Source: JAWCQZ01 sp038869515 [NCBI: Halobacteria archaeon] (GTDB lineage: Archaea > Halobacteriota > Syntropharchaeia > JACQPP01). From it: a stretch of DNA of 64,000 nucleotides. Below the pieces are notes generated by a model, which ran no database searches, was not told the origin of the DNA, and saw nothing but the letters and a program-made list of their open reading frames with translations. The DNA lies in contig JAWCQZ010000005.1 in NCBI GenBank assembly GCA_038869515.1, positions 102,279 through 166,278 of the forward strand, read 5' to 3'. This document shows, piece by piece, positions 1 through 64,000 of this stretch; positions within the stretch are counted from its first letter, which is position 1, and each line of letters begins with the position of its first letter. Position numbers and translations under genes: made by a program.

Positions 1-929
1 CCGTTGAGCCACCGTTCGGGCATTCTGCGTAAGGAGGGTTTCCACATTGCGAAGTCCATACGAGAAGATAGTGCCCGTTTCTTGCCTGTTGAAAGTCCAG
101 CCTAAAGTTGTCCTCCTGTTCAGTAATGATTCGACTGGGTAATGATTCGACTGGGGGAGGTCCAGACCGAGGTATCTGTAGAATTGATTATGCAGATATC
201 ATCGTTTCTATCCGCTGCGGCCACCCCGCATGTCCATATAACCCAGTGAACCCCATTTGCATCTTGAAATACCTCTGGCCAGTCATTTCGATTCGTGTTG
301 TTCGTTAGATTTTTTTGCGGACTCCAAGTTTTCCCGTCCGAAGAGGAGGAAAAAAAGATATCCCCGTTGGCATTTAGGATATTTGACCTCCAAACTAAAA
401 TGTACTGCCCGGTCGAATTCTGGAGGAGCGATGGAAAGAGGTTAGCGAGGCAGTTTGTGACTCGCTTAGCTGTGGATTCGTTTATTGACAGGTTCGTCGC
501 CCAAGTCATTCCATTGGTAGAGTTTGCGAGCCAGATATCGCTGCAGGGGGAGCTTATCGAGAGCCGGAACGCAATCCAGAATGTTCCGTTCCCATCTCGC
601 AGTAGAGAGGGAGCCCCTTTGCTGCTCGTGTTGTTTGTCACCCGGAGTGGTTGTGACCATGTTAGGCCATCTATCGAGTTGGTGAGCCAAATTTCCCATT
701 GGGCGTACACCCGTAAGGACTCGTACGCCATCCAAAACGTGGCGTTTGGAGCGTCGTAAATCAGGGATGGATTTTCATCCCAAACCCAGGGTCCCAGTTG
801 CGTGACCTGGGCCGGGTCACTCCAGCCCGGCGGGGCCTCCCCTGCCGCTGAGATGGGGATTGCGCCAATGAGGACCACGAGTGCCAGCAATCGGGAGCCC
901 GGCAGGGACCCACGAAAGTCCGCCTCCAT
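1..929 (-). pseudogene. Secreted BNR/sialidase-like repeat protein, frame broken, 3' end beyond window
   Basis: Starting at ATG 929 the reading frame opens with a signal peptide (hydrophobic core LLALVVLIGAIPISAAG) and continues as several roughly 65-residue repeats of the exo-sialidase/BNR-like beta-propeller type (D-G-x-x-W motifs such as SIDGLTW and SSDGKTW), rich in N-glycosylation sequons. The frame stops at 120-122, directly behind a perfect 16-bp tandem duplication. If one copy is removed, the frame continues to position 1 with another recognisable repeat (GHYLLVW, matching GQYILVW earlier). The gene is therefore full-length in origin but currently out of frame, and it continues past the left edge. 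It is probably an extracellular or surface binding protein; the ligand is unknown. It is transcribed divergently from the next gene from a shared A+T box. Confidence 0.72.
123..154. repeat. 16-bp perfect tandem duplication that breaks a reading frame
   Basis: Two adjacent identical copies of gtaatgattcgactgg (123-138 and 139-154). Sixteen is not a multiple of three, so the duplication shifts the frame of the minus-strand BNR-repeat gene and brings its stop at 120-122 into use. Confidence 0.95.
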
Positions 930-965
930 CAAACAGTCTTGGCTTTCTTCGCGTTTAACCGTTAT

Positions 966-976
966 CTTTTTATACT
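966..976. promoter_or_regulatory. Shared divergent TATA-like element
   Basis: The sequence ctttttatact reads as AGTATAAAAAG on the minus strand. It lies 37 bp upstream of the minus-strand start at 929 and 32 bp upstream of the plus-strand start at 1008, so one A+T box can serve both secreted-protein genes. Archaeal TATA boxes normally sit about 25-30 bp before the transcript start, which gives short leaders in both directions. Confidence 0.6.
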
Positions 977-1007
977 CGCGCTGCGATGACGCGCACAGGA
1001 GGAGGTC

Positions 1008-2371
1008 TTGAGCATATCGGTGCTACGGAGGGTCATCCTGTTTCTCTTGGCAGCGCTCCTGCCGACGGTTGCCGGTGCCAGCACACTTGGGGGCTTCGCC
1101 TTCTCGCCACCCTTCCAGCAATCAACCGAACTGCCTCCAGATGTCGAGCCCCCGATCCAGATGTCGAGCCCCCGAGGTGGACCGATGTCCGCCAGAGTCT
1201 TCAGAACGTCACTCCGGGCCAGAGCGTCCTCCTCTACGCCCGCCTTGAGGACGACAGGGGGCTCGCCACGGCCATCCTGGCGACCAACGAGACCGGGGAG
1301 TGGAGGAACTGGACGGGGAGGTACAGTTCGCCCCAGGTTCTGAGGGACGAGACCTCCGCCTGGGTCGTTTTTTCGTGGAAAAACGCCTCCGTCGCCAACG
1401 GGACTCGGGTTGGTTGGAAAATCTGGTTCAGCGATTCAAGCGGCCGCTGGAACTCCACGAGCGAGCGGAGCTTCGAAATCCAAGCCCGGCAACGATTCCT
1501 GCCGAACCGGACTCCCAGCAACACCATCTTCGTTCCGAATGCGGCGTGCGGGGTCCCATTCCAGCCTACCATAACCCTGGCGATTCAAGCCGCTGGTTCC
1601 TTGGAGCCCATCATCGTTTGTCCAGGGACCTACGTTGAATCGGTCGTAATCGATAAAAACGTGGTTCTCCGTGGACGAGACGGGCCCGCATCAACAATCA
1701 TTGACGCGCGCACTCTGTCCACCGCAGTTCAAATCACAAGCCCGGAGCCTCTTGCGACGATAACCGGTTTCACCCTCCGCCACTCCGACTTCGGCGTCCA
1801 CATCAGCGGGAACGACGCGGTGGTCGAGAACGTGGTTCTCGACGAAGCCGGAGCTCTTGGTGCCGGCCCCAACCGCGGCGTCCACGTGGACCCGGGTGTG
1901 ACGAGAGCCCGGATCAATTTCACCCAGTCCAATGGCAACCGGGCCAGCGTGGGAGCCTTCGTTTCCGAGAACGCTCAGCGTGTCAACATCACCAACTCCT
2001 CGTTCTCGAACCACGCCATCGGCATCCATGTCCAGGGCCTCGACGGATTTCCAAGCCGCTTCATCAACATCACGAACGTCACCGTCAACAGCTCCAACGA
2101 GACCGGCATCCTGCTGGAGTTCTCGGACGACACCAACGTCACCAACAGCCGCTTCGTGAACTTCAACCGGACGGGCCTCCTCAGCACGGGCCAGAACGTC
2201 ACCGCCCTCCGCGCCCGGGGGGCGAACTCCGGCCTCAACGTGACGGGGAACGTCATCGACAACATCTCTTGCGTCATCTGCTCTGCCCTCGGCATCGACA
2301 TCGACGGCATCGCGCCCAACGGGACGGTTCTCGGGCCCGCCAGCAGCGTCGTCGTCCGAGGGAACGTCTGA
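1008..2371 (+). pseudogene. Secreted right-handed beta-helix protein, frame broken near the N-terminus
   Basis: A TTG start at 1008, preceded by an aggaggagg ribosome site, opens a clear signal peptide (VILFLLAALLPTVAGAS). That frame fails after about 50 residues at a perfect 20-bp tandem duplication. Removing one copy joins it to the long frame ending at 2371. The mature part has an Ig-like domain (about 60 to 170) with a P-P-x-W...D-D-x-G-L pattern, then a parallel beta-helix/pectin-lyase-fold domain with many N-x-[IVT]-x-N-[ST] rungs and NXT/NXS sequons. The Ig-like domain resembles the truncated protein at 4695-4964. The product would be extracellular. The helix seems to end abruptly inside a hairpin at 2366-2390, so the 3' end may also be lost. 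Confidence 0.72.
1136..1175. repeat. 20-bp perfect tandem duplication that breaks a reading frame
   Basis: Two adjacent copies of tccagatgtcgagcccccga (1136-1155 and 1156-1175). Deleting one copy fuses the signal-peptide frame (starting 1008) to the long downstream frame with no other change; with both copies the frames are two bases out of register. Confidence 0.95.
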
Positions 2372-2390
2372 CGGTCTTGGCCCGTCAGAC
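2366..2390 (+). terminator. Hairpin at the end of the beta-helix gene
   Basis: gtctgacgg and ccgtcagac form a perfect 9-bp stem around a 7-nt loop. The stem contains the stop codon of the upstream plus-strand gene and lies at the convergent junction with vapC. No long T tract follows, so termination is a guess from position and stem. Confidence 0.45.
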
Positions 2391-2825
2391 CCGCAAAAGA
2401 AACTCGGCCGGTGAACATGCATCTGCACCGCGGGATTTCACACGCTGGACGAAGTGCGCCCGGTCGAGCGAGACCAGCGCGGCCCCGTGGTCGAGGGCCG
2501 TTTGAAGGTAGAGAGCATCCGTGCCATAAATCCGGTGCGCGTATCCGGTGTGTCCCGCCCGGCTGCAGAACTCCACGTCGCACACCACCCAGTGCGCCAC
2601 CATGTCCCGGAGAAGCCCCTCGACCCTCCGGGCCTCCCGTGCGCTCCGGTGCCGTCCGACCGCATCCACCACCTCGGCGAGGAGGACCGCCGGCTCAACC
2701 AGCCGGACCGCTCCATCGGCGATGCGCCGGATGAGGTCCGTGCAGGCCGGTGACGCTTTCTCGTCTCCTTTGAGGGAGCTGATGAAAACGTTGGAGTCGA
2801 AGACCGCGGGTCGGGGCTCGGCCAT
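2385..2825 (-). CDS. vapC: PIN-domain toxin (VapC family ribonuclease)
   Basis: This 146-residue protein has the PIN-domain order: an N-terminal acidic residue in VFDSNVFISSLKG, a middle Glu in AVLLAEVVDAVG, and the C-terminal pair in YGTDALYLQTALDHGAALVSLD. VapC enzymes are Mg-dependent RNases that cut tRNA or rRNA when their antitoxin is lost. The ATG at 2825 is chosen because the longer in-frame extension is Pro/Gly/Arg-rich and overlaps the preceding gene. That gene, 12 bp upstream at 2837-3022, is the likely antitoxin. The two form a small minus-strand toxin-antitoxin operon convergent with the beta-helix gene. Confidence 0.82.
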   Translation of the reverse strand: MAEPRPAVFDSNVFISSLKGDEKASPACTDLIRRIADGAVRLVEPAVLLAEVVDAVGRHRSAREARRVEGLLRDMVAHWVVCDVEFCSRAGHTGYAHRIYGTDALYLQTALDHGAALVSLDRAHFVQRVKSRGADACSPAEFLLRV

Positions 2826-2836
2826 CCCGCCGCCGG

Positions 2837-3022
2837 TCAGCGGTTTCGCCGACGCCTGCGGGAAATCTCCACCGAGGAGGGGGCCTCGGGACTCCAGCGG
2901 CCCCGCCCCTCCCCCGCGAGCCGCAGCCACTTCCGAGCCGCCTGGGACGCCCGCGAAGCGTCGGAACCGGCGCTCTGGACCCCTGTTTTATCAACCTCTA
3001 TTGCCATTTCTGCCATCGTCAT
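2837..3022 (-). CDS. Small VapB-like antitoxin candidate
   Basis: This 61-residue basic protein lies immediately upstream of vapC, with a 12-bp gap. Its C-terminal half (KWLRLAGEGRGRW followed by an Arg-rich tail) resembles the toxin-wrapping tail of VapB proteins, which typically contain a LAG-x-[WG] turn and a basic end. The N-terminal DNA-binding part is too short to assign to the RHH or AbrB fold. The functional call rests on gene order and the tail, so it is tentative. Its own promoter is not obvious. Confidence 0.5.
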   Translation of the reverse strand: MTMAEMAIEVDKTGVQSAGSDASRASQAARKWLRLAGEGRGRWSPEAPSSVEISRRRRRNR

Positions 3023-3055
3023 CGGTTCAGGCGTTCGACCATAAAAACGTGCCGG

Positions 3056-3766
3056 TCAAAACCTCCTCCGTCGGACCATCGCCATAGCGGCCAAACCGGC
3101 CAGCGCCCCCACCGCCACCCCCACCTCGAACCCCGGCGACCTCGGCGTCGGCACCGGCGGCACGTGCGTCCCGTCGTTCCCGGGCGTTGGCGACGGGGGC
3201 CCCGAGATGACCGCTGGCGTCTTCGCCGGGCTCGGCGACGGCGGGGGCGGCGTAGGGGTCGGCGAGGGCGCCGGCCCCGCCCCAACCGCGAACACGCTCA
3301 GCCCCGGGGTCTCCGCCTTGAACTTGACCTCGGCCGGGCTGTCGCCCACCTTCTTGGCAGGGTAGGCGGCCCAGTGGTCGCCCTCCAGCCTCAGCAGGGC
3401 CACCCGCTCCTCGGGGACCGCGTTCTGGGCCATCCAGGTGCGCTCCACCTTGAACTCCATCGCGGCGCTCTTCACCTTCACCGGCTCACCGAAGGGGTCG
3501 GCCAGCGACACCTCCATGAAGCGGGCCACGGGCCCGGGGGGCGGGGGCGCGGAGAGCGGGAGGGAGAGGAGGGGCTTCACCGAGACCTTGACCGCCACCG
3601 GCTCGTCGGTGACCACCTCGATTCTCTCCACGGGCGCCCCGGGGGGCAGGAGGACGACCACGGGCTCCCCGGCGCGGGCGGGGGGCGGGGCGGGGGGGCA
3701 GCAGCCGCCCCCGCTGGTGGTGGTGACGGGGGCGGGCGGGGCGTGGCTCATCTGGTTCGCATACAA
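3056..3766 (-). CDS. C-terminal part of a PGF-CTERM surface protein (PGF-pre-PGF domain)
   Basis: The 236-residue frame contains a PGF-pre-PGF-like beta domain (about 60-160, with FKVERTWM...EERVALLRLEGDHW...AETPGLSVFAVG), a Pro/Thr/Ser-rich linker, and the sorting tail SPGFEVGVAVGALAGLAAMA plus a cluster of arginines. Known PGF-CTERM proteins are cleaved and lipid-anchored by archaeosortase at the cell surface. No signal peptide is visible: the frame begins with a Pro/Gly-rich stretch at a TTG codon, and the upstream frame is closed by TGA near 3820. It is therefore either the tail of a longer lost surface protein or a remnant. A second PGF-CTERM scrap lies at 15406-15576, and a complete protein at 47170-49029. 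Confidence 0.6.
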   Translation of the reverse strand: MYANQMSHAPPAPVTTTSGGGCCPPAPPPARAGEPVVVLLPPGAPVERIEVVTDEPVAVKVSVKPLLSLPLSAPPPPGPVARFMEVSLADPFGEPVKVKSAAMEFKVERTWMAQNAVPEERVALLRLEGDHWAAYPAKKVGDSPAEVKFKAETPGLSVFAVGAGPAPSPTPTPPPPSPSPAKTPAVISGPPSPTPGNDGTHVPPVPTPRSPGFEVGVAVGALAGLAAMAMVRRRRF

Positions 3767-3893
3767 CCGCCCCTGGAGGCGCCCCGGGTGAGGTGGCGCG
3801 ACGCCGCGCCCCCGGACGGAGAGGCGGCTCAGTCACATCCAAAATAAAAAAGAAGGCGCCCCCGTCGGGGGCCGGGCCCCGGGCGGGCGCGGA

Positions 3894-4370
3894 CTACTTC
3901 GAACGGCCTCTCCTGCCGAGTTTCCGGAGCACCCGCGCCACCTCGGCGCCGTTCCCGGGCAGGACGATGGGGCTGGGTTGGGGTTTCTGCGGGTCGCCAT
4001 TTCCGGACGCGGCTCCCAGGAGGCCGCAGGCCACATACCTCTTCCGCAACTCCTCGTTGGCCAAGGTCGCATAGATCCTCGTGGTCTCAAGCGATTCATG
4101 ACCCATCAACTCCGCCAGCGCGTCGAGGTCCATCCCCCGCAGCCGTAGCATCACGACGAGGAGGGCGAGGTTGGGGCCGAACCGGGCGTTCGGGAGGATG
4201 CCCGGCGGCCGGGCGAGGTGGAGCTGGCCGCAGCCGGGGCAGCGGTAGCGGGCCTGTCGGTAGAGGCGGACCACCAAGTGGCCGGGCTCGATGTCCTCGA
4301 CGGCGTGGTCCACGTATTCGAGGGGCTCGCCGAGTTCCGCCCTGCAGTCGGGGCAGCGGGGGAGCGTCAC
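3894..4370 (-). pseudogene. Chimeric remnant: IS66-type transposase zinc region fused to a tyrosine-recombinase C-terminus
   Basis: Residues 1-78 match the zinc-binding region that follows the leader of IS66-family transposases (CPDC...RYRCPGCG, then PNARFGPNLALLVVMLRLRG). From about residue 79 the sequence changes to the end of a tyrosine recombinase: LDALAELMGHESLETTRIYA contains the LLGH-x-S-x-x-TT-x-x-Y signature with the nucleophilic Tyr. The DDE core of the transposase and the Arg-bearing part of the recombinase are absent, so neither activity can be intact. The junction looks like a deletion that fused two mobile-element genes in frame. Confidence 0.65.
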
Positions 4371-4372
4371 CC

Positions 4373-4612
4373 TCAGAGTCTCGCCGGGCTCGGGCGATGG
4401 TGGGCCTCGTGTCCGGGCGGCGGCCCTTTCGGCTTCGGGTCGCGGGGCGGGCGGACGTCGAACTTGGCGAGGGCCGAGGGGCGCGGGGTGGCCTGGAGCT
4501 CGCGGAGTTGCTTCTCCGGGGCTGCGACGCGGCGCTTGAGGCGGGAGTTCTCGCGTCTGAGCTCGCGGTTCTCTCTCCGCAGTTCCTCCATCCCTGGGGG
4601 CATCGGAGGCAA
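4373..4612 (-). pseudogene. IS66-type transposase N-terminal fragment
   Basis: This 79-residue frame consists of a heptad-repeat coiled coil (RRENRELRRENSRLKRRV) followed by a basic Pro/Gly/His stretch (KPKGPPPGHEAHHRPSPARL), the usual start of IS66-family TnpC transposases. It stops three bases before the next fragment begins in another frame, so the transposase is frameshifted between its coiled coil and its zinc region. Its 5' side abuts the truncated secreted-protein gene at 4695, which suggests the element inserted there. Confidence 0.65.
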
Positions 4613-4694
4613 TATGTGTAGCGTAGGATATGCTTTTCTCCGCGCCTACTGTGGAGAGCGAAGGGGTTGTAACCCCATCGACTGATGGTGGTTT

Positions 4695-4964
4695 TCAGAA
4701 GTGCGAGGTGTTACGAAAACGCCCCCCCGTGTCAATTTGCAGTTCGATACGGTCCAGCCCGGCGTCATCTTGAGCGAGGCCCGTGAGGAGGATGGTCTCG
4801 CCGGAGGGGGTCGGGGCGCTCCGGAGGTGGGCCCAGGTCGGGGGCTGGGTGTCGGTGAGGGGCGTGAACGAGAAGGGGTTGTCCGGGAGCGCGGAGGCGG
4901 GGGCGGCGAGGCTGACCACGGCCAGAACAAGAGCGGCAACCCCCCGTGGAAGATGGCGGTTCAT
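4695..4964 (-). pseudogene. Truncated secreted Ig-like domain protein
   Basis: The 89-residue frame starts at ATG 4964 with a signal peptide (LPRGVAALVLAVVSLAAPAS). It continues into a domain whose pattern D-T-Q-P-P-T-W...Q-D-D-A-G-L...F-R-N matches the Ig-like domain of the protein encoded at 1008-2371. It ends prematurely at 4695, about 80 bp before the IS66-type fragment. It is best explained as the 5' piece of a larger surface-protein gene interrupted by that element. Confidence 0.6.
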
Positions 4965-5033
4965 GAACCTCCCCACTACGGGGGGGCGTTTGGGTTGGAA
5001 AAGGATTTCGACACAGCGTTGCATCGCATATCC

Positions 5034-6845
5034 ATGGAAATCCTCATCGAGGGCCCCGAACTCCGCGACCTCGACCGCTCCCTCTCCCGCGAGTGGTATC
5101 TGGCCGACGGGACCGGGGGCTACGCCGCCTCCACCGTCCCGGGGGCGAACACCCGCAAGTACCACGGCCTCCTGGTGGTGCCCCGGAACCCCCCGGCCGG
5201 GAAGGAGGTCCACCTCGCCCTCCTGGAGGAGGAGGTGGCGGCGGGCGGGAGCACATGGCATCTCTCCACATTCCTCTACGAAGGCGCCATCCACCCCCGC
5301 GGTTTCGAGCACCTGGAGCGGTTCGCCTTCGACGGCCTCTCGGCCACGTGGGAGTTCCGCTTCGGGGACCTGAGGGTCCGCAAGCGACTGCGGCGGCTCC
5401 CCAACGCCGTCGAAATCGAGTACTGGACGTCGAAGAGCGCCCGGCTGACGGTGCGCCCGCTGGTGACCCGCCGCTCCGCCCACGGGCTCCGGAGGGCCCC
5501 CGGCGCCCCCCCGGACCTCCACCTCCGCCTGCGCCCGGGCTCCCGGGCGGCCGAGGGAGGGCCCCACTACTGGAACTTCCTCTACCCCTGCGAGCGGGAG
5601 CGCGGCTACGACGCCGTGGAGGACCTTCTCAACGCCGGGACCCTGGAGGGGCCTGTGGGACCCGGCGGCGCGACCTTCGAGGCGTGGGTCGGCCCCCGCC
5701 CCCCCGCGAAGGACCCCCGTCCTGAGAAGCCCCCGCGGGCCCATCCGTTGCTGCAGTGGCTCTGGCGCTCCTCCGCCTCCTTCCTCGCCCGCCGCGACGG
5801 GGGGTGGACCGTGGTCGCGGGCCACCCGTGGTTCGACGACTGGGGGCGGGACACCTTCGTCTCCCTGCCGGGGCTGGCCCTGACCACCCGTCGCTACGAC
5901 GTCGCCCGCTCCATCCTCGAAACGTGGACCGCCCGGATGGAGGGGGGCGTCGTGCCCAACCTCTTCACCGACGGCGGCCCGGACTACCGCTCCGCCGACG
6001 CGACCCTCTGGCTCTTCCATGCCCTTGGCGAATATTTCCGGGAGACCCGGGACCGGAGGCTGCTGGCACGCCTCTACCCCCAACTGGAAGCGTCGGTCGA
6101 AGCCCACCTCTCAGGGACTCCCGCGGGGGTCAGGGCCGACCCCGACGGCCTCCTGCGCTGCCCGCCGGGGCTCACCTGGATGGACGCGAGGGTGGGAAAC
6201 GTCCCGGTGACGCCGCGCGGGGGCAAACCGGTGGAGGTCGAGGCCCTCTGGCACAACGCGCTGCGGACCGTGGAGTCCTTTGCCCGGGCCCTGAAGCGGG
6301 ACCCTGCGCCCTACGCGGAGATGGCGGCCCGGGCCGCGGCGTCGTTCCGGCAGAAGTTCATCGCCCGGACCGGCCTCCTCGACGTCGCGGAGCCGGACGA
6401 CCCACGCCTCCGGCCCAACGGGCTGGTGGCGATCTCCCTCCCCCACGCCCTCTTCGGGGGGCCGCAGGCGGAGTCCTATCTCCGGGCGGTGGAGGGGCGG
6501 CTGCTGACCCCATTCGGCCCCCGGACCCTCGACCCCGCCGACCCGGACTATCGGGGGCGCTACGCCGGCTCCCCGGAGGAGCGCGACCGCGCCTACCACC
6601 AGGGGGCGGTCTGGCCGTGGCTTCTCGGGCCCTACCTCTCCGCGGTACTCCGGGTCCGCGGCCCCGCGGCCGCGCGCCGCCTGCGGCCCCTCTTCGAGCC
6701 CTTCCTGCCCCATCTGCGGGAGGCGGGCCTCGGGACGGTCTCCGAGGTGTTCGACGGCGACCCGCCCCACCGGCCCGGCGGCTGCCCCTCCCAGGCGTGG
6801 TCGGTCGCAGAACTCCTCCGCTCGGGGCGGCCCCTCCTGCGGTAG
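5034..6845 (+). CDS. Glycogen debranching enzyme, archaeal type (amylo-alpha-1,6-glucosidase)
   Basis: A 603-residue cytosolic enzyme. The N-terminal beta domain carries the family opening REWYLADGTGGYAASTVPGA and NTRKYHGLLVV (about residues 18-55). The C-terminal (alpha/alpha)6 barrel has WFDDWGRDTFVSLPGLAL (about 265), GGVVPNLF and YRSADATLWLFHAL (about 305-330), and HQGAVWPWLLGPYLSAV near the end. These are conserved in GH133-type debranching enzymes, which hydrolyse alpha-1,6 branch points of glycogen-like polymers. The ATG at 5034 is used because the family motif begins about 17 residues later; the longer upstream frame overlaps the signal-peptide gene on the other strand. Length is normal for the archaeal short form. 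It may be co-regulated with the winged-helix gene 60 bp downstream. Confidence 0.92.
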   Translation: MEILIEGPELRDLDRSLSREWYLADGTGGYAASTVPGANTRKYHGLLVVPRNPPAGKEVHLALLEEEVAAGGSTWHLSTFLYEGAIHPRGFEHLERFAFDGLSATWEFRFGDLRVRKRLRRLPNAVEIEYWTSKSARLTVRPLVTRRSAHGLRRAPGAPPDLHLRLRPGSRAAEGGPHYWNFLYPCERERGYDAVEDLLNAGTLEGPVGPGGATFEAWVGPRPPAKDPRPEKPPRAHPLLQWLWRSSASFLARRDGGWTVVAGHPWFDDWGRDTFVSLPGLALTTRRYDVARSILETWTARMEGGVVPNLFTDGGPDYRSADATLWLFHALGEYFRETRDRRLLARLYPQLEASVEAHLSGTPAGVRADPDGLLRCPPGLTWMDARVGNVPVTPRGGKPVEVEALWHNALRTVESFARALKRDPAPYAEMAARAAASFRQKFIARTGLLDVAEPDDPRLRPNGLVAISLPHALFGGPQAESYLRAVEGRLLTPFGPRTLDPADPDYRGRYAGSPEERDRAYHQGAVWPWLLGPYLSAVLRVRGPAAARRLRPLFEPFLPHLREAGLGTVSEVFDGDPPHRPGGCPSQAWSVAELLRSGRPLLR

Positions 6846-6904
6846 GATTCGATGTTACCACGGGGTAGGAAAGTTATTTGCTCGCGCGCGCCGTTTCCGG
6901 AGGG

Positions 6905-7327
6905 ATGGAGTCCCGCCTCGAGAGCCACGACCTCCGGCTGGTGGACGTCCTCGAGGACTTCTGGTTCACCGAGATCAAAGCGAAAATCTACATCTACCTC
7001 CGGAAGGCGGGCAAGTCCACCGCCGAGGACATCGTGAAGGGGACCAACCTCTACATCACCTCGGTCCGGGAGGCGCTCGCGGAGATGACCCGCGCCGGGG
7101 TCGTCAAGCGCTCCAAACTGCCGAAAAGCGGCGCCGGCAAGCCCCCTTACGTCTACGAGGCGATCCCGCCCCGGGACCTCATCGAGACGATGGCCGCGCC
7201 CATCCAGGAGAAACTGAGCCAGATTTTCATGCTTGACGACCTCCTGAAGAAGCCGGTCGAGATGGGCATCCCCGGCATCCCCATCAAGGTGAGAATCGAG
7301 AAGGCGTCGCGTTCCCGGAAGGGCTGA
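6905..7327 (+). CDS. Winged-helix transcriptional regulator (TrmB-like)
   Basis: A 140-residue protein with a winged helix at about 15-85: LEDFWFTEIKAKIYIYLRKA, then STAEDIVKGTNLYITSVREA (recognition helix) and a wing before PPYVYEAIPPRDLI. The arrangement matches TrmB/sugar-type archaeal regulators without the sugar-binding domain. The start at 6905 is preceded by ggaggg; the track frame from 6878 adds nine atypical residues. It follows the debranching enzyme on the same strand, so a role in polysaccharide metabolism is possible but inferred only from position. Confidence 0.75.
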   Translation: MESRLESHDLRLVDVLEDFWFTEIKAKIYIYLRKAGKSTAEDIVKGTNLYITSVREALAEMTRAGVVKRSKLPKSGAGKPPYVYEAIPPRDLIETMAAPIQEKLSQIFMLDDLLKKPVEMGIPGIPIKVRIEKASRSRKG

Positions 7328-7544
7328 GTCCTCCGGTCCGTGGCGTTCGAGAATCGCGCACCCCCTCTCACCCGCCCTCCCGGGGCAGTTAAAAAGAAGG
7401 ATTTTCGGAAAGCGGAATCGGTTGGCTGCGTGGTCGGGAACCACAAGATGGCATGCCTCGAACCAACCCTCCTGATTTATTTCAAAATCTGATTTTTTAA
7501 CAAAATCCCGGAACGTTTAAGCCGCACCGGGAGAAAGGCCTCCG

Positions 7545-8117
7545 ATGGCCTTCTGCCCCGCCTGCCTCTCCTCGACCCTGCGGAAATACGGCAGCGACGC
7601 CTGGGCGCGGCAGAAGTTCCGTTGCGTCTCCTGCGGGAAGCAGTTCACCGAGGCGACCGGGACCCCGCGCTCCGGGATGCGATTCCCTCAGCGGGTGGTG
7701 GACTACGGCCTGAACCTCCACTTCCGGCACCGGCTGGTCCTGCGCGACATCCGGGCCCGCCTCGGAGAGCGGGGCATCCCGGTGAGCCATGTGGCGGTTC
7801 ACACCTGGGTGAAGAAGTTCGGCCCCTCCTTCCAGGCCCTCTCGATGCGCCACAAAGAGTACGCCCGGCGCTGGCACCTCGACATGGCCCACACCCGCCT
7901 CAACGGCCGGACCGCCTTCCTCTGGTCGGTCTACGACGCCAACGGCGTCCCGCTCGCGGTCCGCGCGGGCCAGCGCAAATATTCCCACGCCGGCGAGGTC
8001 CTCCGGGACGCCCAGGGGCTGGCGGGTTTCAAGCCCGAGGCGGTCCTCTCCCACGTCGAGGGCATCCAGGAGGAGCTGGCGAAGTTCACCGGGCCCCCGG
8101 TCCAGGTGGCGGCATGA
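7545..8117 (+). CDS. Shortened IS6-like transposase protein (zinc ribbon, HTH, partial DDE fold)
   Basis: The 190 residues begin with a zinc ribbon (CPAC...FRCVSCGKQF). A helix-turn-helix typical of IS6/IS240 transposases follows (about 50-95, with RDIRARLGERGIPVSHVAVH). Then comes the start of the RNase-H-like catalytic fold (WHLDMAHTRLNGRTAFLWSV, about 107-126). The first catalytic Asp is present, but the protein ends before the second Asp and the Glu would occur, so it cannot be an active transposase. The frame is clean and GC-rich like its neighbours, and its stop overlaps the ATG of the KaiC-like gene (ATGA). This suggests retention as a DNA-binding partner rather than decay. Function unknown. 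Confidence 0.7.
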   Translation: MAFCPACLSSTLRKYGSDAWARQKFRCVSCGKQFTEATGTPRSGMRFPQRVVDYGLNLHFRHRLVLRDIRARLGERGIPVSHVAVHTWVKKFGPSFQALSMRHKEYARRWHLDMAHTRLNGRTAFLWSVYDANGVPLAVRAGQRKYSHAGEVLRDAQGLAGFKPEAVLSHVEGIQEELAKFTGPPVQVAA

Positions 8118-8863
8118 AGGGCGACGCCGACCCCGGGGAGCGGGTCACCACCGGGAACAAGGATTTGGACGAGATGCTCGGGGGCGGCATCCCGGCGCGC
8201 CACGTCGTCGTCCTCGCCGGGCCCGCGGGGGCGGGCAAGACCATCACCACGCTCCAGTTCATGTGGGCAAACCTGCAGGCGGGCAAGAAGTGCATGTTCG
8301 TCTCGGCCAGCGACGACGACCGGGCCATCCTCGAGAACGCCAGGAAGTTCGGGTGGGACCTGAAGCCCTACATCGACTCGAAGTCCCTCGTCCTGCTGAA
8401 ACTGAAACTGGTGGAGGTGGAGCACGGCCTCGTGAGCGACCTCCAGCAGCAGTTGCCGAAGCTCATCCGGCAGGCCAAGCCCGACATCCTCGTCGTGGAC
8501 TCCATCACCGAGTTCGACGACCTCTGCGCGAGCGACCTGGAGCGGCGCGGGCGCCTCCTCTACCTCCGGGAGGTCATCAAGGAGGTCGGCGCGACCGCCA
8601 TCATCACCGCCGAGGCCGACACCGCCCGCGGGGGCATGGCGACGAAGTACGGCATCGCGGAGTATGTCGCGGACGGCTTCATCCTCCACAGCCGCTTCCT
8701 CTCGGAAGACTACTCGCAACTTTTGTATGTCATCCAAATCATGAAGATGCGGTGGACCGGCCACAGCAAGGAGACCCGGGCCTACAACATCACCGGGAAG
8801 GGAATCCAGATTTCGAGTCCGCTCTACACGATTCTGGCGACGAGCGGGAAGCAGAGGGTGTAG
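8114..8863 (+). CDS. KaiC-type RecA-superfamily ATPase
   Basis: A 249-residue single-domain KaiC/RAD55-like ATPase: substrate-specific start TTGNKDLDEMLGGGIP, Walker A GPAGAGKT (about residue 40), Walker B DILVVDSITEF (about 127), and late motif GGMATKYGIAEYVADGFI. Archaeal members of this family act in signalling, archaellum assembly or DNA transactions; nothing here decides between them. The ATG at 8114 overlaps the stop of the transposase-derived gene, implying translational coupling and joint function. A perfect hairpin (8918-8936) lies downstream. Confidence 0.85.
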   Translation: MKGDADPGERVTTGNKDLDEMLGGGIPARHVVVLAGPAGAGKTITTLQFMWANLQAGKKCMFVSASDDDRAILENARKFGWDLKPYIDSKSLVLLKLKLVEVEHGLVSDLQQQLPKLIRQAKPDILVVDSITEFDDLCASDLERRGRLLYLREVIKEVGATAIITAEADTARGGMATKYGIAEYVADGFILHSRFLSEDYSQLLYVIQIMKMRWTGHSKETRAYNITGKGIQISSPLYTILATSGKQRV

Positions 8864-8917
8864 TTGTTGCCGGTCCACTCGGAAACTTTCTCGCATCGTC
8901 GTCGCGGGCCTCTATCT

Positions 8918-8936
8918 CGCGTGCCTTCGGCACGCG
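8918..8936. terminator. Hairpin between convergent KaiC-like and pnt genes
   Basis: cgcgtgcc and ggcacgcg form a perfect 8-bp stem with the stable loop ttc, in the gap between the two convergent transcripts (8863 and 9027). No T tract is present, so the terminator role is inferred from position only. Confidence 0.4.
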
Positions 8937-9026
8937 CGGCAGTCAATGGATGAAAGAAGTGATATGGAACGATAGCCCTTGTTGACTTCCACAGCCCCGT
9001 CTTCGGTTCGAGAATTCGGGCGACAG

Positions 9027-10442
9027 TTAGTGCAGGGTTTTCTTCGTCGCAGCCACGATTTCCGTGACCACCTTCTTGGCGTCGCCGAAGACCATCATGG
9101 TCTTGTCGAGGTAGAAGAGCTCGTTCTCCACGCCCGAGAACCCGGTGGCCATCGAGCGCTTGATGAAGACCACGGTCCGCGCCTTGTCGACGTCGAGGAT
9201 CGGCATGCCGTAGAGGGGCGAGTCCTTCTTCGTCTTCGCGGCCGGGTTGGTCACGTCGTTCGCCCCCACCACGATGGCGACGTCCGCCTCCGGGAAGAGG
9301 GGGTTGACCCGGTCCATCTCCCACAGCTTGTCGTAGTCCACCTGCGCCTCGGCAAGGAGGACGTTCATGTGGCCGGGCATCCGTCCCGCGACCGGGTGGA
9401 TGGCGTACTTCACGTCCACGCCGCGGGACTCGAGGACGCTCTGCAACTCCTTCACCGCGTGCTGGGCCTGGGCCACGGCGAGGCCGTAGCCGGGGGCGAT
9501 GATGACCGAGTTGGCGTTCTCGAGGATGGTCGCCACGTCCTCGGGGGTGTAGGCCTTGACGGGCTTCGCGTCGGCTGCCGCCCCCGCGCCCCCGGAAGGC
9601 GCCGCCACGGTAGCTCCGACTCCGGCGAAGAGCACGTTGGCGAAGGAGCGGTTCATCGCCTTGCACATGACAACCGCGAGGATGAACCCGGAGGCGCCGT
9701 CGAGGGTCCCGGCCACGATGAGCAGTTTGTTGTTGAGGACGAACCCGAGGCCCGCCGCCGAGAGTCCCGCGTAGGAGTTGAGGATGGCGATGACCGTGGG
9801 CATGTCCGCCCCGCCGATGGCCATGACGAGGAGGAAGCCGAAGAGGAGGGCGAAGAGCGCGAGGAGGTAGAGCGCCCATGTCCGGGAGGGGTCGAGGATG
9901 AGGAGGATGGCCGAGGCCACGGCGGCCCCCATGACCCCGAGGCTGACGATGTTCCGGCCCGGGTAGATGAAGGGCTTGCCGGGGATGAGTTCCTGGAGTT
10001 TCGCGAATGCGATGCAGGAGCCGGTGAATGTGAGGAACCCGAGGACCATCTCGGCGGACAGGACAGACATGGTGAATCCGTCCACGTCCGGCGCCAACTC
10101 GAAGTAGTGGGCCACGCCGACGAGCGCGACGGCGAGGGAGCCGAAGGCGTGGGACATGGCGGTCCGCTGGGGGACCGCGGTCATCGGGAGCCGGAGGGCG
10201 ATGGGGACGCCGACGAGAGTCCCGATGGCGATGGCGGCGATCAGCAGGTCCATCCGCCGGATCGAGAACGCCACCAGGGTCGCCGCGATGGCGAGCCCCA
10301 TTCCCGCCGATCCCGCCCAGTTCCCGCGCCGCGAGGTCTTCACCTCGCCCATCCACTTCAGCGAGAGGACGAAGAGGGCCGCCGCCACGACGTAGAGGTA
10401 CTGGACCAGGAGAGGATACCCGATTCCGCCCGCCTCCGCCAT
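9027..10442 (-). CDS. pntB: NAD(P) transhydrogenase beta subunit
   Basis: A 471-residue protein with an N-terminal membrane domain (about nine hydrophobic segments, residues 10-270) and a C-terminal NADP-binding domain III (about 290-471). The latter has the family motifs SVIIAPGYGLAVAQAQH, HPVAGRMPGHMNVLLAEA and VGANDVTNPAAK. With PntA it couples hydride transfer between NADH and NADP+ to proton movement across the membrane and supplies NADPH. It is the last gene of a contiguous pntA1-pntA2-pntB operon on the minus strand; its ATG directly follows the stop of pntA2. Length matches bacterial PntB. Confidence 0.95.
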   Translation of the reverse strand: MAEAGGIGYPLLVQYLYVVAAALFVLSLKWMGEVKTSRRGNWAGSAGMGLAIAATLVAFSIRRMDLLIAAIAIGTLVGVPIALRLPMTAVPQRTAMSHAFGSLAVALVGVAHYFELAPDVDGFTMSVLSAEMVLGFLTFTGSCIAFAKLQELIPGKPFIYPGRNIVSLGVMGAAVASAILLILDPSRTWALYLLALFALLFGFLLVMAIGGADMPTVIAILNSYAGLSAAGLGFVLNNKLLIVAGTLDGASGFILAVVMCKAMNRSFANVLFAGVGATVAAPSGGAGAAADAKPVKAYTPEDVATILENANSVIIAPGYGLAVAQAQHAVKELQSVLESRGVDVKYAIHPVAGRMPGHMNVLLAEAQVDYDKLWEMDRVNPLFPEADVAIVVGANDVTNPAAKTKKDSPLYGMPILDVDKARTVVFIKRSMATGFSGVENELFYLDKTMMVFGDAKKVVTEIVAATKKTLH

Positions 10443-10754
10443 CTACTCGCCTCTCCGCTTGAACATCCGCAGGATGCGCTCGGTGATCATGAAGCCGCTG
10501 ACGACGTTGGTGGTGGCGAGGGCCACGGCCACGAGGGTCAGGGTCACGACGAGCTCCCCACCGGCCCTGGCCTCGCCCAGGCTCATGACGATGAGGGCCG
10601 CGACGATGCTGACCGACGAAATCGCGTTGGTGAGGGCCATCAGGGGCGTGTGGAGGAGCCGGGAGACGTGGCGGATGAGCTCCAGGCCGAGGAATGCGGA
10701 CATGATGAAGATCATGAGGTTGACGACGATGTCCGCCTGGGCGATTCCGGCCAC
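10443..10754 (-). CDS. pntA2: NAD(P) transhydrogenase alpha subunit, membrane part
   Basis: A 103-residue hydrophobic protein with three transmembrane segments (ADIVVNLMIFIMSAFLGLEL, LMALTNAISSVSIVAALIVM, VTLTLVAVALATTNVVSGFM). It corresponds to the C-terminal membrane piece of PntA, which is a separate gene in many prokaryotes (alpha-2 subunit). It lies directly between pntA1 and pntB with no spacing. The GFMITERILRMFKRR end is typical of the family. Confidence 0.93.
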   Translation of the reverse strand: MAGIAQADIVVNLMIFIMSAFLGLELIRHVSRLLHTPLMALTNAISSVSIVAALIVMSLGEARAGGELVVTLTLVAVALATTNVVSGFMITERILRMFKRRGE

Positions 10755-11885
10755 CTACGCCACCCCCAGCGCCTTCTTCGTGGGCTCGTGAATGACCTGG
10801 CCGTCCCGGACGACCATGGTGCCCTTCACCAGTTCGTCCCTGTCGTCCACGGCGAGTTTGCCCTCCTTGAGGAAGGTCAGCAGGAAGGCGACCACGTTCC
10901 GCGAGAACATCTGGCTTGCGTGGGGCGCGAGAGTCGCCGGGAGGTTCAGGAGCCCGTGGATGGTGACCCCGTGCTTGACCACGCTCTTCCCCGGCTCCGT
11001 GAGGGGGCAGTTGCCGCCCTGCTCGGCCGCGAGGTCCACCACAACCGAGCCGGGGCGCATCCCCCTCACTCCGGCCTCGGGGACCAGGGTGGGCGCCTTC
11101 TGGCCCGGGACCAGGGCAGTAGTGATGACCGCGTCCGCCTCCGCCACGTGCTTGGCGAGCAGCTCCTGCTGCTTCCGGTAGAACTCCTCCGACTGCGCCC
11201 TGGCGTAGCCCCCTCTGTCCTGCGCGTCGGCGGCCTCGACGGCGAGTTGGACGAACTTGGCCCCCAGGGACTCTATCTGCTCCCTGACCACGGGGCGCAA
11301 GTCGTAGGCGCAGACCACGGCCCCGAGGCGCTTCGCGGTGGCGATGGCCTGGAGCCCGGCGACCCCGGCGCCGATGACGAAGACCCGGGCGGGCGAGATG
11401 GTCCCCGCCGCGGTCATCAGCAGCGGGAAGAACCTGGGCAGGGAGTCGGCGGCCATCAGGACCGCCTTGTAGCCGGCGACGGTCGCCTGGGAGGAGAGGA
11501 CGTCCATGGACTGGGCGCGGCTGATCCGGGGCATCAGCTCGAGGGCGAAGGCGGTGACCCTCCGCGCCGCGAGCCGCTTCACCGTCTCCAGGTTGGCGGC
11601 CGGGTAGAGCATCGAGACGAGGGTGGAGCCCTCCTTCAGCATCGAGGCCTCGTCGGGGGTGGGGGGCCGGACCTTGAGGAGCAGGTCGGCCTGGCCGTAG
11701 AGGCTCCTGGCGTCGGGGGCGACGGAGGCGCCCGCCTTCTGGTAGGCGTCGTCCGGGAACCCGGCCGCCTCGCCCGCGCTCCTCTCCACCGCGACCTGGA
11801 CCCCCTTCAACTTGGCCACCGACTCCGGGGCGAGGGCGACCCGGGTCTCGCCGGGGAGGATTTCGCGGGGGACTCCGACAATCAC
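10755..11885 (-). CDS. pntA1: NAD(P) transhydrogenase alpha subunit, NAD-binding part
   Basis: A 376-residue soluble domain I of transhydrogenase, related to alanine dehydrogenase. It starts with the hallmark VGVPREILPGETRVALAP. A Rossmann nucleotide-binding core follows at about 170-200 (VFVIGAGVAGLQAIATAKRL), then VLSSQATVAGYKAV and the NAD-site loop YARAQSEEFYRKQ. It is the first gene of the pnt operon. Upstream, the minus strand shows an A+T box (AACGTTAAATC, around 11940-11950) suitable as a TATA element. Confidence 0.95.
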   Translation of the reverse strand: MIVGVPREILPGETRVALAPESVAKLKGVQVAVERSAGEAAGFPDDAYQKAGASVAPDARSLYGQADLLLKVRPPTPDEASMLKEGSTLVSMLYPAANLETVKRLAARRVTAFALELMPRISRAQSMDVLSSQATVAGYKAVLMAADSLPRFFPLLMTAAGTISPARVFVIGAGVAGLQAIATAKRLGAVVCAYDLRPVVREQIESLGAKFVQLAVEAADAQDRGGYARAQSEEFYRKQQELLAKHVAEADAVITTALVPGQKAPTLVPEAGVRGMRPGSVVVDLAAEQGGNCPLTEPGKSVVKHGVTIHGLLNLPATLAPHASQMFSRNVVAFLLTFLKEGKLAVDDRDELVKGTMVVRDGQVIHEPTKKALGVA

Positions 11886-11974
11886 ATCGGCCTCCCGGAG
11901 GCGCTGGGTGCGGCGCGCATCGTGCGGATACGGGGGAGAGATTTAACGTTTTCCCGGGCGACTCGCCGTCGTCA

Positions 11975-12130
11975 TCACCTGCAGTAGCGCTGGCACCGCG
12001 CGCACCAGAAGCGCCACTCGAGCGGGTTGGCGTGGCCGTGGGGGAGGAACATCTTCCGCTGCTGCGCCCGGAAATACTTGGTCTTCAGGGTCGAGCCGCA
12101 GCGGGGGCAGGTGCGGGAGAGCCCGGCCAT
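11975..12130 (-). CDS. Small zinc-ribbon protein
   Basis: A 51-residue protein from ATG 12130 to TGA 11975. It has one complete zinc ribbon: CPRCGS near the N-terminus and CARCQRYC near the C-terminus, with a basic/aromatic middle (KTKYFRAQQRKMF). The Cys spacing and codon use argue for a real gene, although it is very short. It sits head-to-tail behind the IS701-like remnant. Function unknown; such ribbons often bind nucleic acid. Confidence 0.6.
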   Translation of the reverse strand: MAGLSRTCPRCGSTLKTKYFRAQQRKMFLPHGHANPLEWRFWCARCQRYCR

Positions 12131-12161
12131 GGCCTCCAGGGGTGGGGCTTTCTTCTTATCT

Positions 12162-12578
12162 CTATCTCTGTGGATGCGCCCCGCCTTTGAGGCCGGAGTA
12201 CTGCAGGGCCACGCCGGGGCTGTGTTCTCCCTTCTTTTCGTTGGCGGAGTCGTCGATGACGATGACGCCCCGGGGTCCGCTCACCTCCCGGTGCATCTTG
12301 GCGATGAGTCCATCCAGGGTCTTCTCGGAGTCCCAGGGGGAGTCGATGATGAACTGCTGGAGGACCTCGTAGCTCACGTCGGCCCGGGAGGCGATGGGCT
12401 GCATGGAGTTCCGTTCCCCGGGGATGAGCTGGCCGAGGATGTAGGTTTCGACGAGGGACTGCCACTTCCGGGTCCGGGGACTCCTCAGGGGTCTGCCGTC
12501 CACCGGGACATCGTGAAGAAAACCCGTCAGACCGGGGGGTTGTCCTCGGTTCTGGTGAAGCAGGGTCTGCAGTTCCAT
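12162..12578 (-). pseudogene. IS701-like transposase remnant
   Basis: Of its 138 residues, about 40-130 match the N-terminal half of IS701-type DDE transposases: YILGQLIPGERNSMQPIA, then SPWDSEKTLDGLIAKM and VIVIDDSANEKKGEHSPGVA, which holds the first catalytic Asp and the K-K-G-x-H-S-x-G-V signature. The sequence degenerates right after ALQYSG, so the rest of the catalytic domain is missing. Tandem repeats at 12604-12680 lie just beyond its 5' end. Confidence 0.7.
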
Positions 12579-12603
12579 CCCCAGCCGAGCGGAGGAGGAG
12601 ACG

Positions 12604-12680
12604 GGCTATCTGCTTTCCAGGCTGGCTATCTACTTTCCAGGGACGGAAAGAAAGTAACAAAGTAAGAAAGTAACAAAGTA
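12604..12680. repeat. Two short tandem duplications upstream of the LamG gene
   Basis: An imperfect pair, ggctatctgctttccagg (12604-12621) and the same with one change (12624-12641), has a period of 20. It is followed by a perfect 16-bp pair agaaagtaacaaagta (12649-12664 and 12665-12680). The unit lengths match the frame-breaking duplications at 123 and 1136. Confidence 0.9.
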
Positions 12681-12757
12681 GTGGGTGTTACCGGTAATCT
12701 TTTTATGCTGTTCAATGTACTGGAGGAGCAACGACGGGAGTAGAGATACGGAGGATC

Positions 12758-13913
12758 GTGGTTGGGGGATTCCTTTTGCTTCTTTTTTTTGGTCGGCACC
12801 GCGCTTGCCCAAGTGCCCGATTCAAATACCGTCGCCCTCTACCGTTTCGATGAGGGCTTCGGGACCGTCGCCAACGACGCCACCGGAAATTTCCCTGGAA
12901 CATTGGCCAACGGCGCCGCCTCTGTTTCCCCTGGCCGCTTTGGCCTCTCTGCCGTCCACTTCCCCCAATTCGTGGGTCCGAATGGCGAGGAGCCGGTTGT
13001 GGACCTCGGACCCAATGTCGGGAATGGTCTCGCCCAATACACTGTCGAAGCGTGGATCCGGTTTACCAATACCCTCACGCCCGGGCAACAGCACCCCTCA
13101 ACTAAAAATCAGAACTCACCCTCCCACTATTTTGTCTTCCAGAAACTTGGCGGTGTGAACACCGCCGGAATCAGCTTTGGTTTCTGTCCCGCGGGCGGCT
13201 TCCCTACAGGATGCGACGGCAATCTCCGCCTGTGCCATCAATCGACGTGCGCCTACACTGCGCAGAATACCTGGACTGGGGGCCAGTGGTACCATGTGGC
13301 CGCCGTGGTGGATACGGTGACGAACACCCTCTCTATCTACGTCAATGGCCAATCGGCCTCGGTGACCATTTCCAATCCTGGGGATATCGCGCCCATCAGC
13401 AGTTCGGAGCATGCCAGCATCGGCACAGGCATCGGGTCGGCCTATCAGGGCGGCTACGACAACCCGTTCCTCGGGGACATTGACGAGGTCTGCATCTCTA
13501 ACGTTGCGTGGACCTTCACCCCGTCCTCAGTTCTTCTGACCCCTGCATCGTGCGTGGTTCAACCTCCCCCCACAATCGCCGCCACCGTCGACATCGACCC
13601 CGACACCCTCAACAAGAAGAGCAATGGCAAGTGGATCACCGCCTACATCAAACTCCAGAGCGGTTTCGACGTCGCCGACATTGACGTCTCGACGGCGAAG
13701 CTGAACAGCGTCGTACCTGCCGAGGCGTTCCCGACGTCGGTCGGCGACCACGACAACGACGGCGTTCCCGACCTTATGGTCAAGTTCGGCCGCGCGGCGG
13801 TGATTGCGCTGGTGAACCCACCGTCGGCCACGCTGACCGTCACCGGCAGCTTGACCGGCGGGACGCAGTTCGAGGGCAGCGACACGATCCGGGTCATCAA
13901 CCCGGGGAAGTAG
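12758..13913 (+). CDS. Secreted LamG-domain protein, one-base frame break in the signal peptide
   Basis: The downstream frame has no good start (only a TTG at 12762). A GTG at 12758, just after gaggatc, opens a perfect signal peptide whose frame reaches the mature protein only if the T8 run at 12783-12790 lost one T; it would then read VGGFLLLLFLVGTALAQ. The mature protein has a LamG/concanavalin-like jelly roll (about 25-255; ALYRFDEGFG, YTVEAWIRF, WYHVAAVVD, DIDEVCISNVAW). It ends in a roughly 110-residue domain (VDIDPDTLNKKSNGKWITAY...SVGDHDNDGVPDLMVKF...FEGSDTIRV) that recurs, truncated, at 15590-15982. It is probably an extracellular carbohydrate-binding protein. The frame break may be real, phase-variable or a sequencing error. 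A TATA-like ctttttatgc lies near 12696. Confidence 0.78.
12783..12790 (+). repeat. T8 homopolymer inside a signal-peptide coding region
   Basis: Eight consecutive T residues at the point where the signal-peptide frame and the mature-protein frame diverge by one base. Seven Ts would give one continuous gene. Confidence 0.9.
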
Positions 13914-13980
13914 TCCGCGCGAACCGGAATCGTGCGCTCGGGAGGGATATTTTGATAGGGAGCAGCGCGCATCTTCAAGG

Positions 13981-14667
13981 ATGGCCCACTGGGAGTCCCG
14001 CCCCGAGCCCAACTGGAGGAAGTTCAAGTTCAACCAGCCCTACGAGAAGGGGCTGAAGCGGTTGAAGGAGGAGGTCCTCGGCAAGACCGACTTCGACCCC
14101 GCGACCCTCTGGCAGTGGGGGACGATGCAGGCGATGGCGGTGATTGAAATCCTGAAGGCGTGCGAGGCGAAGTTCGGCAAGGAGGGGCAGGAGGTGGTCT
14201 ACGACGCGCTGCGGCGGGTCGGGCTCGACGTCGGACGGCAGGTGCTCAAGGGGACGACTCTGCCCGCCGACGTGCCCGACGTGGAAATCGCCTCCTACTA
14301 CGCCACCGTGGTCAACCGCATCGCCTACGCGTCTCTTGAAGGGACCCGGGTCGAGGGGAGGGACCGGGCCTCGTTCGACATCCTCTGGTGCCCCCACCAG
14401 GACCACTACGGGGCGTTCGACTGCCGGGTCCAGCGCTACTTCGTCCAGGGGATGATTGACGCCATGGAGGAGCACGCGGGGTCGGGGCACAATTTCAACG
14501 TCAGGTTCGACTCGACAATCCCCGCCGGGGCGCCCACCTGCCACTTCACCCTCTGGAGGGCCCGGGAGGGCGAGAAGGACGCATGGGGACAGTTCACGGA
14601 GAGAATCAACGAGAAGGCGATTCAGATTGCGCAGGGGAAGTTGAAGGCCAAGGGTTCCGCGCGCTGA
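13981..14667 (+). CDS. L-2-amino-thiazoline-4-carboxylic acid hydrolase-like protein
   Basis: A 228-residue soluble protein with the layout of the ATC-hydrolase-like family. A helical N-terminal half (MAVIEILKACEAKFGKEGQE, ALRRVGLDVGRQVLK) is followed by a C-terminal alpha/beta part with conserved Cys/His (FDILWCPHQDHYGAFDCRVQ and HNFNVRFDSTIPAGAPTCHF). Characterised members open the thiazoline ring of ATC towards cysteine; many homologues have unknown substrates. It stands alone, with an A+T box (atattttgat, near 13948) in front. Confidence 0.6.
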   Translation: MAHWESRPEPNWRKFKFNQPYEKGLKRLKEEVLGKTDFDPATLWQWGTMQAMAVIEILKACEAKFGKEGQEVVYDALRRVGLDVGRQVLKGTTLPADVPDVEIASYYATVVNRIAYASLEGTRVEGRDRASFDILWCPHQDHYGAFDCRVQRYFVQGMIDAMEEHAGSGHNFNVRFDSTIPAGAPTCHFTLWRAREGEKDAWGQFTERINEKAIQIAQGKLKAKGSAR

Positions 14668-14762
14668 GCGCTCACGTATTTTTATTTCCGGTTCACCGTT
14701 TTCCGGTCCGCCGGGTTCCGGAGCCGAAACCCTTATTTGTATTGCCCACGAATTAGGTGGGA

Positions 14763-15011
14763 ATGCCCACAAGCACAGTAGACCGGCGAGGCCGGATTAC
14801 GGTCCCGGGCGAGTTCCGCGCGCTCCTGGGCCTCCAGCCCGGGTCCGCCGTCCACGTGGATGTGGAAGGGAAAGCCCTCCGGATTGCTCCCGCCGGAACC
14901 CCGCAGAGGGACCCGTTCCTGGAGCGGGTCCAGAAGCAACCCCTCCGCCTGGGCCGGAAGGTCGCTGCAGAGGAGACCCGAAGGCTGCGCGAGGAAACGT
15001 GGGGTACCTGA
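14763..15011 (+). CDS. vapB: AbrB/MazE-fold antitoxin
   Basis: An 82-residue protein whose first 45 residues form a swapped-hairpin AbrB domain: STVDRRGRITVPGEFRALLG, then GSAVHVDVEGKALRIAP. The C-terminal tail (LRLGRKVAAEETRRLREE) is the part expected to wrap the toxin. The ATG at 14763 is preferred over an in-frame GTG two codons upstream. A TATA-like ttatttgtatt lies about 30 bp before it, so the mRNA is probably leaderless. It overlaps vapC by 13 bp. Confidence 0.85.
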   Translation: MPTSTVDRRGRITVPGEFRALLGLQPGSAVHVDVEGKALRIAPAGTPQRDPFLERVQKQPLRLGRKVAAEETRRLREETWGT

Positions 15012-15376
15012 TCGACACCTCAGTGCTGGTGGCCGCCTCCGTAGAGAAACATGACGACCGCAAGGCGGCTATCGCCCTCCTCGGGAGGCTCCGCGAGCCC
15101 AAGATTGTGGACACGGTCGTCGTAGCGGAGTACGCCCATGTGGTTCGCCGCCTCACCGGATCTGAAGCCTCCGCTTCCCTGGTCGCCGACCTCTGCCGGG
15201 CCTACGACTACTACCCGGTTCCCATCTCAACCATTCTCGGGGCCATGCCCCACTTCCGCCACGGGGTCGGGGACGCCCTCATCGGCCAGCACGCCATCGA
15301 AAACGGCTGGAAACTCGTGACCCTGGACCGCGGATTTCGGCGGTTCGTGCCAGAGAACCTGCTGGTGACGAGATAG
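14999..15376 (+). CDS. vapC: PIN-domain toxin (VapC family ribonuclease)
   Basis: A 125-residue PIN protein with the acidic residues of the active site: GYLIDTSVLVAASVEKHDDR (first Asp), VVVAEYAHVVRRLTG (Glu), HGVGDALIGQHAIENGW (Asp) and LVTLDRGFRRF (Asp). The GTG start lies inside the end of vapB, so the two are translated as a coupled toxin-antitoxin pair. It is distinct in sequence from the VapC at 2385. Confidence 0.88.
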   Translation: MGYLIDTSVLVAASVEKHDDRKAAIALLGRLREPKIVDTVVVAEYAHVVRRLTGSEASASLVADLCRAYDYYPVPISTILGAMPHFRHGVGDALIGQHAIENGWKLVTLDRGFRRFVPENLLVTR

Positions 15377-15405
15377 GCGGCGCCCTCTCCGCGGTCCGAC
15401 CCGCC

Positions 15406-15576
15406 TTACCTCGACCACTCCCGCCGTCCCGCGAACGCCATCACCGCCAGCGCCCCCACCGCCACCCCAACCTCGAACCCAGGCTGCCTCGGCTTTCTGT
15501 CGCCGGGAGGGGCGGGGGCTTCGCCCGAAGTCCCGGGCCACTCGGAAGCCCTCTCGTTCCGCCGGGACGACGACAT
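15406..15576 (-). pseudogene. PGF-CTERM tail remnant
   Basis: A 56-codon frame from ATG 15576 whose end reads PGFEVGVAVGALAVMAFAG plus Arg-rich residues, an archaeosortase sorting signal nearly identical to that of the protein at 3056-3766. Nothing of the exported domain remains upstream. It is probably a leftover of a deleted surface-protein gene. Confidence 0.55.
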
Positions 15577-15589
15577 CGTTGCCGACGAA

Positions 15590-15982
15590 ATGCGGACGGT
15601 TCAGGAGGGGACCGCGCGGGGCCTCATCCTTTGCTTGCCACGCGCGCCGAAGGGTTCGCGAGACAGAGGCCCCGCGCGACGAGGCATAGGGAAGAGCGAG
15701 GGACTCATCACCGCCCGCATCGAGCTGACCGAAGGGTTTAACCCGGCCGACATCGTCGGCTCAACCGTGAGGCTCAACGGGACGGTCCCGGCGGAGCCGT
15801 CGCCGACGTCGGTCGGGGACCACGACAACGACGGGATTCCGGACCGGATGGCGAAGTTCAGCCGGGCCGCGGTCATCGCCCTCATGGCGCCCCCGGAGGC
15901 CACGCTGTCGGTCGGCGGGCAGTTGGCGGACGGGACGCGGTTCGAGGGCAGCGATGCCGTCCGAGTGATTTCGGGGAAATAG
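15590..15982 (+). pseudogene. Truncated copy of the C-terminal domain of the LamG protein family
   Basis: Residues about 38-130 repeat the C-terminal domain of the protein at 12758-13913: ITARIELTEGFNPADIVGST, SPTSVGDHDNDGIPD, FSRAAVIAL, GTRFEGSDAVRVIS. The first 37 residues have no signal peptide and no recognisable domain, so the secretion signal and the functional domain have been lost. It is likely a gene relic; expression of the fragment cannot be excluded. Confidence 0.6.
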
Positions 15983-15990
15983 TGAGAGCA

Positions 15991-16440
15991 ATGCCCGGCA
16001 AATACTACGAGGAGTTCAAGGTCGGCAAGACCATCGAGCACCGCGCAACCCGCACCATCACCGAGGCTGACAACCTGCTCTTCTGCGCCCTCACGATGAA
16101 CAACCAGCCCCTCCACCTCGACGAGGAGTATGCGAAGAGCACCCAGTTCGGCCGCCGGGTGGTCAACGGCATCTACGTCATGGGCCTCGCGGTAGGCATC
16201 AGCGTCGAGGACACCACGGCCGGCACGCTGGTGGCCAACCTCGGTTACGCCGACGTCGAGCACCCCAAGCCGGTCTTCATCGGGGACACGATTCGGGTCA
16301 AGACCGTCGTGAAGTCCAAGCGCCTCTCCTCCAAGCCGGGCCGGGGGCTCGTGGAGTTCCGGCACGTCGCGGTCAACCAGAAGGGCGAGGAGGTCCTCAC
16401 CCTCCTCCGCAAGGCCATGGTCCAGACCCGGGCGAAATGA
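15991..16440 (+). CDS. MaoC-like hot-dog-fold hydratase
   Basis: A 149-residue single hot-dog domain. The hydratase motif is present in modified form at about residues 30-60: FCALTMNNQPLHLDEEYAKS, then FGRRVVNGIYVMGLAVG. In MaoC hydratases an Asp/Asn and the His of this segment activate water on an enoyl-CoA. Its stop overlaps the ATG of the CitE-like lyase, so the two are one operon. The same pairing is seen for mesaconyl-CoA hydratase with beta-methylmalyl-CoA lyase, which makes a C5 acyl-CoA pathway a reasonable but unproven idea. Start at ATG 15991; a GTG at 15982 is an alternative. Confidence 0.85.
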   Translation: MPGKYYEEFKVGKTIEHRATRTITEADNLLFCALTMNNQPLHLDEEYAKSTQFGRRVVNGIYVMGLAVGISVEDTTAGTLVANLGYADVEHPKPVFIGDTIRVKTVVKSKRLSSKPGRGLVEFRHVAVNQKGEEVLTLLRKAMVQTRAK

Positions 16441-17303
16441 GAATCCGTCGTTCCGTCCTCTTCGCCCCCGCCGACCGGGAGGAGCGTGCCCGCAGGTGCC
16501 TCACCGGCGCGGCCGACGTGGCGGTCCTCGACCTGGAGGACGGGGTCGCCCCCGACCGGAAAAAGGAGGCGCGGGAGATCTCCCGGCGGCTATTCGCGGA
16601 ACTCCGGGAGGCCCCCGGGCCCGAGCGGGCCATCCGCATCAACGCGCCGGGGAGCCCGGAGCACCCGGCCGACATGGCGCTGGTGGCGCGGGTCAGACCC
16701 GGAGCGGTCGTCCTCCCGAAGGCGGAGGACCCGCGGAGGGTCCGCGCCCTCGCCTCCCGCCTCCCGAAGGGGACCGCGCTCCACCTCATCCTCGAGACCG
16801 GGCTGGGAGTCCTGAACGCCCGCGACTTGGCCCGCGCGAGCCCGAGGGTCGCATCGCTCGCCTTCGGCGCGGAGGACCTGGCGGCCGACATCGGCGCCCG
16901 GAGGACCCCGTCAAGCTTCGAGGTGCTCTACGCCCGGAGCCACGTGGCGCTGGTCGCGGGGACCTTCCGGCTGCCCTCCATCGACCAGGTCTTCGTGAAC
17001 TACCGCGACCCCGGCGGCCTGCGGCGGGAGGCGGAGGAGGCGCGCAACCTGGGCTACCGCGGCAAACTGTGCATCCACCCCGACCAGGTCCCCGTGGTCC
17101 ACTCGGTCTTCACTCCGTCGGCGGAGGAGGTGGAGAGAGCCCGGCGGCTCGTCGAGGCCGCCGCGCGAGCGGGCGGGGGCGCCTTCGCCCTCGACGGCCG
17201 TATGGTGGACCGCCCCCTGGTGGAGCAGGCGCGGGAAGTCCTGGAGGCGGCCAGGCAGGCGGAGTCTCGGGCGGCCTCGGGCGGTGCTTCGCCTGGGCGA
17301 TGA
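16437..17303 (+). CDS. HpcH/HpaI-CitE family acyl-CoA lyase
   Basis: A 288-residue TIM-barrel lyase of the citrate lyase beta/malyl-CoA lyase family. Visible motifs are SVLFAPADREERARRCLTGA, VAVLDLEDGVAPDRKKEAR (metal/CoA region, about 30-48), VVLPKAED, LHLILETGLGVLNARDLA, FGAEDLAADIG and GKLCIHPDQVPVV. Substrate residues cannot be assigned. It overlaps the MaoC gene by four bases (ATGA). Its last 190 bp overlap the convergent RHH gene. Confidence 0.88.
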   Translation: MRIRRSVLFAPADREERARRCLTGAADVAVLDLEDGVAPDRKKEAREISRRLFAELREAPGPERAIRINAPGSPEHPADMALVARVRPGAVVLPKAEDPRRVRALASRLPKGTALHLILETGLGVLNARDLARASPRVASLAFGAEDLAADIGARRTPSSFEVLYARSHVALVAGTFRLPSIDQVFVNYRDPGGLRREAEEARNLGYRGKLCIHPDQVPVVHSVFTPSAEEVERARRLVEAAARAGGGAFALDGRMVDRPLVEQAREVLEAARQAESRAASGGASPGR

Positions 17304-17616
17304 TGTGCCGCACCTTCTCCAGCGCAAGTTGACGCTCCGGGGCGAACGGCGAGCCGCTGATTTCAAGGAGAGGCTCGAGGGCCGCCTCCCCCATCTCCGC
17401 CAGCGTCTCGATGGCGATTTTCCGGTTGTCCGGCGTGAGGGCCGCGCTCAGGGCCAGTTTCCGGAGGCGTTCGACAATGGGCCGGCTCATCCAGAGCCGG
17501 ACCGCCTCTTCCACCGTCCGCCCCAGGTCCCCCTTCCTCCCCCCGTAGCGCTTCGCAATCTCCACCCGCAGTTGCGCCTCCAGTTCGTCGGGGAGAACGA
17601 CGTCAATCCGGCCCAT
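17110..17616 (-). CDS. Ribbon-helix-helix DNA-binding protein
   Basis: A 168-residue frame. The RHH domain is at the N-terminus (about 1-45: MGRIDVVLPDELEAQLRVEI...DLGRTVEEAVRLWM), followed by a helical stretch (IETLAEMGEAALEPLLEISG) up to about residue 105. The last 60 residues are Pro/Arg-rich and are simply the antisense of the CitE gene, so the ancestral protein probably ended near 17300. It is divergent from the gene at 17710. The 34-bp palindrome between them is a likely binding site for it. Start ATG 17616. Confidence 0.7.
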   Translation of the reverse strand: MGRIDVVLPDELEAQLRVEIAKRYGGRKGDLGRTVEEAVRLWMSRPIVERLRKLALSAALTPDNRKIAIETLAEMGEAALEPLLEISGSPFAPERQLALEKVRHIIAQAKHRPRPPETPPAWPPPGLPAPAPPGGGPPYGRRGRRRPRPLARRPRRAAGLSPPPPPTE

Positions 17617-17659
17617 GGGGGCCCATGGGGTGGGTCCCCCATAAAACGGGCGGGTCCCC

Positions 17660-17693
17660 CATATCCACAAACTTTATATAGCGTGTGGATATG
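17660..17693. promoter_or_regulatory. Palindromic operator enclosing a TATA box
   Basis: Perfect inverted arms catatccaca (17660-17669) and tgtggatatg (17684-17693) flank aactttatatagcg, which contains a strong TATA box for the plus-strand gene at 17710. A repressor bound here would cover the promoter; the divergent RHH protein is the obvious candidate. Two copies of gggtcccccata (17632-17643, 17652-17663) with a 20-bp period lie on the RHH side. Confidence 0.75.
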
Positions 17694-17709
17694 TGGTTAT
17701 GTGTAAATC

Positions 17710-18027
17710 ATGGCCCGGATGCGCCAAGCCCCGCCCGAAACCGAGGTCTACGGAGCCTTCTCCGCCATCCTCGACGAGGTCAACCGGATGTTCTCTATCG
17801 GCTCCCTCGGGAAATGGTTCGCGATGAACCGGATCAAGAGCCACGGCGTACGGGAGACCCTCGACTTCATGCAGCGGGTCGCCGCCCACGGGTTCAACGC
17901 GGTGGTGACCCCCGAGGAGCGGGAGGTGCTCCACCGCGCCATCCGGAGGCTGGAGGTCCCGGAGTCCGACCGCGTGGTCTGGGAGCGGCTCCAGGCGAAG
18001 ATGCGCCGCATGAAGATGGCTCCGTAG
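17710..18027 (+). CDS. Hypothetical helical protein
   Basis: A 105-residue, mostly helical, charged protein with no recognised domain (GAFSAILDEVNRMFSIGSLG, TPEEREVLHRAIRRLEVPES, basic C-terminus). The codon pattern is that of the host, and a strong TATA box inside a palindrome lies about 35 bp upstream. Expression is probably controlled by the RHH protein across the palindrome. A toxin-antitoxin-like arrangement is possible but not shown. Confidence 0.6.
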   Translation: MARMRQAPPETEVYGAFSAILDEVNRMFSIGSLGKWFAMNRIKSHGVRETLDFMQRVAAHGFNAVVTPEEREVLHRAIRRLEVPESDRVVWERLQAKMRRMKMAP

Positions 18028-18559
18028 CCGCCTCCCGAAATCGGTTACGTCCAAAATCATCCCGGGGGAGTGAGGGTGCTGTGGACGGGGGTCGGGGGCT
18101 GCGCCCCCTCTCCCTCCGGCGACGGAGGTTGGACCCGTGGGAATCCAGCAGCAAATACCGGCAAATCTCCGCGATGAAAGTGTTTTTTCGGGGGCATTTT
18201 GACTGCCCTATTCACCTCCCCCTCCCCGGATGGTGCTCCCTGCAGTCCTGAGGTCTCCTCCAAAGTGACCCGGTGGTCTGCCGGGGTCCCAAGGAGGTGT
18301 CCACAAGGCCGGTCCCAGGCCGCTGAGGTCTGGGTAGGCCCACCTTCGAGGTGCTGGAGGTCCTCCCGAGCAGGTCCCCGCGGTGCTCATGGGGGCCCTC
18401 ACGAAACCCTCCAGCGGAGGGTCGGGCAGATGGAACGGGATGACCGGAGGATGCGGGGGATGGCGGAGGGCTGGACGTGAGATTGTCGGCAGATGTCGGG
18501 GATGGATTGCGGAGGATTGGAGGGTGTCATCGGGATGGCACCGGCAGATTGCCGAGGTC
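18028..18559. other. Non-coding stretch between hypothetical gene and transposase remnant
   Basis: No frame here shows a domain or a convincing start. The sequence is G-rich on the plus strand, with many ggatg/gggat-type short words, and looks like decayed DNA upstream of the transposase relic. Confidence 0.5.
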
Positions 18560-19134
18560 AACCGGGAAGACTCCGGGTGACCACCGGGAACTGACCGGGA
18601 AGGCGCACAGCGGGGGCATATGGCGGGTGAGAAGGACTCTCATCCAGAGGGTCTGTGCCAGGCTCGCCCCCTGCACTTCCCGCGTGGGCGCGGGGCCCCC
18701 CTCCCCCCTGTCCCGCTTGTGGAGACCGCCCCGGACGCCTCCAGCTCGCCTCTACGCCGAGCCGAGTAGAGGACGAGGAGAGAGCCGAGCAGAGGGTGCC
18801 CCACCGCTTCCGGCTCAGGTAGACGTGGAGCTTCCGGTTCAATTTCCGGAGCAGGTGGGTCTGGCAGAGCTGGTGGCGGAGGCCGAGGTTCCGGGCCACC
18901 ACCGGGTAGCTCCGGTGGTCGTCGGTGACGATGGTGTGGGCCCGCGTCGCCTCCACGACCGGCCTCAGGACAGCCCCGATGGCCTCCGGGCTCCGGTCGG
19001 GGAGGACGCGGACGGCCGGGATGATCCGGGTGGTTGCGTCCCGGACCACCAGGGCGGGCACCATCCGGCCCGACAGGCTGATGAACTTCTCGTCGACCGA
19101 GGGGCATGCCGATGGCGATTTTGGCCTTATCCAT
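18560..19134 (-). pseudogene. DDE transposase remnant
   Basis: A start at ATG 19134 (MDKAKIAIGMP) shifts frame into VDEKFISLSGRMVPALVV, which carries the first catalytic Asp. The second follows in HTIVTDDHRSYPVVARNL, then LRHQLCQTHLLRKLNRKLHV with a Cys-His pair. After about LSRKRWG the frame is lost and no catalytic Glu region is recognisable. The gene is broken at both ends. Its 5' flank (19143-19223) contains the left 54-bp direct repeat that brackets the CRISPR-Cas module, so that repeat may be the end or promoter region of this element. Confidence 0.6.
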
Positions 19135-19169
19135 CCCCTCATCCTGACCCCCGGGAGGCGGGGGTTGAT

Positions 19170-19223
19170 GGTGTTGGAGGTTTAAAAGGCGGAGAAGGTC
19201 ATCCTAAACCGTGGAGGGAAGCC
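19170..19223. repeat. 54-bp direct repeat, left copy
   Basis: Identical over 54 bp, in the same orientation, to 32539-32592. It contains ggtttaaaag near its start and ctaaaccgtgg in its second half. On the minus strand CCTTTTAAACC could serve as a TATA box for the transposase remnant starting at 19134. Its right edge joins a CRISPR repeat that has only 11 bp left. Confidence 0.97.
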
Positions 19224-22200
19224 GGTTTTCGCATGTCGCAGAGAGAATCCTTAACGATTCCTCACGGAAGTGCTCAACGCCTTTCGGCATCAGAGGTTTT
19301 CGCATAGGAAAAAGGGCGGCAAGGGCGGCCTGCTCGGATTGTAGGTGCTCAACGCCTTTCGGCATCAGAGGTTTTCGCATCCTCCGGGGGGGAGTAGGTT
19401 TAAGCCGATGGAGCGTGTGCTCAACGCCTTTCGGCATCAGAGGTTTTCGCATGCCGCCGGACGAAGCCCCCGACCGCGTGGGGTCATAGTGCTCAACGCC
19501 TTTCGGCATCAGAGGTTTTCGCATGGCCTTGGTCGTCTGCTTCTCGGCCTTTTTTTCGGTTTTGTGCTCAACGCCTTTCGGCATCAGAGGTTTTCGCATT
19601 TCTCGATACGACGACATAAATCCGAGTCGGCTCGAAGTGCTCAACGCCTTTCGGCATCAGAGGTTTTCGCATCCGGATAGCATCAACACCATTCCCAGCA
19701 TATGACTGTGCTCAACGCCTTTCGGCATCAGAGGTTTTCGCATTTCAGGATGGCATCCATCCGGGCCTTTTCGTATCTCTCTTGTGCTCAACGCCTTTCG
19801 GCATCAGAGGTTTTCGCATCCGGGCTTACCGGCCCGGGTCGGGGTGTTGGTTTGGTGCTCAACGCCTTTCGGCATCAGAGGTTTTCGCATGCCTTGGTCG
19901 TCTGCTTCTCGGCCTTTTGGTTGGTTTTGTGCTCAACGCCTTTCGGCATCAGAGGTTTTCGCATGCTTTGTCAAGGACTCCGGCGGTCGTTTGGCGGAGT
20001 GCTCAACGCCTTTCGGCATCAGAGGTTTTCGCATGCCTTGGTCGTCTGCTTCTCGGCCTTTTGGTTGGTTTTGTGCTCAACGCCTTTCGGCATCAGAGGT
20101 TTTCGCATCAGGCTTGCCATATCGACCGGCATCCGGCGGGAGGAGTGCTCAACGCCTTTCGGCATCAGAGGTTTTCGCATGCGCTTCCACGCGCGCGGGC
20201 TGGACCCGAGCCACTAGTGCTCAACGCCTTTCGGCATCAGAGGTTTTCGCATAGGCGCTCGTCTGACTGCTTTTAACCCCCCGAAAAGTGCTCAACGCCT
20301 TTCGGCATCAGAGGTTTTCGCATGTGGGGGCGCCGGAGACCCCAGGATTCTGGGGGCTGTGCTCAACGCCTTTCGGCATCAGAGGTTTTCGCATTGCTCA
20401 CGGCCAAAAGGCCGATTGTCGGTGTCACGAGGTGCTCAACGCCTTTCGGCATCAGAGGTTTTCGCATTAAATAGTGGCGGCGAGTAGTGGTTACGATATG
20501 ACAAGTGCTCAACGCCTTTCGGCATCAGAGGTTTTCGCATTTCAGGATGGCATCCATCCGGGCCTTTTCGTATCTCTCTTGTGCTCAACGCCTTTCGGCA
20601 TCAGAGGTTTTCGCATCCGGGCTTACCGGCCCGGGTCGGGGTGTTGGTTTGGTGCTCAACGCCTTTCGGCATCAGAGGTTTTCGCATGCCTTGGTCGTCT
20701 GCTTCTCGGCCTTTTGGTTGGTTTTGTGCTCAACGCCTTTCGGCATCAGAGGTTTTCGCATGCTTTGTCAAGGACTCCGGCGGTCGTTTGGCGGAGTGCT
20801 CAACGCCTTTCGGCATCAGAGGTTTTCGCATGCCTTGGTCGTCTGCTTCTCGGCCTTTTGGTTGGTTTTGTGCTCAACGCCTTTCGGCATCAGAGGTTTT
20901 CGCATCAGGCTTGCCATATCGACCGGCATCCGGCGGGAGGAGTGCTCAACGCCTTTCGGCATCAGAGGTTTTCGCATGCGCTTCCACGCGCGCGGGCTGG
21001 ACCCGAGCCACTAGTGCTCAACGCCTTTCGGCATCAGAGGTTTTCGCATAGGCGCTCGTCTGACTGCTTTTAACCCCCCGAAAAGTGCTCAACGCCTTTC
21101 GGCATCAGAGGTTTTCGCATGTGGGGGCGCCGGAGACCCCAGGATTCTGGGGGCTGTGCTCAACGCCTTTCGGCATCAGAGGTTTTCGCATTGCTCACGG
21201 CCAAAAGGCCGATTGTCGGTGTCACGAGGTGCTCAACGCCTTTCGGCATCAGAGGTTTTCGCATTAAATAGTGGCGGCGAGTAGTGGTTACGATATGACA
21301 AGTGCTCAACGCCTTTCGGCATCAGAGGTTTTCGCATCGCAAGAGGTTGGGAGAGATTCTTGTCAACAACGACAAGTGCTCAACGCCTTTCGGCATCAGA
21401 GGTTTTCGCATGTGAACCCCGGGCAAGACGGGGACATGCTGGCAGAGGTGTGCTCAACGCCTTTCGGCATCAGAGGTTTTCGCATCGTCTGCTTCTCGGC
21501 CTTCTTTTGGGTGGCCATTTGTGCTCAACGCCTTTCGGCATCAGAGGTTTTCGCATATCAGCCCCGGGCCGCCTCCAACGCTTCAGGGGCGTGCTCAACG
21601 CCTTTCGGCATCAGAGGTTTTCGCATCGGCGCGACGCGCGGCGTCTTTCAGCCGCGACCGCCTGAGTGCTCAACGCCTTTCGGCATCAGAGGTTTTCGCA
21701 TACTCTCGCAATCACCGGCGGCGGCGGGAGGGCGACAATCGAGTGCTCAACGCCTTTCGGCATCAGAGGTTTTCGCATGGTGTAATCTGCGGGTGATAGG
21801 TTGTTCGGCCACCGTCGTGCTCAACGCCTTTCGGCATCAGAGGTTTTCGCATGGAACGATTTGTAGGCCCGATGTACGGTTCCGAGCCCTAGTGCTCAAC
21901 GCCTTTCGGCATCAGAGGTTTTCGCATCGTGATGCAAGCCGCACTCAAGGCTGAACCTTCACAAATTAGTGCTCAACGCCTTTCGGCATCAGAGGTTTTC
22001 GCATGCCTGTCGTAGGCTATGCCTTCGGCTTTGGCCGGGGTGTGCTCAACGCCTTTCGGCATCAGAGGTTTTCGCATTCCGGGGTCTGGCGTCGGGCGTC
22101 CCTCGCCGCGATGGCGGCGTGCTCAACGCCTTTCGGCATCAGAGGTTTTCGCATGCGACTCTTCGTGGAGTGTCTGCGGGACAGGTCTGGGTGCTCAACG

Positions 22201-23851
22201 CCTTTCGGCATCAGAGGTTTTCGCATTCGAGCTGTTGCTCCACTGCGAAATGTTTCCGGCAGGTGCTCAACGCCTTTCGGCATCAGAGGTTTTCGCATGA
22301 GGTGGCGGCGGCGAGGGCGGCGGCGTGGTCGCGCTAGTGCTCAACGCCTTTCGGCATCAGAGGTTTTCGCATGTGGAAGCGACTCGCAGCGGCCCGCCGC
22401 CACAAGTGGAGTGCTCAACGCCTTTCGGCATCAGAGGTTTTCGCATGACGCCAGCGACGCGGTGACGGCGGGGAGTGGACGGGTCGCGTGCTCAACGCCT
22501 TTCGGCATCAGAGGTTTTCGCATTAGCCCGCGCGCGTTGATACGCGCTACGGCGGACGTGTGCTCAACGCCTTTCGGCATCAGAGGTTTTCGCATAGTCC
22601 CACAAACGTTCACCGATGAGAGCCTCGCGTCCATGTGCTCAACGCCTTTCGGCATCAGAGGTTTTCGCATAGGCCAAGACCGCGCGGATTGTCTCGCGGC
22701 TTCGGATTGGGTGCTCAACGCCTTTCGGCATCAGAGGTTTTCGCATTCGGCCAGCACCGTATCAAGAGACGCCTGCAGCTCGGGTGCTCAACGCCTTTCG
22801 GCATCAGAGGTTTTCGCATGTGACCGTGCCCCTGCCCGTCTCCCTCGGCGAGAAGCAGTGCTCAACGCCTTTCGGCATCAGAGGTTTTCGCATGGCCTTC
22901 TGCTGCTCGGCCTTCTTTCGGTTGGTTTTGTGCTCAACGCCTTTCGGCATCAGAGGTTTTCGCATATGACGGTTCGGGAGAAGCACGCAATCAATATCAC
23001 CGAGTGCTCAACGCCTTTCGGCATCAGAGGTTTTCGCATACGCCCAATTGGACGCCGAATTGACTTGTTAATTTGGGTGCTCAACGCCTTTCGGCATCAG
23101 AGGTTTTCGCATTTTGGTGTCACCTCCTTGGCTCCCCGTTTGTTTTCGGTGCTCAACGCCTTTCGGCATCAGAGGTTTTCGCATGTCTTCACTGTCACCG
23201 ATTCCGCGGGGACTCCCGTGTGCTCAACGCCTTTCGGCATCAGAGGTTTTCGCATGTCACCTCCCGCTCCCCGTTTGTCGTCGTAACATAAAGTGCTCAA
23301 CGCCTTTCGGCATCAGAGGTTTTCGCATTGGCGACCCACGTGGCAGAGGCTCTCATCCACCCCGAGGTGCTCAACGCCTTTCGGCATCAGAGGTTTTCGC
23401 ATATGGCTCCGTCGATGTACGGTTCTCCGGCCATCTTCCGGCATAGTGCTCAACGCCTTTCGGCATCAGAGGTTTTCGCATTCGGTGATGCGTCCGGGGG
23501 TCCGGGGGGAAGGGTCATCTATGTGCTCAACGCCTTTCGGCATCAGAGGTTTTCGCATGGCCACCTTCTTGGCGCGCAGGATTTCCTCGATCGGGACTTG
23601 TGCTCAACGCCTTTCGGCATCAGAGGTTTTCGCATTAGAAAAACATGAGGACCTCACGGTAACTGAATAGGTGCTCAACGCCTTTCGGCATCAGAGGTTT
23701 TCGCATTTAAAATCCTGGGGACCCTTCTCCATGAGGCGGTCGTGCTCAACGCCTTTCGGCATCAGAGGTTTTCGCATTCCGGTCTCGGGAAAATCCTTGG
23801 CGGTCCCTCTCCCATGTGCTCAACGCCTTTCGGCATCAGAGGTTTTCGCAT
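19224..23851 (-). CRISPR. CRISPR array: 63 full 36-bp repeats, 63 spacers, one terminal partial repeat
   Basis: Full repeats start at 19270 and recur every 68-80 bp to 23816-23851; I count 63, all apparently identical. On the plus strand each begins gtgctcaacgcctttcgg and ends catcagaggttttcgcat. Spacers are 34-43 bp. Read on the minus strand the repeat ends in GTTGAGCAC after a small GCC-GAAA-GGC hairpin, which suits a type I 5' handle, so transcription should run from the leader at 23852-24111 leftwards, continuing the cas operon. The oldest end is cut: only ggttttcgcat (19224-19234) of the last repeat remains, fused to the 54-bp direct repeat. Eleven spacers are present twice in an exact tandem block. 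Confidence 0.98.
19708..21301. repeat. Exact 797-bp tandem duplication within the CRISPR array
   Basis: Block 19708-20504 (11 repeats and 11 spacers) is repeated without visible change as 20505-21301. Matching landmarks, all offset by 797, include spacers beginning ttcaggatggc (19744/20541) and taaatagtggcgg (20468/21265). The spacer following the second block (cgcaagaggttgg) is new. Confidence 0.93.
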
Positions 23852-24111
23852 CCCGCGCCGTGGATTCGCGCGGGGCCGTTCAGGAACCAAGACCTCATTC
23901 AGGCTAAAACCTCTCGCAGACCAAGCGTCAGAGGCCGGTTGTAGACGTGGTGGAGCGTTGAATCGAGAGCGGGCGGGGCCTCCCTGCGCCCTTGAAGTGT
24001 ATTCAAGCACCCGAAGGGCCGAGAAACAGGCCTTCGAGGCCCCTCTGAGTTCCGGTTTTACCAAAAAATGCCGCCGTTCCACCCGTGCCACCGGGAGGTC
24101 CTTGAACGCCA
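23852..24111 (-). promoter_or_regulatory. CRISPR leader
   Basis: The 260 bp between the cas2 stop and the first repeat, on the side from which new spacers should be added. It includes an A+T patch (ATTTTTTGGTAAAACC on the minus strand, about 24055-24070) that could hold the array promoter. An ORF overlapping the cas2 stop also runs through it (see findings). Confidence 0.7.
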
Positions 24112-24396
24112 TCACACGACCACATGCCCGGGGGGCTCTTCGGGCCAACTCCCGCGGGAGTCCCGCCGCTTGAGGCGGGTCGTGCACGCCTTGCACAGCC
24201 CGATGAAGAGCGCGTCGTCCTCGTGAGCCATGACCTTGGCCAGTTCCCAGCGGAGACGCTCCACGTCGCGCTCGGAGAGGTTGCAACGGAATACGCTGTA
24301 CTGGAGCCTCTCACCGTAGCCCTCCAAGATTCGGGCGACGTGGCGGAGGCGCGTGTCGTCCCGGATGTCGTAGCTGACGAGATACCATCTCTTCAT
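24112..24396 (-). CDS. cas2: CRISPR-associated endonuclease Cas2
   Basis: A 94-residue ferredoxin-fold protein with the standard start MKRWYLVSYDIRDDTRLRHV (the Asp of the YDI motif is present), then RLQYSVFRCNLSERDVERLR. Cas2 bridges two Cas1 dimers in the spacer-integration complex. It is the last gene of the cas operon, three bases after the Cas4-Cas1 stop, and adjacent to the leader. Confidence 0.97.
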   Translation of the reverse strand: MKRWYLVSYDIRDDTRLRHVARILEGYGERLQYSVFRCNLSERDVERLRWELAKVMAHEDDALFIGLCKACTTRLKRRDSRGSWPEEPPGHVVV

Positions 24397-24399
24397 GGC

Positions 24400-26046
24400 C
24401 TATCGCAGCCGGAACTTGGCGAACAGGCCTGGTTGGGAGGTCCACTCCTTCTCCAGCAGGCGGGCCTCCAGTTCAATCATCCGGGCGTAGGAGAGCGAGT
24501 AGCCCGTCACCGGGTGCTTCCACACCTCCTCCAGCCGCCCCTCATACAAATCGATGGCCTTCCGGCGGCCCGCGTCAGAGAGCCAGACGTGGTCCCTGGC
24601 CACGGAGAAGTCGGCCTCGGGGTCCCACTGGCGCCGGTTGATGGAGGCCACCACGCTCATGTCCCAAACGGGGACGCGGAAGAGCTCCATGAGGTCGAGG
24701 ACGAGAGGGTGGGCGGAAGACCGCGGCGTGTGGAAGAACCCCAGGGCGGGCTCCAGCCCAACCGCTAAAATCGCCTGGTGCACCGAGCGGTAGAGGAGGG
24801 CGTAGCCGAAGGAGAGGAGGGCGTTGAAGCGGTCCCGGGGCGGCCTCCGGGTCCGGCCCCGGGGACGCAGGGAGTCCGGAATCTCCTTTCCGAGGAGGAG
24901 GGGGAGCGCCTCGAAATAGGCCCGGGCGGCCGACCCCTCCAGGCCCCGGAGGGCGTCCACCCCCTCGGCCTTCACCATCTCCCTCATGCGCTGCCGGATT
25001 TCGCCCGCGGCCCGGTCCACCTCGGGAAGCCGGCCCTTCTCTCCGCGTGTGGCCCGCAGGAGGAACCGGAGCTGCCCCTCCGCCCGCGCCATGGCCAGCC
25101 GCCGGGCCAGCCGCAGGCAGACGCCCGGGTCGGAGAGGGCCTGGTACTGGCGGATGCGCCTCTGGACGGGCCCCGGGCCGGCGGCGAGGCCGCCCACATA
25201 CCGCCCCCCGCCCGTGAACCAGTGGACTGAAACTCCGCGGGCGGCGCAGAGGTAGAGCGCCTGGGTCGTCGCCTGGGCGTGGCCGTGAATGACCAGCGCC
25301 GAGACGCTCTGGATGGGGAAGGAGTGCTCCTTCCTCTCTTCGTCCTTGACCACGAGGGTCTCCCCCGACCGCGAGACCCGGGCAGAAGGCGACACTACAT
25401 GGACCGCCTGCCCGTCCGGGTGGGGCGGAAAGAGCCGGACCGGTTCCCACGCGGGGTTCTGGGCCAGCCGCTCCTCCTCCGGGAGGCAGACCGGGGCCAG
25501 GGAGCACCGCAGGCAGAGGCGCTCGTTGGCGGTCACCGGGGGCCGGACCCCCGCGGCCCGGAGAGCCCGGGCCCGCTCCACCGCCTTCCGGACCGCCTCC
25601 CGGGCCGCCCCGTCGAGGGGGACGCGGGCGGTGACGTTCTCCGCGTGGTAGCGGACGCGCCCCTCGGCCACGGGGCGGCCCGTCGCCTCCTCCAGGAGCA
25701 TCCCGTAGGCCGACACCTGGAGGGCGTCCGAGGGCCACGCCTCGGGCACCTCCTCGGCCCCCCTCCGGGACCGCCCCCGCTTGTGCTCGTAGGGGACCCA
25801 GCCCCCCTCCCGGTGGCGGAGGGCGTCCACCTTGCCCGTGAGGCCCAGGGATTCGCTGGAGAACTCGAAGGTCCGCCGCTCGGCCGCCTCGTCCCCGGCC
25901 AGCTCCTCGTGGAGGGTCCGGCCCGCGTAGACCGACTCGTCGGCGATGCGGATTTCCTCGACCCACTCCAGGTAGTAGAGCCGCTCGCAGTATTCCAGGG
26001 CGTGGAGGGCCGCGACGGGAATCGTGGGGTTGTCGTCGTCGCTCAC
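24400..26046 (-). CDS. cas4-cas1: Fused Cas4-Cas1 spacer-acquisition protein
   Basis: A 548-residue fusion. The Cas4 part (about 1-190) has the first Fe-S Cys in ALEYCERLYYLEW, the RecB-nuclease motifs GKVDALRHREGGW and PYEHKRG, and the Cys triad in CLRCSLAPVCLPEE. The Cas1 part (about 215-548) has the catalytic Glu in AYFEALPLL (about 378), His in GFFHTPRSSAHPLVLDL (about 437) and the acidic residue in LDLMELFRVP (about 449). Cas1 integrates spacers and Cas4 trims and orients prespacers by PAM. The GTG start at 26046 overlaps the cas5 stop (GTGA) and is preferred over the 26-residue Pro-rich upstream extension. The fusion is typical of MYXAN-type and I-G systems. Confidence 0.95.
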   Translation of the reverse strand: MSDDDNPTIPVAALHALEYCERLYYLEWVEEIRIADESVYAGRTLHEELAGDEAAERRTFEFSSESLGLTGKVDALRHREGGWVPYEHKRGRSRRGAEEVPEAWPSDALQVSAYGMLLEEATGRPVAEGRVRYHAENVTARVPLDGAAREAVRKAVERARALRAAGVRPPVTANERLCLRCSLAPVCLPEEERLAQNPAWEPVRLFPPHPDGQAVHVVSPSARVSRSGETLVVKDEERKEHSFPIQSVSALVIHGHAQATTQALYLCAARGVSVHWFTGGGRYVGGLAAGPGPVQRRIRQYQALSDPGVCLRLARRLAMARAEGQLRFLLRATRGEKGRLPEVDRAAGEIRQRMREMVKAEGVDALRGLEGSAARAYFEALPLLLGKEIPDSLRPRGRTRRPPRDRFNALLSFGYALLYRSVHQAILAVGLEPALGFFHTPRSSAHPLVLDLMELFRVPVWDMSVVASINRRQWDPEADFSVARDHVWLSDAGRRKAIDLYEGRLEEVWKHPVTGYSLSYARMIELEARLLEKEWTSQPGLFAKFRLR

Positions 26047-26690
26047 GGGGGGAGGATGGGGGTCCAGGCCTCCGGGGGCGGCCCATCGGTCCAGGACCCC
26101 TCTCGAAGTTGGTACTGCCCCCACCGGGTCCCTGCAGAACCAACGTGGTCGGCCCAGACTGGAAGGGTCAGGTCGCCCTCGGGGTTTCGGGCCAGGATTT
26201 GCCCGGTGGTGCCGTCATCCCTGCGCCATCGCCTCGCTTCGTCCACGAGGTGGGTGCTCTCGCCAAGCGAGAGGGCGCCGAAACGGTTGGACCGCGCGGG
26301 TTGCTCGATGGCTCCATGCACACGCTCGGCCAGCGGCGGATTGGCCTCTTCCTTCTCGCCGGGCCTAGTCCATACCACCAGCCGAACCCCCGTGAGCAGT
26401 TCCTGAAAGTCGGGGCGCTTGTTCTCCCCAACCCCGGGCGGGGTGTCCTTGTCCTTGACCCGCCATAGGGTGCGGAGGACTACCGACCGGGCTGGTGGGG
26501 GGTTGAGCAGGGCCAGGGCGACCTCGGCCCCCTTATGAGCCAGGCGGTTCGGCTCCCCTGCGAGGGAGAGGAGCATCCCGTAGACAGTGGAAGGGGCCGG
26601 GCAGGGGAGGGTCTCGAAATACTCCCGGGCCTGGGGGACCCGGAAGCACGCCACAGGGACGGAAACATAGAGGGCCACCGGCGGGTCCAT
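26043..26690 (-). CDS. cas5: Cascade subunit Cas5
   Basis: A 215-residue RAMP protein. The N-terminal signature is LYVSVPVACFRVPQAREYFE and PCPAPSTVYGMLLSLAGEP, the Cas5 beta-strand plus glycine helix; mid-protein are RTLWRVKDKDTP and LTGVRLVVWTRPG. Cas5 caps the crRNA 5' handle in Cascade. It lies between cas7 (5-bp gap) and cas4-cas1 (4-bp overlap). Sequence and neighbours resemble the DevS-type Cas5 of MYXAN systems. Confidence 0.88.
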   Translation of the reverse strand: MDPPVALYVSVPVACFRVPQAREYFETLPCPAPSTVYGMLLSLAGEPNRLAHKGAEVALALLNPPPARSVVLRTLWRVKDKDTPPGVGENKRPDFQELLTGVRLVVWTRPGEKEEANPPLAERVHGAIEQPARSNRFGALSLGESTHLVDEARRWRRDDGTTGQILARNPEGDLTLPVWADHVGSAGTRWGQYQLREGSWTDGPPPEAWTPILPP

Positions 26691-26695
26691 GGGCC

Positions 26696-27622
26696 CTACT
26701 TGAGTTTGAGGTCCTTCTGGATTCGGCCCTTGACCTCTTCAGCGGCTGCCTTGACGCCAGGGAAGACTTTCGCCCCCTTGAGCGACTCTGCGCCAGCGAC
26801 GGGGCCGCCGATGACGAGTTCCTCGGGGTCGATGTCCCCCGCCTCCGCACGCCGGATGATGTCAGGGATTTGGAGCCCTGCCTTCCCGTCCATCTGGAAA
26901 CCGTAGAGCATGCGCGGGGCGAAGTCATCGGTCCAGCGGAACACCACCGCCTCGGGGGAAAAGTCGAAGAGGAAGCGGCTCTGGTTGCCCGCGACCTCCG
27001 AGAGACTCGCGATGGCGTCCACCACGTGGAGCGCCCGCTCTTTGAGAGCGAGGCTTTCGGGAGTGAGGGCGAGTCCATACTGGTAGCGGGTGGCGTGCAC
27101 CTCGGTCCCGTAGGGCACGGGGTCCCTCTGGGTTTTGCTGGCCGAGGGCGTGGCCCCGACGCTGGCCGCGTTGAAGGTGATATCGCCGGACCAGGGGGTC
27201 AGGGAGATGGCACGGGTCACTTCCAGTCGGGAGCGGCGCACTCGGGTCGTGCCTTTCTTCCGCTCACGCTTACCTTCCTTGGCTCCCGCCTCGGCGTCGT
27301 TTGCCTCCTCCTTGGCAGCCTCGGCAGACATGAAACCCAGCACATCATCGTCGACGTATTTCTTCTCCGACCCCTCCCCGAATTTGCCGTCCTGCCAAGT
27401 GTGCTTATTCCCGTCATCGTCCCACGTCCGGTTGAGTTGCAAGCCTTGGCGCTGCCACTGCTTGCGGATTGCGTTCCGGATCGCCTCGGCGGAAACGGTG
27501 GTGTGGGTCTCGCCGTTCCAGAGTATCTTCTGCAGAGTGGTGATGTTCCCTTCGGTCTCTCCGCGGTTGTTGGCTGCGGTGCCGAAAGGGGTGGCAATCA
27601 GCCCGAAGAGGTGCTTGCTCAT
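26696..27622 (-). CDS. cas7: Cascade backbone subunit Cas7 (DevR-like)
   Basis: A 308-residue RAMP protein with the Cas7 hallmarks GLIATPFGTAANNRGETEGN at the start, ETHTTVSAEAIRNAIRKQWQ (RNA-binding helix, about 40-60), TRAISLTPWSGDITFNAASV (about 135-155) and VPYGTEVHATRYQYGLALTP. Cas7 forms the helical backbone along the crRNA. A Lys/Glu-rich insert (about 100-125) is charged and probably loop-like. The ATG overlaps the cas8 stop (ATGA). Confidence 0.92.
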   Translation of the reverse strand: MSKHLFGLIATPFGTAANNRGETEGNITTLQKILWNGETHTTVSAEAIRNAIRKQWQRQGLQLNRTWDDDGNKHTWQDGKFGEGSEKKYVDDDVLGFMSAEAAKEEANDAEAGAKEGKRERKKGTTRVRRSRLEVTRAISLTPWSGDITFNAASVGATPSASKTQRDPVPYGTEVHATRYQYGLALTPESLALKERALHVVDAIASLSEVAGNQSRFLFDFSPEAVVFRWTDDFAPRMLYGFQMDGKAGLQIPDIIRRAEAGDIDPEELVIGGPVAGAESLKGAKVFPGVKAAAEEVKGRIQKDLKLK

Positions 27623-29154
27623 GTCCCGCTCTCTCCGGTCTCGTCTGATTCACTTGAATCTTTCTGTTGACCTTTGTAGCTGGCCAGGGCCAGCAGTGCA
27701 AGGTCCCTGCCCTCGCGCCATCTCTCCCCGAGGAAAGGCATGACCTCGCCCCAGCCGTCTTTGAGGACGTCCAGGGGGCCGCCGCGGGCCCAGAAGTCAG
27801 CGATGGTCTCGCGCAGGGCCTCCGGGCTCTTGCAGCGCGCGAAGGAGACCCGGACCTTCTGGAACTCCGTGTCCCAGTCCGCGCTCTGGCGGCGGGCGAA
27901 CCTCCGACCCATGTGGTTCCGAAGGGCCTGCTGGCAGGCTCGGACAAATGTCTTCGCCGGACCCTGGGGGAAGGCCTCGTTGCTGTCCACCATGTTACCA
28001 AGACCTCGCCGCTCATACTTAAAAATGTGGTCCCGCCGGTCCCGGTCTGCCACATAGTCGGCGAACCCCTGCCACCAAGGGCGTCCTCCGATGAGGTTAC
28101 GGGCCACCAGCTCCGGCACCTGGGGCGTAGCCCAGATGGGCCGTCCATCCTTGGACAACACCGGCTTGCCGTCCTTCGACTTGGCCAAGTGAGGAACAAG
28201 ATCCGGTTGTTGGCGACAGACCTGATAGGCTCTCAATACCTCCTTAGAGCCGACCTGGACTGTGAAAATCTGAACCCGGGTCTTTTGTTGGGTTGACCAA
28301 GGCACGGTGCCGAAAGAGATGACCCGACAGGTGTTCGAGCCAAGCCCATCTCGACCCAGCAGTTTCTCAGCCTCCAGAACAGCCAGAACCCGCAGTCCTG
28401 CTTCGGCCGTTCCGGCCGCCTTCAACTCCTTCACCCCGTGCTTCAGGAAGACGGCGCGCGCCCGGGCGTAAACCTCCAAATCGGCGACGTCGGGAATGAC
28501 CAATGCGAATTGCGGGCGCACGCCCTCTCCGCGATGTTGCATTTCGAAGTAGATGCCACCCACAGGGGCGTAGAGGAGAGAGAGCAAGCGCTCGGCTGGC
28601 TCCTCCAGCGCCGTGGAGTTTTGACCGTGGCCGGTGTGTCGCACGACCCCTCCAGGATATTGCCATCCCGCGAGGGACAGGCTGGAACCGTCCAAAGGAA
28701 TCATCGCTCCTTGATGCGCATATCCCGCCACTTTCCGGAAGTTCAGTGGATACCCCACTCCGTCGATCTCGGGGGCGAAAGAGCCGGTGGGCTTGTTCGA
28801 GGGGTCGGCCTTCCGGGTTTTCCCGTGTTGGAGGAAGGTCCCAAGCACGGCATTTTGCAGAACCACCGCCGCCTGCTTGTTGTCGATGGGCTGCCCCAGT
28901 GCAGGGAACCAAATGAGGCCGTTCTTATCAATGCGGAAGGACTCCTTGAAAAGTGCATCAAAGAACGCTTTCTTCTCCCACTGCAGAGTCACGCTTCGGC
29001 GGGTCCTCTTCCATGTGCCGCCCGCCTTCTGGAGCCTCGCTACCGCCACCGGGTCACTCTCCAACGCCTTCAGCGTCATCCAGAGCCCCGCGAGCCCAAC
29101 CCGGTGAAGGGAGGTCATCCCCGGGCTGGAAAGGTCGATGGTGAGTTCGCTCAT
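27619..29154 (-). CDS. cas8: Cascade large subunit Cas8 (Cmx8/DevT type)
   Basis: A 511-residue protein. The opening LTIDLSSPGMTSLHRVGLAG and GLWMTLKALESD, then NGLIWFPALGQP and YPLNFRKVAGYAHQG, are the family pattern of the MYXAN large subunit (Cmx8/DevT), placed within type I-B. The large subunit recognises the PAM and recruits Cas3. The start at 29154 is chosen because its ATGA overlaps the cas3 stop; MAE at 29163 is an alternative. The C-terminus ends in a Ser/Glu-rich tail overlapping cas7. Confidence 0.85.
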   Translation of the reverse strand: MSELTIDLSSPGMTSLHRVGLAGLWMTLKALESDPVAVARLQKAGGTWKRTRRSVTLQWEKKAFFDALFKESFRIDKNGLIWFPALGQPIDNKQAAVVLQNAVLGTFLQHGKTRKADPSNKPTGSFAPEIDGVGYPLNFRKVAGYAHQGAMIPLDGSSLSLAGWQYPGGVVRHTGHGQNSTALEEPAERLLSLLYAPVGGIYFEMQHRGEGVRPQFALVIPDVADLEVYARARAVFLKHGVKELKAAGTAEAGLRVLAVLEAEKLLGRDGLGSNTCRVISFGTVPWSTQQKTRVQIFTVQVGSKEVLRAYQVCRQQPDLVPHLAKSKDGKPVLSKDGRPIWATPQVPELVARNLIGGRPWWQGFADYVADRDRRDHIFKYERRGLGNMVDSNEAFPQGPAKTFVRACQQALRNHMGRRFARRQSADWDTEFQKVRVSFARCKSPEALRETIADFWARGGPLDVLKDGWGEVMPFLGERWREGRDLALLALASYKGQQKDSSESDETGESGT

Positions 29155-31436
29155 TTCCGCCATGTCGCCCCCCACTCCTCCGAGTAATCGATGCGGCCCT
29201 CGGGTGCTACGAGCGCCATGCCCAGGCGCGGCGGCCAACTGCGAATCTCCTTGGCCACGGGAGGAAGAAGCATCGGTATGGCGTATCTGACCACTTGGTC
29301 GGACTGGACACGGCCTCTCCAGTCCTTGCAGGCCGCGGCATCTTCACCCCGGACGACGGGAATGGTGGCGCTCCACTCGCGTAGAGGGGAGGGGGCAGCG
29401 AAAGGTCCGCCATCCAGCCAAGCCGATGTCACAAGCCCTTCGACTGATGGGGCTCCATCCATCTCCCTGAACGCCTGGGCGATGTCTTTCTGGGATAGCG
29501 GTCCCGCGCCCAGGTTCTCCAGCCATCTTCGAGCGACATCCAGTTCCTGCCCTGCGTAGGGATTTGGCTTCTCCGGTTGCAGGAAAATCGCCCGCTTCGG
29601 TTCGCCTGGAACTTCCGGGCCGGCCCTTCGGTTCAGGCGCCCCAGGCGCTGGATGAGGGCGGGGACCGGAGCCATGTCCGATACAAGGAGGTCGGCAGAT
29701 AGGTCCAGGGAGACCTCGCAGACCTGGGTAGTAACGGCGAGGGCGGGCCCTCCGGCTCCAAAAGCATCGACCACGGCGCGGTGTTTGTTCAACCTGTCGA
29801 TGTAGCGGTAGCGGCTGTGGTATGGGAGGACGGGCGCGAGCCCGCGCTCCCTCGCCTCCCTGGCAAGGGCAACCGCCCGGTCCACTGTATTGGCCACCCA
29901 GAGGACCTTTCCTCCCGCCCGGAGCGTCTTCTCGACTTCTGGCCAAGGGGGGTCGGCTGCGGGTGGAGACAGGACGTATCTCGGCAGTTGCTCTATGTCG
30001 GAGGGTCCCTGGACTTCTGCCATGTTCTCCCCTAGGTCTGTGAGCACTCGACGGATGGCCTCATGCCTGTCGCGCGGGAGCGAGGCCGTCATTAGCAGGA
30101 TCGGCGAACCGCGAAATGCCTTCAGGAAATGGAGCAACGTCCCGAACATCCGGTCGTCGTAGGCGTGAACCTCGTCGAACACGAAGGCCCCGCCAGCGAT
30201 GGCCGGGAACTGGAAGAGCCCGCGACGGTAGTTCTGCACGAGCCCGAGGACGGTGTCGGCCGTGCAGACCACCAAGGGGACGTCCCAAGCGGACAGGGCC
30301 TCGATTTTGGTCTGCTCCTCTTCCAACCCGGTGCCCGTGTGGTCTCCGTTTCCCATGATTCCCTCCAGGTCAACCTCGGCCCGGCTGTGGATGAGGCGGC
30401 CCTCGATATCGTCAGGATGGACGTAGTCCCGGTAGCCTTCGGTGGCCGTCCCCGTGGTAGGATAGCAGAAGAACAACTTCCGCCCTCTCGCCCGATTGGA
30501 GGCCCAGAGGTAGGCGGCCAGGGTCTTCCCGGTTCCGCACCCGGCGCTCACAAAGGTCACCCGGGCGCTGCTTTCAGCGACTTCCTCTTGGAAATGGCAT
30601 CTGGAGCAAAGGCAGGGATGCTTCCCGCCGAGTTTCCTTTGGGCTAAGTCCATAAGGTCTTCCGGGGAGCAGTTCCGGCTGAGGACTTTCTCGGACCACT
30701 GGACTGGGTCCATGCCTTCTCGGGGCAGAGCCGAACTTGCCACATCGGCGGCTACAACGAGTGCTTTCACGAGTGGCACGAATCGTTTCTCCTCGGGTTT
30801 TGCCTCTTCCCACCATCCATAGGCTTGAGGAAGCCAGGTTTTCACTACATCCAGGGGGTCGTCCAAGAGGTTCAGGTCAATGTCTTTGAGGTCCGGGATG
30901 GAACCGGACGCATTCAACAGGGACCTCGCCTTCCCGAACAGCGCCCGAACGTCAGGATGGCCGGTAAGCATACGCACGGTGGTGTCTCCGCTTCCCTGGC
31001 GCGGCTCCAATGCGGAGCCGACTTCAAAACGGAGGTGATGCCCAGCCACTGCGAAGAGGGCTGCTTGGCGGGTGACCCCATCACACCCATTAAACAACCA
31101 CGCATCCAACTGCGGGAACCGAAGAGGCAGCCACAAGCTAAGCCGGTCATGGAAGAGCGCCTGTGGCGGGTCCGGTCCTTTCCGGAGCATGCGCTGGAAC
31201 TGGTGGTTGGCTTTCCCGAGGTCGTGGAGGAAGGCACATCGAATCGCCGCCTGTTTGAGACTGTTTTCCCAAACCTGCGGGTCGAGCCCGAGGGATTGCA
31301 GATAGAGGTTGCCCTGGCTCTCGACTATGGCATTAGCAACCCTCATTGCAGCGAGAGTGTGACCAATGAGCGTCTCCCGCTCCTCCGGATTGTCTGGACG
31401 TTTGCTTGATTTCGCCAGGAGCCGTCGGACCATCAT
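29151..31436 (-). CDS. cas3: Cas3 nuclease-helicase (HD-DExH)
   Basis: A 761-residue protein. The HD nuclease domain comes first (ETLIGHTLAAMRVANAIV, CAFLHDLGKANHQFQRML with the HD pair near residue 70). A Cys motif, CLCSRC, follows near 275. The SF2 helicase has Walker A SAGCGTGKTLAAYLW (about 300), DEVH box VFDEVHAYDDRM (about 420), motif III LLMTASLP and motif VI LIQRLGRLNRRA. It degrades target DNA after Cascade binding. The ATG at 31436 overlaps the cas6 stop (ATGATG). A complete single-chain Cas3 argues that the effector is functional. Confidence 0.93.
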   Translation of the reverse strand: MMVRRLLAKSSKRPDNPEERETLIGHTLAAMRVANAIVESQGNLYLQSLGLDPQVWENSLKQAAIRCAFLHDLGKANHQFQRMLRKGPDPPQALFHDRLSLWLPLRFPQLDAWLFNGCDGVTRQAALFAVAGHHLRFEVGSALEPRQGSGDTTVRMLTGHPDVRALFGKARSLLNASGSIPDLKDIDLNLLDDPLDVVKTWLPQAYGWWEEAKPEEKRFVPLVKALVVAADVASSALPREGMDPVQWSEKVLSRNCSPEDLMDLAQRKLGGKHPCLCSRCHFQEEVAESSARVTFVSAGCGTGKTLAAYLWASNRARGRKLFFCYPTTGTATEGYRDYVHPDDIEGRLIHSRAEVDLEGIMGNGDHTGTGLEEEQTKIEALSAWDVPLVVCTADTVLGLVQNYRRGLFQFPAIAGGAFVFDEVHAYDDRMFGTLLHFLKAFRGSPILLMTASLPRDRHEAIRRVLTDLGENMAEVQGPSDIEQLPRYVLSPPAADPPWPEVEKTLRAGGKVLWVANTVDRAVALAREARERGLAPVLPYHSRYRYIDRLNKHRAVVDAFGAGGPALAVTTQVCEVSLDLSADLLVSDMAPVPALIQRLGRLNRRAGPEVPGEPKRAIFLQPEKPNPYAGQELDVARRWLENLGAGPLSQKDIAQAFREMDGAPSVEGLVTSAWLDGGPFAAPSPLREWSATIPVVRGEDAAACKDWRGRVQSDQVVRYAIPMLLPPVAKEIRSWPPRLGMALVAPEGRIDYSEEWGATWRK

Positions 31437-32083
31437 CTGGTTTCCGTGCGAGATGGCACGAATATCCCGCACCCAAACCTCCTCCTTCCCCCCAGCCCCG
31501 CCTCCTGCAGCCGGACCGACTCCTCTGCCGTCAGCCCGCCCACCTGCATCGCATACCCGACCACCATCTTGTCCCGAATGCGGAGCGTTCTCCGGACGAA
31601 GGGGGACCGCCCCTCGGCGCCCGACTTCCTTTCCAGGGAGCGCGGGGCCGTGCGCCGGAGGAGCCCCGGGGTCCCCTTCACACCGAGTTCTTCGAGTTGC
31701 CTCCGGGCCGCGCCCAGGAAGGGTTCCGGCTCCATGAACCCCTTGATGACCACCAGGCGGCTCCTCAGGCTGGCCGCTGGCCTGAGGGCAAGGGTCCGCG
31801 GGACCCCGACGCGGACCTCGTGGCCATCGACTTCCAGATTTTTGCCCGCCAGGGGCAGGAGTTGGCCGATCCGCTCGCTCGGGACCCGGAAGGTCAGCCG
31901 GCTTGCGGGGGTGAGGGCAAGAAGGCGGTTGCCCGTCAGAACCCCGGGGACGGGATGGACCCCGATTTCCCCGTCCTCGTGCAGCCACGGCAGCAATCGG
32001 CAGAGGGCGGAGTAGAGGGGGTATCCGTGGTCTGCGGGCATCTCCTTTCCTTGGAGGGGGAAGGCGACGTCTACTACCGGCAT
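31433..32083 (-). CDS. cas6: CRISPR RNA endonuclease Cas6
   Basis: A 216-residue RAMP endoribonuclease with the C-terminal glycine-rich loop GLGGRRRFGCGIFVPS (last 25 residues) and a Cmx6-like N-terminus PVVDVAFPLQGKEMPADHGY. It cuts the pre-crRNA at the repeat hairpin. It is the first gene of the operon. ATG 32083 is chosen because a TATA box (minus strand TTTTTATAAAC, 32105-32115) sits about 27 bp upstream, which fits a leaderless start; a GTG at 32101 is too close to that box. Confidence 0.85.
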   Translation of the reverse strand: MPVVDVAFPLQGKEMPADHGYPLYSALCRLLPWLHEDGEIGVHPVPGVLTGNRLLALTPASRLTFRVPSERIGQLLPLAGKNLEVDGHEVRVGVPRTLALRPAASLRSRLVVIKGFMEPEPFLGAARRQLEELGVKGTPGLLRRTAPRSLERKSGAEGRSPFVRRTLRIRDKMVVGYAMQVGGLTAEESVRLQEAGLGGRRRFGCGIFVPSRTETR

Positions 32084-32104
32084 ACCCAGCCATAGGAGCA
32101 CGGA

Positions 32105-32144
32105 GTTTATAAAAATTGGGCGAGCACAGCGAGCCCAATTTTTA
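32105..32144 (-). promoter_or_regulatory. cas operon TATA box overlapping a 12-bp inverted repeat
   Basis: The TATA box TTTTTATAAAC (minus strand, 32105-32115) overlaps one arm of the perfect inverted repeat taaaaattgggc (32110-32121) / gcccaattttta (32133-32144). The arms can act as a terminator for the aldolase fragment (A/T-rich outer stem) and as an operator over the cas promoter. Confidence 0.65.
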
Positions 32145-32504
32145 TTTCTTCTTGATTTCTTTGAGCGCCTCTTTCACCGTCGCGTTCCCGTGGACCACCC
32201 TGGCAATCGCCCGGGTCATCCCGGTCGGGTCGGCGTGCTGGAAGATGTTCCTGCCGATGGAGGCCCCCTTCGCTCCGGCTTCCATAGCCCCCCGCACCAT
32301 CTCCAGGACATCGGAGTCGGAGTCGGCTTTCGGGCCCCCCGCGATGACGACGGGAACCGGGCACCCCTTCACCACCTCGGCGAAGGTGTCGGGGTCTCCG
32401 GTGTAGGGCGTCTTGATGATGTCGGCCCCGAGTTCGGCGCCGAGGCGGGCCACGTGCTTCACGTGCTCCGGGACCCCGCCGTGATTTATGACTCTCAACC
32501 ACAA
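32142..32504 (-). pseudogene. C-terminal half of a DhnA/archaeal class I aldolase
   Basis: A 120-residue frame, from [20 protein letters not shown] through [23 protein letters not shown] and [20 protein letters not shown], matches the second half of archaeal-type fructose-bisphosphate aldolase/ADH synthase, including the Schiff-base Lys region (IKTPYTG) and the phosphate-binding glycines. The first 130 or so residues are missing; homology stops about 35 bp short of the right 54-bp repeat. It is probably dead and was cut by the event that created that repeat. Confidence 0.75.
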
Positions 32505-32538
32505 ACTTCTCCCGATTTTTGAAGACGGAGGGGGCTCG

Positions 32539-32592
32539 GGTGTTGGAGGTTTAAAAGGCGGAGAAGGTCATCCTAAACCGTGGAGGGAAGCC
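32539..32592. repeat. 54-bp direct repeat, right copy
   Basis: Identical to 19170-19223. It lies between the aldolase fragment and the stop codon of the UPF0175 gene. Together the two copies frame 13.3 kb containing the array, leader, all cas genes and the aldolase piece. Confidence 0.97.
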
Positions 32593-32593
32593 C

Positions 32594-32821
32594 TCAAGTC
32601 TTAGCGAGCAGCGGCCTCATCCCGTGCTTCCCGAGGAGGCCGTCGAGTCGCCGGATGCCCTCGGCCACGTCCCTCTCGGTGTGGACCAGGGGCAACTCGT
32701 ATTTCCGGACGAACTCCACGAACTCGTAGAGGCTCGACCCCGCCAGTTCGGCCGCCCGCTCGAATGAGACATCCTCCAGGTAATACCGCTGGAGGGCCGC
32801 CAGAGCGCGTTTCTCGTCCAT
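32594..32821 (-). CDS. UPF0175 family small protein (putative antitoxin)
   Basis: A 75-residue helical protein of the UPF0175 type: ALAALQRYYLEDVSFERAAE, then ELAGSSLYEFVEFVRKYELP, a degenerate HTH often encoded beside PIN toxins. No toxin gene is adjacent here. A good TATA box (CCTTTATATCTC on the minus strand, about 32853-32864) lies 30 bp upstream. Its stop is 2 bp from the 54-bp repeat. Confidence 0.75.
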   Translation of the reverse strand: MDEKRALAALQRYYLEDVSFERAAELAGSSLYEFVEFVRKYELPLVHTERDVAEGIRRLDGLLGKHGMRPLLAKT

Positions 32822-33261
32822 AGAGCCTCGAAATCAAGTAGGGAACGCAGAGATATAAAGGTTGGCGCCCGCGCGGGCGGGGCGTCGCGGGGTTCTCCTT
32901 ATTCATTTTGGACAGGCGAGCCCTGGGGGGGCCCTGACACCGAAACCAAAACAAGCGCGGCTCCCATCCGACTCATTCATTTCGGCATAGGCGTCGCCCC
33001 GGAGGCCCTGGAGGCGTGTTGAGAGAGGGTTGTCAAAATGGTTGCCGCGCGGCCCCGAACTCGACAGTGCGAAAGAGAATGGTTTGAGAGTTCGGGGCCG
33101 CGTAGCGGCGAGGGGACGCCCGAAGGGCGCAATCCTTTTTGAACGGCCCGACCGGAGCCGGAGGGGCCGGAGGGGGCCGTGCGGTTGAGGTCTAACAAAT
33201 ATTTAAGTTCTGCCTTCTGTTTTAGGTTCAAGGAAAGATGCATCCTTGACAGGCGACGACG
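32822..33261. other. Intergenic region with a long inverted repeat and promoter
   Basis: No gene is supported. It contains the UPF0175 promoter; a perfect 15-bp inverted repeat cgcggccccgaactc (33048-33062) / gagttcggggccgcg (33088-33102) around a 25-nt loop; a cgcccgaagggcg hairpin (about 33117-33129) followed by ccttttt; and a TATA box aaatatttaag (about 33198-33208) for the operon at 33262. Confidence 0.6.
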
Positions 33262-34302
33262 ATGACCAGACCCCAGAGCTTGGACGACTTCAAGGCCCTC
33301 GTGCAGGCTACCTTGGAGAAGAACGAGGACTCCCTTCAGGCATTCGGCAAGACCCCTTCGGCTCAACTCAAAGGATATTTGATTGAAACCAATCACCCCT
33401 CAATTGATAGCGCGGGGTGTCCTGCGGGGGAGTGGGAACCCCTCGGCGCTCCCAGTTGGTACGTGAACAAAGATCCAAAGCACGGGAGGTCACTCTTCGC
33501 AGACGTATCCACGGGTAGGGTCTGGCGAATCTACAGCCTCCTTGATGCGACGACCTCCGACGGATTCATAGACTCTTGGGTAAGGGAGACGAGTGGATTG
33601 GATCACTGCTGGCTTTCGAGGAATCTTTTGTTACGCTACGAGAAGGCACAAAACTGGCAGCGGCGTGGACTCGGCCTGAGGTACGTGGATACCCTCTCTC
33701 CAGAGGAGGAGGCAGGTTACTTCAGTTTGAAAGCATGGCTCCGCGCATCAGAGTATCTTCCAGCACTCAGCGAAGTCTTGAAGATTGCTGAGGAGAAGTT
33801 TGCAATTTATAGTGTCCGCTGGCAAAAAATCTCCAACGGCTCTGTCTCAATCTCCGGCGAATGGTACAGCAACGGGAAGGTCACCATCAACAGGGGTGTC
33901 GATGTCGACGAGGTTCTGACCTTCATTTCCCAGATGGCGGTTCACTACGATAGAGAACTACACAAGGTAACGAAGATGCGCGATCAGTCGATGGCCGCAT
34001 TTGAGATTAGTTTCTCCCAGAAGCCAAATCTGGATCGTTTCGCCGATGTGACCGCTGGGGGGACGGGGGAGACGGGGATGTGGCTTACAGAGCTCGAAAA
34101 GAGCGCGGGGTTGAGGAGATTCAAGGGAGTCGACCTACACACCTGGGACCGTATCTTCTTGGACATTTCAGAGGAATTCGCCCACTTGGTGATTCCAAAG
34201 AAGGGATGCATCAATGCGGCACCGAGATTCGCCGTTGCTCAAGGGGAGAACAATCTGGGCAAGACGACTATTCTGTACGATGGGGTTGAAGTATTTGTCT
34301 AA
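33262..34302 (+). CDS. Hypothetical protein, first gene of a low-GC pair
   Basis: A 346-residue soluble protein not assignable to a family. It is mixed alpha/beta (WYVNKDPKHGRSLFADVSTG, VWRIYSLLDATTSDGFIDSW), with a region resembling a TIGR04255-type beta sheet towards the C-terminus (WLTELEKSAGLRRFKGVDLH, IFLDISEEFAHLVIPKKGC). Base composition and codon choice are clearly more A/T-rich than the flanks, which indicates horizontal transfer. A strong TATA box lies 55-65 bp upstream. The next gene begins 23 bp before this one ends, so they act together. A defence role is inferred from location and partner only. Confidence 0.7.
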   Translation: MTRPQSLDDFKALVQATLEKNEDSLQAFGKTPSAQLKGYLIETNHPSIDSAGCPAGEWEPLGAPSWYVNKDPKHGRSLFADVSTGRVWRIYSLLDATTSDGFIDSWVRETSGLDHCWLSRNLLLRYEKAQNWQRRGLGLRYVDTLSPEEEAGYFSLKAWLRASEYLPALSEVLKIAEEKFAIYSVRWQKISNGSVSISGEWYSNGKVTINRGVDVDEVLTFISQMAVHYDRELHKVTKMRDQSMAAFEISFSQKPNLDRFADVTAGGTGETGMWLTELEKSAGLRRFKGVDLHTWDRIFLDISEEFAHLVIPKKGCINAAPRFAVAQGENNLGKTTILYDGVEVFV

Positions 34303-35140
34303 ACAATCCCGGATTCAGTTGTGGTCGCATACCATCCAGCTTTTCCATAAATACGATAGATTGGGCTTTACGGGGCCTTTTAAGAAATTGGGATTTGAGT
34401 ACAAGGTCGAACGGAAGCTCTCGACCGTCGAAGGCGACGAAGAGAGCCCGGACATTGTTGGCAGCGGAGCGAGCGGTTGGTGCGTCATCGAAGTGACCCT
34501 CAGGGACAAATCGAAAGCACCGATAATGGCAAAATACAGTAAGTTGGACGGCCTCTTTCTTAGCACACATGGACTCACCGTCCACCGCAGTGTGCCGGAC
34601 GTCATGACGAGTCGTCTCGAATTTATTGACGACGGCGATTACTGCCAGTTACTCGTCAAGGACGAATTTGAGGCGCGGAAGGTCGAGCGTCTTCGAAACG
34701 AAGAACTCAGAGTGGCCCTCTCTGAAACGAACCGCTTCAATCTTGAGTTGCTGCCCCCCATCCCGATTTCCTTTGTTCCGGAGATGGCGGCTTCTCCCGA
34801 TGAGATCCGCAACGGCCTCGTAGACATCGTGATGCAGATTTTTGAACCAAGTGGCGAGGGGAAATCACTACAAGAAATCGTCAAGGATGGTCTCGAACGA
34901 TTGGTCGACAAGATTACAGACGGAGGCCGTCAGATGCTCACCGAAGCTGTTCGTAAACAGATGGACTCGTTGGTTCGGGGGCCGCTCCGTGATTATTTAA
35001 CCTACGAAAACGGGAAATACCGGCCTACTGATCGGTGGAAGAGACATCACGGCAACATGGAGTTCATATCAAAGAAGCTCTGCGAGTGGGCAGTCAAGGT
35101 GACGACGCTGGACGATTTTTCGGCTACGACAAAATCATAA
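34280..35140 (+). CDS. PD-(D/E)XK-like protein, second gene of the low-GC pair
   Basis: A 286-residue protein. The N-terminal half suggests a restriction-endonuclease-like fold: basic helix, GFEYKVERKLS, then SPDIVGSG (Asp about residue 57) and WCVIEVTLRDKSKAPIMAKY (Glu about 72; Thr replaces the usual Lys of E-x-K, but two Lys follow). The C-terminal half is helical (SLQEIVKDGLERLVDKITDG). The ATG at 34280 lies inside the preceding gene, implying coupled translation. Low GC like its partner. The nuclease call is motif-level only. Confidence 0.6.
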   Translation: MGLKYLSKQSRIQLWSHTIQLFHKYDRLGFTGPFKKLGFEYKVERKLSTVEGDEESPDIVGSGASGWCVIEVTLRDKSKAPIMAKYSKLDGLFLSTHGLTVHRSVPDVMTSRLEFIDDGDYCQLLVKDEFEARKVERLRNEELRVALSETNRFNLELLPPIPISFVPEMAASPDEIRNGLVDIVMQIFEPSGEGKSLQEIVKDGLERLVDKITDGGRQMLTEAVRKQMDSLVRGPLRDYLTYENGKYRPTDRWKRHHGNMEFISKKLCEWAVKVTTLDDFSATTKS

Positions 35141-35246
35141 GGGAATCGCGTAGAGTGGGAGGATTTGAGCGTTTGAGCTAAACCCGGACCAACTTTGGAG
35201 GCCATAGGCTGCCATCTACGCGCCACCAGCTCTCTGCCAACTCGCT

Positions 35247-35561
35247 TCAGATGCGGGTGATGGCCATTTCCTGCGCCGGCGTCTCCCACGGCCTCACGTC
35301 CCGGATGCTGAGAAACCCTCCACTCTCGCCGATGACCACATGATTCGGCAGCGGGATTCCCAGGAGTTCCCCTGCGAGCCGCAGCCTCTCCGTCAGGGAG
35401 AGGTCGGCCTGGCTCGGCGTCAGGTCTCCCGAGGGGTGATTGTGAACCACGACGACCGCCACCGCCGCGTGGCGAATCGCGGGCCGGAACACCTCGCGGG
35501 GGTGGATGAAGGTGCCGTTCCTCTCCCAGTAGTGTAAGCGCTCCCCGAAGGGTGATTCCAC
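35247..35561 (-). pseudogene. RadC-like JAB domain, N-terminally truncated
   Basis: A 104-residue frame from GTG 35561. It contains most of the RadC/JAMM domain: FIHPREVFRPAIRHAAVAVV, HNHPSGDLTPSQADLSLTER (His-x-His and Asp of the zinc site), LLGIPLPNHVVIGESGGFLS. The N-terminal helix-hairpin region and the first strands with the catalytic Glu are absent, and the frame is closed by TAG shortly upstream. RadC-like proteins are common on mobile elements. Probably a relic. Confidence 0.6.
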
Positions 35562-35718
35562 GTCGGGCCTGGATGCCGACCTGTGGTCGCAGTAGGGCCA
35601 TTCTGCGCCCTCCGTTCCAGCCTATACTTTGCCGCAACCGAAGCGAAAGTAATGTCCCTCCCACTTTCGCTACGCTTCGCCCCTGATTCTTGGGTGACGG
35701 TGGGAGAAGTGGCGGACC

Positions 35719-36186
35719 ATGAAGCGGGTCCAGGCCTACCCCATCCGAATCTCCCTCGCGGTCACGGGTCCTCCCTGCTGGGACTCCTCCCGCGGGTGGA
35801 TGGTGGGCGAGGCCAAGGGCCCGGCCATGGACGAAGTCCTCCAGGACGCGGCCCGCCTGGTCCGCGAAGCGGTGCCCCGGCTGTTGAAGGGCTGGTCCCA
35901 CACCGACGCGACCGTTGTGGATTCGGTCCGGGTCCACGTGGAGGTGGAGGGGCCGCCGAAGCACGCCAATTCGGTGGAGTTGTTCAGGCTCGGCAGGGCG
36001 ACCGTGGTGAGCAAAAAACGCATCGAGGAGGTCGTCCGGAAGACGACCAGCTTCATCCATGCGGAGGCGGCCCGGATGGAGGAGGCTTGGAACGGCACCA
36101 TCCGCTATTGGAAGTGGATGCGGGAGCAGGAGGAAGCCCGCCGCCAGGGGAAGCGAGGAGGCACTCCCCCGGGCAAATCTTCTTGA
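35719..36186 (+). CDS. Hypothetical protein
   Basis: 155 residues; no recognised family. It has a beta-rich start (RVQAYPIRISLAVTG), a central pair of strands (ATVVDSVRVHVEVEG) and a long charged C-terminal helix with Arg/Glu repeats (KWMREQEEARRQGKRGG). Codon use is of host type. An inverted repeat agcgaaagt/actttcgct (35642-35650, 35663-35671) lies in front and could be an operator or attenuator. Confidence 0.5.
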   Translation: MKRVQAYPIRISLAVTGPPCWDSSRGWMVGEAKGPAMDEVLQDAARLVREAVPRLLKGWSHTDATVVDSVRVHVEVEGPPKHANSVELFRLGRATVVSKKRIEEVVRKTTSFIHAEAARMEEAWNGTIRYWKWMREQEEARRQGKRGGTPPGKSS

Positions 36187-36474
36187 CGCATGAAGCGGAG
36201 GCGCAGGGAGGGGATGGAGGACGACACCCTATCCGACGCGACGCTCCGCGGCTGGGCCAAGGCCTGGAGCGGTTCCACCAGCCGGCGGAGAGCCTCCAGC
36301 GCCACATCGCCCTCCTGCGGCAGAGGGAACGGGCGCTCCGGGGGGAGATTCGGGGCCTGCGCCGCCCATCCCGGAAGGCGCGGGCCCCAGACTCGCACCT
36401 TTCTATGTCGATTTCGTGACCATGGAGGTCCAGATTGAGATTTCCAAACTGGAGACGTTGGACATCAGGCTTCC
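36187..36474. other. Region with fragmentary coding signal
   Basis: Three overlapping short frames show partial coding character (for example LERFHQPAESLQRHIALLRQ, and a tail MEVQIEISKLETLDIRLP ending 36478), but none has both a start and continuity. It may be a frameshifted small gene. I assign no product. Confidence 0.35.
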
Positions 36475-37416
36475 CTAATGTTCTTTACCAGCAATGTAGC
36501 GCAATATGCGCTCTACGTCGGAGCAGCCTCTTGACAATCTACGAAGCCGGACCGCATCCCTCACGTCCCGCAAGCCGTAGCGGAGGCAGAGGTCGGCGAT
36601 GGCCGCCGCTTCGGTCTGGGGAACCCCCTCCCGCTTCACCAAGACCCCGACCATGACCTCGCGCAATTCGGTGGCGAGGTAGGGCCGCAACTTCACCCTC
36701 AAGAACCGCGAGAGCAGTTCCGGCGGCAACCCCCGCTCGGAGTTCCCCGCCGCAAAAACACGGAGCGGCAGGTCCTCCTGGACCACCCGGCCCGCCTTGA
36801 CCTCCACCAACTTCCCGTCCTCCATCACGGAGAGCAGGACCGCGAGGTCCTCCCGGAAAGCCTTGTCGAGTTCGTCCACCAGGAGGTAGCGCGGCCTCCG
36901 GTCGGCGAGGAAGCGGGCGAGGCCCTGGCGGGAGGTAGTGGTGCCGAGGGCATACATGGAGCCCGGCAACCTGGCCAACTCCATCAAGAAGAGCGACTTG
37001 GCGGTCGAGGGCGGGCCCACCATCAGAACGTGGACCGGCTTCAGGGCGAGGAGGGCGCGACGGCAGATGTCCTTGAGGGCGTCGTGGCCGACAATCACGT
37101 CGAAGAGGTCGGAGGGCATGCTCGGGGCCCCGCTTTCAAGGGACGGAGGTTCCGGCGGGGCCTCCAGGAGCGCCCGGACCTCCTCCGGCCCCTCCACCCG
37201 GTAGTGGGTCCCCGAGTTGCTCCGCCACTCCACCCGCAGGAGCCCGGCGAGGAGCAGCCTCCGCAGGACGTGGGGCTCCGCCTTGACCTCGAACCACTCC
37301 CAACTCGGCGGCCACTCGGGATGCTGGGCCCGCCTCTCCTCCTCCAAGACGAGAGCCCTCCCCAGGAGGGCCCGGTGGGCGAGGGCGAGGTCGCGGGCGG
37401 CGGAGTCGAGAGCCAT
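36475..37416 (-). CDS. AAA+ ATPase with N-terminal winged-helix-like region
   Basis: 313 residues. About 1-90 look like a winged helix (PHVLRRLLLAGLLRVEWRSN, HYRVEGPEEVRALLE). About 100-260 form an AAA+ core: VGHDALKDICRRALLALKP, Walker A VGPPSTAKSLFLMELA, Walker B RYLLVDELDKAFRED, sensor 1 VFAAGNSERGLP, and arginine finger region ELLSRFLRVKL. The core is closest in pattern to MoxR/RuvB-like or replication-element ATPases. It is the last gene of the minus-strand run of small zinc-finger genes behind the PCNA-like gene, which suggests a DNA role in an integrated element. Confidence 0.8.
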   Translation of the reverse strand: MALDSAARDLALAHRALLGRALVLEEERRAQHPEWPPSWEWFEVKAEPHVLRRLLLAGLLRVEWRSNSGTHYRVEGPEEVRALLEAPPEPPSLESGAPSMPSDLFDVIVGHDALKDICRRALLALKPVHVLMVGPPSTAKSLFLMELARLPGSMYALGTTTSRQGLARFLADRRPRYLLVDELDKAFREDLAVLLSVMEDGKLVEVKAGRVVQEDLPLRVFAAGNSERGLPPELLSRFLRVKLRPYLATELREVMVGVLVKREGVPQTEAAAIADLCLRYGLRDVRDAVRLRRLSRGCSDVERILRYIAGKEH

Positions 37417-37432
37417 GCCGGTCGAAACGTCC

Positions 37433-37619
37433 CTACGTCCTCTGGCTGCGCTTGATTCTCTCCATCATGACCTGGGTGTCGTGGACCTCCGCGCTCCGGG
37501 GGTCCCACAACTCCAGTCCGCAGAACCCGCAAGCGTTCTCATGGGCCTGTCGCTCCGACGAACAGGGGCAGCCTGCCGCACTCGTCGTGGGAGAGGGCCA
37601 CGGGGAGGAGCCTCATCAT
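37433..37619 (-). CDS. Small zinc-finger-like gene, frame uncertain
   Basis: A 26-residue frame from ATG 37619 (LLPVALSHDECGRLPLFVGA) stops at 37539. In a +1 frame the sequence continues as HENACGFCGLELWDPRSAEV to a stop at 37433. Both pieces look like one zinc-binding protein interrupted by a frameshift or joined by recoding. Evidence is limited to Cys/His spacing and position in the operon. Confidence 0.35.
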
Positions 37620-37627
37620 CCCGCCCG

Positions 37628-37936
37628 TCACCAGCCCCAGAGGAGGAAGTCGCGGGACCCCAAGGGGCCGGGCTCGCTCCGCCCCTCTCCGGTGAACCCG
37701 CCGATGAACCGGAGGGCCGCCGCGAGGGTCGCGAACCCTTCGCTGGCGAGGTGGGCCCGCCCGTGGTCGGGGACCTCGGCCCGGAAGATGTCCACGGTCC
37801 ACACCCCCTTGCCCCTCCGCAGGTAGATGTCGAAGGTCTCCGTCAGCAACTCCAGGCCGTCCTCCGGGGTCGGCCCGAGCATCTTGAACCCGACCCTCCG
37901 GTCCTCGGGCCTCTCCACGACCTCGCGGGCGCTCAT
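37628..37936 (-). CDS. Hypothetical protein of the small-gene operon
   Basis: A 102-residue protein without Cys clusters, with strand-rich segments TETFDIYLRRGKGVWTVDIF and EGFATLAAALRFIGGFTGEG. Its start overlaps the stop of the preceding gene (ATGA), as in most of this run. Family unknown. Confidence 0.6.
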   Translation of the reverse strand: MSAREVVERPEDRRVGFKMLGPTPEDGLELLTETFDIYLRRGKGVWTVDIFRAEVPDHGRAHLASEGFATLAAALRFIGGFTGEGRSEPGPLGSRDFLLWGW

Positions 37937-38361
37937 GCGGTCGCCCCCTCCTTGCGACGGAGGGGAGCGGGAGGGCCTCCCCGCAGGAGGTCGGCCAGCC
38001 GGGCGGCCTTCTCGCGCTCCCCGGGCGGTTCGCGGCGGGCGTGGGCCGCGTAGTAGTCAAGGAAGCGGAGGACGTGGCCCCGGACCGTGCCGTCTGTTTT
38101 CAGGTATTCGACATCGTGCCGGGTCCTGACGGTCTCCCGCGTCCCGTCCGGGAGTTCGACCGTGGCGGTCACGTCGCACTTGTGATAACTGCCGTCCTTC
38201 GGGGCGGTCCGGCTGATGTCCCGGAGCCGCTCATCCGCCCGGGCCTCGGCGTCCTCGCCCTCGTAGGTCCATGTCCCGCACTCCTCGATGCGCCCCTCGG
38301 CCCGGCGGACGGTGACGGCGACGATGCGGGCGCGGGGCTCCGGGGCCTCCTTCGGGTTCAT
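37933..38361 (-). CDS. Hypothetical protein of the small-gene operon
   Basis: 142 residues from ATG 38361. It has antiparallel strand pattern (ARIVAVTVRRAEGRIEECGT, YHKCDVTATVELPDGTRETV) and a helical, basic C-terminus (KAARLADLLRGG). ATGA overlaps occur at both ends. No known domain recognised; product role unknown. Confidence 0.6.
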   Translation of the reverse strand: MNPKEAPEPRARIVAVTVRRAEGRIEECGTWTYEGEDAEARADERLRDISRTAPKDGSYHKCDVTATVELPDGTRETVRTRHDVEYLKTDGTVRGHVLRFLDYYAAHARREPPGEREKAARLADLLRGGPPAPLRRKEGATA

Positions 38362-38789
38362 GCGGTCGCGGCCTCCTCCTGGGCGATGGGGACGGGCAGC
38401 GGCTCCCGGGCCAGCCTCCGGGCCTCGGCGATGAGGGCGGCGTTGAGGCGCTGGAATGGGAAGGCCATCTCCAGGGCGTGGCTCGTCGCCTCCGGGTTTT
38501 CCCGGAGCAGGGCGACGAGCCTCCGGAGGGTCTCCCCCCTCCGGCGGGCGGACTCGGCATGGGTGTAGCCGCCGAGGCCGTTGGGCGAGGGGCGGGGGCG
38601 GTGTTCGGCGCAGTAGTGGAAACGGTGGGAGACGGGGACCCCGCAGGTCCGGCAGATAGGGAGGAGGCCTCGGCCCGACTTCACCCACCGCCTCCCGCTC
38701 CGGCCCTCGACCACGGTCCCGGGCCGGAGGTAGTTCAGATTCCACTCCTCCCTCTTGACCGCGTAGGGCAGGGGGCTCCCCGGCCTCAT
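38358..38789 (-). CDS. Zinc-finger protein of the small-gene operon
   Basis: 143 residues from ATG 38789. A Cys/His cluster, LLPICRTCGVPVSHRFHYCA, is followed by EHRPRP (about 48-70), then a helical region (RRGETLRRLVALLRENPEAT, LNAALIAEARRLAREP). It is probably a nucleic-acid-binding protein of the element. Overlaps both neighbours by four bases. Confidence 0.6.
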   Translation of the reverse strand: MRPGSPLPYAVKREEWNLNYLRPGTVVEGRSGRRWVKSGRGLLPICRTCGVPVSHRFHYCAEHRPRPSPNGLGGYTHAESARRRGETLRRLVALLRENPEATSHALEMAFPFQRLNAALIAEARRLAREPLPVPIAQEEAATA

Positions 38790-38917
38790 GCTTCCGCCTC
38801 CCCCTCCGAGAACTCCTCCGACGCGGACCGGGCGCAGAGGTCGCAGACCGCCATGCTCCCGACGACCATCGTGGCGGGGAGTTCGCGGCACACCTCGCAC
38901 GGTAGGCGGGCGTTCAT
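38786..38917 (-). CDS. 43-residue zinc-knuckle protein
   Basis: From ATG 38917 to TGA 38786. Two CxxC pairs, LPCEVCRELP and AVCDLCARSA, are spaced 18 residues apart, with an acidic tail. Too short for most gene finders, but its ATGA overlap with the next gene and start-stop continuity with the previous one support translation. Function unknown. Confidence 0.55.
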   Translation of the reverse strand: MNARLPCEVCRELPATMVVGSMAVCDLCARSASEEFSEGEAEA

Positions 38918-39081
38918 TCTCCCACCGCCTCCAGGGGCCCCCCGCACATCGGGCAGAAGCGGGGCTCCTCAATTCCCGCCTGCTCGACCGCGATGTCCAT
39001 GCGGGTCCCGGGCCAGAGGGGGCACCAGCGGCCCCGGGGAGCCCCGGCGCAGACGTAGCGGGTGATGGCCTCTTCAGCCAT
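38914..39081 (-). CDS. 55-residue zinc-finger protein
   Basis: From ATG 39081. RYVCAGAPRGRWCPLWPGTR in the first half and FCPMCGGPLEAVGE at the end supply four Cys. It overlaps the following zinc-knuckle gene (ATGA). Function unknown. Confidence 0.55.
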   Translation of the reverse strand: MAEEAITRYVCAGAPRGRWCPLWPGTRMDIAVEQAGIEEPRFCPMCGGPLEAVGE

Positions 39082-39082
39082 C

Positions 39083-39229
39083 TCACTCCCCCACCGGCCC
39101 GGAGAGGGCCGGGACCAGCGCACTCCCGCAGCCGCCCGGGACAGGCTCGGCGTGGGTGGTCAAAACGAAATCGGGGTAATCGGTGGAGTCCACCAGGGCC
39201 CCGCACCCCTCGCACCGGAGGACGCTCAT
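39083..39229 (-). CDS. 48-residue zinc-finger protein
   Basis: From ATG 39229. LRCEGCGALVDSTDYPDFVL resembles the Com/YdaE class of phage zinc ribbons, with a later Cys in PVPGGCGSAL. It overlaps the preceding gene by four bases. Confidence 0.5.
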   Translation of the reverse strand: MSVLRCEGCGALVDSTDYPDFVLTTHAEPVPGGCGSALVPALSGPVGE

Positions 39230-39498
39230 GGCGGCCCCCGGGCCGATTTCCGGAGGGCGGCGCGGGCGAAGTCGCAGATGGCGGCCCCGGAGAGTTCGCC
39301 GTTGTCCGGCAGGTCCCCGCCCTCCGGGGCGAGGGAGAGGAGGGCCTGGACCGCTTCGAGCAGTTCCGGCGCGGCCCGGATGAGGCGGGCATCCTCCCTC
39401 CGATAGACCTTGGCGATGACTCCGGGGGAGCGGTCGGGGTGGATGTAGTAGGCCCCCTTCTCGCTCGACACGGCCCACGGGGCGGGGCTGGCGCTCAT
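39226..39498 (-). CDS. Hypothetical 90-residue protein of the small-gene operon
   Basis: From ATG 39498. HPDRSPGVIAKVYRREDARL and IRAAPELLEAVQALLSLAPE match the short phage/plasmid protein pattern in which A-x-L-I-A-A-x-P-E-L-L-E-A is conserved. Such proteins are common in mobile elements and have no known function. It overlaps the end of the PCNA-like gene. Confidence 0.65.
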   Translation of the reverse strand: MSASPAPWAVSSEKGAYYIHPDRSPGVIAKVYRREDARLIRAAPELLEAVQALLSLAPEGGDLPDNGELSGAAICDFARAALRKSARGPP

Positions 39499-40526
39499 GG
39501 GGCCGCCCCCTTGGCCCGGGCCAGGACCTCCCGGTCGAAGTCGCAGAGTCCATCCGGGCCCACCCGGGTCCAGGGGGAGTCGGGGAGACGGCAGCGGGCG
39601 CACTTCTTGGGGCCCTCCGGCGCGGGGGGTCTCGGCAGAGCCAGGACCGACAGGGCCAGAACGAGGGGCCCGGCGGCCTCCCACTCCGGGACCTCTTCGG
39701 AGTCGGGGGTCTCCTGGGGCTCCCCGGCGGGTCCGGCCTCCGGCTCCTCTTCGGGTGCTTCCGGTGGTTCCGGCTCGGAAGGCTCCCGGGGAGCCATGAG
39801 GACCGAGACCTCGCCCCCGCTCTCCAGCAGGGCGGTGAGCCGGGCGGGCCCCCGGTCGGCGAGTTCGGCGCGGAGTTCGGAAGGCTTCAGGGCGAGGAGT
39901 TTCGAGAGGGCCGGGGTGAGGAGTTCAGCGGAGAGGTGGGTCAGGGCCTCTCCCCGGGCCATCGTCTCGCCGGGTCCGAGCGCGAGGTCGGCGAGGGGCT
40001 CCATGTCGCCGTCCAAGATTTGAATGGAGGCCGCGCCCTCCTTGACCCGGAGGGCCGCGAGTTCGGCCTGCTTCGCGGTCTTGCGGAGGGTCCGCAGGAG
40101 GTCCCGGAGGGAGTCGGCGGGGGCCTCTACTGTCGCCTTGAACTCGATGGCCAGCCCCTTGACGGTCTTGGCGCTCTCCGGGGGCGCGGGCCGGGTGGTG
40201 AATGAGAGGCCACCGCTTTTCAAGAAAATGACCGGCCCGCGCTCGTCCGTGGCGGTCGAAAGTTCCCACTCCCCGCCCTTCGTTCCAGCGGCCACGAAAT
40301 TTTTCAGTTTTTCGAGGTCCACCGCGAGGCTCTCCTCCCCCGCCGCCTCGAAGTCCGCGAAGAGGTGGCGCGGGAGGTGCGCCTCCGCGAACAGCACGTT
40401 GTTGGGGTCGAGGACGGCGAGGTGGAGACCCTCGGGGCCCGCACTGAAGAGGGCTCCGCTGCCCTCCGTCAGGTCGCCGACGGCGGCGAAAACGCCGCTC
40501 CAGAGTTCTTTGGGCGCTGTGGCGCG
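39495..40526 (-). CDS. Divergent PCNA-like sliding clamp with C-terminal extension
   Basis: 343 residues. About 1-240 follow the PCNA two-domain pattern: MRATAPKELWSGVFAAVGDL, then FSAGPEGLHLAVLDPNNVLF (PCNA has E-G-I-x-x-x-A-M-D-x-S-x-V here), LPRHLFADFEAAGEESLAVD, LEKLKNFVAAGTKG, and a second half ending LSKLLALKPSELRAELADRG. A long acidic Pro/Glu linker and a C-terminal CARCRLPDSPW...LCDFD zinc-like motif follow, which chromosomal PCNAs lack. It heads the operon of tiny zinc-finger genes, so it is probably the clamp of an integrated plasmid or virus. ATG 40526 is chosen over a start 12 residues earlier. Confidence 0.7.
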   Translation of the reverse strand, partial: RATAPKELWSGVFAAVGDLTEGSGALFSAGPEGLHLAVLDPNNVLFAEAHLPRHLFADFEAAGEESLAVDLEKLKNFVAAGTKGGEWELSTATDERGPVIFLKSGGLSFTTRPAPPESAKTVKGLAIEFKATVEAPADSLRDLLRTLRKTAKQAELAALRVKEGAASIQILDGDMEPLADLALGPGETMARGEALTHLSAELLTPALSKLLALKPSELRAELADRGPARLTALLESGGEVSVLMAPREPSEPEPPEAPEEEPEAGPAGEPQETPDSEEVPEWEAAGPLVLALSVLALPRPPAPEGPKKCARCRLPDSPWTRVGPDGLCDFDREVLARAKGAAP

Positions 40527-40953
40527 CATGAGCAAGAGGTGGGTTTGTGGTTCAAAAAGCAAAACAAAAAGCGAAGTGAAATTGTTATTTTATTCGCCGA
40601 TATGTCCATATCGCAACCGCTACGCTCTGGCTATTTATTGGTTTTGCTGTTTTCGTTTTTTCAAAACATTTTTTGAAAAAAGCCCCACTCCGGTTCCAGA
40701 ACACCACCACTTATCGAACACTTATCGGCCCCACGACCCCGAGCAACCCGCCCGACCGTTTACCCGGGTAACCCCGGCCCCAACGGGGCCCGGGAGGGGT
40801 CGTAGAACCCCGTGGAGAGGAGGCCTTGAACTCCGCCCGGGGGGGGTGGGGGGGACCCCCCCTCCCCCCACCCCGGGGGCAACCGGTCCCCGGAGTCTTC
40901 AGAAGAAGGAGGGCGGAGCGGAGGGCCGAGGGGGTCAGAAGAGTTGCGGCGGC
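40527..40953. other. A/T-rich then G-rich intergenic region, possible element origin
   Basis: About 40555-40730 is strikingly A/T-rich for this genome. It contains the inverted repeat tttttcaaaa/ttttttgaaaaa (about 40657-40682) and two cacttatcg words (40709-40733). About 40740-40900 is a run of G/C hairpins (ggggtgggggg facing ccccccacccc). It holds the promoter of the PCNA-like operon. No gene is supported. Confidence 0.5.
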
Positions 40954-41268
40954 TCAAACTTCGGAGGGGCTGGCGGCGGGGGCCCCCGCATGCGGCGATT
41001 GCATCGCAAGCCGGATCTCGATGGTGCTGACGGCGACCTCGCCCCTCTCGCCGGCGACAGTCTCGGTGCCGATGTGGACCGCCTCGACCCTCGCCTCCTT
41101 GAGGAACTTCCGCCGGACCACTTCGGCCACGTCCACGGCGCGGCTGATGGCCCGGCCCCGGGCCTTGATGGCGACGGTCGCGGACCCGCTGTTGAACTGG
41201 GTCACGACGGCCAGGACGTAGGCCATCACGGGCTTGTTGCCGACGTAGACGGTCCCCGGCTCGCTCAC
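40954..41268 (-). CDS. albA: Alba-family chromatin protein
   Basis: 104 residues: [20 protein letters not shown] (Alba opening), [20 protein letters not shown] (RNA/DNA-binding loop and helix), [13 protein letters not shown] and the closing strand VSTIEIRLA. Alba dimers coat archaeal DNA and RNA; acetylation of a Lys near the start tunes binding. The C-terminal 15 residues are an unusual Ala/Ser/Pro tail. The GTG start overlaps the upstream stop (GTGA). Confidence 0.9.
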
Positions 41269-41573
41269 CGGCGGGGCTTCCGGGCGGCGGAAAGGATGGC
41301 CCGGTCCAGATGCTTCTCGCCCATCCACCCGACCACGCGGGCGACGACATACCGCTTCGACCGGATGGGGGCCACGAGAGAGAAGAGGAGGCCGGGGAGC
41401 CCGCCCCCCTCGGAGAGGGCCCGGTCTAGGTCCAGGGGCCCCATTTTGCGGACCCGCTTCAGGATGGCCCGCCGCTTCCGCTCGGGGCCAGCCAGGCGGC
41501 AGTAGAGGTTCGCCAAGAGGGCCATTCTGCTTTTTGGGTGCCCGAAGACCGAGAACCTTTCGAGACGGCTCAA
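41265..41573 (-). CDS. Hypothetical basic protein upstream of Alba
   Basis: A 102-residue, strongly basic helical protein ([54 protein letters not shown]). No known family. Coupled to alba by a GTGA overlap, so a nucleic-acid-associated role is plausible. The start may be at 41573 or at ATG 41525. The 230 bp upstream (41574-41801) are G/C-rich, hairpin-prone and hold only weak coding signal. Confidence 0.55.
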
Positions 41574-41801
41574 GCCGCCGGAGGCCGCGTCTGTTCCCTC
41601 GGCCTGGGGGCCTCCTGCGGCGAGCGCAGGGCCGCCAACTCCTCCCGGATGGCCTTCGCCTCGTCCCGGGGGAGGGGGCGGGGGTCGAGGAGGGGGCGGT
41701 GAGGACCGACACCCCCCTCTCCACCCCGGGCGATGGGGGCCGGGAGGGGGACCCCCTCCCCCGGGGGGTGGGGGGTGGCCAGGGGAGCTGCGGGGGGCCC
41801 C

Positions 41802-42644
41802 CTACGGTGAAGGGGCCGGTTTTTGAGAAAGGTGCGGTTCCCCGCAGAGCCGGACGACGAACTCACCATATTCCGAAAGTCGGTAGATGTTCTCTCTCCC
41901 CCTCTCTTCCTTGGAAAGTTCCCTGCGGAACTTCTCGGCGAAGTGCTTGATGGCCATCCCCCGCCGCGCCGCCTCGTTCCGCACACGGTGCCCGGTCGAT
42001 TGCGGGTCCCTCGCGAGCCCCGCACTCCGCAGCAGCGCCCACAGGTCGGCGGAGGAGACCTGGCCCTTCCGCCCCATCTCGCACAGGACCCGCTGGGCCG
42101 GGGGGTCGGGCAACGCGAAGGTCGGAACCCCCAGCGAGGTGACCTCCAGGGGGACTACTTCCCCCCGGCTCGCGCTCAAGCCGTGCGTCTTTCTCTCCCC
42201 GCCCGCCGTGGGATACTCCCGGGCGACGACATAGTAAGCCTCCACCCCGTGGGCCATGGCGACCAGGGTGGCCGCCACCGCGGCGAGTTTCCCTGCGGCG
42301 GACATGTTGATGCGCACCAGGTTCCCCCTCTTCCTCTCCTCGACCACGATGGCCGCAATCCGGGCGGCGATTTCGTCCATGCGGAAGGGGTCCACGGGGA
42401 CCTCCCGGACCTCGCGCACCCCCGCCGCCAGCAGCCGTTTTTTCACGGCGCCCGTGTAAAGGGGCTGCTCGCCCACCAGTTTCTCCTCCGTCTTCCCCCC
42501 GCCCCGGGGCAGGTCTCCCGGGTGTATCCGGAGGAGATGAACCCGGTGGGCGACGAGCCCCCCGCGCTCCTCCGGCAGCTCGAAGGGCGCCACGGCCCGG
42601 TCAATCTCGTGGCCGAGGGGGACGATGTGGACGGTGCGGTCCAT
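41802..42644 (-). CDS. CARF-like sensor with C-terminal winged helix (HFX_2341/DUF6293-like regulator)
   Basis: 280 residues. The N-terminal Rossmann-like half starts [20 protein letters not shown] and [14 protein letters not shown], and ends with [20 protein letters not shown] plus GVEAYYVV. The latter lies where CARF domains carry their ligand loop (vNhTGGTK in relatives; here N-M-S-A-A-G-K). The C-terminal half (about 185-270) is a winged helix ([55 protein letters not shown]). CARF regulators sense nucleotide signals in defence contexts. It is divergent from the AAA ATPase gene with a shared A+T box. Confidence 0.65.
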
Positions 42645-42667
42645 TCGTTAACCATGTTAAGTGCCTA

Positions 42668-42680
42668 TTCCTTAAATCCT
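42668..42680. promoter_or_regulatory. Shared divergent TATA-like element
   Basis: tccttaaatcctt reads as AAGGATTTAAGGA on the other strand. It is about 24 bp from the CARF-like start (42644) and about 20-24 bp from the AAA ATPase start (42700), so both transcripts would be leaderless or nearly so. Confidence 0.55.
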
Positions 42681-42699
42681 TCGTGGCGAACTTGTCCCG

Positions 42700-44010
42700 A
42701 TGGAGCAAATCGCCGCGAACCCTCCCTTGACGGCTCCTGTGTTGACTGGCCGGGTCTGTGACTACATAAGTTCCCGCGGCCTCCAGAAACTTCTCGCCCT
42801 GGAGAAGGGGGTCTACGAGAGCCTGCTGGATTGCGACTCCACGGAAATCATCACCATCCAACGGGTGTACCGGCCGTTTCAAACCCGGAACGTCCAGAAA
42901 AACCTGGACGACCTGCTCGACCGGGAGTATCAGGTTCTCTTGGAGTTCAACTATGACCGTCATGACAAGTTGATTCCGGCGGTTCGCAGGACCATCGAGG
43001 TGGCTCCTGGACGATTTGAAGACCACTTCTATGACGGGGTTCGACTTTGCGCAGACGGGGACGGCACCCGGTTCGTTGTAAGCGTCTGTCCGGGTGGGAC
43101 AGGCTATTACGCCACGGTGAGGGCGCCCTCCCGGGACGTTGCCGTGGCCCGTGAACTGCTGGCCAGGCTCGACCACGCCATCCGCGCCGGGAGCATCTAC
43201 CGGGGGCAGAAAATCCGCATCAACGGCGACTTCCTGAAACTTGCGCCCCGCACCTGGTCCGACGTCCACGTCGACCCCCGGGCCATGGAGGAGATTCGCA
43301 AGAACGTGGTCTTCCCCATCGAGAACGCCAACCGGTTGCGGCAGTGCGGCATACCCACGTCCCGAGGCGTCCTTCTCGAAGGACCCCCGGGGACCGGGAA
43401 GTCCCTCATCGGCTCCATTCTGGCCAGCACGGTTTCCTGCACCTTCCTGCTGGTGACCCCGCAGGACCTGGAGCGAGCCTCCGATGTCAAATACATCTAC
43501 GACATCGCCCGTGAACTCGCTCCCACCATCGTTCTCCTGGAGGACCTTGACCTCTTCGCGGAGGACCGGACCCCCTCCTCCCACTTCCGCAATTTCATGG
43601 GTGAACTCCTCAACCAGCTCGACGGGGTGGAGACGAAAGAGGCCATCGTCACCATCGCGACGACCAACCGCCCCTACGCCCTGGACAAGGCCCTCGTGGA
43701 CCGCCCGGGCCGCTTCGACCGCAGGATTCTCATCGACCTCCCCGACCGGGAGCGGAGGGAGTCCATCCTGCGCACCGCCATCGCCTCCCGGAACCTCCGG
43801 ACCGCGGAGGACCTCCTCCTGTCTGAGGTCGCGGCGGCCACGGAGAATTTCTCGGGGGCCCACCTCCACGATCTGGTCCAGACGGTCGCCTTCGACCTCC
43901 TCGTGGAGGGCAACGGGGGCCCCCTTCCGCCCCTCACCATGGCCCATTTCCGCGCCGCGCTGGAGCACGTCCGGGGCTACAAGGCGCAGTGCAAGGAGAT
44001 GTACGTGTGA
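42700..44010 (+). CDS. AAA ATPase (Cdc48/proteasome-ATPase-like)
   Basis: 436 residues. About 1-190 are an unrecognised N-terminal domain (GRVCDYISSRGLQKLLALEK, YRPFQTRNVQKNLDDLLDRE). About 195-420 are a classic AAA module: LEGPPGTGKSLIGSILA, Walker B TIVLLEDLDLFAED, TIATTNRPYALDKALVDRPG with the sensor Asn, and arginine finger GRFDRR, then FSGAHLHDLVQTVAFDLLV. Members unfold proteins or remodel complexes. Its stop overlaps the SemiSWEET-like gene (GTGA). The genomic setting, beside a CARF-like regulator and a nuclease-like gene, hints at defence, but that is inference. Confidence 0.85.
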   Translation: MEQIAANPPLTAPVLTGRVCDYISSRGLQKLLALEKGVYESLLDCDSTEIITIQRVYRPFQTRNVQKNLDDLLDREYQVLLEFNYDRHDKLIPAVRRTIEVAPGRFEDHFYDGVRLCADGDGTRFVVSVCPGGTGYYATVRAPSRDVAVARELLARLDHAIRAGSIYRGQKIRINGDFLKLAPRTWSDVHVDPRAMEEIRKNVVFPIENANRLRQCGIPTSRGVLLEGPPGTGKSLIGSILASTVSCTFLLVTPQDLERASDVKYIYDIARELAPTIVLLEDLDLFAEDRTPSSHFRNFMGELLNQLDGVETKEAIVTIATTNRPYALDKALVDRPGRFDRRILIDLPDRERRESILRTAIASRNLRTAEDLLLSEVAAATENFSGAHLHDLVQTVAFDLLVEGNGGPLPPLTMAHFRAALEHVRGYKAQCKEMYV

Positions 44011-44354
44011 GCGACGCCATCGGATACTTCGGCGTCCTTCTCATCACCGCGTGCCAGGTGCCCCAGTTGGCGAAGACCGTGCGGACCCGGCAGGTGGAGG
44101 GCATCAGCGCCCTCTACTACCTGCTGCTGGTCCCGGGCATCGGCAGCATGCTCCTCTACGCGGTCCAGGTCGACAGGAGGCCGTTCGTGATGAGCAACTC
44201 GGTCGCCCTGCTCGTGGCCGCCGCGCAACTGGCCCTCGTGTTCAAATACCGGCGCCGACGTGACGAAACTTTCAAGTGGCGAGAAACGAGGGGGGGACGA
44301 CATGACCCTTCCGGGCGGAGCGGCGGGGGGGGTGAAGGGGGCAGCACACCGTAA
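44007..44354 (+). CDS. PQ-loop (SemiSWEET-like) membrane protein
   Basis: 115 residues from a GTG overlapping the AAA stop. Three transmembrane helices (IGYFGVLLITACQVPQLAKT with the PQ motif, ISALYYLLLVPGIGSMLLYA, VMSNSVALLVAAAQLALVF) fit one PQ-loop triple-helix bundle; dimers form sugar or small-solute pores. The C-terminus is a Gly/Arg-rich disordered tail. Coupled to the AAA ATPase gene; the meaning is unclear. Confidence 0.75.
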   Translation: MSDAIGYFGVLLITACQVPQLAKTVRTRQVEGISALYYLLLVPGIGSMLLYAVQVDRRPFVMSNSVALLVAAAQLALVFKYRRRRDETFKWRETRGGRHDPSGRSGGGGEGGSTP

Positions 44355-45052
44355 TGGCCGCGAGGGACTCGCACGAGGGACCCACAGATTTTAGAGAGTA
44401 TTTTAGGAAGGGTCTCGGCTCGTTCTTGAACAGAGTCGATGAAATGGAGAATCAGCACGTAAATGACGAGCGCGAACTCCACTGGCTCCTTGCAGAAGAG
44501 TTACAGGCAACGAGTGGGTGTGCATTCAAGTTGCGATGGGAATTTCCTGTTCGTGGGCTAAAGCGAAACGAGGGTAGGTTAGTCGAAGGCGTATCCAAAA
44601 CTCCGGCGAAAATTGACCTTGTGGTAACACCGCGCTCGTCGGAACGCCCTATGATTGGGATTGAGTTCTATTTTGCCACAGGCCAGTATCCAGGAGGTGG
44701 CGTCCGCCAGGTTGGAAGGGATGAGGGTAAAGGGCCTTTTAGGACGCATCTCGACAATGACATAGCGCGGCTAACTTCACAAAAACTTGGACTTGATGAA
44801 CGCTACCTTCTCTATTTCGTCTTTGGAACTGGAAAACCTGGATACAACAAGGGAATTAATGCATTTAACATAACCATCGAAGACTATGGCCGACAAATGA
44901 AGGAGAGGCTCGCTGGAAAGCCACAAATTCGCGCTCTTCTGGTCTCGCGCTACGAGGAGAGGGTGGGCAGATGCGAAACACGGTACTACGAGTTGCCTGA
45001 CCCATCAGTTGGATGGTTTGTATGTCCATCCAGTTGGAGACCCTATGAATAA
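44354..45052 (+). CDS. Low-GC protein with PD-(D/E)XK-like core
   Basis: 232 residues. A possible nuclease core: Glu in NDERELHWLLAEEL (about 41), TPAKIDLVVTP (Asp about 87), MIGIEFYFATGQYPGG (Glu about 103; the E-x-K Lys is not conserved), followed by a Gln/Arg helix (GGVRQVGRDEGK). The end is strand-rich (RYLLYFVFGTGKPGY, IRALLVSRYEERV). It is more A/T-rich than its neighbours, pointing to transfer. ATG overlaps the preceding stop (taatg). Function unproven. Confidence 0.55.
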   Translation: MAARDSHEGPTDFREYFRKGLGSFLNRVDEMENQHVNDERELHWLLAEELQATSGCAFKLRWEFPVRGLKRNEGRLVEGVSKTPAKIDLVVTPRSSERPMIGIEFYFATGQYPGGGVRQVGRDEGKGPFRTHLDNDIARLTSQKLGLDERYLLYFVFGTGKPGYNKGINAFNITIEDYGRQMKERLAGKPQIRALLVSRYEERVGRCETRYYELPDPSVGWFVCPSSWRPYE

Positions 45053-45073
45053 TGAAATCCGACAGGGGGAATC

Positions 45074-46510
45074 ATGGTGAAACCGCACCTCACCCTCTAC
45101 GGCGGCGCCAACGAAATCGGAGGCAACAAAATCCTCCTGGAATCCGCCGACGCGAAGTTCCTCCTCGACTTCGGCATGTCCTTCTCGAAGTTCGGCAAGT
45201 ATTTCGCCGAGTTCCTCCAGCCCCGCGCCGCCGGGGGCCTCCAGGACTACCTCGACCTCTCCATCCTCCCCCGGGTCGGGGGGCTCTACCGGCACGACCT
45301 CCTGAAGACCACCGACCTGAAGCCCGCCGAGCCCGAGGTGGCCGGGGTGCTGGTGAGCCACCCCCACATCGACCACGTCGGGGCCATCCCGTTCCTCGAC
45401 CCCCGGATTCCCATCTACTCCTCCCCGGTCGCCCGGAAACTCCTGGCCGCCTACCAGGAGACCTCCCAGGCGACCGTCGCCCGGGAGCTCCTGACCTACA
45501 AGCCCCGGAACCCCGGCGAGTCGCCCCGCCGGAAAGAGAAGGCCCTGGAGCGGCCCTGGCTGGACATCTCGAAGTTTCGCGATGTCGGGTGCCAGCCCTT
45601 CGAGGTGGACCACTCGACCCTCGGGGCCACCGGCTTCATCCTCCACGCCGACGAGGGGACCGTCGCCTACACCGGGGACATCCGCTTCCACGGCCGGCGG
45701 GGAGAGAAGGGGAAGGCATTCGTGGAGGCCGTGGCCGGGGAGGATGTGGACACCCTCCTCATCGAGGGGACCCAGGTGGGCCCCGAGAACCCCGAGGAGG
45801 AGGCGGTCGTCCGCATGATGGGGGGCAACCCGGGCCACAAGATGTCGAAGGAGGAGGAGGTCCTGAAGAGGTGCGCCGACCTGGTGAAGGGTCACCCGAA
45901 GAGCCCCGTGTTCCTCGACTTCATGCAGCGGGACTTCGACCGCTTCAAGACCTTCCACCAGGTCGCCAAGGCCACCGGGAGGAAACTCGTGATTCCCACG
46001 AAGATGGCCCATTTCCTGAAGGTCGTGGAGAAGGAGGTGGGCGTCTCGCCTCAGGACGAGGACCTCCTCATCTTCGTGGAGAGGCAGAGGAGCGGCTCCT
46101 TCGACGACGGGGACTACGCGGCCAAGTGGCCCGAGAGGGAGATCATCCACTACCCCAACGCCCGGAGGGCCGATTGGCTCAAGGAGCATCTGGATGAGGT
46201 CATGGTCTACCTCGACTTCTGGAGCCTCCAGAACCTCATCGACCTCAAGCCCCGGAGCGGGCTCTTCATCCACTCCTCCAGCGAGCCCTTCACCGAGGAG
46301 ATGGCCATCGACTTCCGGAGGTTCAAGAACTGGCTGGACACCTTCGGCCTGAAGTACGAGTATGCCCACTGCTCGGGCCATGCGGGGCGGGAGGAGATTT
46401 TCCAGGCGATACGGGAAATCGAGCCGAAGGAGGTCATCCCCGTCCACACCCTGGGGTTCGAACAGTTCCGGAAGGAGTTTGAGAATGTGGTCGTGCCTCC
46501 CGGAGGATAG
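45074..46510 (+). CDS. Metallo-beta-lactamase-fold RNase J-like ribonuclease
   Basis: 478 residues. It starts LTLYGGANEIGGNKILLESA. The metal-binding motif is VLVSHPHIDHVGAIPFLDPR (H-x-H-x-D-H, about 97-103), then EVDHSTLGATGFILHADEGT (His) and VAYTGDIRFHG (Asp). A C-terminal beta-CASP part ends AHCSGHAGREEIFQAIREIE and VIPVHTLGFEQFRKEF. RNase J enzymes degrade RNA 5'-3'. A long segment between the first strands and the motif (KYFAEFLQPRAAGGLQDYLD) is typical of the archaeal RNase J-like branch. Stand-alone gene of host composition. Confidence 0.88.
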   Translation: MVKPHLTLYGGANEIGGNKILLESADAKFLLDFGMSFSKFGKYFAEFLQPRAAGGLQDYLDLSILPRVGGLYRHDLLKTTDLKPAEPEVAGVLVSHPHIDHVGAIPFLDPRIPIYSSPVARKLLAAYQETSQATVARELLTYKPRNPGESPRRKEKALERPWLDISKFRDVGCQPFEVDHSTLGATGFILHADEGTVAYTGDIRFHGRRGEKGKAFVEAVAGEDVDTLLIEGTQVGPENPEEEAVVRMMGGNPGHKMSKEEEVLKRCADLVKGHPKSPVFLDFMQRDFDRFKTFHQVAKATGRKLVIPTKMAHFLKVVEKEVGVSPQDEDLLIFVERQRSGSFDDGDYAAKWPEREIIHYPNARRADWLKEHLDEVMVYLDFWSLQNLIDLKPRSGLFIHSSSEPFTEEMAIDFRRFKNWLDTFGLKYEYAHCSGHAGREEIFQAIREIEPKEVIPVHTLGFEQFRKEFENVVVPPGG

Positions 46511-46523
46511 GACTGGCGCGCCC

Positions 46524-46850
46524 ATGTCCCCCGCTCACGTCCCTCGGTCTCGCGGAAGAGGACGGAAGAGTGCCTGCCTGATTTGCGGGCAGGACCGCGA
46601 GTGCGAGGACGCCCATTTTCCAACCCCCGCCGAATTCGGGGGGAAGAAGACCATCCCGCTCTGCCCCACGCATCATCGGTTGCTCGACCACGGAAGGATT
46701 CGGCGCGAGGAGGCCGAGCGAATCTGGGAGAGGGCCTTCCGGAAAATGGCCTCCACCGTTGAAGAATTTGTTGAATGGGCTCACCAACAGGGTTACCCTT
46801 ACAGCGTTTCCGATTTGAAACGCAAGTTCTGGGACGCCCCTCCTCCGTAG
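46524..46850 (+). CDS. Small HNH-like zinc protein
   Basis: 108 residues from ATG 46524. SACLICGQDRECEDAHFPTP, then IPLCPTHHRLLDHGRIRREE, has the CxxC...H...CxxH arrangement of HNH nucleases, with a following helix (EEFVEWAHQQGYPYS). It may be a nicking HNH domain or an inactive relative. It lies 14 bp after the RNase J-like gene on the same strand. Confidence 0.65.
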   Translation: MSPAHVPRSRGRGRKSACLICGQDRECEDAHFPTPAEFGGKKTIPLCPTHHRLLDHGRIRREEAERIWERAFRKMASTVEEFVEWAHQQGYPYSVSDLKRKFWDAPPP

Positions 46851-46861
46851 AAAGGGGACAA

Positions 46862-47116
46862 TCAGTCCGCGTGCTTCAGCACCCGGTTCCCCAGCGCGGT
46901 CCTCCGGTAGAGCCTCCCCTTCCGGGCGTCCGGCGTCAGGCAGGCCACCAGCCCCTCCTCCTCCAACTGGAGGAGGGTCCGGCTCGCGCTGGGCCGGTCG
47001 ATTTTCAGTTCCCGGGCCAACTGCGTGGGGGTCTTCGGCGAGTCCAGGGCGCGGAGGGCCTTCGAGCGGGTGGGCCCCCGGAGGACGAAACTGACCTTGT
47101 CCCAGTTCTCCGGCAC
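46862..47116 (-). CDS. Winged-helix regulator
   Basis: An 84-residue minimal winged helix: VSFVLRGPTRSKALRALDSP, KTPTQLARELKIDRPSASRT (HTH), LLQLEEEGLVACLTPDARKG (wing), YRRTALGNRVLKHAD. It resembles ArsR/MarR-like archaeal regulators. It is divergent from the large PGF-CTERM gene, with the intervening 53 bp (cgttaatattcag) holding both promoters, so it may control that gene. Confidence 0.8.
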   Translation of the reverse strand: MPENWDKVSFVLRGPTRSKALRALDSPKTPTQLARELKIDRPSASRTLLQLEEEGLVACLTPDARKGRLYRRTALGNRVLKHAD

Positions 47117-47169
47117 GAAGTAGGGCGGGGCAAACGTTAATATTCAGTTTGGTAGCACTTGCGTAACAT

Positions 47170-49029
47170 ATGGGTGGGTTCCGGGTCGCTGCGGTCCTCG
47201 GCCTCATCCTCGTGGCCGCCCTGCCCCTCCCGGCCCTGGCCATCGGCGAGAGGATTGGAGGGGCCCTCCCCACCTCCATCCCCACCGCAATCCCGACTTC
47301 AGTCCCAACCCTTCCCCCCTCCCTCCCCACCTCCATCCCGACCTCCATCCCCACCCTCCCCTCCGGGGTCACGGGGACCGTCGAGTCCCTCCTGAAGCAG
47401 ATTCCCGCCTCTCCCGCCGAGGCCCCCGACGGCCTCTTCGAGGGGCTCTCCCTCGACCCCTGCGTTCCCGCATCGGTCTCCCAGGCGGTCAAGTCGGCCG
47501 GGGCAAAGGCGGACAAGGTGAAGGGGGTCCTCGACAAGGCGCGCAGCGGGGCCCCGCAAATCCAGTCCACCGTGGAGTCGTTGAGGTCCCAGGCCTCCAA
47601 ACTCAAGGACCTCGTCTGCCTCGGGTCCGCGAAAGAGTTCGTGGGCGCGGTGTTCAACGCCCCGCCCTCCTTCTCGGAGCCCGTTGCCGCCTACAAGGTC
47701 GAGGTCGCCAAACTCCTCCCCGGCCGCATCCCGGAGAACCCGTTCCTCTTGCTCACGAAGCAGGGGCTCTTCCTGGCCCTCGCCGACGCCAAACCCGTTC
47801 CGAGCCTCGGGACCGTCCAGGGGCGGGAGATTCCGGTCCCGATGGAGTTCCAGGGGCTCCGCATCGGCGTCATCTTGGCCGAGTCGGCCTCCTTCGCCAC
47901 CGACGGCCAGCCCGCGACCATATCGCAGGTGAAGGGGGACCCCGACCGCTACGACACCACCCTGGTCCGCATCGACGCCACCCTCCGGCAGGTGGCGGTC
48001 ATCATCGACCCCGACCCGGCTCCCGCGTGGACCGTGACCGCCGGGATGGTCCTCGACAACCCGGTCCAGGTGGCACCGCTGGCCCGGGAGCTGGTGACCT
48101 CGGCCGACCGCATCACGAAGGCGCAGGGGAGCATCCAGAAGACCTTCCTCGGGAGCGAGGACCACCTGCTGACCTTCAACTTCGCCGAGGACTGGTGGGG
48201 AGATGTTCCGGCGGCGGTCCACGGGGTCGTGTTGAGCGGGAACAAGGTCAAGCAGGCCCTCCCCGCCATGCCCTCCCGGACCGGAGGGGCGGTCCTCTCC
48301 GACGAGACCCCCATCCTCTACGTGGTCAAGGTGGTCCCCAAGCCCCAGGAGGTCTCTCTGTCGGACCTCCTCTCCAACCCGAAGGCCTACGATGGGAAGG
48401 TGGTTTCCTTCGAGGCCCCCGCCCTCGGGTTCAAGGTCTCCCTCCAGGAGACCGCCCGGCTGGCAGGGGAGAACTATGAGGCCGATGTAGTGGTCCACGG
48501 CCTGGTGGCGTGGAGCGAGGCGGCCAGCGGGGGCGGCCTGGTCCCCGGAGGGGCGGTCGCCCGCATCCTGCCCGTCGTGGCCGCCAACAATGAGCACTTC
48601 GAGTCGCCCGCGGGTGGGGTCTTGGGACGGTTCCGGTTCATCGGCAAGGTCGTGACGGCGGGGCAAATGGTCGAGGGGCTCCGGGGCGAGCCGGTCCTGC
48701 TCCAGTACCGGCGGGAGAAGACCGGCGACCTCGACCTCTCCCAGGTGGCGGCCGAGGTCCGGGCCCAGGTCGAGAAGGAGGCGCAGGCCGTGTTGGGGAT
48801 GGTCAAGGGGTTGGGGGCCGTTTCGGGGTCGGCCTCGCTGAGCGTCGGGGCCGCAGGGGGTCAGGCGAGCGTCTCCGTGTCGGTCGAGGCCCCGCCCGGG
48901 ACGACCCCGACGCCCCAGAGGGTCTACATCGGAGAGCCAGGGGCTCAGCCCAAGGCGTCGCCGGGGTTCGAGGTGGTGCTGGGGCTGGGAGCCCTGGTGG
49001 CGGTGGGGCTGGCACGGAGAAGGCGCTGA
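47170..49029 (+). CDS. Complete PGF-CTERM surface protein
   Basis: 619 residues. Signal peptide VAAVLGLILVAALPLPALA; a Pro-Thr-Ser-Ile repeat region (about 30-65: PTSIPTAIPTSVPTLPPSLP); a helical segment; then repeated beta domains of the type seen in archaeal nucleic-acid- or surface-binding modules (about 155-530; YDTTLVRIDATLRQVAVIID, YDGKVVSFEAPALGFKVSLQ); and the archaeosortase signal PGFEVVLGLGALVAVGLA followed by RRRR. It should be exported, trimmed and lipid-anchored. The only intact PGF-CTERM gene in the window. Exact role unknown. Confidence 0.82.
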   Translation: MGGFRVAAVLGLILVAALPLPALAIGERIGGALPTSIPTAIPTSVPTLPPSLPTSIPTSIPTLPSGVTGTVESLLKQIPASPAEAPDGLFEGLSLDPCVPASVSQAVKSAGAKADKVKGVLDKARSGAPQIQSTVESLRSQASKLKDLVCLGSAKEFVGAVFNAPPSFSEPVAAYKVEVAKLLPGRIPENPFLLLTKQGLFLALADAKPVPSLGTVQGREIPVPMEFQGLRIGVILAESASFATDGQPATISQVKGDPDRYDTTLVRIDATLRQVAVIIDPDPAPAWTVTAGMVLDNPVQVAPLARELVTSADRITKAQGSIQKTFLGSEDHLLTFNFAEDWWGDVPAAVHGVVLSGNKVKQALPAMPSRTGGAVLSDETPILYVVKVVPKPQEVSLSDLLSNPKAYDGKVVSFEAPALGFKVSLQETARLAGENYEADVVVHGLVAWSEAASGGGLVPGGAVARILPVVAANNEHFESPAGGVLGRFRFIGKVVTAGQMVEGLRGEPVLLQYRREKTGDLDLSQVAAEVRAQVEKEAQAVLGMVKGLGAVSGSASLSVGAAGGQASVSVSVEAPPGTTPTPQRVYIGEPGAQPKASPGFEVVLGLGALVAVGLARRRR

Positions 49030-49490
49030 GCCACCTGTTCGGGGGACTCTCCTGGGGGTCCCGACATGTGCGAATCCCGCGCGGGGGTTGTTGCAAGTCG
49101 CAAATCGCAGGGGTTTGTCGCATCCGGGTGGCGGGCGTGAGTTCGCCAAACCCCGCACTACTTTGATGCCATGAGAGTTCTTGCGCCCCGCTCTCGGCGA
49201 GAGCCAAAGCCATGGCCAGGAAGAAGCGGAGCAAGATGTTCATCGGCATCGACTCCTGTTGTTCCTCATTTTCCGCAGCATCCCCGTGGCCGCTTATGGG
49301 GGCATGGGTTACCTTTCCCACGTCGTCGTGGGAGACAGTTGGTTGTTCAAAAAAAGACACGCGCGAGGTATGGTTTAGCGACCCTTTTCGTTTCCACGCA
49401 GATATCAGGCTTTGGTAAGCGGTCAAGAGCGGACACCCGGGGAGGATTGATTGGCCAAACACTTGCCTTCGATCCATGGACTTGTAGTCG
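49030..49490. other. Intergenic region with a possible small broken membrane-protein gene
   Basis: A start ATG at 49212 (MARKKRSKMFIGI) and, in another frame, a hydrophobic stretch (LLLFLIFRSIPVAAYGGMGY, up to 49378) could be one frameshifted small membrane protein. I cannot support either alone. The remainder shows no gene. Confidence 0.35.
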
Positions 49491-49955
49491 ATGGCTTCCG
49501 AAAGCGAGTACATCAACTGCCAATTTTGTGGCGCCAGGGTCCGGCGATCCGGTCATCCTGGAGAGATGCCTAGGACTACCGAACGGGCTGTTGAAAGCGA
49601 TGAATGGGTTACTTGGTCGCCCTACTCCACCGGCCTCTTGGCCGACCTTTTGGTCTCCTCTCCGGTTGCCCGGGGCGGCTTGGCATCTTTCATCAGCGCG
49701 GTCATGGCAGGGAGCACCTTTTCGAGTTTGGCGGCTGTCTCCTCGACCGACCGGGTGCTCTTCCACGCCTGTCTGACCGCCTCCCAGAGCTTGGCGATTT
49801 CCGGCTCCAACCGCCGGTTCACCGCGTCGTCGACGCTCTTCTGGGTGGCCTCAAGCAGTTCGTCTCTCTCTTTCCTCAGTTCCTGGATTTGTCTCGCCAG
49901 GTCCTCCACGCGCTGCCGGCCCTCGAGCGAGCCGCCCTCGAGAAGGGTGAGGTAG
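49491..49955 (+). CDS. Zinc-motif ORF running into the integrase gene
   Basis: The first 45 residues (ESEYINCQFCGARVRRSGHP...VESDEWVTW) look genuine, with a CxxC pair. From about 49622 on the frame is the antisense of the integrase gene. It may be a small gene whose 3' end was replaced at an element boundary. Low confidence. Confidence 0.3.
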   Translation: MASESEYINCQFCGARVRRSGHPGEMPRTTERAVESDEWVTWSPYSTGLLADLLVSSPVARGGLASFISAVMAGSTFSSLAAVSSTDRVLFHACLTASQSLAISGSNRRFTASSTLFWVASSSSSLSFLSSWICLARSSTRCRPSSEPPSRRVR

Positions 49956-51022
49956 GGCACGGCCTCCAGGTATTTGTCCAGGAGTTCGTCCTCGCCCCTC
50001 CGGTCGTAGTGCCTGTGGAGGCCCGTCCCGTGCCCCATCAGCACATCCACGGTGTAGGGGGAGAGCCCGGCCCGGAGGCACTGGGTCTCGAAGAACTTCC
50101 TGAACCCGTGAAGGATGGCGACATCGTGGCGCTTCTCCCCCTTTCCGGAGCGCCCCACGGTCCCCTCCCGGAACCCCAGCCGCCGGAGCCGGACGTCGAG
50201 GAGCGAGCGGAGGTCCGAACCGTCCATGGGGACGGGGCTCTTGCCGTGGCGGGGGCGGAGCTTCTCCAGCACGAAGGCTGGGGACCCGGGGCCAACGCTC
50301 TCCCCTCCCTTTCGGCGCAGTTCCAGGTATCTCTGGTACTCCTGCCAGAACTCGGGCGTCGCGTAGGCGGTGTATCTCTCCTTGGCTCCCGCGTAGACCC
50401 GGACGCGAACCGCCACGACCTTCCCGCCCCGCTCGACCGGCTCCAGGTGGCCGACCTTGAACTCCCCCAGGGCCCCGCCACGGATGCCCGAGGAGGCGAA
50501 GAGCAGGACGGCGGCCCGGAAGCGTGGGTCAGTGTCCCCCGCCAGGGACTGAACCTCCTCCAATGTGTAGGCCCGGTCATCGGCTACCGCATCCCCCCCG
50601 GGGACGAGTTTGTTGATGCGCTTCCAGTTCAGGCCAGTGATGTCGTTCATGTCGAGGAACAGTTTGATCGGTTTCTTGTAGGTGTCCACAGTGTAGGGCG
50701 AGAGTTCCCCCTTCTTGACTCTCTCCAACAGGTGGAGGATGTAGGCAATGATGCGACCCTCCACCCACTTGGGGTTCCCCCTTGCCTTCTGGGCAAACTC
50801 GGCGGCCAGGCTCTCGGTCCACTTTGTTCGTTCCTTTGCCTTCCCGGGGATTGTTTGGGGGTCGATGTTGTTTAGGAAGGCCAGGAAGGAGCCGAGCCTC
50901 CGCTCGTAGTAGTATTTGCTCACCTCCGACCGCACCCCGGCCCGGAAGAGCGTCATGGCATCCTCGTCCAGCACGATTTCTGGGTGTTCGGGCCACGGCC
51001 GCGAGACGGCCTCGGTTGCCAT
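49622..51022 (-). CDS. Tyrosine recombinase/integrase
   Basis: 466 residues. The N-terminal SAM-like DNA-binding half (YYYERRLGSFLAFLNNIDPQ) is followed by the catalytic domain: Arg in LLFASSGIRGGALGEFKVGH (about 179), Lys region in VRVYAGAKERYTAYAT, H-x-x-R in AILHGFRKFFETQCLRAGLS (about 303), and Tyr in MGHGTGLHRHYDRR (about 338). A C-terminal coiled coil (LARQIQELRKERDELLEATQ) and basic tail are additions typical of archaeal element integrases. ATG 51022 is chosen over GTG 51031 because a TATA box (catttaatacc, about 51043-51053) lies at leaderless distance. It sits 44 bp from the 3' end of tRNA-Ala, a common integration target. Confidence 0.88.
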   Translation of the reverse strand: MATEAVSRPWPEHPEIVLDEDAMTLFRAGVRSEVSKYYYERRLGSFLAFLNNIDPQTIPGKAKERTKWTESLAAEFAQKARGNPKWVEGRIIAYILHLLERVKKGELSPYTVDTYKKPIKLFLDMNDITGLNWKRINKLVPGGDAVADDRAYTLEEVQSLAGDTDPRFRAAVLLFASSGIRGGALGEFKVGHLEPVERGGKVVAVRVRVYAGAKERYTAYATPEFWQEYQRYLELRRKGGESVGPGSPAFVLEKLRPRHGKSPVPMDGSDLRSLLDVRLRRLGFREGTVGRSGKGEKRHDVAILHGFRKFFETQCLRAGLSPYTVDVLMGHGTGLHRHYDRRGEDELLDKYLEAVPYLTLLEGGSLEGRQRVEDLARQIQELRKERDELLEATQKSVDDAVNRRLEPEIAKLWEAVRQAWKSTRSVEETAAKLEKVLPAMTALMKDAKPPRATGEETKRSAKRPVE

Positions 51023-51065
51023 CCCATACACCTCTATAGACCGGGTATTAAATGTATTTTCTTAT

Positions 51066-51136
51066 GGACCCGTGGGGATTTGAACCCCAGACCCTCCGGT
51101 TGCAAACCGGATGCTCTACCGCTGAGCTACGGGCCC
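51066..51136 (-). tRNA. tRNA-Ala (anticodon TGC)
   Basis: On the minus strand GGGCCCG pairs with CGGGTCC (acceptor). The D stem is GCTC/GAGC, the anticodon stem TCCGG/CCGGA encloses TTTGCAA, and the T arm is TGGGG-TTCAAAT-CCCCA. The CCA end is not encoded. It is not in the rRNA operon position usual for tRNA-Ala. Its 3' end faces the integrase gene. Confidence 0.95.
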
Positions 51137-51446
51137 GAAGGAACAGGGGGAGGAGCCCCCCTACTAACTTTCTGCTTAAGGTGAACATAGGCCGCTTTCC
51201 GCGCGGGCGGAGCCCGCGCGGCAAAGGGCGGCCCCACCCCCCGGGGCCTCCCCCCGCGCAACGAGGTCCCCGGGGGTCGGCCCCCGCGGAACCCGCCCGG
51301 AGCGAGCGCGAAGCGCGAGCGGAGGGCATGGTTCCGCGCTATAATTTCCTTGCACAAGGACATGACCGTCCCCTCCCCCTGCCCTTTCGAAACCTTCACC
51401 CCCTCCCCTTGCCCTTTAGGACCACCGAAATTCGGGTCGAGCAACG
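51137..51446. other. Intergenic region with a palindromic element
   Basis: No gene. Position 51183-51235 carries an imperfect version of the palindrome found at 60586-60640 (core ccgcgcgggcggagcccgcgcgg). The near-identical words ccctccccctgcccttt (about 51371-51387) and ccctccccttgcccttt (about 51402-51418) follow, just before the rRNA promoter. Confidence 0.55.
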
Positions 51447-51455
51447 TTTAAATAA
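51447..51455 (+). promoter_or_regulatory. TATA box of the 23S rRNA transcript
   Basis: tttaaataa after caacg is a strong archaeal TATA box. Transcription would start near 51480. The 200-nt leader before the processing stem is packed with short hairpins (for example gggcccat-cc-atgggccc and ccggcga-ggaaa-tcgccgg). Confidence 0.65.
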
Positions 51456-51680
51456 GAAGCCACGCAGACCCTCACTGTCCCTTGCAAGGGTGCTGCGAAG
51501 GCGGCACTGAGAGGATATCTGTCCGGTCCACCCCCTCTTGGGGGCGGCCAAGGGGCCCATCCATGGGCCCGCCGGCTTTTTGGGACCCTCTCGCGCACCG
51601 TGAGGTGCCTCAGTGCACCCGGCGAGGAAATCGCCGGGGAAGGAGCCAATCGAAACCCCGAAGGGGGCTCTTCGAGATGA

Positions 51681-51695
51681 CGCCGCGTAAAGTCG
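51681..51695 (+). other. rRNA processing stem, 5' arm
   Basis: cgccgcgtaaagtcg is the exact reverse complement of 54784-54798. The two arms enclose the whole 23S gene, as expected for the archaeal pre-23S processing helix recognised by the splicing endonuclease. The bulge-helix-bulge proper probably lies just inside (…gccaccaca… / …tggctggt…). Confidence 0.75.
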
Positions 51696-51784
51696 TGCCA
51701 CCACACATTACCCATACAGATTGTCCTCGAACTCTGACGAGTTCGGGATGATTGAAATCGCGCGTGAACTCTCGTTCACCGCGA

Positions 51785-54770
<2,986 letters not shown>

Positions 54771-54783
54771 GGTGGCTGGTGCG

Positions 54784-54798
54784 CGACTTTACGCGGCG
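54784..54798 (+). other. rRNA processing stem, 3' arm
   Basis: cgactttacgcggcg, the exact complement of 51681-51695. A short T run (cacatttttcacc, about 54800-54812) follows and may terminate the transcript. Confidence 0.75.
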
Positions 54799-54808
54799 CT
54801 CACATTTT

Positions 54809-55579
54809 TCACCCTCTCTTCGGTTGAGCCGCCGCCCTCTCCCGATACGCCTCCTCGTACCCCACCACCGTAGCCCTCCCGACGAACTCCAGGTGCTCCC
54901 TCACCAGCCGCGCCACCGTTTCGTCGGCGACGGCCTCTCCGCTCTCGACCTCTTTCCGCAGCAGTCCCCGCAACTCGTCGAGGGGCAGCCCGGGGCTGTC
55001 GAGGACCACCTGCTCCGCCTCGACGCCCGTCCGCTTCAGTTCCTCCAGGGTCTCGGCCGGGAGGTCGAGGGCGACGACCTCTCCTCTCTCCTCGACCCAG
55101 AGCGCCACCGTCTTCGCCTGCTTCTTGCCGCCGTCCCGGGCGAGCAGGAGGTCGTCCGTGAGCGCCCTCCGCCACTCCTCCGTCTCCACGGAGCCCATCC
55201 GGCCCCGGAGGGTGAGCACCACCAGCCGCGCCGAGACCTCCGCGCCGAAGGTCCGCCCCTGGGAGTCGCCGGCGCACGCGACGTCCTTCGCCAGGCTCGG
55301 CAGGTCGCTCATCAGAGGCTCGAGCGCGCGGTACTCCTGGCTCTCCTCGGGGGCGCGGACCAGCCCCTTCTCCTCCATCTCATCGAGGGCCTCGGGCCAC
55401 GGCTTGCCCCGGTGGACCCGCCGGAAGTGGGCCTCGGTCTCCGGCGGGAAGTCGAGGAGGAGGCGGGCGGCTGGCCTCCGCGCGAGCCGCCCCGCGGCCT
55501 TGGCCTTCGACCAGCGGGTGTTCACCGTCTGAAACACGAGAAGGTCCGCCTTTCCAGGGCGTTGCACCGAGACTCCCAT
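54809..55579 (-). CDS. Hypothetical protein downstream of 23S rRNA
   Basis: 256 residues from ATG 55579. A beta-rich N-terminal domain (GVSVQRPGKADLLVFQTVNT, FPPETEAHFRRVHRGKPWPE) and a helical C-terminal half with two amphipathic helices (LPLDELRGLLRKEVESGEAV, DETVARLVREHLEFVGRATV). No family recognised. ATG 55579 is chosen because an A+T stretch about 30 bp upstream (within a ggggaa/ttcccc palindrome, 55600-55620) can act as promoter; upstream in-frame ATGs overlap that stretch. Confidence 0.7.
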   Translation of the reverse strand: MGVSVQRPGKADLLVFQTVNTRWSKAKAAGRLARRPAARLLLDFPPETEAHFRRVHRGKPWPEALDEMEEKGLVRAPEESQEYRALEPLMSDLPSLAKDVACAGDSQGRTFGAEVSARLVVLTLRGRMGSVETEEWRRALTDDLLLARDGGKKQAKTVALWVEERGEVVALDLPAETLEELKRTGVEAEQVVLDSPGLPLDELRGLLRKEVESGEAVADETVARLVREHLEFVGRATVVGYEEAYRERAAAQPKRG

Positions 55580-55681
55580 CCCCTGCTGTTTCTTTTTCCG
55601 GGGAATTGAAATAGTTCCCCGTTCCGTTAAGTTGCGGGACGCTTCCGCGACCATGCCGCATCCATCTCTCTGCAAAAGGCG

Positions 55682-58600
55682 TCAGAGAAAATCTCCGAGG
55701 TTCCGTTGCCTCCCGTTCGGCGCCGGGCCGGTCGCCACCCGGACCGCATCCGCGCCCGGTTCAGCGGCGCCGGCGTCCACCGGAAAGAGCGTGGTGATGT
55801 AGGTCTCCAGCAGCCTCAGCCGCTGCTTGGTGTACTGGGGGACGTTGTATCTCTCGGCGATCTCGATGGAGACGTCGAGATATTTCCGGATGCCCCCGGG
55901 GTGGGTCGTGAAGAGGACGTTTCCCCCGCACCGGAGGCACTTCCCCGCGAGGGGGGGCCTCCGGTATTTGTCGCTGCACTGGACGCACCGGAACCGCTGG
56001 ACCCCGAACTGGCGCAGGTTTCCCTGGAGGTCCCGGAGGAGGTGGGAGTTCAGGACCCGCTCGGCGACGTCGGAGGCGTCCACGGCCCGGATGCGCTCGG
56101 CGAGTTCGAGTTCGGCGATGAGTTTCTCCCGCATCGTCCCGAGTTCGGTGTAGGCGCTCCGGGCGGGCCCCGCCAGGAGGCTCGTCGCAGGGTGGGTGTA
56201 CCGGAAGCCGCTCATCTCCCCGGCGCTGCCCAGCCGGTGGGCGACGATGTCCATCTGGCCGCGCACCGACATCGGGGGCGGGAATTTCTCGGCGGCCCGG
56301 TAGAATGCGAGGGGGTAGCCGGTCCCCACGTCGAGGTTGTGGGCCTCGTCGTCGATCTCCATTGGGTCGATGCGCAGGGTGAGGACGATGGGGGCGTCCA
56401 TGGCGCCCCCCCGCCTCTCGGGCAGGTAGGCGCGGGAGAAGTTGAGCAGCCCGTCCAGGAGGAGGATGACCGCGTCCTCGTCCCCGTCGGCGTTCCGCCG
56501 CTTGGCCGCGTGGAAGAAGGGGTGGGCGAAGCCGCTCGCCTTGGGGACGAACCCCACGATGCGCCCCAGGACCCCGGCGCTGGTGTGGGGGGCGAGGCCG
56601 ATGACGAGGTGGCCCACCAGGTCGGCGGGCCCCCTGGCGCTGTAGAACGGCGGCAGGCCGTAGAACTTCGCGAGGAGGTCGTCCACGAACCGCGCCACGC
56701 TCAGGAGGTATTCCGAGCAGGAGGGGTCGTCCTCGCTCCCCAAGTCGCTCAAGATGAGGTCCTGGGGTCGGAGTTCGAGGACCTGGTCGGGGGAGGAGAG
56801 CGGGTTCCCGCGGATGTCCTCGGTGTAGCCCAGTTCCCGCAGTTTCTCCACCGGGGTCCCCACTTCCTGGGGCGTGAAGTGGGTGAGGGGCAGGTTGGTC
56901 ATGTCGTAGCGCGCGGTCCCGTCCTTGAAAATCGTCACGCCGTGCTTGGCCCGCAGAATCCCCTTCTCCAAGGGCTCGGGCACCTTGGTCCGGGAGATGA
57001 GGCCCTGGACGCCCTTGAGTTTGGCGCTCCCCTTCCTCCCTTCCGGGGGCGGGGGAGACTCCCCGAGCCTCTCCCACGCGCGCCGGTGGAGGACCGCCAG
57101 GTCCAGGGGGCGTCGCTGCCCGAAGGCCACGTCGACCGCTTCACCGCCGTGCGCCTCGCACCGCGGACACCGGGGCTCGGAGGCGCTGAAGTGGCACCGG
57201 GGGCAGGTCCCCCGCAACTCCGCCTCCTCGCCGCAGCAGAAGGTCCCGAGCGAGTCCTTCCCGCACTTCCGGCAGTGGCGCCACCCGAGCTCGACCTCGA
57301 TGACCCCCTTCGCGGCGGCCTCCTGGACCAGCCGCGAGCGCCCCCCGGAGTCGCCGAGGGGGAAGAGGACGTGGACCGGCGGGTCCATCTTTCGGGGCTT
57401 CGCCTTCTCGGGGCGACCGATGCGGAGGCCGATGCGGGTGGGGGCCCGGCGGCGGAGCGCGAGGCCCGAGCACCCCATCGCCAGCGCGAGCCCGTCCTCC
57501 CCCTTCGGTTCCGGCGGGAGGGCGAGGCAGGCCAAAAGGGCCTCCGGCCCGGGGACGCGGAGGAGGCCCTCCCGGACCCGGTGCTCCACCAGGAGCGATT
57601 CCAGCATCTCTTTCGCCCCGGAGTCCGCGGGGAGGAGGAGTTCGCCCCCCTCGGTCCTCCCCTTCTCCCGGACGAATCGAGCGAGAGAGAGGAACTCGTC
57701 GGCCGACAGGTCGTGCCAGAGGTAGGTCCAGCGCGGGTGGAGCGGGGTCCGGGTCTCCCGGGCGAAGCGGAGGGCTTCGGCCGCCGATTGCAACTCCCTC
57801 GGGACCACCTTCGCCTCCTCCACCTCGAGCCTCCACACCTCCTCCCCGTAGGCTCCCGGGAGCAGCGGGTGGTTGTTCTCCAGGAAGTCCCCGTAAGCCA
57901 CCAGGATCTCCCCCACATCCACGATGAGCTCCACCCGCCCCTTCAGGGAGCGGGCCTCCTCCTCGGTCCGGACCTGGAGAAAGTCGCCGCCCTTGAGCCG
58001 GACCCACGGCCCCTCGATTGAGTCCACGGGGGCGGCGCAGGCGCCCTTGCCGGGCCGCTCGACCTTCAACTGGGTCCCGGAGGCGACGAAGTTGTCCGTG
58101 AGCACCATGGTGGCGGGGTGGATGCCCACGGTGGCGAGGCCGGTGTTGCGGGCGCGGCCGTAGCGGAGCCGGAAGCCCCCCCGGGCGCTCGGGTTGCTGA
58201 GGACGGGCCTCCCGGCGGTCATCTCCTGGAGATACTTGTCACTCTCCGGGTCGGCGACGCGTCGGGGGCCGACCCGCTGCAGCCAGGACCACTCCTCGCG
58301 GTCCGCGAAGGCGGAGAGGGCCCCGGTCGCGATAAGCTTGAAGAGCTTCGGGGCCTTGGAGACGAGCCCGTCGGCGAGGACGAGGGCCATACCCCCCCGG
58401 ACGCGGTTGGTCTCGACCCGCTTCAGGTTGCCCCCCCGGGAGACCTCCTGCTCCTCGGTCGGCTCGCCGTCGATGCAGACGGGGCACCGGGTCACCGCCG
58501 TCCGGATCTCCTCGACCGTCGGGGTGTACTGGAGGTTTCTCAACTCCTTGTAGAGGACCACCTCCTCCACGTAGCGGTCAATCTCGTCGGGGAGGACCCG

Positions 58601-59125
58601 GAACCGGTCGAAGCCCGCGGCCCGCCGCGCCACGTCGGCCGCCACCACCGAGAGCGCCTGCTCGGTCCCCCCGGCGCTCCGGATAGGCCCGGCGAAGAGG
58701 ACCCGCAGGTATGGGGTGCCGTTGTCGTTCTTCCCCTCCTTCACCCCGGCGATGCCGTCCAGCGGGGCGGCGACGACCCCCTCGGTGAGGATGGCGAGGG
58801 CGGCGCGGACCGCCGCCTCGACGCGGGCCAGGGGCGGGGCGTCGCGCTTCCCGAGGGCGCCCTCGGCAATCTCCTGGGCGATGCGGAGGGCGGCCACCTC
58901 CCGGGCCATCCCGGAGGACCGGAGCTCCCGGAGGCGGGCGGCCAGGCCGGCCACCCCGATGAGGCTCTCCGCCCTCTCCGCCAGGTCCCGGGCGGGGCGG
59001 ATTTCCGGCTCCAGGGAGGGGTCGAGCCCCTTGCGGCGGGCCTGCTGGGCCACGGCGAAGGCGCGCTGGAAGGCGTCGTCGAAGGAGTCGGCGGCGGGGG
59101 CGCGGGCGGTCAGGAGGGCGGCCAT
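55682..59125 (-). CDS. polC: DNA polymerase D large catalytic subunit (DP2)
   Basis: 1147 residues, the normal length for intein-free DP2. It starts with the family helix FAVAQQARRKGLDPSLEPEI. Zinc modules lie at about 625-675 (CRKCGKDSLGTFCC, CPRCHFSASEPRCPRC) and near the end (CVQCSDKYRRPPLAGKCLRC). The catalytic double-psi-barrel region includes RNADGDEDAVILLLDGLLNF (about 877-896) with the acidic D-G-D-E-D. The last eight residues, QRNLGDFL, form a PIP box for PCNA. PolD is the replicative polymerase of Euryarchaeota; the small subunit is not in this window. Confidence 0.97.
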   Translation of the reverse strand: MAALLTARAPAADSFDDAFQRAFAVAQQARRKGLDPSLEPEIRPARDLAERAESLIGVAGLAARLRELRSSGMAREVAALRIAQEIAEGALGKRDAPPLARVEAAVRAALAILTEGVVAAPLDGIAGVKEGKNDNGTPYLRVLFAGPIRSAGGTEQALSVVAADVARRAAGFDRFRVLPDEIDRYVEEVVLYKELRNLQYTPTVEEIRTAVTRCPVCIDGEPTEEQEVSRGGNLKRVETNRVRGGMALVLADGLVSKAPKLFKLIATGALSAFADREEWSWLQRVGPRRVADPESDKYLQEMTAGRPVLSNPSARGGFRLRYGRARNTGLATVGIHPATMVLTDNFVASGTQLKVERPGKGACAAPVDSIEGPWVRLKGGDFLQVRTEEEARSLKGRVELIVDVGEILVAYGDFLENNHPLLPGAYGEEVWRLEVEEAKVVPRELQSAAEALRFARETRTPLHPRWTYLWHDLSADEFLSLARFVREKGRTEGGELLLPADSGAKEMLESLLVEHRVREGLLRVPGPEALLACLALPPEPKGEDGLALAMGCSGLALRRRAPTRIGLRIGRPEKAKPRKMDPPVHVLFPLGDSGGRSRLVQEAAAKGVIEVELGWRHCRKCGKDSLGTFCCGEEAELRGTCPRCHFSASEPRCPRCEAHGGEAVDVAFGQRRPLDLAVLHRRAWERLGESPPPPEGRKGSAKLKGVQGLISRTKVPEPLEKGILRAKHGVTIFKDGTARYDMTNLPLTHFTPQEVGTPVEKLRELGYTEDIRGNPLSSPDQVLELRPQDLILSDLGSEDDPSCSEYLLSVARFVDDLLAKFYGLPPFYSARGPADLVGHLVIGLAPHTSAGVLGRIVGFVPKASGFAHPFFHAAKRRNADGDEDAVILLLDGLLNFSRAYLPERRGGAMDAPIVLTLRIDPMEIDDEAHNLDVGTGYPLAFYRAAEKFPPPMSVRGQMDIVAHRLGSAGEMSGFRYTHPATSLLAGPARSAYTELGTMREKLIAELELAERIRAVDASDVAERVLNSHLLRDLQGNLRQFGVQRFRCVQCSDKYRRPPLAGKCLRCGGNVLFTTHPGGIRKYLDVSIEIAERYNVPQYTKQRLRLLETYITTLFPVDAGAAEPGADAVRVATGPAPNGRQRNLGDFL

Positions 59126-59243
59126 CCCGCACTGGGGCAGGGGCTCTATGAAGTGGTTTTTTCTTGAGCGGCTTCAGGCGAAGCGGAGGTGTCCGGGACC
59201 CTCTCCAGCACCGACTATCGAGAGCAGGGGAGTCGAGGCCGCC

Positions 59244-60482
59244 TCACGCCGGTTTCAACTCCCCCTCCAGCATCGCCATCTCCCTCTCTCCGAGGGTCCG
59301 GGGGTCGACCGGGACGATGAGCCTTCCCCCGGTCTGGAGCACCAGTTCCCGGAGGTCGTGGATGAGTTTCAAACTGGAGGAGAAGCCGTGGTGCTCGGCG
59401 AGGTAGGCGAGGCCGTCCAGGAGGAGGGCGCTCCCCGGGGCGCGACGGAGGAAATCCTCGGCGGTGACGAAGATGTCGTGGAGGGAGTAGAGGGCGTGGG
59501 TGTCCCCGAGGCTCCTCCGTCCGAGCCAGAGGACGGCGGTCTTCTCGAGGCCCAGTCGGTTCCGGAGGTCGTCCGGCGGCTGGCGGGTGACCGCGAGGCC
59601 CGCGACCCCCTGGAAGACGAGGCCCGAGAAGAGGAGCAAACTCCTCTCGGGGCGGGGCTCCTTGACCATCACGCACTGGCCCCCTCCGAGGGCCTCGGCG
59701 CGGGGGGCCGCGGAGGGGCGTCCCGTCTCCGCCCGGGGGGAGACTGCGAGGAAGCGGTACCTCAGGATGGCGTAGGCGGAGGTGACCGCAGCGATGGAGG
59801 TGGGCCACGAGCCGAAGAGGGGGGTCGGGACCCCCGCGTAGATGAGGACCGTGTCGAAGAGGCCCGCGATGTTGAGGGTCGCGATGGCCCCCGCGGCGAC
59901 GAGACGAATCTGGCGCCGCTCGATGGGCGAGGCCCCCCGGAGGCTCCGGCGGATGTTGTCCCCGGCCCGGGCCATGAAGCCGACAAGGATGGCGAGGCTG
60001 AGGAACGGGAAGGGGTTGTCCATGGCGTACTCCGGTACCCAGCCGTAGTCGAAGGGGACCATGCGCCGCACGTAGACCTCGGTGGGGAGGGGCCCGTAGA
60101 GGAGGAACGCGAAGACCGGAACGGCGGCGTAGAGCCCGCCCACTGCGAGCCAGGGCCTCACCTCGATGGGCGGGCGGCGCGGGAGGTGGAAGATCCAGAG
60201 GTCGTAGGGGATCGGGCGGGGGAAGACGAACGTGAAGTGGGCCATGGCTACGCACATCAGGGCCACGAAAACGAGCCAGCTGCGGAACCAGAAGAGGGCC
60301 GAGGCCTCGCCGGGGGCGAACCGCATCAGGATGTCCCCGACCGACCAGAGGGCGAAGGAGAGGGCGACGAGAGCGAAGACCCGGTGGGGGGTCGAGCGGG
60401 GGTTCTTCGAGAGGACGTAGAGGCCGAGGAAGCCGTGGACCACGAGGGTCCCGACGGCGACGAGGAGGTAGGGGGAGACCAT
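59244..60482 (-). CDS. Seven-TM receptor-like membrane protein with C-terminal DUF835 domain
   Basis: 412 residues. Seven or eight hydrophobic helices in the first 270 residues (PYLLVAVGTLVVHGFLGLYV, WLVFVALMCVAMAHFTFVFP with the characteristic F-P, FLSLAILVGFMARAG, IATLNIAGLFDTVLIYA) match the extracellular-sensor 7TM module found on archaeal histidine kinases. The rest (about 270-412; ERSLLLFSGLVFQGVAGLAV, ALLLDGLAYLAEHHGFSSSL) is a DUF835/KaiC-like domain. No kinase domain, so it is probably a sensor that signals through partner ATPases. ATG 60482; A+T box aatattatgg just upstream. Confidence 0.8.
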   Translation of the reverse strand: MVSPYLLVAVGTLVVHGFLGLYVLSKNPRSTPHRVFALVALSFALWSVGDILMRFAPGEASALFWFRSWLVFVALMCVAMAHFTFVFPRPIPYDLWIFHLPRRPPIEVRPWLAVGGLYAAVPVFAFLLYGPLPTEVYVRRMVPFDYGWVPEYAMDNPFPFLSLAILVGFMARAGDNIRRSLRGASPIERRQIRLVAAGAIATLNIAGLFDTVLIYAGVPTPLFGSWPTSIAAVTSAYAILRYRFLAVSPRAETGRPSAAPRAEALGGGQCVMVKEPRPERSLLLFSGLVFQGVAGLAVTRQPPDDLRNRLGLEKTAVLWLGRRSLGDTHALYSLHDIFVTAEDFLRRAPGSALLLDGLAYLAEHHGFSSSLKLIHDLRELVLQTGGRLIVPVDPRTLGEREMAMLEGELKPA

Positions 60483-60585
60483 CGAGGGTAAACGATGCGC
60501 GGAACCATAATATTGCGCGGCCATCAGGGGCCGGGGAGTTTGGCTGGGTGACCCGGCTCAAAATTGCGCGCGAGAGGACCTGCAA

Positions 60586-60640
60586 GAACACAGGCCGTTT
60601 TCCGCGCGGGCGGAGCCCGCGCGGAAAACGGCCTGTGTTC
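60586..60640. repeat. Perfect palindromic element, 26-bp arms
   Basis: Arms 60586-60611 and 60615-60640 are exact reverse complements (outer gaacacaggccgttttcc, inner gcgcgggc) around the 3-nt loop gga. A degraded relative with the same core is at 51183-51235. Confidence 0.97.
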
Positions 60641-60728
60641 CGCAACAAGCGCGACTGGAGTGGCAACAACGCCGGGCGCGCGGCCCGTCGAGCGGCCCCG
60701 CGGAAGGCGAAGCATCTTAAGCCGCAGA

Positions 60729-60743
60729 GTATACTTCGTATAC
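60729..60743 (+). promoter_or_regulatory. GTATAC-type promoter motif, site A
   Basis: gtatacttcgtatac abuts the ATG at 60744. It is a perfect palindrome (gtatac/gtatac) and shares GTATACNTCGT with sites at 62334 and 62388. Confidence 0.6.
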
Positions 60744-61328
60744 ATGCCCCGAGGCCTCAACCTCGACGACCGGGTTTCGGACCTCCTGCGTTCCGGTCCC
60801 AAGACGGCCCGCGAGCTGCTGAAACTGGCCGGCGTCAGCCGCCGGACCCTCTACCTCGCCCTGGAGCGGATGGAGTCCTCCGGGGCCCTGGTGGCTTTCC
60901 CCATGCGCTCCAAGACGGGGACGTGGGCCGGCCTCTACGCCCTCCCGGCGCAGGCGGAGCAGGCCTCCGACATCGCGGGGTTCGTCCCGAAGCACCCCGT
61001 CCCTCCGGACCTCCGGGCGCGAGCGGCGGAGGCGGTCGAACTGCTGAGGGCCAAACTGCTGCGGAACCCGCTGGTCGAGGAGATTGCGGGCCACCTCGGG
61101 GAGAACCCGGAGGCCGCCCCCGTCCGCGAGGCCATCTTCCGCGCCGCCGCGCCCCTGGGGTGGCGGCCGCCGACAGCGGAGGAGCGGGCGAAGGCCGAAA
61201 AGGAGCGGGCGCGGGTCGTGGCGCTGGCGAGGATGGTGAAGAAGGGGCTGGTGAGGAAGGGCGCCAGCAGGGCTGAGGCGAAAAAGGCTGAGGAGTATTT
61301 GAGGAGATTTCCGGAAGAAGCGGGGTGA
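60744..61328 (+). CDS. Winged-helix DNA-binding protein
   Basis: 194 residues. A helix-turn-helix (LRSGPKTARELLKLAGVSRR, TLYLALERMESSGALVAFPM) with a wing before GLYALPAQAEQ, then a linker and a long basic helical C-terminal region (AEKERARVVALARMVKKGLV, SRAEAKKAEEYLRRFPE). The start at 60744 immediately follows the palindromic GTATAC site, so the protein may repress itself there. The track frame starting at 60564 crosses the palindromic element and is not credible. Confidence 0.72.
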   Translation: MPRGLNLDDRVSDLLRSGPKTARELLKLAGVSRRTLYLALERMESSGALVAFPMRSKTGTWAGLYALPAQAEQASDIAGFVPKHPVPPDLRARAAEAVELLRAKLLRNPLVEEIAGHLGENPEAAPVREAIFRAAAPLGWRPPTAEERAKAEKERARVVALARMVKKGLVRKGASRAEAKKAEEYLRRFPEEAG

Positions 61329-61350
61329 GCAGGGCCGGGCGCCATCTTCA

Positions 61351-61551
61351 AATAAGCGGAGGCTCGACACCTTCAAGGAGAGTCCCCGCCAGACTTATGG
61401 AGAGACCATCTTGAAACTGGTGGACCTGGCCATGGAGGACCGGGCCGAGTTGGCCCCGGAGACCAAGAAGGCCCTCGCCAGGGCGCGCGAGGACGTGAAG
61501 CGCGGACGGGTCTGCACCACCCGGGAACTCATCCGAGAACTCGGCATCTGA
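61351..61551 (+). pseudogene. RHH/RelB-like antitoxin fragment without a start
   Basis: An open frame ending at TGA 61551 encodes RRLDTFKESPRQTYGETILK...PETKKALARAREDVKRGRVC and TTRELIRELGI, the pattern of short archaeal VapB/RelB-like antitoxins (K-E-S-P-x-x-T-Y-x-E-x-I, then a basic R-G-x-V-x-T-x-x-E-L tail). No ATG, GTG or TTG precedes the conserved part in frame, so the first strand is lost or frameshifted. No toxin gene follows. Confidence 0.45.
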
Positions 61552-61580
61552 ATTCGCAGTTCAACGAAACGGCGAACGCC

Positions 61581-62303
61581 CTACCCCAGTTTCATCACCG
61601 GCGCCACCCTGAACCTCCCGTTCCGGAAGAGCAGCGTCAAATCGTCCAGCCCGTGGGCCACCCCGCGCATCTTCAGCACCGCGATGCGCCGGCTCCGCTG
61701 CACCCCCCCGCTCTCGTCGGCGATGCGGACCTGGAGGATGCCGTCCGCCAGGAAGTCCGCCCCGGCGGGGTGGAGGCCGTCCCCGGAGCCCTCGGAGATG
61801 GCGAAGGCGGTGAGCCCCGCCTCCCGGAACTTCTCGAAGAGCTCCATCACGTGGCTCCGCTTCACCTGCCCCGCCAGCGCCTCGTGGAGGGTGAGGGAGT
61901 CGAAGGCGGCCAGTTTCGTCCCGCGGCCGGCGGCCTCGTCAATCAGCCCCCCGAGAACCTCGAGCCACACCTCGCCCCACGCCTGGTCGGTGGTCTCGCG
62001 GCGCGCGCCGGCGAGGTCCACCACATCGAGTCGGTCGCCGGCGGGGCCCGGGGGGAGGCCGGTCTGCTCCATCTGGGCGGTGAAGCGCGCCTTCGTCTGC
62101 TCCAGGCAGAGGTAGAGCCCCCGCCTCTTTTCGCGGGCGGCGTTGCCGAGGAGGATGGAGTAGGTGAGCGTGGTCTTCATGGAGCCGGGCGGGCCCTGGA
62201 CGAGGACGACGTGCCCCTCGGGGACCCCGCCCCCGAGGAAGTCGTCGAGGCCCTCCACGAACGTCGGGACCCTGCCCATCGGCAGGATCTCGCAACGCCT
62301 CAA
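61581..62303 (-). CDS. RAD55/KaiC-like ATPase
   Basis: 240 residues: VPTFVEGLDDFLGGGVPEGH, Walker A VQGPPGSMKTTLTYSILLGN (about 35), Walker B TKLAAFDSLTLHE (about 133), and closing SRRIAVLKMRGVAHGLDDLT. It is the single-domain archaeal RecA-like class also represented at 8114. Start at 62303 or ATG 62279. Promoter site B (62334-62347) lies 31-44 bp upstream. Divergent from the lipase gene. Confidence 0.8.
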   Translation of the reverse strand: MRRCEILPMGRVPTFVEGLDDFLGGGVPEGHVVLVQGPPGSMKTTLTYSILLGNAAREKRRGLYLCLEQTKARFTAQMEQTGLPPGPAGDRLDVVDLAGARRETTDQAWGEVWLEVLGGLIDEAAGRGTKLAAFDSLTLHEALAGQVKRSHVMELFEKFREAGLTAFAISEGSGDGLHPAGADFLADGILQVRIADESGGVQRSRRIAVLKMRGVAHGLDDLTLLFRNGRFRVAPVMKLG

Positions 62304-62333
62304 ATGAACTTTAGGAGGGCCGCGAGGTCATGT

Positions 62334-62347
62334 GTATACATCGTATA
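62334..62347 (-). promoter_or_regulatory. GTATAC-type promoter motif, site B
   Basis: gtatacatcgtata, at TATA distance from the start of the RAD55/KaiC-like gene at 62303. It shares 13 of 14 positions with site A. Confidence 0.55.
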
Positions 62348-62387
62348 TTCAAAGTAACAATTCACTGGACTCGGTTTTTGAACTATA

Positions 62388-62401
62388 GTATACGTCGTGC
62401 A
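62388..62401 (+). promoter_or_regulatory. GTATAC-type promoter motif, site C
   Basis: gtatacgtcgtgca, 43-56 bp before the lipase ATG at 62444. It shares GTATACNTCGT with sites A and B. Confidence 0.5.
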
Positions 62402-62443
62402 TCCCCAGCGTTGAACAAGTCCCCGGAGCGCGCCTGGAGGACC

Positions 62444-64000
62444 ATGCGAGCCGTCGCCCTGGGGGTCCTCGTCCTGGTCGCCCTCTCCGCCACCGCCCTC
62501 GCCGAGCGCGACCCGGTGGTCTTCGTCCACGGATACCTCGGCGGCGGCTGGAACTTCTTCGCCATGAAGGAGCGCCTCGAGGCGGACGGCTGGAACTCGA
62601 GCCGCCTTCACGCCATCTCCTACTCCAACCCGGTCGGCAGCAACGTCCAGAACGCGAATGAACTCAAGGCCTTCGTGGAGGACGTCCTCGCCCGGACCGG
62701 GGCCGCCAGGGTGGACATGGTGGTCCACTCCATGGGCGGCCTGAGCAGCCGCTACTACATCAAGAACCTGGGCGGCGACGCCAAGGTGGACACCCTCATC
62801 ACCCTCGGCAGCCCCCACCACGGCACCTGGGCCGCCCTGGCGGGCGCCCTGACCACGGGGGCGCGGGAGATGATTCCCGGGAACTCCTTCCTGAGCACTC
62901 TGAACTCCGGGGACGAGTCCTGGGGCGCGGTGAAGTATGTCTCCATCCGCTCCAACGTGGACGAGGTGATGATTCCCAAGTCGAGTCCCATCCTGGACGG
63001 CGCCGAGAACATCGAGGTGAAGTGGATCGGCCACCTCGGGCTCCTGCTCGACAGCGGGGTCTACCAGACGGTGAAGGCGCGCCTCGACTTTCCGGAGACC
63101 CTCCCCCCCGGGCCCTCCCCGCCCCCCTCGCCCGGGCCGGCCCCCGCGCCCTCCCCGGACTCAACGGTCGAGGCCGACCCTCTCCCCTGCGTGACCTCGA
63201 CCGGGAGCATCGCCTTCGAGACCTCCCCCCTCTCCGCGCCCTCGCTCCTGGGCCAGCCCCTCTCCCAGGTCCCGCAGCTCCAGGTCGGGGGCGGGGTGCT
63301 GGTCACCGCGACCAACGGCAGCTTGAACTCCAGCCTCTGGTGCGTCAACATGACCGCGGTCGGTGCCACCGTGGCGGCGGTCGGCGGTGAACTGTTGCCG
63401 GGCGTCCAGGCGGCGGCCGTGGACGGCGCCGTGGCGTTCACCGTTAGCGACCCCTCGGTCGTGGTCACGGTCCAGTCGGGCAACGTCACCTACTCCCTAT
63501 CGGCGAACGGTTCCGGCGTGGAGGTCTCCGCCTCGGGCGAGCCGGTCGCCACCGTCGCCCTCCCCGACGGCGCCGCCACAGCGGGCGGCCAGGCGCTCAA
63601 GTCCGCCTTCCGCATCGCCCTGCCGAGGACGGTGGTCAACGCCACCTCGACCCTCTCGACCGTAGGCCTCCGGTGGTCCTCGGTCGCCGGGGCGGCGGTC
63701 TACGAGGTCCAGAAACTCGTGAGCAAATCGGCCCCCTGGGCCTCCCTGGGCAACCTCACCGCCACCTCCCTCGACGATCCCCAGGAGGCCGGCATGGCCA
63801 TCTTCCGCATCCAGCCCCGGGACGCCGCCGGCCTCCCCATCGCGGCGCCCTCCGTCGTCTCCAAAACCACCCGGACCTTCACCTACCAGCCCGGCAAGAC
63901 CAACCTCTTCTGGGTCTCCATCCCCCACGGCTCGAAGTTCGCCAGGGCCTCCGACATCGTCGCCGCCCTCGAGCCGGAGGGCGGAAACTCGAAGGTCAGC
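62444..64000 (+). CDS. Secreted lipase/esterase-like protein, 3' end beyond window
   Basis: At least 519 residues, open to the right edge. Signal peptide (VALGVLVLVALSATALA). Alpha/beta-hydrolase domain of the lipase class 2 type (about 22-205): oxyanion region PVVFVHGYLGGGW, nucleophile elbow MVVHSMGGLSSRYY (Ser about 92), TLITLGSPHHGTWAA, probable Asp in SIRSNVDEVMIP and His in WIGHLGLLLDS. A Pro/Ser linker (about 210-235) leads to beta-rich domains with many N-x-S/T sequons and a fibronectin-like part (VGLRWSSVAGAAVYEVQKLV). It would act outside the cell. Shares the GTATAC promoter motif with its neighbours. Confidence 0.85.
   Translation, partial: MRAVALGVLVLVALSATALAERDPVVFVHGYLGGGWNFFAMKERLEADGWNSSRLHAISYSNPVGSNVQNANELKAFVEDVLARTGAARVDMVVHSMGGLSSRYYIKNLGGDAKVDTLITLGSPHHGTWAALAGALTTGAREMIPGNSFLSTLNSGDESWGAVKYVSIRSNVDEVMIPKSSPILDGAENIEVKWIGHLGLLLDSGVYQTVKARLDFPETLPPGPSPPPSPGPAPAPSPDSTVEADPLPCVTSTGSIAFETSPLSAPSLLGQPLSQVPQLQVGGGVLVTATNGSLNSSLWCVNMTAVGATVAAVGGELLPGVQAAAVDGAVAFTVSDPSVVVTVQSGNVTYSLSANGSGVEVSASGEPVATVALPDGAATAGGQALKSAFRIALPRTVVNATSTLSTVGLRWSSVAGAAVYEVQKLVSKSAPWASLGNLTATSLDDPQEAGMAIFRIQPRDAAGLPIAAPSVVSKTTRTFTYQPGKTNLFWVSIPHGSKFARASDIVAALEPEGGNSKVS

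What the first reader, a model, noticed from the sequence alone, without database searches (positions are those of the whole stretch)
19170..32592. A 54-bp perfect direct repeat brackets the complete CRISPR-Cas module
Copies at 19170-19223 and 32539-32592 are identical and in the same orientation. The left copy cuts the terminal CRISPR repeat after 11 bp; the right copy lies beside an aldolase gene that has lost its N-terminal half. Array, leader, all cas genes and the aldolase fragment thus sit on a 13.3-kb cassette with repeat ends. The left repeat adjoins the 5' flank of a transposase relic, so the repeats may be IS ends (composite-transposon-like) or recombination sites.
Basis: seen in the sequence. 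Interest (0 to 1): 0.75.

Follow-up and report, generated by a model that had tools for sequence, protein, structure and literature searches.

The report
IS-end remnants bracketing a CRISPR-Cas locus
The perfect 54-base repeat on either side of this archaeal CRISPR-Cas system is the shared end of two broken copies of a jumping gene, one of which cut into the CRISPR array; it looks like a decayed scar rather than a demonstrated mobile immunity cassette.

Summary
The repeat is real: 19170-19223 and 32539-32592 are identical and direct. It is the terminal 54 bp of an insertion sequence (IS). A related MAG (G001; DP2 60% identical) has four dispersed copies of a homologous end, and their flanks diverge at exactly the base where the repeat ends in the window. 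In the window the left copy runs into a gutted transposase (to about 18804); the right copy is a 54-bp stub. The left end cuts a leader-distal CRISPR repeat, leaving 11 bp; the missing part of that repeat and any target duplication were not found to its left. The module between is a complete type I-MYXAN operon with 63 repeats. Its Cas4-Cas1 is about 53% identical to cyanobacterial plasmid proteins but at most 38% in any listed class match, so it looks laterally acquired. The aldolase fragment inside the repeats is 72-75% identical to its best class orthologues, so the repeats do not delimit the foreign unit. Two IS insertions plus decay fit best. A working composite transposon or a pair of recombination sites is not supported, though a decayed one is not excluded.

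The parts
19170..19223 (-). Left copy of the 54-bp IS end; terminus at 19223, TATA-like CTTTTAAA at 19181-19188 reading leftwards
   Evidence: Identical to the right copy; terminus matches that of four IS copies in G001
18804..19223 (-). Left IS relic: end, leader, and a DDE transposase fragment lacking its N-terminal region, C-terminal part and second IS end
   Evidence: tblastn of archaeal transposases, best E 5.4e-11 over 18804-19145; weak IS66/IS240/IS1595/IS6/ISH6 scores, all below curated cut-offs
32539..32592 (-). Right copy of the 54-bp IS end, a stub without transposase; terminus at 32592
19224..19234 (+). Last 11 bp of a leader-distal CRISPR repeat, cut by the IS terminus
19270..23851 (+). 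63 full CRISPR repeats (36 bp); 63 spacers counting the one beside the cut repeat, 51 distinct
23852..24111 (-). Presumed leader between array and cas2
   Evidence: Position only; inference
24112..24396 (-). cas2
   Evidence: TIGR01573, 49.3 bits, above cut-off
24400..26124 (-). cas4-cas1 fusion, I-MYXAN type
   Evidence: TIGR03983, 512.8 bits, and TIGR00372, 77.2 bits, above cut-offs
26043..26690 (-). cas5 (DevS/Cmx5); ORF as listed overlaps cas4-cas1
   Evidence: TIGR02586, above cut-off
26696..27622 (-). cas7 (DevR/Cst2)
   Evidence: TIGR02585 and TIGR01875, above cut-offs
27619..29238 (-). cas8a1 (Cmx1/Csx13)
   Evidence: TIGR03485 and TIGR03486, above cut-offs
29151..32138 (-). ORF holding cas3; the Cas3 matches cover residues 242 onward, and cas6 overlaps its upstream part in another frame
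   Evidence: TIGR01587 and TIGR01596, above cut-offs
31433..32101 (-). cas6 (Cmx6); likely start at 32083
   Evidence: TIGR02807, 220.4 bits, above cut-off; ATG located; start choice inferred
32103..32145 (-). Hairpin (-17.2 kcal/mol for the 50 bases 32101-32150) and TATA-like TTTATAAA (32106-32113) between aldolase fragment and cas6
32142..32477 (-). 3' part of a DhnA-type aldolase (ADH synthase-like) gene; N-terminal ~60% missing
   Evidence: PF01791, PRK07226 and TIGR01949 (below whole-protein cut-offs as expected for a fragment), orthologue alignment
32478..32538 (.). About 60 bp of unassigned sequence between aldolase fragment and right IS stub
   Evidence: Only short class matches

Best explanation
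The two 54-bp repeats are the same end (terminus plus promoter-like region of the transposase gene) of two copies of one archaeal IS. One copy inserted into a leader-distal CRISPR repeat, or deleted DNA up to it, leaving 11 bp of that repeat and losing whatever lay beyond. Another copy landed 8 bp past the stop codon of a small gene, near an aldolase gene. Deletions then gutted the first copy and cut the second to its terminal 54 bp, with loss of the aldolase's 5' part. Shown: the IS identity of the end, its base-exact terminus, the broken transposase, the cut CRISPR repeat, the truncated aldolase. Inferred: the order of events and the deletion mechanism. The CRISPR-Cas module itself looks laterally acquired, but the 54-bp repeats are not shown to have carried it.
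For: G001 has four exact 17-bp matches to the repeat, with contig ends 84-115 bp beyond the match, as expected of a multicopy element that breaks assembly. Its end aligns with the window's left copy into the transposase start (score 35; best of 500 base shuffles 11). The four G001 flanks diverge exactly 9 nt before CCACGG, and the two window copies stop matching each other at that same base. The left copy continues into a DDE transposase fragment. No other half of the cut CRISPR repeat lies left of the IS, and no 5- to 9-base start of the right-hand flank occurs in 16801-19170, so the original flank is gone. The aldolase fragment is class-typical (72-75% for the best rows) while Cas4-Cas1 is not.
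Against: Only one relative (G001) shows the IS end, at four loci, and no full-length copy was found, so the second IS end, the element length and the target duplication are unknown. The perfect 54-bp identity and same orientation are also what a pseudo-compound transposon would leave. A weak TIR-like alignment at 17745-17767 scores just above the 95% point of shuffles (23 against 22); I read it as chance, inside an ORF. The host genome is not held, so copy number there is untested.
Confidence: 0.8

Rival explanations
1. Decayed pseudo-compound transposon: two directly repeated IS copies moved the CRISPR-Cas module with the aldolase piece as one unit to this site, and the IS copies later decayed.
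For: Same orientation and perfect identity of both ends; each outer edge of the repeat is an IS terminus; the module looks foreign to the class; IS6 elements form such direct-repeat units (PMC7986276, passages).
Against: Neither copy is whole; the aldolase fragment inside is class-typical, so the foreign/native border (about 32101-32142) is not at a repeat; no matching duplication was found outside the copies: no 5- to 9-base start of the right outer flank occurs in 16801-19170; same orientation is expected half the time by chance.
Confidence: 0.12
2. The 54-bp sequences are dedicated recombination sites (att/dif-like) of an integrating element carrying CRISPR-Cas.
For: Exact direct repeats at both sides; short inverted GGTTTA/TAAACC arms inside the sequence.
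Against: The same end occurs at four dispersed loci of G001, which has no Cas1 match, next to a transposase start; no recombinase among the ORFs scanned between the repeats; the only tRNA in the window is at 51065-51136.
Confidence: 0.03
3. Assembly artefact: a misjoin at an IS end.
For: IS ends break assemblies; in G001 all four copies lie at contig ends.
Against: The right copy leaves the IS sequence after 54 bp and runs into an aldolase gene fragment, which a simple misjoin between intact IS copies would not give.
Confidence: 0.05

Closest known systems
CRISPR-Cas loci bordered, cut or rearranged by IS elements in archaea (Sulfolobales review PMC4390879, passages read)
   Same: IS material at a CRISPR-Cas border and inside a CRISPR array.
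   Different: Another IS and another lineage; both copies are decayed; the review calls such events rare and cites one ISH4 and one 132-bp MITE in euryarchaeal loci in an early study.
IS6-type pseudo-compound transposons (PMC7986276, passages read)
   Same: Two IS copies in direct orientation around a cargo.
   Different: Here one copy is a 54-bp stub and the other is gutted; IS6 membership is not supported by score; no movement is shown.
IS insertions into cas genes (PMC10359306, abstract and passages read)
   Same: IS disrupting a CRISPR-Cas locus.
   Different: Here the array's leader-distal repeat is cut, while each cas gene model matches above its cut-off.
Type I-MYXAN systems on cyanobacterial plasmids (e.g. 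Nostoc sp. CENA543 NZ_CP023280.1)
   Same: Same Cas4-Cas1 type, 53.2% identity over 96% of the query.
   Different: The window is archaeal by its DNA polymerase DP2.

Membership tests
Insertion sequence (any family) | Multicopy element with a precise terminus at unrelated sites | tested here: met
   Four copies in G001 with one shared terminus and unrelated flanks; the window edges coincide
Insertion sequence (any family) | Transposase gene beside the end | tested here: met
   Left copy: DDE transposase fragment, E 5.4e-11 to L020. Right copy: none
Insertion sequence (any family) | Inverted second end and target-site duplication | tested here: inconclusive
   Not found in the window; only distant relatives show 8-bp duplications, 10 of 14 copies examined of 18 matches, read by eye
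IS6 family | Transposase above the IS6 model cut-off (NF033587) | tested here: not met
   18.1 bits against a cut-off of 125; the relic is a fragment, so this is weak
Pseudo-compound (IS-bracketed) transposon | Two intact directly repeated IS copies around the cargo | tested here: not met
   Direct orientation met, intactness not met
Pseudo-compound (IS-bracketed) transposon | Movement or excision of the unit | not testable with these tools
   No reads, no host genome, no close relative
Type I-MYXAN CRISPR-Cas | Cas8a1, Cas7, Cas5, Cas6/Cmx6, Cas3, Cas4-Cas1, Cas2 and an array | tested here: met
   Each has an NCBIfam model match above cut-off; 63 repeats

The most novel reading that the evidence does not exclude
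The direct IS stubs are the scar of an IS-bracketed unit that carried a bacterial-type I-MYXAN CRISPR-Cas system into an archaeon; the surviving 54-bp direct repeats could still let the whole 13.4-kb immune module be lost by homologous recombination, and the right stub's promoter-like element points at the cas operon.
Probability: 0.1. Interest if true: 0.5.

Novelty: new member of a known kind. Interest (0 to 1): 0.25.

Why it matters
It explains an eye-catching perfect repeat as an IS end, with the terminus fixed to the base from an independent genome, and warns against reading such repeats as cassette borders. It also documents an IS cutting the old end of an archaeal CRISPR array, which a 2015 review describes as rare, and a bacterial-type I-MYXAN system in an archaeal lineage where the searches run here found no close relative of it.

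Tried and rejected
Exact 32-bp search of genome contigs and viral contigs: no match. A 17-bp core match in one viral contig (L053) has no transposase-like continuation and lies in what reads as phage coding sequence; taken as chance. Transposase relic against plasmids and viral contigs: nothing. Relic in class genomes: 2 of 58 matched, 27-33% identity; in phylum genomes: 11 of 392, 24-45% identity, none a close copy; not in G001 itself. The 141-bp G001 end in phylum genomes: 2 of 392, G001 itself and one 33-bp match in G118 at 85% (E 7e-4), not followed up. Search of G001 for a second, inverted end within 3 mismatches: only the four known exact matches and two 3-mismatch ones, against 1 in the control. 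Second IS end near the left relic or beside the right stub: one alignment just above the 95% point of shuffles, the others not above it. The 65 bases beside the right stub: short matches in 5 of 58 class genomes; three of the six loci I looked at share one context that reads as coding by eye. Aldolase N-terminal part elsewhere in the window: no significant match. Flank genes sought to find an empty site: the left-flank lyase matched 1 of 58 genomes (35%), the right-flank ORF 33262-34302 matched 4 of 58 (three at 57-58%); I did not examine the surroundings of those matches, so the empty-site test was not completed. Cas8a1: 0 of 392 phylum genomes, but the tool warns that an empty answer without a positive control shows nothing. 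Spacers against the rest of the window: longest matches 17-19 bases, no near-full match. One search used the wrong reading frame of the relic and is disregarded.

I considered the right stub as promoter of the cas operon. A hairpin and a separate TATA-like element directly before cas6 make that less likely; it is kept only in the novel case.

Full report
Observation. The two 54-bp copies at 19170-19223 and 32539-32592 are identical and direct. Their 18-bp core has no third match in the window within 3 mismatches; 0.04 matches are expected by chance. The left copy abuts the last 11 bp of a CRISPR repeat. The window is about 65% GC and encodes an archaeal DNA polymerase DP2. Of 4 loci found for it in genome contigs, the best is 60% identical, in a groundwater Euryarchaeota MAG, here G001. 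No whole genome is held for the window.

What the repeat is. The repeat plus the 11-bp CRISPR flank was searched in the 58 genomes of G001's class. 30 of 58 had some match at E up to 1. The best rows are four exact 17-bp matches in G001 (E 0.025 each); the remaining rows start at E 0.09, are short, and look like chance. All four G001 contigs end 84-115 bp beyond the match. The four share one sequence: terminus, CCACGGTTTAGGATGAC, a leader, and the start of a coding sequence resembling the window's left relic. Aligned to the left copy it scores 35 against a best of 11 in 500 base shuffles. The G001 flanks diverge at the base 9 nt before CCACGG, and the two window copies stop matching each other at the same base. 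So 19223 and 32592 are the IS terminus, fixed independently in another genome; 54 bp is simply what is left of the IS in the right copy.

State of the IS copies. Left: behind the end lies a DDE-type transposase fragment. The best homologue (L020, 432-aa open frame) aligns from its residue 174 to 285 over window 19145-18804, E 5.4e-11. The aligned part begins at about the first codon of the window's open frame (ATG at 19142), so the N-terminal region is missing; that this is a deletion is inference. No C-terminal part and no second end was found. The relic's family scores are all below the curated cut-offs, so the IS is left unassigned. Two multicopy distant relatives show short terminal inverted repeats and 8-bp duplications in 10 of 14 copies by eye (14 of the 18 matches were aligned). 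Right: 54 bp only, then about 60 bp of unassigned sequence, then an aldolase fragment lacking about 60% of the protein. The terminus lies 8 bp past the stop codon of a 73-aa open frame without Pfam, NCBIfam or PADLOC hits.

What is bracketed. Reading on the minus strand: cas6, cas3, cas8a1, cas7, cas5, cas4-cas1, cas2, a presumed leader, and an array of 63 full repeats with 63 spacers, 51 distinct. The cut repeat is at the leader-distal end. The other 25 bp of it was not found left of the IS: all 63 window matches within 3 mismatches lie in the array. No 5- to 9-base start of the right-hand flank occurs in 16801-19170; for the right stub only a 5-base match at 32494 turned up. So the DNA once beyond the left IS has been lost or replaced. 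Cas4-Cas1 matches 169 plasmid records, the best at 53.2% over 96% of the query in Nostoc. In the class 44 of 58 genomes match, the top row at 34% and none listed above 38%; G001 has no match. Lateral acquisition is therefore likely (inference). The aldolase fragment matches 53 of 58 class genomes, best rows 72-75%. The inside of the repeats is thus a mixture of class-typical and foreign DNA, and their border (about 32101-32142) lies at neither repeat.

Mechanism. Two insertions of one IS followed by deletions need no special machinery and explain the exact terminus, the cut repeat, the lost aldolase part and the absence of duplications. Same orientation is expected by chance in half of such cases. 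A decayed pseudo-compound transposon is not excluded (0.12). Recombination between the 54-bp repeats could in principle delete the module; this is inference and untested. The IS end carries a TATA-like element reading away from its terminus, which in the right stub points at the aldolase fragment and the cas operon; a hairpin and a separate TATA-like element stand before cas6, so the operon probably has its own promoter.

Literature. [quoted passage not shown] PMC10359306 (abstract and passages) reports natural IS insertions into cas genes. PMC7986276 (abstract and passages) describes IS6 pseudo-compound transposons in direct repeat. PMC6807381 was seen in a search listing only. The six searches run listed no title describing this locus; this does not prove absence from print.

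Verdict. Observation confirmed; IS-end reading supported; mobile-cassette reading not supported. Interest is modest.

Noticed in passing
19744-21301: Segmental duplication in the array: spacers 8-18 are repeated exactly as spacers 19-29 (797-bp step), and spacer 10 equals spacer 12 within each block.
   Followed up: partly
19525-19563, 19891-19928, 21486-21520, 22894-22929: Spacers 5, 10, 32 and 51 look like variants of one sequence (CGTCTGCTTCTCGGCCTT...), as if taken repeatedly from related targets (by eye).
   Followed up: no
33262-35140: Two overlapping ORFs of unusually low GC (51-53%, GC3 0.62-0.65) right of the repeat; the first has 57-58% homologues in three of 58 class genomes and no NCBIfam or PADLOC hit.
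   Followed up: partly
42700-44010: AAA ATPase with matches to PADLOC IetA models (best E 2.4e-19); a partner was not sought.
   Followed up: no
32478-32538: About 60 bp of unknown origin; one frame reads [11 protein letters not shown], resembling by eye short stretches of other coding sequences in class genomes.
   Followed up: partly
L039 and L041 (G385): Two copies of a distantly related IS lack matched duplications, but the left flank of one (TTTTTGCT) equals the right flank of the other, suggesting recombination between the copies (by eye).
   Followed up: no
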